Part shown: positions 1-64,000 of the stretch, in pieces
Layout of the letters: every line of letters begins with the position of its first letter
Position numbering within the stretch: position 1 is the stretch's first letter
Source of the DNA: Aquila chrysaetos chrysaetos
Lineage: Eukaryota; Chordata; Aves; Accipitriformes; Accipitridae
NCBI RefSeq assembly: GCF_900496995.4
Contig: NC_044029.1
Coordinates: 12,214,001-12,278,000, forward strand
DNA: 64,000 nt
Direction of reading: 5' to 3'
Made by a program: the position numbers and the translations under genes
The notes under the pieces: model-generated
Told to the model about the DNA's origin: nothing
Databases searched by the model: none
Seen by the model: the letters and a program-made list of their open reading frames with translations, nothing else

Positions 1-1923
1 CATGGATTTAATGGACAATACCAGAAAAAATAGCAATTTCCTGGGCATTTATTATTTCTGTTCTCGAAAAGTACATTTTGTATGAAGTACTGTCAAATTC
101 TATCCATGCTTTAAATGTTGCTGTGTAACGTGACTTTGCAAAGCACAGCAAGGAAGGGAGAAATTATAGCTCTTCCATAAAGTTGTCAGAACGGAGTCAT
201 TTAAAAATATCGTATTACACAAAAGGACATAAATTAGCAAAAATGAAGATACTATAGCTATCCATGTTTTTTAGCATAAATATTTGAAAGGATGAGCATT
301 TTCTGGGTTGCTTGTTTTCTACAGGACAATTCAGATGTAGATTTGGAATTTGTCTGGATGAAAACCAGGTTTTTGCTTAATCGTGATTTTTATTATAGGT
401 TTTTGTTTGGTTGGTTTTTTCCTATTATTAGCCTGAAGTTGACAAATAGCAATATGTAATTGCACTTTGACCACGCCAGTTCTATACGTACCTCAATGGC
501 AGAGTCTACTAACAGGCTGCAATGCGAATGGGGGAAGCTGAGGCACGTGCCCTGCCCCTCTCAGCCCCACAGATTTGCCAGAGCTTGTCTGACACTCTTA
601 CTTGTGCTGTCTTTACTTTGTGCCTGACCCTGGAATCGCATCTATAATGGATTGTCTATTAAAAAAGACCAGTTGCTAACATTTGCACTGGTTTTCAAAC
701 ATTTGGTCTTTAGCTTGCCTGGGCCCAGGGGTAAGCTACACATCTTTGATCAAATACGTGGAGAGTGTCCACACCAGATTTTTCAGGTATTTTAGGAAAC
801 TTGAGATATCATTTAATTGAATGTTCAAGTGCACAGTGAAATCCAGCATGTCCATCTAGTCAGAAGCTTTCAGAAATCAGAGAGACACCCTGGCTCTTCA
901 GCTCTAGCCCACAAACCGGCTTCTGTGACTTAATGCAGAGGGAAAACTCCTGTCCTCTCTTGGTATAGCCTGCTGCTATACCTGGTCATGTTCTCATCCA
1001 TAGAAAAGTTAGGTCAACACGTCCCAGCTAAGTGTCAGGGCTTTGTTAGGGTACAAGCCATTTTCTTCCATACAAAAGTTCTCGAGGAGGCTTCACTGCA
1101 TGACAAGTTATTTTTGAGCAAAAATACATCAGTACCTGACATTGCTCAGCATTTCAAATCAGAGTGCATTTAAATGATAAGAAAGAGACTTAAACATTCA
1201 AAGTTTCTCTTTGGTACTTTCAGTCTGACATATTGCTGGACAGAGTGGTGGCCACACCAAAGTCATGAGGTGGAGAGGACACCTTAAAGCAGAGCACAGA
1301 AAGAAACCCCTTCCCTACTCATTTGCACTATTTTTTGGCATTTAAACACAAAAAGATAATAGGTGATATTTTTATTTTGAAATAAGAACTCTTGTACTGA
1401 AGGCCTTCCTAGATCGTCAGAGTTAGTTGCATTTCTTTCTGTGGCTTTATGTCAGCAATGGAGTTTTGCCTAATGAATATCAGGCACATCTCCCAGTTAG
1501 GCAGTATCAGGACATCTGCTAATTTAGGCAACTTAAAATATCAACAATTATATTTTTTAATGACTTGTGTGTACGTGAGGGCAGATCCCAGCCTTTCAGC
1601 AACTGGCAGCTGGGATCCCAGCACAGCTAGGACTGGGATGGCGTAACATCTTCTTAAGAGAACTAGCTATGCAGCGGGATGTGCCTTAAAGCTTGTTCTT
1701 AATTTTTTAATATATTTTATTATATAGGGAATTGGGAAATCAGAGCACATTCATACATTTGTTACTTCCTCTGTCAACAGGACAAAACCAGGCCAGCTAC
1801 ACAGAATAAATTAAACATGAGCCAGTTGAAATATTAATTTGAAATAATATTCTGTATAGACATAGATCTTTCATGATGACCAAATATTCAAAAGACTTTC
1901 TAATTGTCTGTGAATTTGCAATA

Positions 1924-1975
1924 TTTGCTGAATAATTTGAACAATTAACTTTGCTGAATAATTTGAACAATTAAC
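1924..1975. repeat. 26-bp perfect tandem duplication
   Basis: Two adjacent identical 26-base copies (1924-1949 and 1950-1975), each containing TGCTGAATAATTTGAACAA. The copies show no divergence, which suggests a recent slippage or duplication event. No gene overlaps it. Confidence 0.9.
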
Positions 1976-4199
1976 TTTCCCACGCGGTATTACAAATTGT
2001 TTCAACCATCCACCAGTCTTCTTGTTTGGCTGGTAACTTAAGTCATCTGGTATTGATTACTGCTATTGGAACTTTAAATGGCAACAAAATTAAGCAAAAA
2101 CAACCTGTGCCTTGTATAAGTGCTCACAATAATGAAACAGTATTGTTAGTTACAATTGCGAAGCCTTCAGCATAACCTCACAAATAGCTGATAACTTTCT
2201 GAACATTCACAGCCATCAAACAACATGAGCAGCACTAGCCAAGCCTGAAAAGGTTGTTATTTGGGGTTTTTTTTTTTCAAGAAGCATATCATGTTATTTA
2301 GCATGCCCTGGCACAAAGAGAAAATCTTGGTAGGTCAGTGGAAGTCTCCACAGACCACAGCGGTCTTGAGTCAGACCTCCACCGATAACCTCCTAACGCA
2401 GCGATGGACCTTGCCAGGGCACGAGCAGATGTCCTGCCCAATTCCAAGCTGCGCAGTCAGGGGTCGGCCATGGCCATCGCCATCGCCTTCTCCTTCTCCA
2501 GCAGACTCACCGAGGAAGGGGTGGACGTGCACAGCGCTGCAGACATTGCCACAAGCCATCGCTGTGCGGTTCACCGCCCGGTCCAAATGCTGTCACTGCT
2601 CATGACCTTGTCCGTTGCAAGAAAGTATCTGCTGCGCAGACTTACACCTTTACGTGGGAAGGGGTTTGTGCCGATGCAATCTGTCTACAAATGCAGCCAC
2701 AAGCTAGAAGATAACTGTTGTACTATTTAAAGAAGAGTCAGATGGGAAAGGTAATCATCGATGCCTTGTGGGCTTCATTTGACCTTCATCTAATGTTTTT
2801 CCATGGACATACAGCTGAGCGAGCCCAAATGTGGCCACACACCATAAATTCTGAAAACACACATAGAAAAGATGCAGCGCAGTGAAGAATGATATGAACA
2901 AATCTGGATGACATTTAACATGGTTAAATGGTTAATGGTCATATTGTTCTTGGGTTTTATTGAAAATTACCAGGCGGGCTTTGGAAAATATGCGCTGTTG
3001 GGAATCTGTTCAGAGTTTTTATCAAAGCTTCTTTGCAATTAGTGGCAAATTATTGTTCATTCCTCTGGAATTCCTTGAAATAAGATCACCCTGATTTCAG
3101 CCCGATACTATTCATAGCCTCGCAATCTGCAGCTCTATGGGAAATATGTTTTAATAATAAATGTAACAGCAAGTATTTGTGCGGCAAGCAGCAGTGATAA
3201 AAAGTCAGCGCCGTTGAATAGCATTTTCACCGTCAAGGGACTTGACTTGCCAACCTTAATCTTTAGCTCCCTGCGAGGAGAGTGTGTGAGCAGTTTATCT
3301 CAGTAAATGCAGTGACGGGAGCGGCTAATCTCTCCATCCTGAGGCTGGTGGGTCACACCCTGATAAGCACAGCCCCGGCGTGGCAGGTCCTGCGGCTGGC
3401 TCGGGCACCGCAGAGGTAGGCTCCGCTGGATGGAGGTGCCGTTCAAATATGCTGCTCTTTCCTTGTTCAAGTACGTCACAGCCCTGTGAGTTAATTATTG
3501 CTCCTTTTTTTCCAGCAGGAGTGAAGGCACATACATGGGAGTTGCTTGCCTGAGGCCAGGGGTTTGGAGCTGAGCCGGGAGCCAGGATTTTAGGGAGCCT
3601 GTCGTCCTCGTCCTCCCAGTGCTTGCAAACACCCCGCTGTGAGCACGGCAGCTTCTGGGCTGCTGTTCCATCGAGCCTCAGAAATGCGAAATCTTTGACT
3701 TCCCAAGTCTGACTTGTCCCACGTGGTTGCCCAAAGTCCCACGTGGGACTGGAAGTACGGGAGATGGCTGGTGTAGCCCGGCCAAGCTACAGAGGGTGAA
3801 GGTCCTCGCTGGAGATACGGTGGACCCCAGCTGCAGCTCCGCTCCACCCTTGCTCCTTCTTTCCCACTATCAAGGATGGCAGGTAAAGGTGTGGAGGAAG
3901 GAGAGCAGAGACCTCTGGCTGGCCTTTCTTCCTAAGGGAAGGTTTCCATCTGCGTGTCATCCAGGGGCTGTGCCACTCTCCTCTTGCCAAGGGGACACTG
4001 CAAAGTCACTGCGGTGCGAGAGAAAATTAGAATTATGTGTTCCTCTATTGCAGAGCTGCACAAAGTCTTGATGCAGCAACATCTGCCTCATCTACAAGCG
4101 TGCTGCTGATGGGCCATAAGGGTACACTAATAGAAAAATAGATTATTATTAGCTACCTCATTGAGAAAAAGGTGGCGTTAAAAGTATCACAAATAGCTC

Positions 4200-4900
4200 G
4201 GGTTTTTTTTCAAAGCCATGAGGTATGAGGCAAAGAAGATTAACCATGAAGGAAATAGTTGGAGCTGTGTCACTATCATGGTTGTTCCTAACAGCATAAT
4301 TGTCAGCAGCATGAACAATAGAAAAGCATTGTTAATTTAAACTGCAAAATATTTTCAAGTAATTTATGCAGCAAAAAAGCCTCTGACTTTTACAACAGCC
4401 AGAGTGAAGGCATGCAATGATTTTAAAGGCAAAGATGTTGCTAACAGTTCCTTTGAATGGATGGGATGCATGCTGTTTCTTTTCCTCAAATAACAACAAA
4501 TGTTACTAATTTGATTAATGACTAACCTTCAGAAATTAAAAAGACAGCATGGAAATCTTGATTAGCAATCATTGCTACCGAAGTTAATGATTAATTAACA
4601 ATTGCTCAAATGAGTTCCTGCAGCAATTGGATGAAATTATATAGGAAATTACTGTGCCATGATACACGAGACAAATGATTCCCCTGGTGTGTATTTATAG
4701 AAGTAAATTGCACAAAGCAAGCAGCAGAACAATTATCAAAACTAATCACCCCTGGAACTTGGGATCTTGTTTATCTTTTATCTGGGGCTGTGAAATGGAC
4801 AGATAATACCCATGAAAAGCCATATTACCAGTGGCAAACCTTAGCATCTGGTGAAGGATGCTCACCCAAAGTGCCAGCCTTACAACAACAATAAATGCTT
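4200..4900. promoter_or_regulatory. Candidate conserved non-coding element (homeodomain-site rich)
   Basis: An AT-rich but non-simple stretch with many TAAT/ATTA cores, for example TAATGATTAATTAACAATTG around 4586-4606 and TTGATTAATGACTAA near 4511. The base composition is complex, with no long frame and no repeat signature. This texture is typical of vertebrate developmental enhancers. That is inference from motif density; I cannot measure conservation here. Confidence 0.25.
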
Positions 4901-7499
4901 TTCGTGCTCCCTCCTAACCTCCTAGTTTTGAAAGAAAGTATAAAAAATTGCAGAGACTCTGTTTTCTTCAGTGAACAGTGTCAGGGATCGTAATGATGGC
5001 TTTCTTTCTTTTTAAGGGCTTTATCTAGCAGAGAAATGCAGACAGTCAACTTTATGTGCAGCTGGGTGACCACTGGTTTCAAGGAGCACTACAGATCTAT
5101 TTGCATTCATCTCACTGCAGGATCTGTTCTTGGTCATTTATTTTACTTAGGTGTGCTTGCAACAAAGTGAAGATGGAAACTGCTTTATGTTACATTGAAA
5201 AGAAAATGGGGGGGGGAGCTGTAGAGGAAAAATGATGCAATCATCAGAAAATTACTTGAAACAGCAATAAAATGTTAATAGTCTAATGAAAAGGAGAGAT
5301 GGAATACAAACCTACAAAACTTGTCACATGGTTGTATTTAATAAGAGAATTTATTTTTAAGTGAATGGATGATTCACATGGAAAAATATGTTCTAAGTGT
5401 TCATCGTCTGTGGGAGAGTACTGTTACAACATGCATAATGTGGTTTCAGAGAGAACAGTTTGGCTTTGTAATAAAGATGTGGGCTTCAGCGGTAAGAAAA
5501 GTCTACATTACTTTAAAAATCTGTCAAGGTTCCAGAAATAAAACTTTCTTTAATGGAAAAATATAGCATCATTATTCCCAAGCTGTTATTACGACTTGGT
5601 CTTGTCATGCAGAGAAATCCGTGGTTAGTTATCCATGCTACTGAATCATTTGATAGTCTCCTTGAAAGATACCATCCCATCCATTTTATAACATTCTAGT
5701 AAAACACAGCTACGGTGTAATCATCTTCCTTTTCACAATATATGAGGGTCATAACACTGCAGTGGGGAAAAATGTCCACATCCTAAAACTTTCATTGCTC
5801 CTTCTGGGCTATAAACCCCTTACCTACATCTGCTGTTGTACTTACTTTCCCTTCTCTCCTGCATTCATTTATTCAACATGGAAATCTACTGGCAAATGAG
5901 CTTCTTATTCCAGTTTCCAGAGGCAAAAGCTTGTTTCACGGATGTAAAGGGAAGCCCAAGTTCATTGCCTCCTCCTAAACCAGTTCTGTCGATGATTGTA
6001 TCTGATGGGAACGCTTGGACTGATGTTTATTCACCACAGGGTGTTCCTACATAGCACGGGGGGAAGGTACGTATGGTCCTGGGCATATATCAACATATTA
6101 ATGTGAGATAACCCCCAGTGCTTTAGGCTGAGGTGACTTGCTGAGATGGGTAGCAGAGACACAAGTAGGATCCAGCCTCTCCATAACTCAGAACTGAACC
6201 CAGATAAGTACTGAATCAAAAATAAATGTATCTAGTCTTTTTTTAATTGCCCTCACTGAGAAAAGTTGTAAAAGGATGGCATTTGTCACTTTGGTTGCTT
6301 ATTTGTTTAAAACATTGCTAATGAAGTGATTTGCTGTAGCAGAAGTATAATTACTGCTTGTATAGCATAACTTGGGCCGATGTGAATTTCCATTCCTAGC
6401 TATGATACTATCTGGAAACAGAGAACTTTTCAGTATTTGCATTTAAACCTAGTTACAAGTACTTAGAGAAATGGATAGATATACTTGAAACAAATAGATG
6501 AGCTGGAAAAAGGAAAAAAGAGAGAAAGAATCTGTTACTGAAAAACAGCCATTACCACATCCATCATTCCTGCATTTCAGGTCTGCCAGAGCCCAGGACA
6601 AGAGAAAATAACTTGTTTAATTCATTAACAAACAAAGCAAAAATGAAGCATCATTTCTGTTTCTTGATCCTAACTTCCTGAGGGGTAATGTTTATAGGCA
6701 GAACAAAGATGAAAATGTCCATATGCCTCTCATCCAATCTGAAAAATGTAATAAGTTTCATTTCCCTGCAAAAATAAGATGCTAGGAAATCTTCAAGTAG
6801 GAGAATGCATCCATTGTCAGGTACTGTAGGGCAGTAGCTATATTCCTTCAACATTAGTTTCCTGTTAAAAGGTATAAAGAATGCACACTTGCAATCTGGC
6901 ATGACTTTGACCCAGGCTGTAGCTTTGTTCAATAAACATCACTGACCACACCATAATATATATATATCTCTCCAAAAAGGCAACCTATTTAATTTGTGGT
7001 TTTTGTAAGTAGTATTCAGGAAAAAAATATGAAACTGAAAACTCCAGAGCACTAGCAGCCACACTAAAGGAGAAAAATGAACCTTTTAGTAATATTTATA
7101 TTAGTGACTTGTATCAGCAATCCTGATGCAGGCTGAAGTAAAATCTCAGCAGCCAGCTCTAACACATGCTCCATACAATTTGGAAAGATCAATATTTTGA
7201 CACCTTTCTTTTGGCTAAACCTCAAATTAAGATCCAAATCCTATGCATTACAGAATGTTCCCATGCACTACAGAGTGCCCCTGGTGGGATGCCGTTTGCC
7301 CCTGCTCCCAGTAATTCAAAGCCCCCTTTATGGCAGATGTTTGTGAGGACCTATTTAAGATAAAAGAAACACAGCTTCCAGTTTCCTCTTGGGTACCGTT
7401 CTAGGCCTGGGGAAATTCAAGTCAGGTAGAAAACTTTTCTTCTACAGACAGGAGAAATCCCAGTTCCGCAAAAGGAAGCTGCACACAAGTCCCCAGACA

Positions 7500-10400
7500 T
7501 GGGACAGCTGCACCAGATTTGGCGTGCAACTGGAGTGCACAAAATGAGCACTGTCCCTAATGATGAAGTTCAGGGACATGGCCTTAATTGGGCCCTTTGA
7601 AAATGCTGAAGAATTGAGTAAAACTGATGAGCCAACGATGACCATGGAAACAAGCCATTACAGCCACTCAGCCAAAAAAAAGCAAAGCAACGAGTTGGCC
7701 AAAACACTGAATCAAAAAAGCAGCTCAGCCTTCTTGTACCCGCAACGCTCTTCTGTGTTAAAACCCATTCTAGCTATAGGGCAACAGACCTGCCTTCCTG
7801 TCCAACTCCTCACCCCCCTTTTGCCCTTCAAATTGTTTTTTAAAGCGTATTCTTTTGTAAAGCTTTACAGCTCCCTCCCTCACCATGAGACATCAAATGC
7901 CGATGCTCTCGTTCTGTACAGACTTTGTACAGACAAACCCCCTGACGTTAACAGCCTGTCGGAGCAAATAATAGCGTGAGGACTTCAGGACCTGGCCAGG
8001 AATTGGGTACACATGGACCTCTCAAACCCTCCTCGATACGCTGCTCACCAGCCGGCCCCTTGACTCCAGGATCAAGGAGTGATACCCGAGGATGGTGGAG
8101 CATGTCCTCCCTCTCGGGGCCCCCAAAAGCGGGGGAAAGTCAGGAGCCCGTGCCTCAGGAGAACGGGGACGCGGGGGTACTGCAGGTACCCGTGCCATGG
8201 CACTACCCACATCAGCTCCTTCAGCTGAGTTTTCAGGAGACCCAGACGCCTAAGCCTCAAGCAACCCCTGATGAAGGACTACCTAGTACAGCCCTACATT
8301 TTAAGAAACACCGCGAGCTGATATTTAGCCATCTAAATTGTACAGAGTGGGCACAGGTTGGATAAAAATTTACCTTTTGCTGAAACATATTTTAATCCAC
8401 AGCAGAAATTCAGAGCTCGCGCTCTTTCTCATCCCTCTCAAAATCATTTAAGCTTTTGTTATCAGAGCACCTGCAGCACAGGGCACCAGCGACACCCACT
8501 TGCTGCTCGCCTGAGGGCTGGCGCGGGATCTGCGTGCTGCTGGAGTGACATTTCCCAACAAATGCCTTCAAACTGTCATAAATATTTCCGACATCAGGTC
8601 TCTGTGTTCAGACTCTTCAAACACATGCTAACGCAAGCCAGAATTGTACTCAGCGAGGCTCCCTTGGGACTTAAGGCAAATTTGTGGGTTTGTGCTTGCT
8701 GAGTTGGGCCTTTTGCAGCATAACTTGGTACTCAAGATGAATGAGGAGCCGTCTCCTGGAAAACTGGATTCCTGCAGACGTTTTCATTGATTGTTGTTTT
8801 AAAAAGTGCTTTGAGAAAATATGGAAGTGCTTCAGTTCAAGAGGCTGGGGAGTCCAAGATATTTTATGAGTCTCAAATGCATAAATGTTCTAAGTCTCCC
8901 ATCTCTGCTGAATTGTCTAGAAAACATGCCATGGCAGGAGGGTACAGAAAGGCAGCACAGTGTCTTTTCTGTGCTATACATCCAAACGGGTGGTCATGTC
9001 TCCCATGAAGAATCAAAGCCTGAAACCCTCACTCAGCTCCAAGACCTGCGCCATGGTGTGGAACACCAGCCTGTTCATCCCACCGACTCCGACGCCTGAG
9101 CAGGGGCTGCGAAATCAGGTCCTGAGATCACAGCCCTGTTCTCCAAAGCTGCTAAGGGGAACCTACTTCAGATTCTTTCAAGCTGATGGGACTTAAGGTA
9201 TGCCCTTAAGTGTGTGTTTTACCAGGGAGCTTACTTCAGCCCTGACCAAACAAAAAACATTCTTGGGAACCTCTTCAATAAAAATACTGTAAGTAGGGAG
9301 CCTGAATCCAGCAAACTGCTCCAGACTGTCAGTCAGTGGAGCCCACTGACCTCCCGAGCTGCACAAGGGTCTGTCCCAGCTGGGTAACAGGATGAAAGCC
9401 TCAGCTGGGATCAAGCCCACAGAGCTGGGACCAGCACAGATACTCGGACCCCTACGGCTCGGCAGTGATGTTGTACGTACGGTGCACACAGGTGCCTCAG
9501 GAAACACCGAGCAGGCAGAGCCCTGCTCAGCTCACACACTCGCTGAGTTACTACAGAGAGGTGGAAACCAGGAGGCAAAAAGCAGCCCTCAGCCTAGGGA
9601 CCCCGGCTGCACCTCAGGGGCATCCCTTCCTTCGCCCCCACGGAAGACAATTAACTCTATCCCAGCTGAAACCAGGACACCCCGACACAGGGCATTCGAA
9701 AACGGAGCAGGGTGCCTGCTTTTCTTTCAAACCACAGCTGGAAGGGATGGATGACAGTAACTGGTCAGAGCCCTTGCTCAGGACTCCTAGGGCACAAAGT
9801 CCCGCTTTTCTGGTCGGTACCAGAGGAAACGGGCCAGCCCAGGCTGGGGCACTCGGGGTCCCGCAGAGCACGTTTGTGGGGGAAAGCAGATGGAGGAGTT
9901 GTCTGTCTGTCTGTCCTGCCCCAGGGCCAAACACCACTGACGGGGAAGCCCTGGGCTCCCTGTTCGCCTGGGTAACTGTGCTCTTACAGGGAGCAGTCCC
10001 TGAGTGATGAACTAAAGCAGCCCTGAGCAGAAAGAAGAGCAGGACGGATAACCCCTTGCCCCAACAGCAATCCCCTCTTCTGCACCCACACGTGGCAGCC
10101 CCATTCTCACGGGGCAGCTTGGAGCCTGGCGAGGGGACAGTCCTCCGGGACCGCCGGTGTCCCCTCCGCCTGGAAAGAGTACTAAATCCTGGTTTCCCAG
10201 TCTTGTCGACTGCCCTAATTGCAAGGTTATCGCTCACAATAGCACCACAAGTTGCCTTCAGGGAAGCTGGCAATGGTATTTCTGCGAGAACAATCCTGCC
10301 TGTGTACTAAGCAGGGCGATGGCTGTGGGGCAGGGACATTTTGCTTAGGTTCCCTTAGGATCCTGGCATCCTCCACGCCCCGAGGCGACATCCATGCAAG

Positions 10401-10510
10401 AGCTGGGGCAGCTCTGGGTCTGCGCAAACATGCAGGTCCAGGAACCTTAAAATCGGGAACCGAGGAAGCTTTGCAGTCGGGTATAAACACGCTTCTCCTT
10501 TAACTGTCCA
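7500..10510. other. Intergenic GC-richer patch with chance open frames
   Basis: G+C is clearly higher here than on either side, which lengthens chance open frames on both strands (for example 9614-10273 on - and 9465-10007 on +, which overlap each other). None carries a recognisable domain, signal peptide or repeat, and the translations are low in information. I see no convincing splice-bounded exon. A short CTGT run sits near 9900. The patch could hold an unannotated non-coding exon or regulatory DNA, but nothing in the sequence shows it. Confidence 0.5.
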
Positions 10511-13500
10511 AGTCCTCTATTGGATTTGACTCCAAGTTGTACACAATGGGGTAACACACGTGGAAAAAAAATATGACTTACCTTCTCCAGGTGCTATGGT
10601 ATAATATAAAAATCATATCTGACACCTAGTGAACATCAGCAACAGTGACAGCTGCTGGTCTTAGATGAATGCAGAAGTGCTGACACTGCAACCTCCAAGT
10701 ACAATATGGTACATTATCTGCACGTGTCCCCCTCCCACCCACCTGAAATTAAGCCTTCTGGGAAGACATCCAAGAAAGAGTACACCTAATACTCAGGCCT
10801 CTTGTCTCCTGTGACAAAACCCCATAGAATGGAGCAGATTTAAGAGCAACAGAAAACCTAAAGCAAAACAAAGAAAACCATTTTTAAGAGCTACGCTGAG
10901 TGCCAGAAGGCTAAACAAAGACTTTATCTGCTCCCAGAATAACAAACTGGTCCAGTGCCACGAGTAGTCTAGCAGTTCTGGAAAGCATATCACTTAATGC
11001 CAACAATAACAGACACCTTCGGTCAAATATGACCCCTTTACAGAAATCTACCATATATGACTAATTCAGACAGACAGTAGTAAATCAAAAGTCTGTTCCT
11101 CATCTATACATGAAATTATTTATAACATAGTGAAATTCTAACATTAGAGTGGTATATTGCACAATAATTTTCTTTCATATTTATTTATTTTTCCAACATT
11201 TCTTCCCTGAGGTATAGTTGAACTAGGGAGAAAAGAATCAAACTATGAAATACTATATAAATTCAACTGCAAACACGCTGCTAAGACAAACTAAAATAAC
11301 ACTGGAACTTGACATGAGTTATCTGAAAAGGTCAGGGCAATAGATGTGAGATGATGTAAACCATGTTGTCCTCCCAGTCCACGTGAAAATAATACATTTG
11401 TGTATACATGTGTGCGTGTGTCTGCGTACGTGTGTGCATTCTGTACCCACTTGTGGGCTGCTCTCAGGCAAGGAGGAGTGAAATAAGCCAGATAAGGCTT
11501 CGGGGTGGAGGGAGTGAAAAGACTGTCGGGCAAAGGGGAAAATAAAGAATTAGGCAACATGGTACGTCCTGCATTTTCCATACGGCGAGAGCAGGAGGAG
11601 TGGGGAGGCAATGACAGCAAAATGATTATCAGGAAGTGTTTGTATATGCAAGAGAGCAACCCCTAGAAACTACTTCTGTACACATTACTGAGACGATCAG
11701 GAAAGGATTACGTTTACACAGATTTGAATAGCATATGAAGTTCCAGAAGCTAAAATAAACAACTCCAAGGATCACTGACTTCCCTCACTCGAGAAGGACT
11801 GTGTTTGGTTGTACAAGTCTGGAGCAACAACGGTCAACGCTCTCCTCTTGCAGGACTGGGCAACCCATCGTTTCCCCAATTATAAAAGTTCATTTCAAAC
11901 AACAAGGGCTTAATGATGTGTCGACCCCTCCTGGCCCAAACATCCACATGAAAGTGCAGGGTCTCCATCCTCGGTGGTGAAAGCCTCACTGAGCTGGCAT
12001 AGAGTTTGCCTGAGCACGTACAATCCCGCTCCTGAGCTACCAGCACAATGAACGAAATGTGGGCAAACGGGCTGGAAAAATGTCCGGCCGAGTGCCCGCC
12101 AGCCTCGCGCTTATTGCCCAGCTGTGAACCGGTGGGCTGGAAGCAAGGAAAGAAACTGGTAGAAATTTCCGACACCTCCAAGCCTCCAAGGTGTCCAGGT
12201 ACCCTACAGTTAATGGGATTTGGTGTCTCATCTGCATGACCGAAAGCTGATTTGGTGTGTAACCGGCCTGCCTGTCATCTCTCCAAACAAGAGCTGTACT
12301 TCTGAAGCACACCAGCACTTTGAGAACATTTTCTGAAATACCAAATGGGTAAGAGCAACCCGAGTGTGGTGAGAGAGGAGGCAATCTGCGCATGAGAGGT
12401 CTTCTGCTGCAATTTGGCAAGTCCTCCCTGAATGCAAAACAGCTGCAGGCTGGTGGAAACTACCAGCATTCATTATCCTGAACGTGTAATTATCAGCAAC
12501 TGTCTCACCCAATGGTTAAATCTTCATTTCTCAGCTGATTTCCCTATTGGTTTTGGCACCAGACTCCAAATGTGCCACAGGCAATGGAATCACCCCATTC
12601 CCTTCTCTAACGTTTAGAGAAGACCATTGAAAGTATCATCGAATAGTAAAAATTGTGCTAACTTCCAAAGCAGTTTTATTTTAGCTTACATCTCTTGCAA
12701 TTTAAAAAAAAAAAAAAAAATCCTCTTCTGTTTTGCATAAAATGACTGCTTTTTAGAAGAGCTAATTACTTTCGATTCCTGTTAACCTTTTTGCTGGGAA
12801 CATAATCTCAAATTGAAAACAGTATCTGGTTGCATGACAACAATTACATGTAAATAAATCAAAACAAATTTTAGTTGTGAATTTCAGGTCCATGTAATTA
12901 TTCTTAGGACATTAAAAGCTGGTTTTGGAAGGACACGTACAATGTCAAGGGGCCTTTAAAAGGCCTAGTTCATACCAAATAACCACAGGCTGGAAACAAA
13001 ACTCTTCTATTTCTGTTGTAAAGCAAACACAAAGGTTAGATTTTGGTATGCAAAACTAATACAAAGGCTTTTTAATGCTTCAATACCTGCTGAAATTTTT
13101 CAGTGCTTGTTGCACTTCTGCTCCATTACTGTTTCTGCGCGGTTTGGCCTGAGTCGTGCTGAGACTTTGCTGTTGGAAATACTGACGTGGCTCGCTGCAA
13201 GAACAAGACTGAAACCATGTATGGTGATGGAGAGACAGACAGAAGGCTGCTTGTTAAATGACATAACATTACCATAACAGTAACGCCTAGCATTGCATCT
13301 TCAGACTCGTATGTTGACCTTCAGTTGGTGAGAGGATTACGGCTGCAACCAGCTGTGATGGCGATACGGCTCTCCGTAGTTAAACTTATTGCCCCCAGCG
13401 TTGGCTGCTGTTATCCTCACTTTACAGGTGGGGGAAAAAGGCCAAGGAAAAGGAGCGAAAACCCGTCCAGACCTTACCGAAATCCATTGGCCTCTTTTAG

Positions 13501-15000
13501 CTGTCATTAGTGGGCTCTTCATTTGGCCTCAGCCTTGGCTAGATGAGGGGCTCACCTACTCTTAGTGTACTCTTGGTATGTACTTGCACTGAGCTCGAAT
13601 GTACAGAACAAATAATAGAGAGTAAATAATAATGTGTGTAACCAAGGATCAAAAATGACACAGACATCACTATGGCGATATGTATACTTACATACGTACA
13701 TACAGATATATATGGCTATATACATGTCTGACTTGAAAATCAGTCCTGAAAAAAAAGTACAAATTATTTTGAGTTAGGGGAATAGCCTTTTGGTGGTAAG
13801 GAAAAATCACCACTAAATCCTAAAATTTCAATTAATATATTGTTTATTAAAGCTTTGGAACATCTGGACTGGTACAGGAAAATAAATCTTAGGACAAAAA
13901 AAAATCAAAGATAAATCTTACTGTACAAGCAGTACTATGACTTGCAAGAAATACAGAAAATACACATATTTCTGCATCTAGTAGCCACTTTGAAGTTAAT
14001 AAACTTCTGAATTTTAAAATAATTTTTTTCAACCTATTACTAAATCCTCTGTCATGCTGATGACAGTCTGTCTCCTTTGTTCAGTCTTCATGTCTCAAAC
14101 AGCATTAAATAGTGGTTCTTTGTCCTCATCCAGAGACCTTTTCCACTGGCACCTTGCATATTATCTTCCTACTTATCTCTGTTCCAGTTTCCCTTATTAC
14201 CACTCATCTTTTTTCCCCCATTTACACATTTACCCTTTTTGCTCTCTTTGCTTCCTTTTCTCACTCCAAGCTTCACGCTTTCTCTTCTGCCTGTCACAGC
14301 CTCCCCATTTATGCCTAGAAAACAACCTCCAGAATCTTTTTTTTTTTTAAATCCTTGTTTAATCCTTACCTTTTAGATGATAAATCTTGGCCACGTCCCC
14401 TTCAGCCTCTGTTTGTACGTCTTCTCCAATATCAACTTTTGGGTTAAGCAGGCTGTCTTTCTGACCTCTATATATGCTATCTCTTTTTATGGTGCAATGT
14501 ATCTTTTAATTAATTGTATGGAAAAATCTGCATCCGAAGGAAGACCAGAAACAACCCTGTGGAAGATGATGGCAATTTGCTCATTTTTAAAGTTTGTGCA
14601 GATAGCTATCTCATCTGTGCTAGAAAAGAAAACAGTTTACTGTTGCCCAACATCTAGAAAGATAAACTGACTTATAACACAAAGCAGAATCAATAAGAAG
14701 CACAACAGCCTTGTTTCATTGCCTTGCTTAATGAAGTGTGAAAAACAAACTGACAGCACAACAAAGAGAAAAGAATAATTGATTTTTAAATGTATTCCAA
14801 AGGTGATATTTGTAGTCCAATTAACGAGAATACTGTAACTTGTTTGGGCTTTTTCCTGACCATGGAATTTCACTTTTGTTAAAGCTGGATCTTCCTTTCT
14901 GAGTGATAAAATATCTGTAGGAATCTTTTCGGCTCTTGCATTGCTTTTTTACGCCTATATTTCTCAGCAAAAGCAATCTATGTTTTACAGGCACTGCCCT
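10510..15000. other. Intergenic AT-rich DNA, no gene recognised
   Basis: It holds a GT/alternating purine-pyrimidine run (about 11398-11440), an A17 tract (12704-12720), a 7-bp-arm palindrome GGCCTTT-A-AAAGGCC at 12951-12965, a TA/CA-rich alternating stretch (about 13675-13730) and a strongly pyrimidine-biased block (about 14050-14350). The block at 12720-13080 is AT-rich and non-repetitive and could be regulatory. I find no coding signal. Confidence 0.5.
12704..12720 (+). repeat. A17 homopolymer tract
   Basis: Seventeen consecutive A residues. No retroposed gene sequence is recognisable immediately upstream, so I do not call this a processed pseudogene tail. Confidence 0.9.
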
Positions 15001-18000
15001 ATCTTAGCAGGACAGTGTGTGTGCCGTTACAGAGTGCATGTTACGTGGCGATGGCCGTCATAATTTCAATGCAGCATTAAAGATAATGAATAAGCCAAGC
15101 GCTGAAAGCTGACCATCAGCACCATACAGAAGAGGTTCTCACACCCTGTAGCCTCCTAGTGCTTCTGTGTTTGTGCCAAGAAAAAGGGATCATTGCCAAA
15201 ACTGTGTGATGTGCAATAGCTGGCCAACGTGATCTCCTCAAGCACAGCTTGTTTTCACTCGCCGTGTGTGGAAGGAGGTCATAAATTGCTATCCAAAGAA
15301 ACCACAGAAAAGCAGAGTGCCTTACAATGATTTGTTGCTGCTGGTGGAGTTATACGATCAGCCAAAGCCAGCATTGCCGCTAGAAATGATTTTTGCACAG
15401 TTAGTTTTAACTGGGAGCCATTGTGCACCCTGATTAAAGCTGTGGCCAACGAGAGGGACGGAGCACAGGCAGGGATGGCAATAGGAAAGAGCAGTGGGGC
15501 CAAGGGACATGGGGAGCCCCCGTGCCAGTGCTGGCTGACGGATATTTCTGCTGGTGGTGGAAGGAAGCATCCGAGATGAGCGGTTTCTGCTGGGCAGCTC
15601 ACATCAGGAACTCACCGTGCACTACAATGGCTACATTTGCAAATGCAAATGCACTACAATATTAATACAATCACAGAGACATCTACGAGCTCTCAGTCTC
15701 GACATCGTCTCCTCGCTGAAGCCCCTGCATATAATCAGCGTTTCCATGGTACTATTGTTACATGTTTTTACTGGTTCAAATCATTATTGAGTGATAGAGG
15801 TAATTAAAATACTCCAGCCAGTGATGATAACTGTATTAATGAATAATCAGCATTATCTGATTTAACTCATGAGGTATTCGTTCCTCCTCAGATGGCACTT
15901 AGGTGAGCAGTTCAGCTTCAGTTCTTCGCAAAACACATCGGAAAATGCAGACGTGAGGTGTTACAGTTGTATCGCCCAGCTGCTGCCGTGAATCCTGCAC
16001 ACCAGGGGTAGGTCAGAGACAGGACTGGGTCCATCCAGAGCTAATGGAAACTCACGTCAGTGGCAGGAGCTAATGCTGCCTCACCTGTAGCCAGTATCCA
16101 CTGGAAAAAACCACCGCACGAATGCAGCACTGCTGCCGGTTCATTGCAGGGGGTCAGACTGACAACTGCTACGCACCAAACCAGGAGCTCTGCCGGGTGG
16201 GAAGAGCTCTCGGCCACAGATCTTCCTCGGCAAGCTGCCTGCAGCCAGGACACCCCTGGTTTTTGGTCAGAGTCTGCTGCAGTTGCTTAGTTTCCAGGCA
16301 AAGGAAACAGAGGTGGGCTGTAGCTCATGGCTGGCTCTTGTTGCTGCTGCCACATCCAGTCTTAGAAGCACCACTAATAGGTGCCCAGTGCCACCTATTC
16401 CCCTTCAATGGGCTGTTAATGAAGCATAATCATGTTTATGGAGAGTGCTGTCTTTCTCCCACCATGAGACTCAACGTCGGATGAGGTATACCTCTCCTTT
16501 CCCTTTCTACTGCTGGAAAAAAGAGATTTCACAGCATGCTCAGACACTCCCCAGTGACATGTGTTTGTCATTGGCATTACAGTCAGTTGCAAAGTAGGCG
16601 TTCGATGCTCATTTTTTTTGTTCAGATGAGAACAGGAGCAATATGCAATCCCACCGAGCCCCTCTGCAGACAGTCAGGGTTATTAAAACACTGCTGGCTG
16701 CAAGGAGACATGCAGCCCAACCACACTCAGTAGCTTATTCCCCTTGAGGCTGGGTAGGTTTCCTGCCAAAACTTCCACTCCCTCTCCCTAGATCTGACGT
16801 TCCCAGCCTGGGAAAGGTGAGGCATCATTGCATCTTACCCCGTTGCGCTGCCAGCGGGGAGGGACACCAAAGACACGTTTTGTAGCAATGGTTTCCAGCA
16901 GGCATCGACACGTTGCTGGCTTTACTGGGTTGACCAGTAGGGCCGACCACCCTCTAGCTGTTTCTGCGGAGTCCGAAATGCTTTTCCTTTGACGTAAGGA
17001 TGCAGGAAACTTCATGCAACGGCAACACGATGCAACCTGGAAACCATCCACCCTCTTCTTTCTCACAAGAGCTAGCAGGGAGCCCTGGCCCACGACCGGC
17101 GGCGGCTCTGACGAAGATTGCTCGCGGGTGACGTAACGGAGCCCGAAGCGGTGCTGCTTGGCGGGCGGGCAGGGAACAGCACGATCGCCGTCCTGCCCTG
17201 GCACGACTCGCCTTTGAGCTTCCTCTTCTTATCAGGACAAGAAGCTACACGCAGCAGTGCTGGGGTGGTGGAAAAGGGTTTAGGGTCCCAACCATTACTG
17301 GGAAAGGGGCTGATGGGGGAAAAAAAGAATCACAAGGGCTCTTTTTTCAGCCCAACCACTGCTTTTCGAAGTTATGGATTTAGCAAGGCTGCCGTCTGCT
17401 ACCCAGGCGATGTCTTCCCAGTAACTCCCTTAGCAGCCTGATGGAGCTGGGAAGCTTTCCGCAAACAGCAGAGTCAGACCATTTCACCTTGCTATCCCCT
17501 CTGTGCCTGCTATCTAATATTAAACACATTTCCCTGCGCTCCTCAAAAATCAGTAACGGTATTATTGGAACAAGCTGTGTGGGTCCTCGAATTTTGTCCT
17601 GCGCTAATGAAATCTTGTCAGTCAGCGACAGAGCTTCTACATGGCTGAGATTACTGAAGCTCTTGCCTGCAGGTTTTTCCATGGCACGATGCGAGGGATA
17701 ATCTGGCCTTGTGAGTGAATAAATCGAGCTTTACTAAAGAAATTAATACTTTCAGCTTAAATTAATGCCTCCTGCCAGGGAGGTGACATCATTACTAGTC
17801 CAGGTATTAGTATTCTGCTGAACTGGCATCTGAAATAGAGCTCATGTTTTGCTAGGCTTTTCAGAAACCTCCGCTCAAAACCTCAGAACGTGAATGTAGT
17901 AACTTCAATGTTTTGCTGGGTTTTTACAGTGCCGTCGCCTGATAACATCAACACCGGCAGCCTACACCGTGCTTTACCTCACTAAATGTATTTAGGATTA

Positions 18001-21000
18001 GATGCAAACCGTGCGTTTCTTTCATCTTTATGGGGTTTAGATAAACCCCACATCAGGCTGAAGCGTTGCGTGCAAGACCTTGGGAACGAACGGGAGCTCT
18101 CTGCAGGAGTCCAGATCCATCTCCTTGGGTGACCAGGAACACGCTGGGTCCAGAAAGCTTTCCTGAGCTGGAGAGGGGTCTGAGAGCCTCTGAGTCAAAC
18201 CCCACTGCTCAGAACCCCTAAAGCAAAGCCCACAGAAAAGTGGGACCCTGGAAGACAGATATCGCTCTGCCCCTCGGCCCCGCTGAGGCACGAGAGGGCT
18301 CGCACGTCTCCATCTCCCGAACAACTTGTTATTTGCAGCATTGGCCACATGAAAACCGGGTTCAACTCCTCGGGCTGCAGCGGGGGTTTGAGCCGCAGCC
18401 TCCCGCGCGCTGGGAGACAGCCCTGGCTGTCAGGAGGCCGTCGGATACGGCGGGTGGCTCCCTCTCAGCCTCTCCCCGTGGCACTCTTATACTGGGAGAA
18501 ATAACCTGGATTCATAGCAAGGGGAGGGGACCGCGCGGTCAATGCCCAGCACCCTGCCTCCTCTGCATCCCACTGCCGGACGACTGAACCGGCGAGGGTG
18601 GGAAAACGGCTCAGCTGCTGTTCCCAGGCAGGACCTTTCCAGCCCTAACCTCCGGAGAAGGGGAGTTCCGTCAGCATCCCAAAGAGCGAGCGGTGCCCGC
18701 CTGTCCCATCCGCCCAGACCCCGAGCACCGGGTCACGGCCGTCCGCAGGGATGGAGGACGGAGCGCGGCAGAGCGCGGCACTCTCCTGGCACGTCTGCAC
18801 AACCGTGTTGCCCTGCTCAGGGGGAATCCGAGCGATTTACTGACCTCGTATCACTGCAAATCTTACTGGGGTATGTGGTAGAGCTAACCCGAGCAGCGAT
18901 GTATCCGGGCGATGCTCAATCTCCCTCTGCAGCCCTTTTTGTGAGTAATATTGGATGTTTCAGTGCTTAAGGCGGGACTGAGAATTCCTCAGTGTGGGAA
19001 ACACCTGGGATGCTGCAAAAGCCTAATACCTTTGAGGACCTGTGCTGAAGCAAACACATCTGCCTTGGCCATGACTTAGAACAAAGCAAATTGTTCAAAT
19101 TAAAAGTTTAAATCTTCTTTATTTCTTAGTTTTAAAAATCTGATAGCAGAGAGCTCTTCATTAGCAGTCCCTACATCTTAGGAATCAAATATCATGAGGT
19201 ATAGTATTAAAAAATGAATGCTCTATAAAGAGGAAGATCTGGAGAGATTCCCAATAGGGTCACAAATCCGGCTATTGTTTTCTGTATTGAGAAGGATCAC
19301 TGATATGAAGACGTAGGTTAGAAAAGATGAAAATACTTACAGTTTTCTTAAAATTATGCTAGCTTACACCATGATGTTTATTGGACACCCAAATAGCTAC
19401 TTCTTATAATCACTAGGCAAATGAGGATTTTGTAATTAACTTTATCTGAGAATTAAGATTTCCTAGAGGTAAAATAATTTATCAATATGACTAATGATAA
19501 AGAAATCAGTGAGCTTGGAAAGCACAGCCTTCTCGTACTGAATGTCTCCAAGATCTGTACTTTGGATTTAAACAGCTGATTAAAAAAAAATCAAAGCTCT
19601 TGTAAACTCTAGAACTGTCTGCTGTATTTTCATTAATTTGTGCAAACTCCACTGATTTATCATTGTTATATTTACAGTAGAATAAATGTATAGCACTCTT
19701 GAGATGCATGAATGTTTAGATAAGGAAATTAGCTAAACACATATTCCCTTCTAGGCTAGGGCAAATCTGGGTAACTCTGGGCATGAATAAATTTTTCACT
19801 AGCTGATATTGCATACAGCTCACTTGAAAATCCCTTTTACTAGGGGCAAGTTTGAGGGCTGGCCAGTGAGAAATTAACCAAGGTACCGCGGGAACCACTG
19901 CAAGGCGGCTAACCTCAATGGTTGGTAAACGATAAGCTCTAATGCTAGCTTTAAACCATCTTTTGTAATAGGAAAATTAGCTAAATGATGCTCTTTCGAG
20001 AACATAATTAAGGGAGCTCTATCAGTAGTAGCACTATTTGGATAAAAGTAAGTCTGAGAAAAATGATGTCAGAATATGACTAAACCCCCTGCAAAGTAAA
20101 ATCTGGACTATCTAGAATAAACTTTCATAAAAGAATAGCAAGGATTACCAGCAGAGCAAGCAGATTGACTCTGCCATAAGCAGACGTGTGGGACCATGCT
20201 TACAAGATCAAACGAGGATAAGATAATCCCAGGTGAGTGGAAGGTATTTAGTGGCTGTAAAAGGCCTGAGGACACTGATGTGTGACAAGTCTTTTGAGAA
20301 GTAACTAGGTCAGACAAGCTGATGATTTACTCAGCTCCCCGAAACATGGAAAACAACTTTTACATGAAATTGTGGCATAGCTAAAACCTTGAGAATTTTG
20401 TTCCGAGGTGATAAACGTGCTTTGGGTCAATTCTACAAGCGAAGGGAGAACTGGTTTTGTGTAGAGCCTGTGGGCTTTCGCACGGCCAAGGAAGCAGAAG
20501 GGAACCGAGGCACACCTCCCAGCTCGCAGAGCTCTCGACTCAGTGGGGAAAATGAACGGGAGCTGTTAATACACTTGAATGCTGTTTCTCAGAAATAAAC
20601 TGTCCTAATTATAAGCTGCTGAGCTCAAAACGGCAGAAACCAGTCAAAAAGCTGGCAGGCTGCAGGAGCCCAGGTGCCCGCAGGGACCTGGCGTGGCGGC
20701 GAGGTGGGAACTCCTCACCAGGACAGTGAGAACAAAGAGGCAACATCTGAGATTTTGGGCAAGCGAGTTGGAAAGAGGAATTTATGGCAGGTGTTAGGCA
20801 GGAACACGGGGAAGGATGGGGTGGTGTCAGGAGGACGGCGAGGAGGGTGAAGTGGGGCTGCTCGGGCAGTGGGAGGGATGCTCAAGGTAACGGGGTGAAG
20901 AGTGCAGGACAGCAAGGAGGAATGCGGCAGGGTCGGATGCAGGCTTTATCTTTAAAAAATTCTGAACTATGCTCTCAGGACAGACAGAGACAGAGAAGAA

Positions 21001-22700
21001 GAGATCTGCTGAGGAGATAGAGTATGTATGTTTATACACAAAATAAGTGTGTATTTATAGATAATAAATATATATATGCATACTGATATTTATAAAATGT
21101 ATTGATAGAAATAGTCCTTATCAATAGAAATGAAGTATGTGGTGAAAGTTTTCATTCTTCCTTTTGTTTTCCATCATTACAAGGTACTATTCCCGAGTGT
21201 CGCAGCAATGTATTCCTTAATATTGTTCCCACAGTAATGGACTTATTGACATTTATGTCTGTCCCTCATAGTTCTCTGCTTCGGACAGACTGACTAAATA
21301 TTAGACATGAGAAAATTAATTCTTGGGTGTCAGACTGTCTTCTAGCTCACTTAGCAGTACCTCACCCTTGAAGAGTGTTTTATTTCATCCCAGCATGGCC
21401 CCTTAGTCACAATGAGAATTTCCTTTCTTTGAGTACAGTCAGACCTCGCTAGAAGTGTGGTGCTCCTCTCCTCCTTTTGGGATCTCTGCTGTTTATTTTT
21501 TATAGTCTGTAGGAAATGTTATCGAAAGGGAAAATCTAATAGCTTTGGAGGCTACCTGAGGAGACTCGGTAAATAACTGCGCATCATCACATGCAGTTCC
21601 AGCAGGGCTGGGAGCAGGACAGGTTGGACAAGAGAGCACAGGCATTTCACGCAATAAATGGAGTCAGCCTGCTCTGACTCATACGCCTCTTATTTGTCTG
21701 ACTTGGAGAGATCCTCTCCCTTCACATAACCTCCAAGTCATGAAACAACAGTTGCTAATACTTCTGCTTCTTGTTGTGCTCCCTTCCCTCAAAACCTAGA
21801 CTAGAATTTTTGCTATGATGCTTGAGGTCAGACTCTTGGTCTTACTCACAGCGAACACCACCTTGTTGCACGGGAACCCATACTGGCTTTGCTTACGGAG
21901 CGGAGCTGTGAGACGTGCATAAATCGCGCAAAATCTGGTCATTCACGATCCATTGCAAGTGAAGAAGGGAAATCATAAATGGGAAGGAAAAAACCTCAGC
22001 GAGCCGTGGCTGCCATTGCGCCGTACAGTGCTTGCGCCAGAGGTTTTGTAAGGAGCTGCCTCCACCCGGCTCGAAAAAGTCATTCCTGTGCTGAAACAGA
22101 GCAACCTGGCACTCGTACGGGTAATGAGTGGCTGATTTGGTATTTGATTAATAAAGAGGAGGAGATAAACCTCCATTTCCCTCTAAGCACATGGGAGCCC
22201 TGTGCGTGATCTCGAACCGATCCAGCCAGCGCATGACGGCCCTGTGGACTGGGGAGATGGGGCCGCTTCTAAAAAGCAGCTCAAGCGCTGAGCTGTTTTC
22301 TACAGCATGGACTGGCTGGCGTGGACAGGCCTAATTGCTGGCCTTTTGTGAAAACTTCCTAATTAGCCCACGCTGGAGCAATGGTTCAGTGGGGAGCTGT
22401 GGTGCCGATTCCTCCCCCTGTGCCTGGGCACCTGCTAGTTGATCTGAAAAAGGGCTTAAGGTCGTTATCTTCTCAGGGAACAGAAGGAAAAATACCTTTA
22501 TTTACAGCATCCCCTTGTCCTTGGGGCTTTCATCCTTTCACTGAGCCCTACACACCTTCCTTCCTTCCTCCCCTCTGCTCCTGGTGAAACGCGGCCGTGG
22601 TGCCTGCGTCAACCTCACGCGGACGGGGAAGCAGTTTAAAACTTCAAGAAAAAATCCTAAAGCTGGGTAAAAACACAGGTTGGGGTGCTGTCAGAGAGCG
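15000..22700. other. Intergenic DNA upstream of CSRP2, no gene recognised
   Basis: Mixed composition with GC-richer parts at about 16.0-17.3, 18.0-18.9 and 20.6-21.0 kb. It holds the octamer-motif/direct-repeat cluster at 15619-15660 and an AT-rich, enhancer-like stretch at 15780-15900. A CpG-rich patch at about 18360-18840 includes a duplicated GAGCGCGGCA (18761-18780). A TA-rich run lies near 21060-21080. No open frame has a recognisable product. Distal regulatory elements of CSRP2 may be here, but none can be shown from sequence alone. Confidence 0.5.
15619..15660. promoter_or_regulatory. Candidate POU/octamer site cluster between 10-bp direct repeats
   Basis: GCACTACAAT occurs at 15619-15628 and again at 15651-15660. 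Between them lies a palindromic ATTTGCAAAT (15635-15644) overlapping ATGCAAAT (15643-15650), an exact match to the octamer bound by POU-domain factors. An AT-rich, non-repetitive stretch follows to about 15900. A regulatory role is inference from motif content only. Confidence 0.3.
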
Positions 22701-23017
22701 GAGTCGGGATACCTCCGTCGGGATACCACCCTCGGGGTGCCTGTAGCGGGGTCACCCCCCTTCACTCCCCCACACTGGATGTCCCCAAAGAGTGGCACGG
22801 TGCTTCACGGACACGGGGGGGGGGCACACGGCTCCCCCCGGCCCCGGCCTGACTCCAGCAGGGATGGGGGCACGTCCCAGGGATGGGGCCGGGGCGGGGG
22901 GGGGGGAGAAGCGGTGAAAGCAGTGCTGCTCGCCGGGGCGGGGCCGGGGCGGGGCCGGGGCGGGGCCGTCATGGCTCCGCCCACGGTTCTTTAAAAACGC
23001 TGCGGGGCCGCGCCGGG

Positions 23018-23050
23018 CGGAGGCGCGGCGGGAGGAGAGGGAGCGCGGAG
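23018..23050 (+). other. CSRP2 non-coding exon 1 (5' UTR)
   Basis: A GC- and purine-rich stretch ends in GCGCGGAG immediately followed by a consensus donor, GTGAGT, at 23051-23056. It lies about 25 bp downstream of the TATA-like box and contains no ATG. The coding sequence begins in the next exon, just after a clear acceptor. A non-coding first exon is usual for CSRP family genes. The 5' end is approximate. Confidence 0.6.
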
Positions 23051-23061
23051 GTGAGTGCGGG

Positions 23062-23214
23062 GGACGGACGGACGGACGGACGGACGGACGGACGGACGGA
23101 CGGACGGACGGACGGACGGACGGACGGACGGACGGACGGACGGACGGACGGACGGACGGACCGACCGACCGACCGACCGACCGACCGACCGACCGACCGA
23201 CCGACCGACCGACC
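23062..23214 (+). repeat. Compound microsatellite (GGAC)n-(GACC)n
   Basis: About 25 uninterrupted copies of the GGAC/ACGG unit run to about 23160, then about 13-14 copies of GACC/CCGA to 23214. The switch is a single G-to-C change in the unit that has been propagated. It starts 11 bp after the exon 1/intron 1 junction of CSRP2. The tract is open in several frames and so produces long false proteins of repeating four-residue units on both strands. Copy number is probably polymorphic, and such tracts are often mis-sized in assemblies. Confidence 0.95.
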
Positions 23215-23283
23215 TGGGGGGTGAGCGGCGGGGAGGCCGCCGGGTTTCGGCGCTGTGGTTTGCCCGGTGCTTGGCTTCTCTGA

Positions 23284-23306
23284 TGGATCGCTGAAAAAGC
23301 GATCCA
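23284..23306. repeat. Tight inverted repeat, 9-bp arms, 5-base loop
   Basis: TGGATCGCT (23284-23292), loop GAAAA, then AGCGATCCA (23298-23306), perfectly complementary. It lies in CSRP2 intron 1, 70 bp past the microsatellite. There is no T-tract after it. Function unknown. Confidence 0.85.
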
Positions 23307-24672
23307 GGATCACTGGATGGCCTGAAATTCCTCAGGGGCTGGCTGGTTTAGGTTTCTTGTAGTTAAACCTGCTGTTAACAAATGGGTTGGAAAGGGCTTT
23401 GGAGTTGCTGTGGCTTGTTGATGGTGTTTTGGGGAACGCTAGCTGAATAATGTGCTCCCCTCTTGACTGGGTACAAGCTTAGCAGAAGTCAGGATTTTCT
23501 TATTAGCTGCCAACAAACCTGCAATCAGTTGTTGGTACTGGTAGTGAGATCATCTGGATGTTTAATTACTGCTCTTGAGCTCCCTGAAGGCCTGCCTGAA
23601 CTAGCCAAAAAGTCTTGAGGGAGCAGGGAAGGCTTAACGCAGGACTGGAAGTCTGAACCTGCTACTCGTGGAGCTCTCAAAGGAGACCTGGGCAGCGTGA
23701 GGCTCCGGGGCGGTGCTGGGCGAGCGGCTGGTGGGCAGGAGTACAGGCATGTACGCTGTCCTCCTACGCACAGAGCTTCTTCAAGTCATCAGCCCTTTTC
23801 CCCTTGGGTGCCTTCTGGGCACCGCTGCCTCAGGGTAGCCCTTGTTGTTGGGTAACTGAAGAAATATTGCCGTTCTTCCCACGCGAGCCGTCATGAGAAT
23901 GTTAGGGGGAGGATAAATGGAAATATCTTCTGTGGAAGAGACCAAGGTCACCTTGAAGTACTGACTTCAATTCCTTTTTGCTTTTTATTTAATGAATCCT
24001 CAGAGCCCTTATCAGAAGGTTTGAGTCAGCTAATGGTTGCCAGATCGTCTAATACTTTGTCTCCCTTGGGAAGGAGGAGTGTAGCTGCACCCTGTGTTGC
24101 CCAATATTATGTGGGAAATCTGGGGCAAATCTAGATCCTCAGCTCTAGTGTGCATGGAAACTAAATGATTAACAAAACGATTAAAATAATTTAGACTCGT
24201 GTAAATGCCCAAAAGAACATGAGCGTGGGGATGGTGAGAGGAAAAGACAGAAGTAGTTCTTGTACCAAATACCGTTTATGTTTTGGAAAGCATACAAAGT
24301 GGAAAGGAATCTCTTCTCCCTTTTTTTTTTTTTTCCAGTCCATGCATTCCTTTTCCAAAGCTTTGTGCAGCCTATATTCCCTTTAACTAAGGACGCTCTT
24401 TGCCATGATTGATGTCAGCTGCTGTGCGGTAGCACAGCCAAGCACTTGAATAAAAGAAATGGAATCTTAATTTTTAGACTCTACAGTTGTGCCAAGAATG
24501 ACAAAAGCAAAGTGGGAAATGTCATAAAACTAATTTTATGAGCTCGGTCAGGGTATTAGTGCTAAACCATGGAGCAGTAATGGTGCTAATCCTGTGGAAG
24601 TATTAAACAAAGGGCTATCTCAGTAATTAGTGTCAGCGTGCAAATGGCACTGCTCAGCCACTCCAAGGAAGT

Positions 24673-24694
24673 TTCCTAAGCTTTTGCTTAGGAA
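24673..24694. repeat. Inverted repeat, 9-bp arms, TTTT loop
   Basis: TTCCTAAGC (24673-24681), TTTT, GCTTAGGAA (24686-24694). A further half-copy, CCTAAG, follows at about 24699-24704. It sits just upstream of the CArG box in CSRP2 intron 1. Confidence 0.8.
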
Positions 24695-24709
24695 TGTACC
24701 TAAGACGCC

Positions 24710-24719
24710 CCAATTTAGG
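24710..24719. promoter_or_regulatory. CArG box (candidate SRF site) in CSRP2 intron 1
   Basis: CCAATTTAGG fits CC(A/T)6GG exactly. SRF binds such sites and drives many smooth-muscle genes, and CSRP2 is a smooth-muscle-enriched gene, so the position 1.7 kb inside intron 1 is suggestive. A single 10-bp match can arise by chance, so use in vivo is inference. Confidence 0.35.
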
Positions 24720-26825
24720 TTAATAAACTAATCTTATTTTCCCACATGCCACGAACGGCTGGCTGCTTGTCTTGGACAAAGGTCTTGTAGCAGCCTGTCT
24801 TGGCGGCATGTCTTACTCGGGAACCACACAACCTTCCCTGCGTCCCTAAAACTGCTGAACTACTGGTCAGGCTGCTTGGGCTGGAGGCTTCTTCTAGCAG
24901 CACTAGCAAGACGGGTCATTTAATTCAGGCTTAGCCAAAACTGCCGCTCTGAGATGCGATTTGCGGGTCTGCTCTACCTCGCCCGGGGAGCGTGAGGCAG
25001 CAGCCGGGCGCCCGCGAGACCCCTCGCTCTGCACCGAGGGCTTTCCCGTGCGTCGGTGAGAGCCCCTTACAGAAAGGGGATCTGGAAGCAAAGTGCTCAT
25101 CTCTGGTTCCCCGTGTCATGGCAGCGCTTCCAGGCCCTCTCTGTTGGCCGGGGGGACGAGTGGAGGTTGGTAGTCCTTGGTTCTGGCTCGGAGGGATGGA
25201 TGAGCGGCAAAGCTTGAAGGCAGCAGGTTGTGGGTGTTGTGTGGGGATGCTGTCGCGGGTCCCTTCTCCCTGTCTGGCCGACATGGGAGAGCTTCTAAGG
25301 GTAACTGAAGGTGAGTTGTGCCGAGAGAAAAGTCGGAAGCTCCCGACAAATTCCTTGCTTCCTTCTCTCCCTGATGGCTGACCCATGCTGCTGTGGGGAG
25401 CCTGCTGGGAGGGAATGGTGCTGCTGGGGGGGTAGGGTGGCAGGAGGTGCCCTCCGGGCTTCCAGGGGGCAAACCCGTGGTCCTCAGCCAGAAACCCTCT
25501 CTGGAACGAGGGTCGGTAAGGAGCAGGGGTGGGGGGCGATGAGGCCTGAGCATCTCCACTGGGTTAGACTCACCGAATCGATAACCCTCGCTCTGGCTGC
25601 CGTTGGCCTCCGCGCTGACGAGGGGTGGTCTTCTGGTGAGGAGCCGCAGGGGAGCAAACCAGCATTCGTGCGAGCCAAGGGCAGGTCGGTGATGACTGGG
25701 AGATGAGCCTTCAACAAACACTGCTGTGTTCGCTCGGGGTGGTGGCAGGAGGAGGAAAGCCCCAGAAGAGCCAAAGGTGGCTGGCGGCGCTCTGCTTTGG
25801 TGCTTTAACCCAGGGCAGTTACTGGGAGGAGCAGGAGGAGCTCCCAGTCGAGCTGGGTGGGAACTGCTGGTGGGGACAGCATGAGCGCTGGGGAGGAGGC
25901 AGCTCGGCTTGAGGTGGGACAGTCGCTGCTTCTGGCTTAACGTAGGAGACTGTTCCCGAGGCTGTAGTTTGGCATGGTGGGTGATGGTGCCTGTCCCTCC
26001 CCGCTAGCCTTCTGAGCGTCCGTTGCAAGTAATGCATGAAAGGGAGTTTTGCTTTATTTTAAAGCAGCTGTGGCTCCTCGAGCAGTTGGGTTTGGTTCAT
26101 ATACCTGTCTAGTTAAGGCATAGTTCATAATAGCAGTGGAGTCCCCCCAGAATAATCCCCCTTAAACTTCTTTGAAGTGCAGGCGTGATCTCAAAGGAGT
26201 GCAGAACGTTCCTACAGCCCTAGTAAGTGGCTCTCTGGTGAGGTGAACTTTGGCTTGTTCTGCATCCCAAATGATAGGCCCTGCAGTAAAACAAAATGCC
26301 GTTGTTGGCACAATTGGTTTGCTTCCATCAGACGAGAGGCCCAGCGTTAATGAAGCATAGAAACTGAAATTACATCCATCGGGGGGGGTGTTCGCTCAAG
26401 GTACAGTAAAGCCCTTGTGCATGAAACTGTAATTTGTGCATATCCAATTTATGTAACTTTCAAAACCCCGGGCAGGGACAGGAGGACACGTCTTGTGAAG
26501 ACCGTGTCTCTGTGTTTCTTGCTGTGCGGCAGCAGCGGTCTCTGTTCCCCTTGCCAGTCCATCTGCTTTTACAAATAGCCGTAGAGAGCCCGCCTAAGCC
26601 TTTAAGTCCGGTCTGGGATCTGAAGGGCTGAGAAGTTGATCCGAACACAAAAACTTCTCACGCGGTGGAAGGTCGCTTTTTTTTTTAACCAGTTGGCGAA
26701 ATTGCCGGCTTGCGCTCCGATAGATGAACTTCGCAGACCCGGTCGAAAGGAGCCTGTAACCCCAACCGTCCTCGAGCCGGGGTGGTGGAGGACGCTGTCG
26801 TTAACGAACCTCTCCCCTCCCGCAG

Positions 26826-26944
26826 AGCCACCATGCCGAACTGGGGAGGCGGCAACAAATGCGGCGCCTGCGGCCGCACCGTCTACCACGCCGAGGAGGT
26901 GCAGTGTGACGGGAGGAGCTTCCACCGGTGCTGCTTCCTCTGCA
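26826..26944 (+). CDS. CSRP2: CSRP2 exon 2 (start codon; first half of LIM1)
   Basis: Acceptor CCCGCAG precedes 26826 and the donor GTAAGT follows 26944. The first seven bases are 5' UTR; ATG is at 26833. The exon encodes residues 1-37 and the first base of Met38, including LIM1 ligands C10, C13, H31, C34 and C37. It is CpG-rich, unlike the later exons. Confidence 0.95.
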
Positions 26945-29917
26945 GTAAGTATTGCCCTCCCGCTCCCCTCCAAAAACCTCTCCTGGCATAGCTGGGGGGG
27001 TGGGGGTGTCACAACAGCGAGGTGCCGGTCCACAGGAGACGTGGACCCGGCTGGCACCCGTGATGCACGGGGGACGGCAGCGGCCAGAGATGGGTTTGTC
27101 CATCACGCGTTGGGCTTGACTCCCGCTTCCCCGCGTGATTTCTGCACCTGAAGGTGCCGAAGGGAGAGCTTGTCCCCTGGGGGGACGTTATCCCGCGTGG
27201 GAGGGGTGGGACGTGCCTCCCAAAGCAGAGCACGTCGTGCTTTTCTCCTCCGTTTGCCTTCTCCTCAGGAGTCTAAGGGGTCTTTGGGATGGAAACCTGG
27301 CTGAAGTGTTGCTCGTGCAGAGGAGAAAGCCGGGTGGCAGAGCCCCGTTTGCACTGATCCGAGCTCAGCCGGACCTCTCCCGGCGGTCCCGGGGCCGGCA
27401 GCAGCTGAGGGAACGGTTCTCAAACCCCAGCCCTGAAGTCCTGCGTGGACCGGGACGCCGGCGTGCCTGAGCACGGCCGAGTTGTCGATGCTTTAGCGCA
27501 GCCAAAAGCCTAGACTTTCTTGGCACGGGGGCCTGTGGCTTATTTCAGATGAAAGGAGTCCAAAGCATTATTTTCCAGTCCAACCAACAAGCCCAGCGAG
27601 GCATTGAAAATCGCTTTCTCTGCTGAAAAGACCTCTGCTTAGATGAAGGGAACAAAGGGTCACTGTGAATCGGAGGCTCCTGCTTTGCAAACAGGCAGCC
27701 TGTCCGTCTGAATCGGAGAATTTTACCTTATTACAAACACGAGGTACTGTTTTGTCCCACTTGCTGGTGTTGAGTACCGACGGGCAGAGCTAGGGTTTAG
27801 CCCTCCCCGTAGAAGGCACAGTTACAACCGGCCCCCTCAAACCAGCTCGCTCTTAGTCTGCAGCGTAATGTCAGCGCGCCGCGCTGGCATGTGAGCCTCG
27901 GCACACCTACGCTCCTTTCCCTTAGCTCTACAGCAGTCACAAAAAAAGATTAGATGTCTTGGCTGCCTCGTTTTCAGCCTTTTATGGGAGTTTCTATTAA
28001 AAGAAACCTGGAACTTACAGTCAAACAATGGGTCTAGTGTGTCTGAGTATTTGCTTTTCCTTAGTGCATAGTTCTGTTGGGGTTAAAGCCTGTAGACTTA
28101 ACAAACATGCATTGGTTGATTTACTTATTGGATATTTGTGTCTTATAAAAAGAACTTTGGAGCTAATGAATGCCATAAGCAAAGGTCACCCTGTATTTTG
28201 AAGACCTTAAAATTCTTTTTAAACAAAAAATTCATAAGGCTTTTTTTTTTTTTCCCTTTCTCCCCAAATTCTTTATCATGGGCATAATGCTGCTGCAGAC
28301 AGAAAGAGCATGCCAGTTGGGATACAAAAGAAGGTTTAAGAAGGAAATAGTTCTGCCTTCTACTGTAACCTTGAGCAGCGTGCTTGCATTGTGCTGAAGG
28401 ACAATGTAGGAATGCCAGAGAAGCACAGCCCCTCCGGTGACAGCTGTGAAACAGTCCTGACTCTGCCCCAAACCAGTACTGAGGCAGGGGGGGAAAAATC
28501 TTGAAGGGTTTGTGGGTTTGTTGGGGTGTTTTTCCCAGCCCCACCCTGGCCAAAAGGGCAGGACAGGGGCTCTTCTGCACCGATAGCCTTTGGCTTCATG
28601 CTGTATGGCATCTGTCAAGGGAAACTGCTGACTGCACTATCTGGGTTTCTGAGCAGCCTCATTCATCAAACCACAGCAAGTTTCCAGGCTTTAAATGTCA
28701 CGGTCATGAAGAGGTGGGAGGGAATAGAGCCCTTTATAGGGCTAAGCATAATTCACTAATTCAAATGACAACTTGCTTCCTCTAATCTCTGGTGGTCCCA
28801 CAGCCTAACAGGAAGAATTGTGGACAAGGAAACCCATAACATCACTTCTCACCCGATTTTTGGCTTACTACACGTGCTGATGGGAATGGTCCCTTAAGGC
28901 AGTTTAACTTTTCTTTCTTCTAGTGGTCTGCCGGAAAAACTTGGACAGCACAACTGTAGCGATTCATGATGCTGAAGTTTACTGCAAATCTTGCTATGGA
29001 AAAAAGTACGGCCCGAAAGGTTACGGATATGGCCAAGGGGCAGGCACGCTGAACATGGACAGGGGAGAGAGACTGGGCATCAAGCCTGAGAGGTGAGTGA
29101 ACCGAGTTGGCGGGGGAGGGGGGTGACCGTTGTCCTACAGGCCTGTTTTCGGAGGAGTCTTTCAGGCTGGATTTTGTTTAGTTCGTGTTGTCTGGAATAG
29201 AAATGCTGCAAAATACCCCGGTATAACCAAACGCAGGGCATTTAAGCTGCAGCGCACGAAGCTTCCACTGGCGACTATGTGAGTAGGCACCGTATGGGCA
29301 GGAGTTAGCACAGGGAAAGATGCGCTACCCTGGTGCACGAGCCATAGGGGACTGGATTACGGAGCTGCTGATGGCTCTGCACGAGCCTGCAGAGGTGACT
29401 GTGGGTCCCGAGTTGCTCTCCTAAATAAGCTGCAGATGCAAACGTTCAACAGGTTCTGGCAGGGATGGATTTGGAGAGCTGAGAATCTGGGCCCACAAGA
29501 AGAATGAATTTTTAACTGGCAAATGAAGAGCCATTTGTGCTTAATTATAGCCAAAACCAACAGGCCTATTAAATAGCAAATGTTCCTAGTCCGATTAAGT
29601 TCTTGCTGTAAAGCAAAGCATGTGGAAAGAAGCTGAGGTATGCCTCGCAACTTGCTTCGTGCGAGTTCCCAAGTTATTGCTTGATGTTTATATGATGTAT
29701 GCCCTCCAGCCAGGTTCAGTGATCAGTTTAGGTTCCAGATTATGATCAGTGGACAGGAGTTTAACTGAATTATTTGTAGCTTACTATCTGATAAATCCAT
29801 GTCCTGATACAGAATTCAGCATTTCCAGAGAAGTGAAAAGGTGAAGGCTCCTCAGAAAACTAGCTTTTACAGTAGCTTCTTTTTATCCTTTGAACCATGG
29901 CCCTTCTCTTTTTCTTT

Positions 29918-29952
<35 letters not shown>

Positions 29953-31757
29953 TGTTTCTGGTTTTTGGTTGTTTTTGTTTTTTTTTTTTTTTTTCCCCTA
30001 CTAAGTATAACTGGATAGCCTTGCTGGTAACTAACTTCTCCAGTTTTGCAAAAGTACTGTATTCTGTGTGGGGTGTTGGATGCTGCTCAGTTAGTGATGT
30101 TAAGAAGAGCAAGAAGTCATTCAGTAAAAAAGTAAAGACAATGAATGTCCTGTTTCTTCCAGCACACCCTCTCCCCACCGACCCACAACAAATCCAAACA
30201 CTTCAAAGTTCGCTCAGAAGTTCGGAGGGGCAGAGAAATGCTCTAGGTGTGGTGATTCTGTTTATGCGGCAGAGAAAGTAATAGGAGCTGGAAAGGTAAG
30301 GAACTGCGTGTGCTGTTTAATACCTGCTATGTGGACTTTAAAGTGAGCAAAGCATGTTATGTGGGTTCCAGTAGGGAACCAACTGCGGGGCAGAGATGCC
30401 TTAAAAATTGCATTTCTTCGCATTGGAAATAGTCAAATCCGTCAACTTAATTGAACAAAAAGCACTTGAAATGCAGGGTGATGAGTGCTCACCTTGGATT
30501 TCAGAGGTGAAGTTTCAATATTGTCCCGTGCCAGAGACTTGAAGCGGACCACAGGAGCGCTTTAACCCCAGAATAGAGAACAGTCTTGCAGTGTGCGGCT
30601 TACGATAGAGGCTGAATGTTTCAGCAGGAAGGGGATGTTCTCTGAAAATACCATATAAAACTGTGTGTCAGTCTGCCAGCTGTCTGACTCGCTACAGAGA
30701 GCCAAGATCTGCTCTGAATTGATTAGAGCAAGCGCAAACCTTTCAAAATGCTGCCCTGAGCAGAATGCTGTGTGGAATTTGGGGCTTTGGGCCATGCACA
30801 GAAATGCGGATGCTCTCGTCTGCTGCTGGTGCACTTGAACTGGTTTTTATTGCACCAGTCATCTATAAACAATACTGATGCAGGCATCTCCAGTTAATGC
30901 TTTTTTTTTTTTTTTTACCAACTCAGGCATTCTGTGTATTTAAACTATCTTTTTTTTTTTTCCTCCCCAGCCATGGCACAAAAACTGCTTCCGATGTGCC
31001 AAGTGTGGAAAAAGCCTAGAATCTACAACCCTAACTGAAAAAGAGGGAGAAATCTATTGTAAAGGTGAGGAAAGAAACAAAGATCATTTGTTTATGGTTC
31101 AAGGTAGTGTGTTATGAGGATAGATGCTGAATGTATTCTTGGAATAAGAAACTTTCAGGCTGCTGTCAAGATGGAAGTGCTCTGTAAGTCATAGGAATAG
31201 AGGTGAGAAATGAAATAAATATTACTGAAGGTGCTGATGTAGCTTACATCTGCATCAGGTAAAACATTACATCCTGAGAAACGCAGCAGCAGCCTGTGCC
31301 CTCTGCCTGGGTCGGAGAGCAGATCAGAGTAAGGAAACAAGCTAGCAAGCATCCTGCCATGAGTTCTTGCGTGCTGTCATGGATATAAACTTGAGCCACC
31401 CAGTGGTTTGATGACAGCGTGTCTTAACAGATACCTAGCCACCGAACCAACGTATGAATTGCTTTCACGGAGTAGGTTGGGAGCTGCATGGATGGAACGG
31501 CCACAGCTATTGAGTTCAGTCATGGCAGTTAGCAGCTTAACAAAATGTTTTTAAGCGTTGCTTTTTAGAGGGGCTGTTCTGCTGACTAATGGGAAGGGGC
31601 TGAGGGGCTTAGCCTAGACAGTGGTGTTCTTAATTAACGAGCCAGAAGCCTCAGCTACTTACTACGCGTTCTTCTTGCAGGCTGTTACGCAAAGAACTTT
31701 GGCCCCAAGGGATTTGGGTATGGCCAGGGAGCGGGTGCCCTTGTTCATGCCCAGTGA
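26833..31757 (+). CDS. CSRP2: Cysteine and glycine-rich protein 2 (CRP2/SmLIM), complete, five coding exons
   Basis: Joined coding exons 26833-26944, 28924-29092, 30163-30295, 30971-31064 and 31681-31757 give 585 bases, 194 residues plus TGA. The protein is a two-LIM adaptor. LIM1 zinc ligands are C10, C13, H31, C34, C37, C40, C58 and C61; LIM2 ligands are C120, C123, H141, C144, C147, C150, C168 and C171. Each LIM is followed by a glycine-rich tail. KKYGPK at 64-69 is the family's nuclear-localisation-like motif. CRPs bind alpha-actinin, zyxin and SRF/GATA factors, shuttle between actin filaments and nucleus, and CRP2 is linked to smooth-muscle differentiation. The start is chosen by the Kozak context AGCCACCATG and the conserved N-terminus. 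All splice phases match (1, 2, 0, 1). The inter-LIM linker reads STPSPHRP, one residue longer than the mammalian form as I recall it. CSRP1 and CSRP3 are excluded by the close match to CSRP2 throughout. Confidence 0.97.
26945..28923 (+). other. CSRP2 intron 2
   Basis: GT-AG intron, phase 1, acceptor TTCTTCTAG. The first 600 bases are GC-rich with chance open frames; the rest is AT-rich. No other gene or known repeat is recognised. Confidence 0.85.
28924..29092 (+). CDS. CSRP2: CSRP2 exon 3 (rest of LIM1, nuclear signal, glycine-rich linker)
   Basis: Begins with the last two bases of Met38 and ends with two bases of Ser94, followed by donor GTGAGT. It encodes LIM1 ligands C40, C58 and C61, the basic motif KKYGPK (64-69) and the glycine-rich segment 70-78. 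Confidence 0.95.
29093..30162 (+). other. CSRP2 intron 3 with T-tracts and (TG)n
   Basis: GT-AG intron, phase 2. It carries T25 (29915-29939), a short TG run (to about 29955) and T17 (29978-29994) within 80 bases, which produces a low-complexity false open frame. No gene is seen inside. Confidence 0.9.
29915..29994 (+). repeat. Low-complexity T25-(TG)n-T17 tract
   Basis: Two long T homopolymers separated by a TG repeat and a short G/T-rich spacer in CSRP2 intron 3. Length is probably variable and prone to sequencing error. Confidence 0.9.
30163..30295 (+). CDS. CSRP2: CSRP2 exon 4 (inter-LIM linker and start of LIM2)
   Basis: Acceptor CTTCCAG; the first base completes Ser94, and the exon ends at Lys138 before GTAAGG. 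It encodes the linker [17 protein letters not shown] and LIM2 ligands C120 and C123. The linker has one residue more than the mammalian protein as I recall it. Confidence 0.95.
30296..30970 (+). other. CSRP2 intron 4
   Basis: GT-AG intron, phase 0, with a long T-rich tract (30901-30960) before the acceptor CCTCCCCAG. No other feature is seen. Confidence 0.9.
30971..31064 (+). CDS. CSRP2: CSRP2 exon 5 (core of LIM2)
   Basis: Encodes residues 139-169 and the first base of Gly170, including LIM2 ligands H141, C144, C147, C150 and C168. The donor is GTGAGG. Confidence 0.96.
31065..31680 (+). other. CSRP2 intron 5
   Basis: GT-AG intron, phase 1, acceptor TTCTTGCAG. No repeat or gene is recognised in it. 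Confidence 0.9.
31681..31757 (+). CDS. CSRP2: CSRP2 exon 6, coding part (LIM2 end and stop)
   Basis: Completes Gly170 and gives C171, the second glycine-rich tail ([13 protein letters not shown]) and the C-terminus LVHAQ, then TGA at 31755-31757. Confidence 0.96.
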
Positions 31758-31839
31758 GGGGGACGGATGGCTCAAACCCCCTTACAGCTCTGCTGAGATC
31801 CTGCTACAAGAAACAGGAGTTTCCTAAATGTTACTAACT

Positions 31840-31847
31840 ACTGTGAA
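31840..31847 (+). promoter_or_regulatory. Candidate miR-27 target site in CSRP2 3' UTR
   Basis: ACTGTGAA is a full 8-mer complement of the miR-27 seed plus A1. It lies 83 bases after the stop, a favourable place for a target site. Regulation is inference from the seed match only. Confidence 0.35.
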
Positions 31848-31987
31848 ACAGACACTAGTTACTGTAGTGCTTGGGCATATGTTCAGCAGACGATTTTTTT
31901 CTTTTTCTTTTTTGAAAAACAAAAAGCACTGCTTTTTCCTTGCTTTGTGTATCATACTGTAACACTTTTAATACTGAGTATCAATTC

Positions 31988-31993
31988 AATAAA
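31988..31993 (+). terminator. CSRP2 polyadenylation signal AATAAA
   Basis: A canonical hexamer 230 bases after the stop codon, followed by GT-rich sequence. Confidence 0.8.
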
Positions 31994-33164
31994 CCTTTGC
32001 TTGTTGATATATCCTAAAGCCAAGTCTTATGTGCTTTGTCAGCAATAAAAGGAAGGAAGGGGAGTGGTGTTGGGGTAATTCAGGGTTGGAGAGATGATGC
32101 TATAGACTTGGTGCAGACCAAGGGTGACTAAAAGCTGGACATAGATAGCACTGGTCATGGCCTTCAGAGGTGAATGACTGTCCTCCAGTATCACACCACT
32201 GTATGTGTGTGCAAGGCAACGAGCTGCTTGCTGCACAGAAGTAGTAAATCTTAATCTAGCACTCTGTGCAGTGCCCCAGCTCTGGAAGTGACAGGGGAGA
32301 AGTAGCTGTGTGCCTAAATGGCCAGCTGCCTCTGCCCTAGTCTCTAGTGACTGGAAAACAACCCTTTTTTACTGTAATATTTATTTTGTGGGATTGCACC
32401 TGCTGTGGTGTTGAGGGGGTGTAATGCGCAGGCCTTAATCTGCAGCTGGTTTGGTAGAGTACACCTTCTGCACAGTAGTACCACCCCTACTCGGCAGTTG
32501 ACCAAGCCCTGGCCTATCAATCACACCAAACTCAGGTTTAAGAGCAGCTTTTGAGCTTTTCTTGGTAGTGCAAGGACCCTTAGGTGCCTGAAGATGGCAG
32601 AGGGTTTCAGCCTCCTGAGGACAGCATCTGACAAGGTAGCTGCAGTGCAACAAGAGCAGAATAAAATTCTGTCTTCAAACACTGTGGTAGAGAACATGAC
32701 CTGAACTCAAGTTGATGGGCAAGGAGTAACAGCAATTAAACACATCAAATGCAGTGTAGATCTACCAGTTGGGTGAAAGCCATAATAGTGAGGGGCCTTA
32801 AGTCTGCTGCTGTAACTCTTCAGGAACTGCTGCTAATAAAGGTCTACAATTAAGAGACAATTACTTTGGCCTTAGCCAGATCTTGAGTGGAACGCTCACA
32901 GAAGAGCTTGGCTTCTTTTAGGGGCTGGAGCAGCACCCAACACAAGCCTGCAAGGCCTGAGCTAATAGCACCTGCAATTGCACTCCTTGGGAAGCAAATG
33001 GGAGTTGTCACCTCAACATGAGAACCAGGACCAGCCCACCACCACAGCCTTACGTGAGGAGGAGGTACTTAAGCCTAAAACAGTTATGCAAAAATCACCC
33101 ACTTTAAGGAAACTTGCCTTATTTTTCTGCAAGTAACCAACATTTACTATGAGCAGCTTAGCAA

Positions 33165-33184
33165 TTTTTTTTTTTTTTTTTTTT
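33165..33184 (+). repeat. T20 homopolymer tract
   Basis: Twenty consecutive T residues in the spacer between the two genes. Confidence 0.9.
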
Positions 33185-34507
33185 AAAATCTACTCCTAAG
33201 TTTCTTGAGCACCTGAAGCAGACCTTCACTGGTGTGCTCAGGCTCCTCAGGCAAACTCCTTTTGCAAAGCTAATGGCTTCTTCTTGCCTCCTGTAAGGAG
33301 GCAGCACATGAGAACTGGGCATCAACACCTCTTAAAAGCACAAACCATGCCTCAGAGGAGCACGGCTGAGCTCCAGAAGGTAACAGGGGGTTGCCGGAGT
33401 GTCTTTGCAGGGAAGGACTTGCGATTGCACAGCAAGGGCTTCACTAGAGGCCAACCACAGCTGTGGGGAGGCACGAGCTTCACCCCAGTGGCTACAACGC
33501 ACATGGCGTTCTGGGGTTGAGGGCGAAGTCCAGTTTCAACTCTCACTGTGCCCAAGAGGAGTTAGTTAAAGAAAAGAGGAGGTCTGAAAGTCTGTCTGGG
33601 TTGGGAAGCAGGCTGATACTTTTTGGGGGAAAAAAACCTTCACGGAGCGAATTTATGGAGACACATTCAAGACTGGGAATGCTGCAATAAAATGGTAAGC
33701 AAGTGTGTCGGCACAGCCTAAGGCAGAGTTTCAAGCAAGATCTATGACTGCGGTCTGAGGCAGTGGAGCAGTGCAAGCCAAAAGCCTAATTAGAAAAATG
33801 CATACTAGTCAAAGTAATACACAAAGAGCATTTTGTACGGGTTACAAAGAAACAATCCGGATACAAGGAAGAACAGACAACCCGCTCAAAATGTGAGCCA
33901 AGAGCTTGTACAGTTCACAGAGAGGGAAAGATTACAACTGAAAAAAGACAACAGTAAGGCAGAAGCAGCACACATTTCAGGTGGGAGTGAGACAGAAAGC
34001 AATGGCACAGCCCAGGAATCCTGGGCAGAAACCTTTGGTCCTGCTACTCACACTGATGATCCTAATATTTTTCTCCTAAAAAAAAAAAAAACAAACCCAA
34101 AACATAAAACCTCCACTTTTCTCCTTTGCTAACTGGACAGTTGTGCAGGAAGGGTTGATCCCCTCTGACTCTTCCAACCCAAGCAAGGACAGCTCTAACT
34201 TAGAAGCGGTATCCACGCCCCAGCAGCTGAGGACATGAAGACAATGACAACATCCCCTTTCCATAGCCTTGTTACCTGATGGAAGTGCTTCCTCTCCTCA
34301 GGAAAGGCATTTTACAATGCCAAGTGGCACTGTTCAATAGACAGAAACCAAAATAATGCTCTCGACATGCTACCGAGCAGATGAAACCACTCCCCGCTAG
34401 TTGATGTAGCTACTGTAGCAGATCTAAACCCACCACATCAGAAGAGTTGGCAGGTGAGATTTATGCTGACAAAAACAGGCACCTAACACATTGTTCATTT
34501 ACCTATT

Positions 34508-34528
34508 AAAAAAAAAAAAAAAAAAAAA
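34508..34528 (+). repeat. A21 homopolymer tract
   Basis: Twenty-one consecutive A residues in the spacer between the two genes. Confidence 0.9.
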
Positions 34529-36110
34529 GCTTTCAATTCTTAGAAAAATGAACTCTAGAAGTGATTTAAACTGCTAAAAATCAAGGGCTTTCCTTTCATT
34601 TCCTGGAGGGAGTCAGAGCAGTAACTCACAGCTCCATACAGCTCTACATTCCAACAACTTATTTAACAACAGAAAAACAAAGAAATGAAGGGAAAAAATA
34701 AAACTTGTAAACACAAAGACAATATACCTGTCAAGAGAAATGAATACCGTACACTGAAGTGCTTTCAATTGGTTACTGTCAACTTTTCAGCTGCAGCAAA
34801 GCACTGATGAATAAAATCTCAGCCCAGGCTGGAGGAATGCTTTGAGTTAGTCTCAGTTTGAAGCCCTAATTCCAGGAGAGATCAGTTCTCAAAAGTACTA
34901 TGACTTCATGATCTGGAGATCTGAGGGAGTGTGTAGGATTGGAGGCAATGTGAATATGGCACTAAGTTTGTAAGATACGGCACTAAGTGTGCAAGATACT
35001 GCAAATAAATTCAACCTGGAATTAGAACGTGCAATTTTTACTGATCTCCATTCAGTAGCCTAAGGTGGATAAAATCCAAATGCAACCGTTCACAAGTAGA
35101 CATTGCTTTCACAGCAAAAAAATCCAATTTGACTTACAGGCAGCTCATGGGAGGTGCGAGGGAGTGAACTCTAATCAAGCCATAATGAGGGCGCAGAGGG
35201 CAGGCTTCTTCCCAAATAAAACAAACCCAGTAACCAGCTTTCAAGTCATCAGGAACCCACTCATACCTCCCAAGAGCACTGCAGGTCTCTGATGGAGATC
35301 TTCAGCACAGAATGTTGTCTTTTTTAAAAAAGAAAGTACCTTCCCTGATCTTCACCAGACAAGTCAAAGGGTGGTCAGCAGAGGCGAGCTTGGGCCCAGC
35401 CTCTCCAGAACCATTGCCTGGGGAAGGGGAGGGCAGCACCAACAGTTCTCAATGTCAATATTGAACCCACACCCAGGAGACAACACAGAGACTTTTTTAT
35501 CCCCACCAGGTGTGCTCTTAAGTCCTAGCCTTATACTTTAATACATATTGCTGGTTATAAATATCCTGATTAATTTCCAACTTGGATGGTTACCTTGTTT
35601 CTACTCGAAATCTAACCTTTAGCATGGACCAGAAGAGTCAAGGTATTCCATCTCCTGCAAGTGCCACCGAGGAGCACACATCTTGGTCATATCTCCACCT
35701 CTGTGTGGATGTCTTCTTTACACTTAGAATATCTCAGATGTCATTCAATATGTACACTTGGCCACCTGAAACGTTTCCTAGAAGAAATTTTCCCTTAAGA
35801 AATGTTACTTTACCAGCATGCTTCGATCAAAAGAAAGGAGTATCTAATTAGTGAATCCTAACTCTAATTGGTAGTACAAAGGTGTACTTTACCAAAACCC
35901 AAGGTAGTAGTTCACAGGATTTCACATCAGCACAGAACTGGGTGCGTGCTATCTTTAAGACACCGGTAAATCTTTCTGTAAAGACTTTACTAAAATAAGG
36001 TGCAAGATAGCAGCTATTTTCTCACGGTATAGCTTCTGAAATTGGACAGAAATAACACTGTTTTAAATCACATCCCAAGTCAAGACAAACACTGCATCTA
36101 AGAGTCAATA

Positions 36111-36116
36111 TTTATT
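36111..36116 (-). terminator. Candidate ZDHHC17 polyadenylation signal
   Basis: TTTATT on + is AATAAA on -. GT-rich sequence follows downstream on that strand (36071-36090). Other AATAAA hexamers occur in this AT-rich UTR, so use of this one is not certain. Confidence 0.45.
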
Positions 36117-38011
36117 TGATTAATAACTTACAAAATTTAACAGATTTAATTTATGTAAGGAGACCTAATTTATTAAACATTTTACAGATTTCTTTTGTTC
36201 ACAATGTAATACATCAAGATCTCAACAGTATTAAAATAATACTTGGCACAGTTATAAATAAAGAATATACAAAAAAATCCATAGCTTAAAATGTAGTGAT
36301 GCTGTTTTACACATTAATTGAAAAAAAATCTGGTGGACATCAAAGAATACAGAAACCTGCAAAGAAACAGCACATGTTTAGGGCCAAGACAAAATTCCCA
36401 TTTATTCTACCTATGTCAGATTAAGTTGGTCTGATCTGCTGTTGGTCTGGATCAGCTTTGTTAAGTTTCAGAAGCAATGCAGTTTTGGTTCAACAAGTAA
36501 ATTTTAAGTTTGATAACTTGACAGAAAAATGCTGCATAGTTGGCTCCCCCCTGCTTGATTTTATGATTTCACATCAAACACTTCAGTGTTACTCAAGACA
36601 AGTTACATTTTGCACTGGAAACTTCATACATCCCAAATCCATATATGCGAGCTAATTTTCACAACTACCTACTATTGCTCAAATTCTGCAGGTCTTCACA
36701 AAACTGTCACCAGAGAGCTATTAAGAAGTAAATAGAGCAGAACTCACTACGTACTACCAAAGATCACCTCTTCTTTTGCAGACATTTTTGACATGGACTG
36801 CATGACACAACTCATGGCAGTTAATGCTACTGGGCAACTAAAACCAAAACTTGTATCACGTACTGAACTGCTCTTCTGGTGGTAGGCGATATTTAATAAA
36901 GTGGATTGAAGTTCTTCAAGTCAACCGACCCTCAATGTGAAAAAAAAAAAACCCAAAAACCCAAAACCAAACTAATATGCAGAACATTACTGGTGATTAA
37001 AATAAAAATATTGTAAAGTCTTCAAGCTTTTTTCCGATTAGAAAAAAAATATGAATAACTGATATCAACTGTTTTCATTGAAATATAATGTGTCTTCGTT
37101 AGGATTACAAATTTTGTCTGACAAAAATAGCAAAAGCTTCTTGTCACCCCTACACCCAAACCTCTCCCATTAAAACTGTGTCCAAGACGATGTTGATTTT
37201 TCCAGTATTAAACATTCAAGTACTCTAATGCTGCACTTCTGTAAATCCTGATATCTGGTACTTGCAAACTGTGTGTCTTGAGATCAATGAACAACTACAG
37301 AAAAAATGTTTACTTGCAAATACTGAACATCAACTATTTACAGTTTCACTGCTCCTCTTACTAAGGCAAGGGCTGGGAATACCACTAGATTGCTTTATTA
37401 CCTGTAATCTGCATATTACAGAAAACGCTAATTTTGCCAAGCATCAAACATGCAGTGAATTTGCAGGGCATAATGCCTATTAACAGCAATATTGAACATC
37501 ACTAAAAGCTCATTAGATATCTTCCTACACTTTTTTTGGTTGAATAAAATGAAAATGAGCAGCTTTAAATACACTAAACACACACTCACAGAGAGAAAAC
37601 TATTTGATAAATTATTTATATACAGATACACATTCTTTACACTGGTCTCAGACATCTGCTTTCAGGTCCCTCCCCAAACTCCCCTCACAGGTTTCTCGAA
37701 CCACTGGGTTGCTACAGCACTTAGAAGAGAACTAACCTGATTCTCAGTCTCTCTGTAAACAATAGTTAAGGAAGCAGTGAACAATTCACTATGAGTATAT
37801 GAAAACACCATAACAAAAATCAGTGCATCACATTCAAGAAAAGCCCCTTTGGAATGCAATTTCAGATCATTCCTTACCTTCCAAACATATCTGTAGCATG
37901 AGAACTTAAAAAAAGAAATTAAGAGTGATTTTCACGTGCCAATACACCATCATCTTCAGAACGCTGCGTTACATTTTCTGTGTGCGCGTGCTGTTATGGG
38001 GATTTTTTAAA

Positions 38012-38032
38012 TTTTTTTTTTTTTTTTTTTTT
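38012..38032 (+). repeat. T21 tract inside ZDHHC17 3' UTR
   Basis: Reads as A21 on the transcript strand. It can capture oligo-dT primers and create false 3' ends in cDNA data. Confidence 0.9.
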
Positions 38033-39116
38033 AAAGTTTGGTTTCCATTATTTTACATCCAAACAAAATAAGCATTTCAGACAACTTTGGGTTCTTCTGC
38101 AGTTGCATTCAATTTAAAACTATCTTGTCTTTTTATAATTGAGATTTTTGCTTTCACATCTGTGGTTTCCCCCATGCAATTTCTCTTCCAACGTGTCTCC
38201 AATTACACTACACTGTACTGTATGAGGACCAAACCTAATGTTAAAACATTGCTAGTTTGTAAGTTGCTTATACAATTAATTCAAAGATAATGAATTTTTT
38301 CCACTTTTTTCCCAAACATTATATACTGTAATCTAGTTTTACAGGTCTATCATGCATTTAAGCAGGGCTTGAACTTTGACAGAAGAGCTTTCCTTATTTG
38401 CGCAATTTCAGACTACATAATCTCAGAACAGGGTTATTACAAGTATTTAGTTGTACCACTAACTGGTGGCAAAAACAATCACCAAAAAATGTGGGCAACG
38501 TATTTTTTTCTCAACATTATCCGACATGCCCTACTGCTATAACTTAACACGTTACAGGGGATTCCCACCACATGATGTTTATAACAGTATTGAAAAGCAC
38601 ATTTTTCAATGCACATAATACTACAGAAAATCTGTATTAAAAAAATCACATTACAGGAACTACAACATAGCGATCAGTGAACTCTGCATCATGAAATTTA
38701 GTTTTATATTCTAGACTCTTGTTTCAGTGGAATTATTCATATTGGGAAATAAATTCTTCTGCTCAGCACAATGTAACTACTTATGTCAATAATTCAATAA
38801 TCTCATGCTCCATTGTGAAAGACCTTAAATAAAAAACCCAACAACAAATACTGTGAATATGCTGTCGCGAATAATTCTCATGTTAAGAACTGTTAAAATC
38901 CCTTTTTGATCTTCCTCCTCTTCCTTATCAGGTTTGGCAGTTTATTCTGTCCATTTTTACTTTTGTTAATAAAATTCTGATGAAGAGAAGGTACCTTATG
39001 ATTCATCATCAGCCCTACACATAGCATGCTACTCTTCAAGGGATGCGGATTCGAGAGAGAGAGAAAATTTTTCAGGCACCACTCAGATATGATATGCTCA
39101 CAGGATGAAGGTGGTG

Positions 39117-39255
39117 CTACACTAGCTGGTAGCCTGATCCTGAAGTTTGGTCATATTCTATTGTATACTGCCTTGTCCAGTCCACGATAACAGGCCGAAA
39201 AAGACCACAGCATCTGAATTCAAAGAAGTCTATAATGTTCCTTATGCACCCGTGG
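39117..39255 (-). CDS. ZDHHC17: ZDHHC17 last coding exon
   Basis: The first base completes Asn288; 45 residues (289-333) end in SGSGYQLV, then TAG (39119-39117). It encodes the conserved NIIDFFEF and CCGLFRP segments of the cytosolic tail. The acceptor is TTTTTAG. Confidence 0.96.
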
Positions 39256-42200
39256 CTAAAAACAAAACAAACACACATGTTAGTAAGCAATATCATAGCT
39301 CATCTAACAAAGTACAACATTTTTTGTCTACCTACAAATTCGATTCTTCACCCTTTAAGTTCTTAACTGTAGAAAACCAACGCAGTTAAGAATTGTCTTA
39401 GTGCTTGCTGACGAGCAAGTTCTGAAACAAGTAGTAGTCACCAGTAGACCACCAGGTAGTCACCGTGGACACAAGCAAGACACTAACTTTCTTCCACTGT
39501 CTACCAAAAGTGTATGGAGAAACGTAACATGTTATTGGCAGTGCACCATCATGTAGCATAGCATGGTAATTCAGATCCCTTTCTAAGAGGAAAGTTACAT
39601 TGTACAGATGGATGCAAGACAAAACATCATGAAGTGAATGTCTTCCTGGAATAATTTACATTTTTATTAACATCTATTTCTGTCATACATACTTGTTCAC
39701 CAGCTGCAGGTCTAAGATCAATTAAGTCCCTAGACAACACAAAATTAAGAAAGCATTATCTGAATTAAATGAACTATTCAAGTGCTTTCTGCTGCTGAAT
39801 CAATTAATTGTGAAATATTTAAGATACCTACATCAAAATTCCAACAAGTTGGGTTTTTTTAAACTTAATTACACATGGGCTGAATAGATCACGGTTTTCT
39901 GGAAGAGAAGCTTATGTTATGATATATGCAAGAGCAGGTCTAAGCAACAAGGAGATGACAACTACTTGATGTCAATGCTTCATCTGACAGGTGATGTCAA
40001 GTCAGTTATTTTAGACATCTGGTGTTATTTTCAGGAATCATTTTTATAATAGCAGCTATTTCAGTGAAAATGGTTTGTGAACGTGTCATTAATTTAGGGA
40101 TAAAACCAGTAGTTTTTTCCCTATCCTGTGCACCACCCTGCGTTCTTCAGGCAAAATAATTATCTGGTTTTGTTGCAACTCTAATCTGTAGGAAGGCTGC
40201 AACCGTACAGAGATGTTTGTTTGCTTCTCACTAGAAGTTTTGTATGGAGAGATATTAAAAAAGATCACACATATTTCTCTTCTAGCACAAAAATCAAACT
40301 GCAACAATAACTCCTATCTCCTGTTCCCCTGGGTGTCACCTGAAAGAGCAGCAGCTCCCACAGGAGACACAGCACGTGCAGCAGGATGAGACATGCTTCT
40401 GCCCTTTCGCTGCTCCTTTTGTAACATGCCCTCAACCCACCAACATACCAGCCTCACGTCTTCATTTATTTCCTGCTTTGGCTCCACAAGCTGCTCCATG
40501 CCACCATATTCCCATTCCAGTGCTATTACATCCCCGAGCCCTCCTCTTTCAGCTTGCAGCCTTATCACTACAGAAACCAGAATCCCAACCTACCCTTTAC
40601 ATACTGATACCACCCACTTTACCTGCTGCAACACCCACTTCAGTTCCTGGGACATCCTGCTCCCTTCCCCACAAATAGCTTTGTCCATGCTCGTCCTCCC
40701 GAGCAGCAAGTGCTGCCTCTTTTCTCACAGTAAAGAGGGCAAGGGGAGCTACTGCACAGAGCAAATTGAACAGCACATTAAATACCAATCGGGAGAAAGT
40801 GCCTGGTGTAGAAGTGAAGATCCAGGTCAACATCAGCACCATGCGATAAGCAATTACCTCTGGTTTGGGCATCTGATTTATAAAGAGGATATTTATTTCC
40901 CCCTAAACTCTACAGCAAAATATGACCACTGCTGGACAGCATTCTTTTCTGTTTAAGCATCCCTGTCTAGAGTCACTACAAAACGTTTATCACTTCCTTT
41001 AACTGGACAGAATGTGTTACTGTAAAAATAGCTGACAGATTCAGCATTCCAAGTAGTGAAAATACTCTAAAAGTATTTAGCTATGTTCTGTTTCAACAAG
41101 CTGTACAATTCAAACATATGCAAGGCTACACAAAGAGAAATAAGTTTACATTTTAAAACTTACTTGAATGGGCTTTCAATAGACGTGGTTGTAACTTTAA
41201 AGTGCTTGTATCTTCTTGCATTCATTCTTTCATTTGTCGTGATACCCAAGCAAGATATCTGAAGACAGGAAAAAGAGTAAGCCATTTAGCTCATGTAAAA
41301 ACATGCAAAAAAGCCCTGCATGAGCCAGACTGAAAAAAAGAGGACCAAATTTACTGTTTTATATTCCTTCTTTTGAAGAAGGAATTTTTGTCTGGGGAAA
41401 TTAGCAGGTCCCAACATAAAACACCACACAACAGCGGTACCAGATTGTGCAAAAGGTTTAATTTTGAAAGCGATCAGAAATAAATCATGATCACTGAATA
41501 AACTGTGACAACTTAGCTCATAAGAAAGAGATGCCATTACTATATTGTCAGTTGAAGTGTACTGTAAGTAATAGATTCAGGAGTTACTTTAACACAGCAT
41601 TTGAATTACTTTCTTCCCCTCCTGACATTCTGTTCATAGCTCTGGAAATATATTTTTCCCCCATTTATAAATTTGTTGCAGTAATGTAACTTTTTTGTCT
41701 GCAAGACAAAAAGATGACCAGAAAAAAAAGGGGTTTTTTTTGTTAATGTTGCTCATGTTTTTTCCTTTTTACAGAATCATTTGGCCCAATGGCTACAATT
41801 TTCTGTAAAAACTTTCCAACTACATTAGCCTAAAAGGGTATCTTATTTAAAACTGGAGTTTACTGTAATGTGATGTAATCAGAAACAAAAATGAGAGCTC
41901 CCTTAGCAGCCTTATACTACAGGAAGATAAAATCTTGTAATTCCTAGTGAAATATAAAGTCAACTCTGCTGCACATTACAAAAGCAAGAACATTTAAAAA
42001 GGTGAGTTTGGGCTGACTTGCCCCATTTGGATGTGCTTAATATCTCAAGCATTTTCTTTGCCTCCATGAAACCCAGTGAAGTTTCACAGCTACATATAGA
42101 AACGGGCTCTCAACAGCCAATTTTTGAAGTAGGAAGTAAAGGTTTTAAATTATTTTTCTGAGATAGTAAGTAGTGATTTGGCAACAACTCTGGTCAGTTC

Positions 42201-45200
42201 ATGAAGAAGGACAACTCCAAACTTTATGATGGAGAGGGAAAAAAAAAAAAGCACCAAGAGTAGGGGCTATGCAGTTGCAAACCAAAAGAAGCAATTGAGA
42301 GAATATCTTTATCAATTTCATCATTATGGCAAACTCCAAAGAGATTTGCCAAGAATAATCTTAAGTTTTCAATGCGTAAAACTCTTAGGAAACTTAGTAC
42401 TATGACTGTGTGTTCAGTTTTCGTTTTTCCAGGATTATTAAAGAAGTCAAATGCTAGAATTATTTTGCTTAATTACACTAATGATACAAAATACTGTGAG
42501 ATGTATTTTTCCAAGTGGCATAATTCAAAGATTCATCTACGCACAGATTATATTAATAGGAATCCTCAATGGGGAACTTAGTGGATCATGATATAAGTAT
42601 GATGGAAGGCTCTCCAGAAAGTCACATGCTTATTGTGCTAGAAGTCTGGTGGGTTAGACCGTTTTGAAAGCCACCTGAAAAACAAGTAGTTACCTCTGCT
42701 CATTTTTCTTGGGCAGTAAAGACCTCTGTAAGACCGAATGGCTCTCGCTCACACATAAAAGATTTTGAAATTGATATAGGTTGTAAATGAATATTGTAGA
42801 GAAAGGAGGACAAAACTTAAATTTCCTGAAAAGTTTCACCTAAGCCTTAGAGAATTATTTTTATTTCCAGGATCTCTGGAAAGATTAAATCGGTCAAGTT
42901 TCACGGTTCTTTAATGACAAGTCATACTGAAAGACTTTGAAGTCGTACTTAAAGGTTTTCAGTATGGCTTGTCTTTCCTTAAAAATGAGAAAGAAAAACT
43001 TGGGTTTGGTCAGATTACAGTACAGTAATGTGATCTCAAATCACACTGAAGCAGTGTAAAAAATTATTGCATCCCCTTTGAAGCTACCACCCTCTTTCTG
43101 CTAATGACATAGTGCATTATTCCAAATTCAACCCACAGATCTTATCCTCTATTAGTCTTTATTGCCTTTCCCTGGTCTATTTTGTGTTTTTGCCATTCTA
43201 AGAATGTTAAGCAGAAAGTAGGTATTTTAACCTTTTGCAAAAAAAACAAGTGAATGAGAAGAGAATGATGCCTAATATCCAGAGACAACAGATGCCTGCC
43301 TCCTCCAGCGTGGCTGAGAGACTAAGCACTTGGTCTTGCATAATGAACATTAAAATTTAAATGACAGAACTATTTGATATTCTCATGTCACTCCCAAGAC
43401 TCAGCATTACAAATGAAATGCTCTTCCATACCTGATACATCTGACACATGAGTAACACAGCCACCCACATGAAGTGAAAAACACTGTTCAGAAACATCCA
43501 AAACATCCATGGAGAACAGGTAGCAATCTGTGTAATATAGGTCCAAAATCCATCCTTTGCATAACTTGTCTCACAGTGGAAACCCCAATCTAGAGAAAAA
43601 ACAGTGTCAAAAACCATACAGAAGATTTAAGATGTTTACTATACATCAACATAATGCCCACATTAGAATGTATTAAATTAAATAAGAAAATGACAGTGTG
43701 CTAAAGTAGTTTTACTTGCTCTCTCTTCCTTTCCCAACTCCTTGAATACATGACATATGCACATACTTGGCTGTGATGAAAAAAAAAAAATCTAGGACAA
43801 GAAAAAACATAATCTTCTAACTTAAAGTACCCAATATAGTCAATTAATAAAATGCAGTTCAATTCCAGATTAAAAATATCTAAAACTCAGATAAGGCAGA
43901 AATCTGTGAAAATCCATACCAGGAGATAAACAAAGTATTTACAAGCAATTAAAAAAAGCCAAACCCACACATTTACTCACAAGAGATACATCCATAAATC
44001 ATCCAGCAGATCATAAAGAGCAGGAAGAACAGGTATCCCATAAAATAGCGATGGTTTCCTGCTCCTGAAGTTGCACAACAACAGGGATCAAATTACTACA
44101 CTTTCAGATGACAACACTACATCAGAAAGTTTAATTGCTTGCTTAGAAGTACTGCTTATTATTGTATAGAGAAACATTACTCTCCAATATTAAGCCAATA
44201 AAACTTCAAGACAGTGAAATTAGCTGGTTTACTATGATTTTTTTTTTTGCTTCTCAAACAAAGCAATGTTTTATTTTCTTCAATTTCTGTCACATTACAG
44301 CTGCAATTCACACAAATGCATTTCATTTGTAACATCTTTCATGAGCTAATAAAATTATTGATAGACAATATTTAGAACAATGTTGGTGACAGCTGTTGCA
44401 GAGCCCTGAACAGCCAGGAATTACACATCAATAAATATTTTTCAAATTCCATTAAAAAATCGTCAGACTGCAGAGTTCACATTCTTAAAAGAAACAGAAA
44501 TATGAATAAATATACAACCTCCCTTGATAATAAGCTAACTCACAGCTTAGTTGTAAACCTGCTTGACGAAGCTAGCTAAAAGTAAAATATCTAATAGAAC
44601 TTGTAAAACAAATCCATGTAACTGAACAGACGAGGACTAACAACTCGGCTAAAGTAATGAATGGGATAAAACCCATTCTGCTTAAGACAGAATTTAAATG
44701 CAAGAAAATTCAGTTACTAAAAGACTGATCTATTTTTAATATTAATTGAGCTAAAAAGATGCCTTTTATGCGAGTACATCATAATCCTGAAGTACTCGGC
44801 CTTCCTTCTGTTTGTAAAGTATGTCCACTGTTGCAACCTTCCAACAGCTCTAGGCTGTAAACTAAACCCACAGAGATGATAACGGGCTACAAAAGATTTG
44901 GCTGTCATCATCTACCAGCACAGCATTTACTTCTTCATTATGTCAAATATTTTGCCTGCTAACACAAGAGCATCCTCTGCAGGCAGAAAATAATCAAGTG
45001 CTTTTAGCAAGTGAACTCAAAACTATATAAATAAGTGATGAGGAAAAATACACATACAACACAAGCTAGACTAAACACAAGACATTTCCTTGAAAATCAA
45101 ACAAGTTCCTTCAGACATAAAATAGGTTGTAACACTGCCTTCAATCACCTAAGAGCATATAAGAAACAGTGTTGGTAATGTCCCTAAGGTAGCACTTTCA

Positions 45201-48200
45201 TTTGTATTCTAAATTTCAGAATTGGTAAGTTTCATAAAATACATTTTTTTTAAAAATGGAAGTTAAATGGTGACCTAGAGGTCCGTCTGAGAGGCATCTG
45301 ATGAGATGCTTCTTTCAGCAGAATCTTCAATGGTACTAAACCAAATTCCGCTTAACAGGAAATCTCTCTGTATTTAGTAAAAAACATACAGGTAGCATTT
45401 AAAACTATAAATGACACAGGTACGATCTTGGTCACAGTTAAAAAAAAGACTTTGGAAAAATGAAGTTGAGAAACTGCCTTTCTTCTGTATCTTAAATAAG
45501 ACTGGACAAAACACAGCACTGTTTCTACAGTTTCACCCTGGACTGGCAGGAACACAGTCAGTTATCCTCCACAGTTAAAACAATGCTGTAAGAATTGTCG
45601 CTAATTTCTTTTATATGGTTGTGCTTATATTATACATAAGTAATAACATGGAGTTACATCACATGATTTAGACTATTTGTTCATTTCTTAATTTTTCCTA
45701 CTGTTAGGTCCTTGGAGAAGAATCTTTATTGGGGGGGAAAAGTGATCATTATTCTAAACCATAAAATAATTTCTCATATACACAAGACCTACCTTCTGAG
45801 TCACTGCTATCAGAACAATAATTCAGTACAACGTCATCATGACCCATGTGACATAACGGTTTAAAATTTGGCTGTAGCTCCGTTCATGCTATTACTTGAA
45901 AACTAAATTTCTCTTGCAAGTCTGCAGTTTGATTTTGAAAAGTAACTACGAGTTTCATAAAACCTGTTACTATTCATTTTCAAACAACCAACTGTAAAAA
46001 ACATAATGCTATTTTGATACTCCATTACAAAGATAAGCATAATCACCTTTAGAGACTCACTCACTGTAATTTTAACTAAAATTTTGCAGGTATGATAAAA
46101 ATAATTTGCCCCTATTGCCAATTTATTTATTTTCCAAATAGCCTGCACTTTTTGTCAGTCTCTTCAGAATGGTAAAAATATTCTCTCAATCTCTTTTTGC
46201 ACCAAGTTTTATCACCAAAGGATTTATTTTGGAGTGTCTGTACACACTCTTACAATATTTCTCAGTCCTATCTTTAGTAAAAGTCTTATCCTTCTAACAC
46301 ACTCAAAGGAAGCCTACATAAAACATTTCCAAATTCCACCTTTCCAGAAAGGCGTGATTCATGTTTCCCTTTTTGGCAAACATACCATGAATGCTGTTTT
46401 AAGAACGGATTCTGTTTTGTAATCCTATGCTCAGTCACCACGTACCAATCTGAGAGAGACAGAGAAGCCATATAAGGTCATTTAGACCATCACTCCCTCC
46501 AGTTCAGGGCTGTTCCCATAGTGTGATTTCTAATGCTTTTTTCCCAGCATACTTTCAAGCATCCTAATGTTTACTTTTACCTCAAATTATCCCAGTCTGT
46601 ACAAGACCACCACCACCAGTAGGAGGATTTTGCTTTTCCATCACCATTGTTTTTTAAAAAACATTTCCTTCACCTAACTTAATCCCATTACTTGCATGCA
46701 CTTATTACACACAAACTAAGGTCTTTCCTCCCCCATTTGTTTTCTATGCTTTTCCAGTTACTGATTAAAATACTGGATTCTTTCTGTCCCATGGACAAGT
46801 ACTCCTCAGCACTCTTGCAAAACAAACTGTCACTAAACACACTCCAAAACCTGAACCCATGCACCCCGGCCTGTTGTAATTGAAAATGTCTTAGTTGTTC
46901 ATTGTAAAACATCTAAAATATAAATCAAAAGTGGCTCAGGTAGTAACATCAGTAGGAAATATAAAGTAGAATGGACTGATTTAAGTCCACCTCAGTGAGA
47001 CTTCAGTGATGTTCTATTACAACTCAAATACCAGCATTCACTATTTTACTACTCTTGATCATTAGACCAAACTACTGCGACTATCTGTTATTATATATAT
47101 TTGGAAGGACTACAATGAAGGATTTATTGGCTGCCAGCTGCCAATGAATCCAGGTCCTAACTGCTCCCCAAGATTAAAGTTACCTCTGCTTGTGTGCTAA
47201 AAAAATAAACCAGTGAAGCAAGCTGCACTCATTTCCTAGCTGTGAAGCCTTCAGTGCTCCCTGCATAATAATGGCTTTCAAATAAGTTTCTCAAAATGTA
47301 TGACAGGGAATAGTGGCATTTAGAGACTTTATTCCTGTTCTGTATCTGTTCCTTTCATCATCGCTGGGGAGAATAAATGACTACCTGGGGGGTCAAAAAG
47401 AGGAGAATACCTCAATAGGAAGTCATTCTGTATCTAACTGCTATAATCATGGCATTTTTGAATCGTGTACTTTCCCATTATATTACCAAAAATTATTGGT
47501 AAAGATGAAAATTTTTGTCTTATGTAAAGGAAAACAGTCAGTTGTGGAATTGGTACATGCCTTTTCTGCAGACTTTAAAAAGGAGTTAAGCTTTGCATCT
47601 TTTTATTACTAGAGTTTATGTTAATAAAAATAAATATATAGGAAACTGAATTAGACACAGAACAATTTTGAGGATGGGTATATAACAGACAATACAAGTG
47701 AGAATAATGCAGAGAATCACATGTAGAAAAAAGATTAAGCTCAATATTGAAAATGTTTTTCCTTCTACCAAAATCCTTAACGGTTTTTCTCAGACTTTGG
47801 CAGAAGCCAAGTCACTTTCACCGTGAAATGAGAACAGAAAAACACCCTGCAAAACACCCAGGGTCAACTTCAGAAGCTTTTCCCTTCTTTATCTGTTAAG
47901 ACAACATGGTATTTTAGCAAATGACTCACCTACACAGTTACCCACCCATGGGCAGTGGTGATCAAACTTCGCTATACACCGATTGCATACACCACAGTGC
48001 TTGGACCTCACTGGCTTCCGTATCTGTAACAGTTATTAACATTTGTTTAGAAAAGCAAAAAACCCGACATATTACAAATAGAAAAATACGCCTCAATTTA
48101 CATTTAATTGATTTTGATATTGTTAACCCCTTAAAGAACTTAAAACTTGATACTAATTTTTAAAGCAATCTTAGCTATTAAGCTTCATCTACACACTATT

Positions 48201-49274
48201 TAATACAAACTTCTATACAACCACATTGAAATCACTTCCACACTATTTTTGTTATATAAAGGATTTTTTTCCATACAAAGTTCTCCCATCACCTCCAGCT
48301 GTTGAGCTTTGTACAGCAACCAGTTTCATTTCAGCTTTTTAACAAAGAAAATAGAGAATGAGTTTGAGTTCCACAATTCTGTCAGTAATGTTCATAACTG
48401 AGCTCTAAAATAAATTCTTCCAGCTTATTTTCTAAAGACAAGAATAGACTCAACAAGTGGAACTCAGTGGGACTTAAAATGCTAAATTACTCCCAACGAT
48501 TTTTTTTAAAAGTTTGTTTGGAAAGAAATATAAAATAGCAATAAAAAAAGAACTGCTATTAAACTGTTCTGAGATATATATGCATACACACACATAATTT
48601 TTAAGGTGCCACATCTGTACATAATTTTCCAGATTAAATTTTGGGAAGATTAACATCATTCGTGTCCTACATAGGTCAGAGCATTATAGTGTAACACTGA
48701 TAAACCTGATAATTTTATATTTACTAGTTAACTTTCTAAAAAAGAAATGCATTACATTTACTATGGTTACTTTTTTTTTCCCCTTAAGCAGTTTTTTCCT
48801 TTTAAATTTTCTGTGGTAAAACTAAGTATTAATTAGTCCAAGAAAAGTATTTGCTTGCAATTTGGCAAGCTTTATAAAAATTAAGATTTCCCCCTGCCCT
48901 GATTACTACCAAATTGAGAAATACACTTGATTTTTGAAAGAAATTTTTTACTAGAAGCATCATGTAACTTTACTGTGAGTTACAGAGGTGGTGGGATGTC
49001 ACCTGTGATTTTCATAACTTGTTAGGTGTACAACCAACCATCTTGGTAGGTATATTGGATACTTGGATTTTGACACTGGCAAGTTATTTCCACAGTGATC
49101 ATTTTTTTCTTCCTCTTATTGTTGCAGGGTTTTTTGTGTACAGATATACTACAGATATATTATTTATTGAAAACACTGCTTAAATTAAAGATTACAAATA
49201 AACCTTGCCCTTGAAACTGCATTATTAAGGCCAAAAAGGTGTTCAGTATAGGAACATCTAATTTCGGCCTAGCA

Positions 49275-49305
<31 letters not shown>

Positions 49306-52300
49306 AGTGCTGCAATTGATTAAAAAATACACTACCAAGCAGGTACTGCAGAATATACTGAGGTCCAGACTTCCTGTCTCTGCAAGTTCTACTATTGTCT
49401 GCAGAAAAAAGAGAAAAGAAAAGAAAAGAAAAGAAAGAAATTAGAATTTAGCATATAAACAAATGCTAACAACCATCGTAACAGCTTCTTTTCAGACCCA
49501 GGGTCGTGAATGTTATTCATCTCAGGTACTTTCTACACACAGGAACAACTTAAATTCTGCTGAAACTGATTTTAAACCTCCTTTATTAAACCAATACGCT
49601 CATTTACTTCTAAATTAATTCTAGCTTATACTTATTCCTAGTCTATCTAGGTTTAGAGAAAAGGCAAGCTTATATTAATTTTGATACACCTACACAGTGA
49701 TTAGCATCAGTTTGACTAACCTGTTGTTAAACTTATTAAAATTAATGCAGCTGAATTTCCAAACAGGAACATAAATAAAACTAGCTAGCAGGATCAGCCA
49801 GTCTAAACCCCAGACTTTCTTTCCAGAGGTATCCCACCAAAACCTTTACATCTATATTCACCTCTTTCCTCAAATGTTGAAGTTTCAAGAAAGAAAAGAA
49901 ATAATGCAAACCAAACCTCCTCTTACAGATAATGCTATACTTATGGGTCAAGTGATCCACAGAAGTAGGAATCGGTTAAGCATGCCTATACATTCACACT
50001 GAATGATGTATTTCCTTTTTTATTTTGTACACTCCTTCAGTACCCACTACATTGTTGGAATAGAAGGAATCTATTACTCCATTAAATGGTTTCCAACAAT
50101 TTTTAAAATTCAGCAGCTGAAATCATGCCATGTGAGCCTTAAATGACATTTGCAACATATGGAAAATATAATGAAAACATTTTTTTCCAGAATATCCTTC
50201 CTTGAACCAGAAGGAGCTCGCTCCGCATAAACAGCCTAACGGCAAATAGATTAATCTGTTCCCTTTCAAACCACGTATACCATTCACATCAAAGTGGTTT
50301 CTAACTGCAGAAGCAATAAAATAGTCCTTACAACTATTTTCCTCATCACAGTAATATAAACATAACTACCTTAATTAGACGATGACCACTAAGGTGGGCA
50401 TCTTGACCGAAGCTGCCGAAGTTTTCCTCCAAAATACTACACTTAATAACTGGTTTGGAAAAATTTATGGAAACTTTTCCTCAAAGTAACCAGTAAAAGC
50501 TACAGTCAACAGTCCAGGGGTAAATCAGTGTCTTAATGCTTTCCCTGCTGATCTCAGGTAAATGAGGAACAGTCTTCACAGTTTTCTAACACTTCTAAGC
50601 CCTGAAAGTTGGGACTATTCTTTTCTCCTTGCTTGTTGTACTTCCATTTGCTATTGGCCCAGTATTCTTGCCTCCACCACTGCAACCCTTCAGATCCCCT
50701 CTCCAACCATCCACTGCCGTTCACAAGTCCTTCCATGTCTCTCTTGCAGCTTGCCAACTTCAGTACTCAACGTCGCTTTCTCATCGCCCTCTGCCATCCC
50801 TCACTGCTCTAACATTTCCCACTACAGGACTTAAAATTAAAGGGCCTCCCTCACAAGAGTAACTTTTGTAAATAAACCAGATGAACAGAAAGCAAAAAAC
50901 CTGACGAGATGTATCTACCATGATTTCAATGCTGCTGGTGCGGCTTTTGATACCTTAGACAATTTCATACAATACCTTTTGGACAATTTCATACCTAGTT
51001 CCTCTGATTTCAGTGAGAGTATACACTACACTACAGACTAACGAAAGGATGCACCAAGGAATGTACGTGGTGTGATGCTCAGCACTGGAGTTCAGTATTG
51101 TCCACAAGCAAGATCCCAAAGCTCAGGAGAACAGAATTGAACAAGAGCAGATAAATCACTTAAATATAACTCTCATCAGAGCTTATAACACAGAGATCCA
51201 GGAGTACTCAAGTTAGAGCCACGTTGCTGTGCTTTGTAAACCTTGGGTCTATTTTCTATGCTTTTGAACTATTGGAAAATTTTATTTATTTTTTATTTAC
51301 TTATTTGAAAAGTGACTTGGGTTATTTTGTAACAGAGAAGAAAGGACATGACATATCAGAAGGATAAACATCTGAAATTGTTGCTTACTATGCACTTCCA
51401 AACATACTTAACTTGGTCATCTGGAATTAAAAGAATTTTTTTGGTTGCTTATTCCAAAGCTAAAGGCTAACTCAACATTAAACGTCTGGAGACAAATTAT
51501 GAAAATGTGAGAAAGCACTACATTGCATGAAGGTAAGACACACACCCTAAGGTGGTTTATACCCCTGATAATAGATCATCTTACAATTTGGGTAGCTGCA
51601 ATGTAAGAAGTCCAAAACATTCACAGCCATATGCATCTGCCTGAAGACGTTGCATTTTACAATTCCTATCCAGTTCAGCCAGGCTTTTGTAACCACACTT
51701 AACTACTTAAGCAAGCAGATCAAATAAATTGCATATTTGTGCAATTTGCTGAATCCAAACCAAAGTGCAGTTGCTGACTATTCTATTTAATTTAGTCCAG
51801 TTGAAGGAAGAGAATTTAGCCTGGAATTTACTTTGGCAAATTTGCAATAATAGAAAGGGAATTTGCAAGTAAATCTGCACATTGACTAACAACTCAGTTA
51901 TAACCTATTGGAGAATACAAAAATCATTTAAGCTATTGCAACCATCCTTTCAAAGGCTATTACATGTCTATTCCTACATACGGCCATAATTCCAAGTGGT
52001 CTGATGTCGATCCATCCACAAAGGTGTTTCCACAAATGACTGTGAAGTAGAAGCTCAAGGATGTGAGCTTCTAGGAAACTTACCCAAAAAGAAACAAACA
52101 AAATGCTTCTGCTGCTTGTATAAAATTTTGGCATATTCAATGCTCAGTTTGGCTGCTAAGAAAAATGCACTTAATAGAAATCAGAAGTGCTAATAAAAAG
52201 TGTTATAACATCTCAGAAAGGTATCATTAGATCATCCATATTTTCTCTAACATTTATACCAGAACAAAAGCCCACCCCAGATTGCCAGGGGTTTTAGTTG

Positions 52301-55300
52301 TTTTAGCCTCAAAAATGTTTGTCAGTCTAATACTTTTAGATGTAAAAGTTAGGAAAATTGGAGGTGCTTAAAAGTCTGGGAGGTTTTTATAAAATCAAAT
52401 TAACTAACACTTTCCCCACAATGGCTTATTTGTTTCAGTAAGGCAAAACTCTGAAACTTCACGTTTTCATTTTCACCCAACTGCTTTTTAAACTTTTTAT
52501 CTTGAAAATTTAAGTTACAATTTTATTTTATTACTCAAAAAGACCAAAATGCAACTTTGGACCAGTAAGACTTGAACATATATTCCAAATGCAAAAAAAA
52601 GAGAAACCTGGAAGACAAGACTTTTCAACATTTTAGACCTTTTGTTATACAACAATTTATTGAAATTTCACATACTGAACAGCAAACTACTCTGCCCAAC
52701 TGGTGGAAGGCTGCTGAAGAACAAGTTTCACATAGCTCTTGGCTTTACCTTTTTCTTTTGTTCTTCCGTGGCTTTGATGATTCCTGGATCAGATTTCCAG
52801 GATTTTCCAAAATTGTAGAAAAGTGCAATGCTATTAGCGAGGAATGGAAGATGTATAAAGAAAAAATTGAGATGTGTTTAAAGTCAAGGAATCTAAAGTT
52901 TAAAGCCAAATTTCCTCTGAAAACACCCACTGATAATTCTGAAATAAAATTTGAATAAATTTAATTTTTACAAATGCCCCCGAGTCACTGTATTCTGAAA
53001 TTAACAAAATTCAGTGCTGCTGTAAGAACTAGCTTAGTACTCAGTATTTTCTATTGCTTAAACTTGAAAATTTACTTTTTAAAATGTCGTTCTCCATGAT
53101 GCATTTCTAAAGCACTTATCCTTCTAAAGAATGAATAACGATAGTTCAGTTTTTGTAATTATTTTCCCTTTTAAATAAATAAAATTCCATGAAATTTATC
53201 TTCTTAAAAGTATTTCCTGTTTTCAAAATAAACATTTCAGAGCTCTATTTATGAGATAGACATTTGACTGCCTATGTCTTCAGTGGCTTGACATTCCCAT
53301 TAGATCACAGACAGGACTGTTTCTAGCCATAGAAGGAATTGTGCTGCAACAACCATTGGTGCATGGCAATCATGTCTTAACACTTATCTCCAAGAAAGGT
53401 ACTGTCTGAAACCTCGTCCTATTATAAGGCAATACCCATATTTTACATCAAAGTTATTTTTAACATACTAATACATCTAATACTTACAAAACCACAGGGT
53501 TTAGTATTCTCTGGAAGTGCTTATAAAATCAATTACCATAAAAAGACAGAAAACAACCATTAGTTTTAAAATATATTTCCTGTGTTGAATGACTTGCCAT
53601 ATAATATGCCTAGTCTTACAACACTTGACATTTCTTCACCGAATTAAAACAATTTGAAAAACCAAATACTTCAGATATGCTGCTTCCACAAAAAGCAGAA
53701 AATTATTTACTCTGATAAACCTACAAAAGACTTGACCAAGCTGACTAAAGATACCTGTCAGCTGTCAGTCATAACTGTAAGGACATGCCATATTTGACAA
53801 AGCTGTGGTGGCAGAAGCCTCTACAGCATTATCCAGGCAAAAAGGACACTTATTACTCAAGCGTACTCATTAGAACTTCTACTGTATATAACTTTTATAT
53901 GTTTAGTATATTGTGTGTTTACATTACAAAACCCTGCATATAAGACTTAAAAACAAGCATTATGTGGCAATCTGTAGTGAACTGGTATGTAACACTTCAA
54001 AGACAAGAACAAAAAGCCATTTTTTCAATGCTTTGAAAAAAATCTGATTTTGAAATTAGAACAGATGCTCAAGTATGTTCTGCTATATATCTACAAGTAT
54101 ATTCTATTCTGTTTGACTCTATTGGAAAAAATGTTTGTTGAAGGCATTAAACAGTATTAAGAAAAAAATTACACAAACCATTGATAAACAAATCTACCTG
54201 GTATAGCTACAAGCAAATATTAAACGAAAAACCCACAATTTCTATAGAATAACTTCTACACTGCTCTTGTGATGTGAAAGAACCCTGAAATATGAAAAAA
54301 TACAAGTAAGGCCTCTTTTTGACTTCTGAAATACTAACAAAGCCTCATTGTTCATGTGAAGTGTATCCCAAATAACTTCTGTTTTCCTTCTGTTGGGGGG
54401 AGGAATTGGCTGTGAATTTCTAATTAAAAAATATTGGCAAGTTAAGTTAAAATTTTAATCATGTACCTTATACAATAGAATATTACTATTAACTCACTAA
54501 AGGCTGATTAATCTTTCCTCTAACAAGCTGTTTCCAGCAAGTTTATAATAGGGAGAAAAAAACACCAGCTATACTATAAGCTAAACACTCACAGTTCTAT
54601 TTGATACATTACAGATGAAGAGTTCTGACTTTAATATTTACACAATCTAATTTCTTCCTATTTTTTTTCTAAAACTACCTGCTGCCAAGTATAAGCTGGT
54701 TCAACTTACTCGTACAGCTACAGAGAGATTACATTTTCTTTAGAATACTACAAGTATCACTGGGGGGTTTGCCACAACAGTGAAAACTGTTTTTTTCATT
54801 GAAAATACCTCAATCAGACATCTGTTACAAACAATTAAGGCACAACTGAAACAATTATATGACCTATTCCTAATTACTATATGTCATGTCTAGACTGTTG
54901 AAGATAGGGGGAAAGAATTAATTTTGTATCCTGTAGAAGGGGTTTTATAATCTTAAAGTTTTGGAATTGTTTTTTTACTGACTAAAATTTGGACAACCTG
55001 TGTGATAAAGAAGCCGTCTTTTTTCTGAACTTACCCTTCCCCCATTTTACTCCACAATATACAGAGAGAGCATAAGAGACTCCCCACAGAGTCTAAGTTT
55101 TGCCTTTCCTTTTATCATGGTGGTGTCAGATGAGTGCAACACTGACGGTATAAACGGTGGCAGGTAAGGTACTTCCGTGCTGAGGATGTGAGATGTCAGG
55201 AGACTGCATGAGAAAGTAGAGCAGTAACTATGTCAATGGGGAAATACAAAGTCAGCAGTATTTTTCATTAGTATCTTCAAAACCCCATTTCTCATAAGTT

Positions 55301-58300
55301 TTACGCAAAACTGAGGAGAAGGAATGAAAACCAACAAGACTTTTAAGGAGGAAGGGAAGTTAGAATTGTCTTCTCCGGGATATTTCTGGCATATTATGTA
55401 AACAACTCCAACCGTGGGATTCATCTCACCTACCTTAAATCACTCAGTGTGCCTTCATATACAACAGAAAAGAAAAAGGCACATCCAATCTATCTTCAGT
55501 ATCAAGATATTTAAATTAAGCGAGAGGAGCAGTGCCCTCCAAGTGGCTTATGTCTCTCCACTGGCTACAAAGAGAGCTTAAACAACTAACTTAGATATGG
55601 ATGTCCACACTAGAGGTATCTCAAGTTATGTTGAACTCCCCTTTGAAGTTTACTTCCAAAGAGATCTTAGCAACTTGTATCACAGACATCTCTCAAAACT
55701 CTCCATAGGTGAGAAACCTTTGTAGGTTTGCATTAGCTACAGAGTAGGAAATCGGTTCTCCAGAGAGTATGCCTTGTTTTGTCCTAACATCCTCCATTAC
55801 AACCACACAAGGAAAAACGTTACCATATTATTAAAGGCTGCAAAATGCATGATACAGCAGGCATTCACCTGCCCTGTCACCAGTTTGCTGCCTTTTATGA
55901 AGTTTCCCCAGTTTTCATTGTGAGAGACAAAGCAGAAACACCCATGAAACACTTCCTACTTTTAGTCCTAATCAATATCCTCTAATTATTAGAAAAAGTA
56001 CAACAGGCTGAAAATTATTCCAGGAAACCACTTGGAACCCAAAAGACCAACTCATTAAAAAGAAAATTAAAAGCCAACAAGCACCCCACAACCCATGAGT
56101 GAGGTAAACATGTGATGAGCTAATTTTTCATCCTGAACTACAGACTATTTAAAAGGGTTCAAACACATGCAGCTTCCTGCTATCACAGCAATACATCATA
56201 CAAGAGTCTGAAACCAAGTAAAAAATGCACATTATATACCAAGATGCTCCCTTCCACTAACTACAAATCCAGTAATAAAGTCCTTTGCTCCTAAAGAGAA
56301 AAATCTGCAGCCACTGTAAGCTCTCAAAGATCAATACATGCTCATGAACCTGCCAATTCATAACAGCTGTACATCTGGATCCAAGAGTCCAGGTAGATAA
56401 CAGCAGATAGTTACACAAGAAGCCTCATTTGTCTAGGTATTTATTAGACAAAACCATTTTTAATCAACTGAAGCTCTGCAAAAGCTTTCTACCTCTAACA
56501 TTAAAAAAAACCCTTAGCTTGCAAAAACAATTCATTCACTGCCATCTCCCCCACCCCAGATTTTTTTTTTTTTTTTAATTTTAATTTAGAAAAAGTATTT
56601 AGAAGTTCTGGATAGCTGGGTCTGGGGTTTGGATTTTCTGAGTCTTTGGTTCCTCTAGAAACATGGCTGCATGCAAGGAAGTGAATGGCTGCATTTCTTC
56701 CTGCATGCAAGCCTTTTTGCTGTTTTCCTGAAGCTAATTTTGGTAATACGAATGGGGTTTTTTGGTTGTTGTTTTAACTGCTTAACTGTACCAGTTGGCT
56801 TGTTACAGTTTTTAAAACACTATGCTATTGTAACAGCTTTGTGAAAGCATGAAAAATCATCATGAATTCTCTTACACCCAGTTTTTAAAATGATCCCTAA
56901 TTGAAAAAGTATGCAGTGTTTGTTTTCTTTTCTCTAAAACCCATCAATACTGAAATATATTTGAAATAAGATAATCAATACAGTATTAGTCAATGATAAA
57001 TTATTTTTAAAATTATAAATTGGCTTATATCATCTCAGCATCTCAGCATTGCAAGTAGTATGCTCTACCAAAAAAGTTTAATTAACGAAAACTGCACATT
57101 CCCATTTGCACCAAATGGAAGTGGTAGAACCAAAAAACCTGCCTGCGAATATTTTGGGTTACAGCAAACCCTGACATTTTAGAAAAACAGAGCAGTATAA
57201 GAACCTTCTGCCATAACAGACACTATTTGTTCAGCTGGAACTGAAAACGCTGCGTGAACAACTGAGATATGAACTCAGTGCATGTGCCCTGAACTTTTAC
57301 AGGACACAGGAGAATGTTCTACCTATAAGTGCTAATGAAAAAGAATGAAATGTGAAATTCTAGTCTCAAGTTATTAAAACTTTTAAATCCTTTTTTTTTT
57401 CCTTTTGAAATTAAAACTAAATTAAAATATAGTGATTTAGTGTGTAGGATTTTTGAGGGTTCTTTTCCCCCTACTCTGCAAACAGTAGAAGATTAGAATA
57501 CACTAACAGAGCAAGACATAACTATCCTTTGTTATGGGCAAAATACAGTTAAAGGGAAGCAGCAAAATAGCAGCAAAACAGTGGCAGGGAAGCATAGCAC
57601 TATAGACTCACATGATCTGTGTATTTATGGATATAACTTCCTCATTCCCAGCAGGAATAGGATTTCTATTTTAACAAATATAGCAGACTCAGAAGCTGCT
57701 GAGAAAAATCCACTAGAACGGAAATATTGACAAAAATTCAGTACACTAGATTCATCCAAACTGTTTGAATTTACTTTCAAGATTGGTCTTTTAAAAGACA
57801 CATCATTAAGCCTTAGCATTTATAGGCTTATTTGTCATGTGACCACCCTGAAATTCAAGAAAACACACTGCTAATCTTTGGTTTTGTTTGTTCTTTATGA
57901 TACATTGTTTCAACTGCCCTTTTCTGTCTCATTAGGACAAAACGCAGAAGACCTGATGATCTTCCAGACACCTTCAACATATCTACAAGAAAAGAATATT
58001 CTTACCAAACACCCAAATATTAAAGTAATAATTGCAGCAATTAAGACCTTTAAATTATTTGTAATACAAAGTTCCAGTAAGGCAATTTGTGATAGTTGTT
58101 TAAGGTTAGAAACTTTTTTCCTGAGCAAAAGATGGTTAAAACTTGTGAAAACTACCAGGATAGGTTTTATCACTTGAACGTTACAGACTATAAAGTAGTA
58201 CTTTGGTCTGCTGTAAGTAATCATATAAAGCTGTAAAAATACAAGAATCCTTTCTCCAACCACAATGCTGTGCCTCATGCCATAAAAATAGAGCAGGCAT

Positions 58301-61300
58301 GCAATTTCTTTTTTCCAATAAAGCTACAGGGCAATTTTCCAGAAGAAGAATGAATTTGGAATCTTATTACAAAGACTTCCAATTAAAAATCACCAATTAA
58401 AGGAAGATGGCCTCAAGCACTAAGTCTCTAAAACTGCTTGTCAGAGAATTGTGTCAGCTCTAATGAAAGCAATTAGGAACTAAAGTTTTTAGACTACTAC
58501 TTCTGTGTACAAAAAGACTGTTGCAAAGGTTTTGAGGCACCTACCTTAAATTACAGAACCAGTACAGTATTTTATTGACATTCTGAAGTCAGACTTTATT
58601 AGGGTAATTAATTGTCTATGGTTACTACTTCTAGTGGGCAAGGAACATTATTTTGTGACCAAAGAAACTCCAAACTTCAAGTTACATTAATCAGAATGGC
58701 TAACAAATAAAAATCTAAGCAAGTTGGTACAAATATGAAGAAAATACAAGCTTTAGGATAAAAATCTCACAATTTGCCAGCCTGAAGGGACAGCTTTCTA
58801 CCATCATCAAGTTGTGTTGTCTGTGCAGCCATTTTAATATGGTCAAGGATTTGATTTAAAGTTGCACACATTCTTAGATTTGGTTCAAGTTGATGTTATG
58901 TTAGCACAAGAAAGCATTTCACTGTAGCTCAACATTTGCAACCCAAAACATGTAGTAGCATTAGCAAACGTGAGTTTCTAAAGAAACCCTACGGCGTATG
59001 GAGAGCTGAGATTCAGAAGTGAGATGGTGTAGTTCTAATTGCCTCAGAAACTTGTATTTTACTATTTGCCAAAAGTCAGGTTTTCTTAACAAGAAGAAGA
59101 GAAAAGCAACTTCACTCTAGAGGCATGACATATTTAGACAGTTCTACTCCATTCCATAAAACCTGAAAAAGTATACCTCCATTTTTAACTACTGCTTTTT
59201 AAAATGTTTTTCATATTCATTTCGTACTCGCTTTCCTCATTCTGCAGTTACTAGTAATTTTAATTGAGTAAAAACATAGAATATCAGGCCAGAGAGACTG
59301 GTAGCAGGACCAGCATTTCTAAATAACTATTTCAAGACATAGTCATGCTAATACTGATAGAATTACTTTTTTTTTTATTTTTTTTTTTAACTTAACAGCT
59401 ACTAGATTTTCATTTTTAGGTTTTTAAAACGTGAAATAGCAGTCATCTCCAGTCACATGGGACTGCTATTATTCACAGCAGCACCTTTGCAAACACTGTC
59501 AGCATAGAAGCCAAGGGCAGCATGGAAGCAGGGTCTCCTCTCTGTTCCCAGCCCAAAAATGCGAGTCTCATTTAGCTAAGGTTGGAGAACATATTAACAA
59601 GATGATAAAAGGGTTGCACTGCTACTATCCTATTTCATGGTAATTCCTTTGAGGAGGAAAAGAAAACCAGTTTCTAGAAAAGCCAAGCCAACATCCATCA
59701 CAAATATTAAGTTCACTTCAAGTATTTACAACTGTAAGAACTGTATTAAACATTTAATAAAACATTAAATCTCTATTTTCGTTTCTTGGTTATTGTAATT
59801 TCAATACCCAAGGAAGTTGTTTAAAAATTTGAATATATTTCCTTAAGGTGGGGAACTGATGTTCTTCAGTGAACTCAATCATTTTCTACCCCGGTGAGTA
59901 CAAAAAGTTCCTATCTAGGCAGACCGTAAAAAACATAAAAAGATGGGCATATGCTGAATCTCTGTAATCTAGTGTTGTTAATACATACATCTTCAAAAAC
60001 TGAAAATACAGTTAACAAATGTATCTAAAGTCTGTACGAAATGGAATTTGCAAAATCTTTAGGAAGAACTAACTATAAAGCTAATTCCATTGGAATTGGT
60101 ACATACCACGAAATTACCTACTGCTTTGCAGAAAAGCAGTGTGTAAAAACACAGTCAATTACACCTTGTCACCTCACAGCCAGAGTATATTTTATAGAGT
60201 TGCTTACATTTCCCCCACTTAAGAAACTGGTAAAGCACAGGAAGTTTTGCAGACTACTGTAAGCCAATTTTGAGGAAAATCTTTCACATACTGAAGCAAA
60301 GCAATAGAATGCACATTTCTAAAGCGGTAAAATAATTACCATCAATATAGAAAGCAATGTTTAATAGAGATAGCCATTTTAAAATTTTAATTTGTTTACT
60401 TACTCTTATATATAGGATATATCTAGGTATTACCTCATCCTACTAACATGGAAAAGGATTACTTATTGCTGTACACAAAAAAAGGATATCATTCCAAAAC
60501 CAGAAGAACCACGTCACATACATCCAGAATTTTGTTGCCAAGTATATTCCAAGAGGCAGTGCACTGTGCATGGAGTGATCAAAGAATGACCTGTAAAGTA
60601 GGAGCAACGTCACATGATAAGTTTCGACTTATAAAACGTAAATCCTGAGCTATTGCTTCTGAAAAACACTTGCCGTTAAAATATGTACTATATGGGATAT
60701 TGCAAAATAAACCATAAAAACATTTTCCCTCTCTTTTACCTTCAAAGTTCATGAGAAATTCCCATCCTCAACCTGTCCAGGTGAAGGGTCGTGACTGAAA
60801 ATTATTTAACTAAATTTATACATTTGCTTTTGAAGTGAATGTCAAGAACTGGACAAGAAAGGTAGAATGAGTAAATACTCATGCTAAAACAACACTGTGA
60901 AAGCAGTTAGAAACCTGTCAGATTCCTAGCCTACACAGATAGTAGTTGCAAACTACATTTAGTTATGAGATTTCAGTGCTAAAGATATTTTGGAAACCCA
61001 TGCAATGAAAATTACACATTAAAATTACTTCAGTAAGAAAAAAAAGCGTAGGAGACCTTGGTGTTATCAGCCTACATACTTGAAATATTTCAGATTCTTG
61101 AATCTTTTGCCAATAGAAAGCCGGAAGAAAACCCAGATTAATTTACTTCCAACATCACTAGATTTGCCAAGTTCTAAGATAGAATGCTGCTACTTTAATT
61201 AAAAAAAAAAAAAAAAAAAAAAAATTAAGCCATCAGAGTTATTTTCACCTTCTTATACTCTTGCATTTCAAAGACTGTTCTGAATACAGTTGAACATAGT

Positions 61301-63125
61301 GGAGACAAACTAGGTGAGTGTCTAGGTTACTCCATATTCACGAAAAAAATTGCTAAACATATCAAAGGTCACACTGAACTGCTAAACTCCTTGAAATAAA
61401 ACTTCTTCCATCATCTGCCTAAACTTCCTTACATTGATGCATTTTGCTTTTTGTCCTGGTGGTGCCCTCAGGTCTGCCACAGACAAACACGTGTGCACCG
61501 AGTAGTTTCCATTTCACTCCTTTACTCCCTTGCAGTAACTGTCTTTTCTCTAATGGAAGTTTCTTAGGCCTTTTGAGAAAATCCTATAAGGAAAATGAGC
61601 TAAGATGGTGACTAATAAGTGAATATACATTTGGACACACAGTAGTTACTCAGCAGTAGTCTTTCAGCGATTTTTGCGCATTTTTTTTGTGTGTGAAAGG
61701 AGTAGGGAGGAAAATACAGCTAGGCAGATTAGCTAAAAATTCAACAGGGAAAGGAAATCCTACTAGAATAATAGCAAAAGTTTCATTCAAACCTGGGCTT
61801 TGTGAAAAACACTTCAAAGTATTTATACTAATCATTAAGCAAAGGATAAGAGAAAGTAAGAATGTTAATCCTGAATACGTGTCAGGTAGGTAAAAATATA
61901 AAACTTGACAAAACATAGATCTTGAGAAACTTGAAGAAATCTTGTCCTTGCTTCATGCAGGAGGCATGGTTGAGGATCTGCATTGCCAAATAAATTATTT
62001 GTAGGAGGAGGTCAGCAAATTGCACAGCCGCAGAGATGACAAAGAGACTAAACAGATCATCTTGAAGATCCTGGAGAGATAACAGCTTGATGCCCCCTCA
62101 CCCCCTTCCTGGTATACTAAGTTCACTAAGATTCTATGAACTTGGTTTACAGAACAGATATATTTTCTTTTCCTCTTTAAAAGGAAAGGAAGAAGCAGCA
62201 ACTGTTTCTAATAAGCATGACATTCAATACCAGAAAAGCAGAAAGCTCGTAAGTATGAAATAGTAAGTCCTTCTATACACGCCACACATGACAATGAAAA
62301 GCAAAGCATAGATGAAGTAGTCTACAGATTTTGAAAATCTGTTGGAGCATGCCTGTGTGTGTATATGCACATGCATTTACAGATAATTAAAGCAATCACA
62401 AACACAACCAAAATTCTTTATGATCAGGTAACAAATGAAAAACATTATTAGAAAGCAGCCTTTTTCTTTAAGTCACCCATTTCCACAACAACAGAAGCTA
62501 TAAAACCTGACTCTAACTTCATTTATCTCTAAAAATCTCTTCAGATGCCTTTGGGTATTTAAATTCTAAAAAAATTTGGTTTTAAAAGCAAACTCATACA
62601 TGCATTTTTTCTATTTCTTTCTAGTAACTTTTTCCTTGACTGTTTTCTTCAAAATTCATGCTGATTACTGTAGACAGACATTCAGCACCCTCCTCTGGAG
62701 AATGACTGAACTTCTGTTCTGCTCTTAGCTTCTATTACCTCAGTGGTATTCACCCAAGGCAATTCCATGGCTATTTGCAAGACAACAGAGCATTACAAGA
62801 GCTAAAGTTCCACAAGATCTTTCCCAGAAATAGTAATAAAAAAAAAATTCCAACAAAAAATAAATGTTGCATGTCCAAAAACCCACGCAAAAAATATAAA
62901 GTTAAGATTACTTATCCAATAAAGATGCCAGCAAAACACTTGTGCACGCACTAAACAGACAGCATCCTAGTAAAACACTTACTTTGAAAGAAACTGCACC
63001 ATAGCCCAAACGCCACCATACATCAGCCCTTTAATGAGCCAAGAATCAATGTCTAGGTCTGCTATAAACCCAACCAGCCAAATTACTAGGAAAGGAGTTC
63101 CCAGCATCACCTTCTGACGGAATTC
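39117..63125 (-). CDS. ZDHHC17: Palmitoyltransferase ZDHHC17 (HIP14), C-terminal 333 residues, nine exons, 5' part outside window
   Basis: Joined - strand exons 63125-62983, 60590-60490, 52873-52749, 49398-49336, 48023-47930, 44064-43981, 43589-43432, 41258-41164 and 39255-39117 give 1002 bases, ending TAG, with every phase matching. The product S-acylates huntingtin, SNAP25, CSP and other neuronal and vesicle proteins at the Golgi. In fragment numbering, membrane spans fall near 6-25, 28-46, 58-80 and 84-103. The cysteine-rich domain spans about 138-183, with the DHHC motif at 165-168 (catalytic C168, equivalent to human C467 as I recall), followed by spans near 184-203 and 232-252. TTxE is at 263-266. 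The N-terminal ankyrin repeats (about 299 residues in human) must lie to the right of 64000. ZDHHC13 is the paralogue but lacks this close identity and has DQHC. One intron is of the AT-AC class. Confidence 0.95.
39256..41163 (-). other. ZDHHC17 intron before last exon
   Basis: U2-type GT-AG intron (donor GTAAGT). An unexplained pyrimidine- and GC-richer island lies at about 40376-40760. No other gene is recognised. Confidence 0.9.
40376..40760. other. Unexplained pyrimidine/GC-rich island in ZDHHC17 intron
   Basis: Rich in CCC, CTC and CCA words within an otherwise AT-rich intron. It supports the longest chance frame of the intron (40393-40956 on +, no recognisable domain). It may be an old inserted repeat, but I cannot name a family. 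Confidence 0.3.
41164..41258 (-). CDS. ZDHHC17: ZDHHC17 exon with TTxE motif
   Basis: Encodes residues 257-287 and two bases of Asn288. It includes [15 protein letters not shown], carrying the TTxE signature that packs near the DHHC active site in this family. Acceptor CTTCAG, donor GTAAGT. Confidence 0.96.
41259..43431 (-). other. ZDHHC17 intron with extended palindrome
   Basis: GT-AG intron (donor GTATGG). It contains the imperfect inverted repeat at 42895-43002, entered separately. It is otherwise AT-rich with no gene seen. Confidence 0.9.
42895..43002. repeat. Extended imperfect palindrome / hairpin
   Basis: Core arms 42916-42932 (GACAAGTCATACTGAAA) and 42957-42973 (TTTCAGTATGGCTTGTC) pair over 17 positions with one G-U wobble in + strand RNA. 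Inside, CTTT (42935-42938) pairs with AAAG (42951-42954), leaving a 12-base loop. Further out, CAAGTTT (42895-42901) pairs with AAACTTG (42996-43002) and TTCTTT (42907-42912) with AAAGAA (42990-42995). It could be a decayed miniature inverted-repeat element or a microRNA-like hairpin; I recognise neither family. Confidence 0.7.
43432..43589 (-). CDS. ZDHHC17: ZDHHC17 exon with last membrane span
   Basis: Two bases complete Tyr204, then residues 205-256. It encodes the lumenal loop after the DHHC domain and the hydrophobic span [20 protein letters not shown]. Acceptor CTCTAG, donor GTATGG. Confidence 0.97.
43590..43980 (-). other. ZDHHC17 short intron
   Basis: A 391-base GT-AG intron, phase 1, donor GTGAGT. 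Nothing else is recognised in it. Confidence 0.9.
43981..44064 (-). CDS. ZDHHC17: ZDHHC17 exon following the DHHC core
   Basis: Completes Gly176 and encodes residues 177-203 and one base of Tyr204: [17 protein letters not shown] and the rest of the next membrane span. Acceptor CTTCAG. Confidence 0.96.
44065..47929 (-). other. ZDHHC17 intron with old CR1 fragment
   Basis: GT-AG intron, donor GTGAGT. AT-rich; it carries the decayed CR1-like segment at about 46450-46830. A perfect CArG-type sequence CCATATAAGG (46468-46477) lies at the start of that segment. No gene is seen. Confidence 0.85.
46450..46830 (-). mobile_element. Ancient CR1-type LINE 3' fragment (decayed)
   Basis: Read on +, the order of words matches the reverse complement of a sauropsid CR1 3' end as I remember it: AAGGTCATTTAGACCATC, then GGGCTGTTCCCATAGTGT, TTCTAATGCTTT, a CCACCACC stretch, TTAATCCCATTACTT, and TTTCCTCCCCCATTTGTTTT. 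The element is heavily diverged, with no intact reverse transcriptase. The short - strand open frame here (46688-46912) is part of this debris. The match is from memory and the boundaries are approximate. Confidence 0.5.
47930..48023 (-). CDS. ZDHHC17: ZDHHC17 exon with catalytic DHHC motif
   Basis: Encodes residues 145-175 and one base of Gly176: the zinc-binding KHCGVCNRC segment, then [12 protein letters not shown]168 of DHHC is the acyl-accepting cysteine. The zinc-knuckle cysteines and histidines are present, so the enzyme should be active. Acceptor GTTACAG, donor GTGAGT. Confidence 0.98.
48024..49335 (-). other. ZDHHC17 intron with A27 tract
   Basis: GT-AG intron, phase 0, donor GTAGTG. 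Contains A27 on + (49277-49303), close to its donor end. No gene is seen. Confidence 0.9.
49277..49303 (+). repeat. A27 homopolymer tract
   Basis: Twenty-seven A residues on +, a T-tract in the ZDHHC17 pre-mRNA, 33 bases downstream of the 63-base exon's donor. Confidence 0.9.
49336..49398 (-). CDS. ZDHHC17: ZDHHC17 63-base exon (start of cysteine-rich domain)
   Basis: Exactly 21 codons (residues 124-144), phase 0 at both ends. It includes [10 protein letters not shown] and the first zinc-binding pair FCSTC (C140, C143). Skipping would keep frame but remove these cysteines. The acceptor is preceded by an unusual (TTTTC)n pyrimidine repeat. Confidence 0.96.
49401..49441 (-). repeat. (TTTTC)n microsatellite serving as polypyrimidine tract
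   Basis: On + this is a GAAAA repeat; on the gene's strand it is a run of TTTTC units ending TTTTTTCTGCAG, directly before the 63-base exon. The microsatellite therefore is the polypyrimidine tract of that 3' splice site. Confidence 0.85.
50560..50860. other. Second pyrimidine-rich island in ZDHHC17 intron
   Basis: Similar texture to the island at 40.4 kb, with three overlapping short + frames that lack protein signatures. It may be repeat debris. No shared long word with the first island was found by eye. Confidence 0.25.
52749..52873 (-). CDS. ZDHHC17: ZDHHC17 exon after the AT-AC intron (fourth membrane span)
   Basis: Two bases (AT) complete Asp82; 41 codons follow: [14 protein letters not shown] and [18 protein letters not shown], ending in KKK before GTAAAG. 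The exon has no upstream AG acceptor; it begins directly after AC. A - strand open frame (52745-52930) overlaps it in the wrong frame and is not real. Confidence 0.95.
52883..52891 (-). promoter_or_regulatory. U12 branch-point sequence
   Basis: TTCCTTGAC on the - strand, matching the U12 consensus TTCCTTRAY. It lies 9 to 17 bases from the AC intron end, the short spacing typical of the class. Confidence 0.88.
60480..60489 (-). promoter_or_regulatory. U12 AT-AC 5' splice site
   Basis: ATATCCTTTT directly follows TGGAATG of the exon. The seven-base ATATCCT core is the most constant part of minor-class AT-AC introns. Confidence 0.9.
60490..60590 (-). CDS. ZDHHC17: ZDHHC17 exon before the AT-AC intron (third membrane span)
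   Basis: The first base completes Lys48; 33 codons (residues 49-81) follow, then one base of Asp82. It encodes [14 protein letters not shown] and the aromatic span ending WFFWFWN. Acceptor TTTACAG; donor of the AT type. Confidence 0.96.
60591..62982 (-). other. ZDHHC17 intron with A24 tract
   Basis: U2-type GT-AG intron, donor GTAAGT, phase 2. Contains A24 on + (61201-61224). No gene or known transposon is recognised. Confidence 0.9.
61201..61224 (+). repeat. A24 homopolymer tract
   Basis: Twenty-four A residues on + inside a ZDHHC17 intron. Confidence 0.9.
62983..63125 (-). CDS. ZDHHC17: ZDHHC17 first exon in window (membrane spans 1-2)
   Basis: 47 codons and two bases of Lys48. [19 protein letters not shown] and [18 protein letters not shown] mark the first two membrane spans, straight after the ankyrin repeats in the family. 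Acceptor TATATAG, donor GTAAGT. The next upstream exon (ankyrin region) is not in the window. Confidence 0.96.
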
Positions 63126-64000
63126 CTATATAGAAACAAATATCAGTAAGTGGTTCTATTTTTAGGAACAGGTTGTATAATAATATTCTACAATAAATAG
63201 GACAGTCACAAAAACTTAAATAAATTTTCAGGAAGCTTGGCATAGGGGGAGGAATCTTCATAAATTTTTGTGGTTTCCTGTTTTTACATATCTCCAATGT
63301 ATGGACAGGAAAGAATCCTCCTAAAATTTTATAACAAATCAATAATTTTATTTATTTTAAAAGAACTGCCTTTTAGAGACTTTACTGATAATCCAGAATA
63401 AAGGCAACAGTACCTCTTTTTTAAGAATCTGTCAAAGTGTATAAACTGCTACACACCACATGGCAATCTCAGTGAACTTTAAAGACTGAAGTTACGGAAC
63501 AAAGTCATACTGAAGTGTCTATGAAGACAGAACCTTTTTTGTCTTATACTATGAGGGTACAATTCCTGATTAAGGCACTGAACCCTTTCCAGTTATTCAA
63601 AGCACAGTCACAATGCACATGTACACATAACACAATGCACAAATCACTTAAAGTCAATAATCACTGCATTTTTATATTACCACGAGGTTAAAGCACAGTG
63701 CTTTAATCATCAAGATGCAATGTATCTTTAAATCATGAAGTTATAAGAAATCAGTGATAGCAATACTTAATATCCAGCACAACACTCTGCATGGTGAGAA
63801 AATATTAACTGTATGCAAGTTCTCAAACTATAGGCAGGTAGACAGGTCTTCATGCTAGAGCAACACGTTACTCTTTATACCCTCATTTCTTGTCTCCTCC
63901 TATCTACAGTGTTAAATAATAACCTGAGAAGAAAAAGGCCTCCACATTAGAGATTCATATATTACATCATACTGCCAAGATTGACTGCTGCTTTCATTCA
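63126..64000 (-). other. ZDHHC17 intron, runs off the right edge
   Basis: AT-rich. I searched for the expected preceding exon (residues ending in a LKADK-like sequence) and did not find it, so this intron continues past the window. Confidence 0.8.

Follow-up and report, generated by a model that had tools for sequence, protein, structure and literature searches.

A 7,616-nt intron of phase 1 in ZDHHC17 of Aquila chrysaetos chrysaetos (52874..60489, minus strand, in the analysed stretch of 64,000 nt, hereafter the window) is, on its sequence features, almost certainly a real U12-type AT-AC intron, which would be a substrate of the minor spliceosome and would have been of this type already in the common ancestor of ZDHHC17 and ZDHHC13. 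The sequence-only reading had placed such an intron, with its characteristic letters, at this location, and direct reading of the coordinates and the sequence bore this out. The U12 identity was upheld by the sequences of its splice and branch sites, the absence of any GT-AG alternative among the junctions tried, a paralogous intron, and genomic matches to U12, U6atac, U11 and CENATAC. No evidence against the class was found among the sequence signals, the reading frame, the paralogue or the snRNA genes.

The exons were located by tblastn with a human ZDHHC17 protein bait, and the 3′ part of the gene was modelled with exact exon borders as nine coding exons up to the stop codon (39117..63125, minus strand). 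When joined, these exons formed a single open frame of 333 residues, with the last base of the stop codon at 39117, and the encoded protein contained a Pfam DHHC domain (E = 1.7e-37). Seven of the eight introns modelled between the last nine coding exons were GT-AG, and only the second, 60489..52874, was AT-AC. A search of solved-structure sequences was set aside; its matches were other DHHC enzymes (ZDHHC5, 9, 20 and ERF2), and its query began one residue past the split codon, so that it had no bearing on the junction. Elsewhere in the window, coding exons of CSRP2 were found on the plus strand (26833-31754), convergent with ZDHHC17, which is the neighbourhood known from human chromosome 12. 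Four of the five CSRP2 exon matches showed 93-100% identity, and the fifth, whose stretch ran past the exon, showed 74%. Upstream of CSRP2, a G+C-richer stretch contains a microsatellite in which GGAC is repeated 38 times almost perfectly (23062-23213). Rfam returned no match at the gathering score over the window.

Exon B, upstream of the intron (60490..60590, minus strand), ends with TTTTGGAATG, which supplies the first base of a split Asp codon, and the intron opens with ATATCCTTTTTTTG at 60489, straight after the exon end at 60490. The consensus strings of the U12 class are ATATCCTTT for the 5′ splice site and TTCCTTRAC for the branch site. The U12-type 5′ splice site ATATCCTTTT (60480..60489, minus strand), recognized as a sequence signal, matched the former at nine of nine positions directly at the exon end, and it contains 6-nt stretches able to pair with U6atac and U11 as encoded in this genome. 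The U12-type branch site TTCCTTGAC (52883..52891, minus strand) ends 9 nt short of the intron's 3′ end, and its TTCCTT could pair with AAGGAA of U12. The 3′ end itself reads TTCCTTGACTTTAAACAC, with the last letters AAACAC running to 52874, and the AC terminus forming the 3′ splice site (52874..52875, minus strand) was read directly. No polypyrimidine tract was seen immediately before the AC acceptor (GATTCCTTGACTTTAAACAC), the tract-free end being GACTTTAAACAC. Exon C, downstream of the intron (52749..52873, minus strand), starts with AT followed by CTCAATTTT and reads ATCTCAATTTT from 52873. The branch A lies 10 nt from the 3′ end in ZDHHC17 and 12 nt in the ZDHHC13-like paralogue described below, the optimal branch distance for U12-type introns being given as 11-13 nt (PMC6717393).

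The join of exons B and C, TGG AAT G|AT CTC AAT, encodes W-N-D-L-N in a frame that continues uninterrupted to the ZDHHC17 stop, which confirmed the earlier claim that an Asp codon is regenerated with conserved protein on both sides. This residue had been numbered Asp82, a count that holds from the first residue within the window; it corresponds to residue 381 of the human bait. All junctions combining an intron start at 60530-60431 with an exon start at 53400-52849 were tried exhaustively, and three restored the conserved protein, namely AT-AC, TA-CA and AT-AT, which differ by shifts of 0-2 bases within a shared AT; none was GT-AG. As read from the sequence, the junction is ambiguous owing to this shared AT repeat, and the choice of AT-AC is set by the U12 consensus only.

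Two other explanations of these borders were weighed. The intron might be removed by the major spliceosome as a U2-type AT-AC intron, since introns of this kind do exist (PMC8280824 mentions 85 that are AT-AC or of related subtypes and belong to the major class), but the complete U12 consensus at the 5′ site and an equally complete, correctly spaced U12 branch site, without a pyrimidine tract at the acceptor, speak against it, as does the ZDHHC13-like gene, which carries the same U12 signals. Features of the U2 type, that is, a degenerate branch site, a pyrimidine tract and no U12 consensus, were not seen in the ZDHHC17 intron, and we consider this explanation highly improbable. Alternatively, the AT-AC ends could be merely apparent, with a GT-AG pair hidden elsewhere or with two introns enclosing an unseen small exon. 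AG dinucleotides do occur upstream of exon C, at a distance of at least 19 nt, but the exon ends join seamlessly into conserved protein, none of the GT-AG pairs within the range tried does so, and an additional exon would add residues that the human protein lacks. Moreover, seven of the eight AGs in the last 147 nt of the intron shift the frame, and the sole in-frame one (exon start 52987) brings stops. Inside exon C, the first AG falls at bases 42-43, in agreement with the sequence-only reading, which had seen none before base 42. From the sequence, a hidden pair or exon would therefore seem the least probable account, with almost no chance of being correct, and the U12-type assignment is retained below.

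Neither motif is rare by itself in 64 kb, and their significance lies in their position exactly at the intron borders that the protein requires. In the 64-kb window, RTATCCTTT was matched once against 1.45 expected, TTCCTTRAC three times against 1.73 expected, and the combination TTCCTTRAC-N6-12-AC twice against 0.36 expected. With both motifs and the AC end at protein-fixed positions, the chance expectation is about 4e-11, a rough estimate from base composition. The second match of the form TTCCTTAAC...AC (37773-37755, minus strand) was dropped as a candidate; it falls 3′ of the ZDHHC17 stop codon (39117), no exact RTATCCTTT occurs in the window besides the one at 60489, and 0.36 such matches were expected by chance. 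The U12-like branch and acceptor string at this site, TTCCTTAACTATTGTTTAC (37755-37773, minus strand), is probably due to chance.

The search of the window protein against the same assembly (1.23 Gb, 144 contigs) returned 23 matches. Outside the window's own gene, the best single match fell on contig C24, in a DHHC exon (E = 1.4e-12), and collinear matches to query residues 134-188, 195-268, and 282-320 were found at C16:26172541-26177868. In the 30 kb around the C16 locus, the upstream side showed an ordered series of exons with similarity to the ankyrin region of the ZDHHC17 bait (identity 34-93%, best E = 5e-20), and the gene is presumably ZDHHC13, the ankyrin-bearing sister of ZDHHC17. At the homologous codon and in the same phase, this gene contains an AT-AC intron of 2,698 nt, ATATCCTTTG ... 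TTCCTTAACCTGAATATTAC (C16:26182168-26179471, minus strand). Its homologue of exon B is directly followed by ATATCCTTTGTACT, that of exon C is preceded by TTCCTTAACCTGAATATTAC, and the join reads FFWFLP-G-VTSTILEIAVVF, where five residues on each side separate the split codon from the nearest tblastn-aligned residue. With equal phase and five residues to the aligned block on each side, the intron position is therefore the same in both genes.

The two introns are alike in codon position, phase, 5′ site ATATCCTTT, branch motif and AC end, whereas they differ in length (2,698 vs 7,616 nt for ZDHHC17), branch sequence (TTCCTTAAC vs TTCCTTGAC), and split codon (Gly vs Asp). A blastn comparison of their interiors gave no significant similarity (best E = 0.06), and the shared intron ends are therefore not a recent copy. 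Since the ZDHHC13-like gene has an AT-AC intron at the same codon and phase, the ZDHHC17 intron can be dated to a time before these genes arose by duplication; judging from the sequences, an AT-AC U12 intron was most likely present at the homologous position before the split, and its signals outlived the remaining intron sequence. Conservation in relatives was thus found in one paralogue, the ZDHHC13-like gene of the same genome, and this homologous AT-AC intron is new beyond the sequence-only reading. The paralogue also reads YDHHSVWIGQC at C16:26177829-26177734, where the DHHC motif has a serine instead of its catalytic cysteine, so that in Aquila chrysaetos chrysaetos this copy may lack palmitoyltransferase activity.

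Genes for the minor-spliceosome machinery were matched in the same genome, each with matches in 0 of 14 control genomes: U12 snRNA with one match (149.5 bits), U11 snRNA with one (110.7 bits), U6atac with three, of which the strong one is on C24 (134.4 bits), and CCDC84/CENATAC with three on one contig (best 76.6 bits). The comparison covered three of the four minor snRNA genes (U12, U6atac, and U11). The two weaker U6atac matches, at C2:37537929-37538041 and C13:1164901-1165026, scored 39.9 and 35.5 bits against a family cut-off of 33 and are probably degenerate copies. In antiparallel pairing, the ZDHHC17 intron matched each of U6atac, U11, and U12 at 6/6 bases, with UCCUUU of the 5′ site opposite AAAGGA of U6atac, CCUUUU opposite AAAAGG of U11, and the branch-site stretch UUCCUU opposite AAGGAA of U12; the paralogue intron matched U6atac at 6/6, U11 at 5/6, and U12 at 6/6. 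By the steps established for the U12 class, U11 would recognize the 5′ site of the ZDHHC17 intron, U12 would pair with the branch site TTCCTTGAC, and U6atac would then take the place of U11 at the 5′ site. The minor spliceosome would remove the AT-AC intron, and the major one would remove the other introns of ZDHHC17.

When the frame of exon B is read on into the unspliced intron, codon 16 is a stop if the split Asp codon is taken as codon 1. Such read-through would predict truncation before the DHHC domain, together with decay of the mRNA if exported. Minor introns of the AT-AN type are described as having relatively high basal retention and as CENATAC-dependent, with 92% affected by CENATAC depletion (PMC8280824). 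The earlier proposal that ZDHHC17 output is sensitive to minor-spliceosome activity is plausible and is consistent with the stop at the 16th codon and with this published behaviour (PMC8280824). The actual use of the intron in RNA, its dependence on CENATAC and any regulatory role are points that we infer. Should the intron be limiting for expression, the functions exposed in minor-spliceosome disorders would include palmitoylation by ZDHHC17, which is a modest point. It is a tentative and rather doubtful extension that the AT-AC intron, which lies between membrane spans 3 and 4 and predates the split, was kept as AT-AC in both genes and not as GT-AG or U2-type, and that the two palmitoyltransferases with ankyrin repeats may both depend on the CENATAC branch of the minor spliceosome, a link that would tie minor-spliceosome disease to neuronal palmitoylation.

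Among the introns of vertebrates, about 0.3% are U12-type, and chicken has conserved 94% of those present in human (PMC10639083). The share of AT-AC among human and mouse U12-type introns is given as about 22-24% (PMC6717393). U12 introns are biased against phase 0 (PMC7367187), with which the phase 1 of the ZDHHC17 intron is consistent. Literature searches for ZDHHC17/HIP14 or ZDHHC13 as minor-intron genes, with supplementary gene lists outside their scope, returned nothing relevant, and the string "ZDHHC" was absent from the main text of the minor-intron papers that were term-searched. The supplementary minor-intron gene lists are expected to contain at least ZDHHC17.

The ZDHHC17 intron is a further example of a well-known class, its signals are textbook, and no claim is made that it is unreported. 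It is a clean minor intron, and its annotation would require AT-AC-aware tools. In the features tested, it showed no difference from vertebrate U12-type AT-AC introns, with which it shares the terminal dinucleotides, the 5′ site ATATCCTTT, TTCCTTRAC near the 3′ end and phase 1, and like them it is a single minor intron among GT-AG introns, as far as its gene was modelled.
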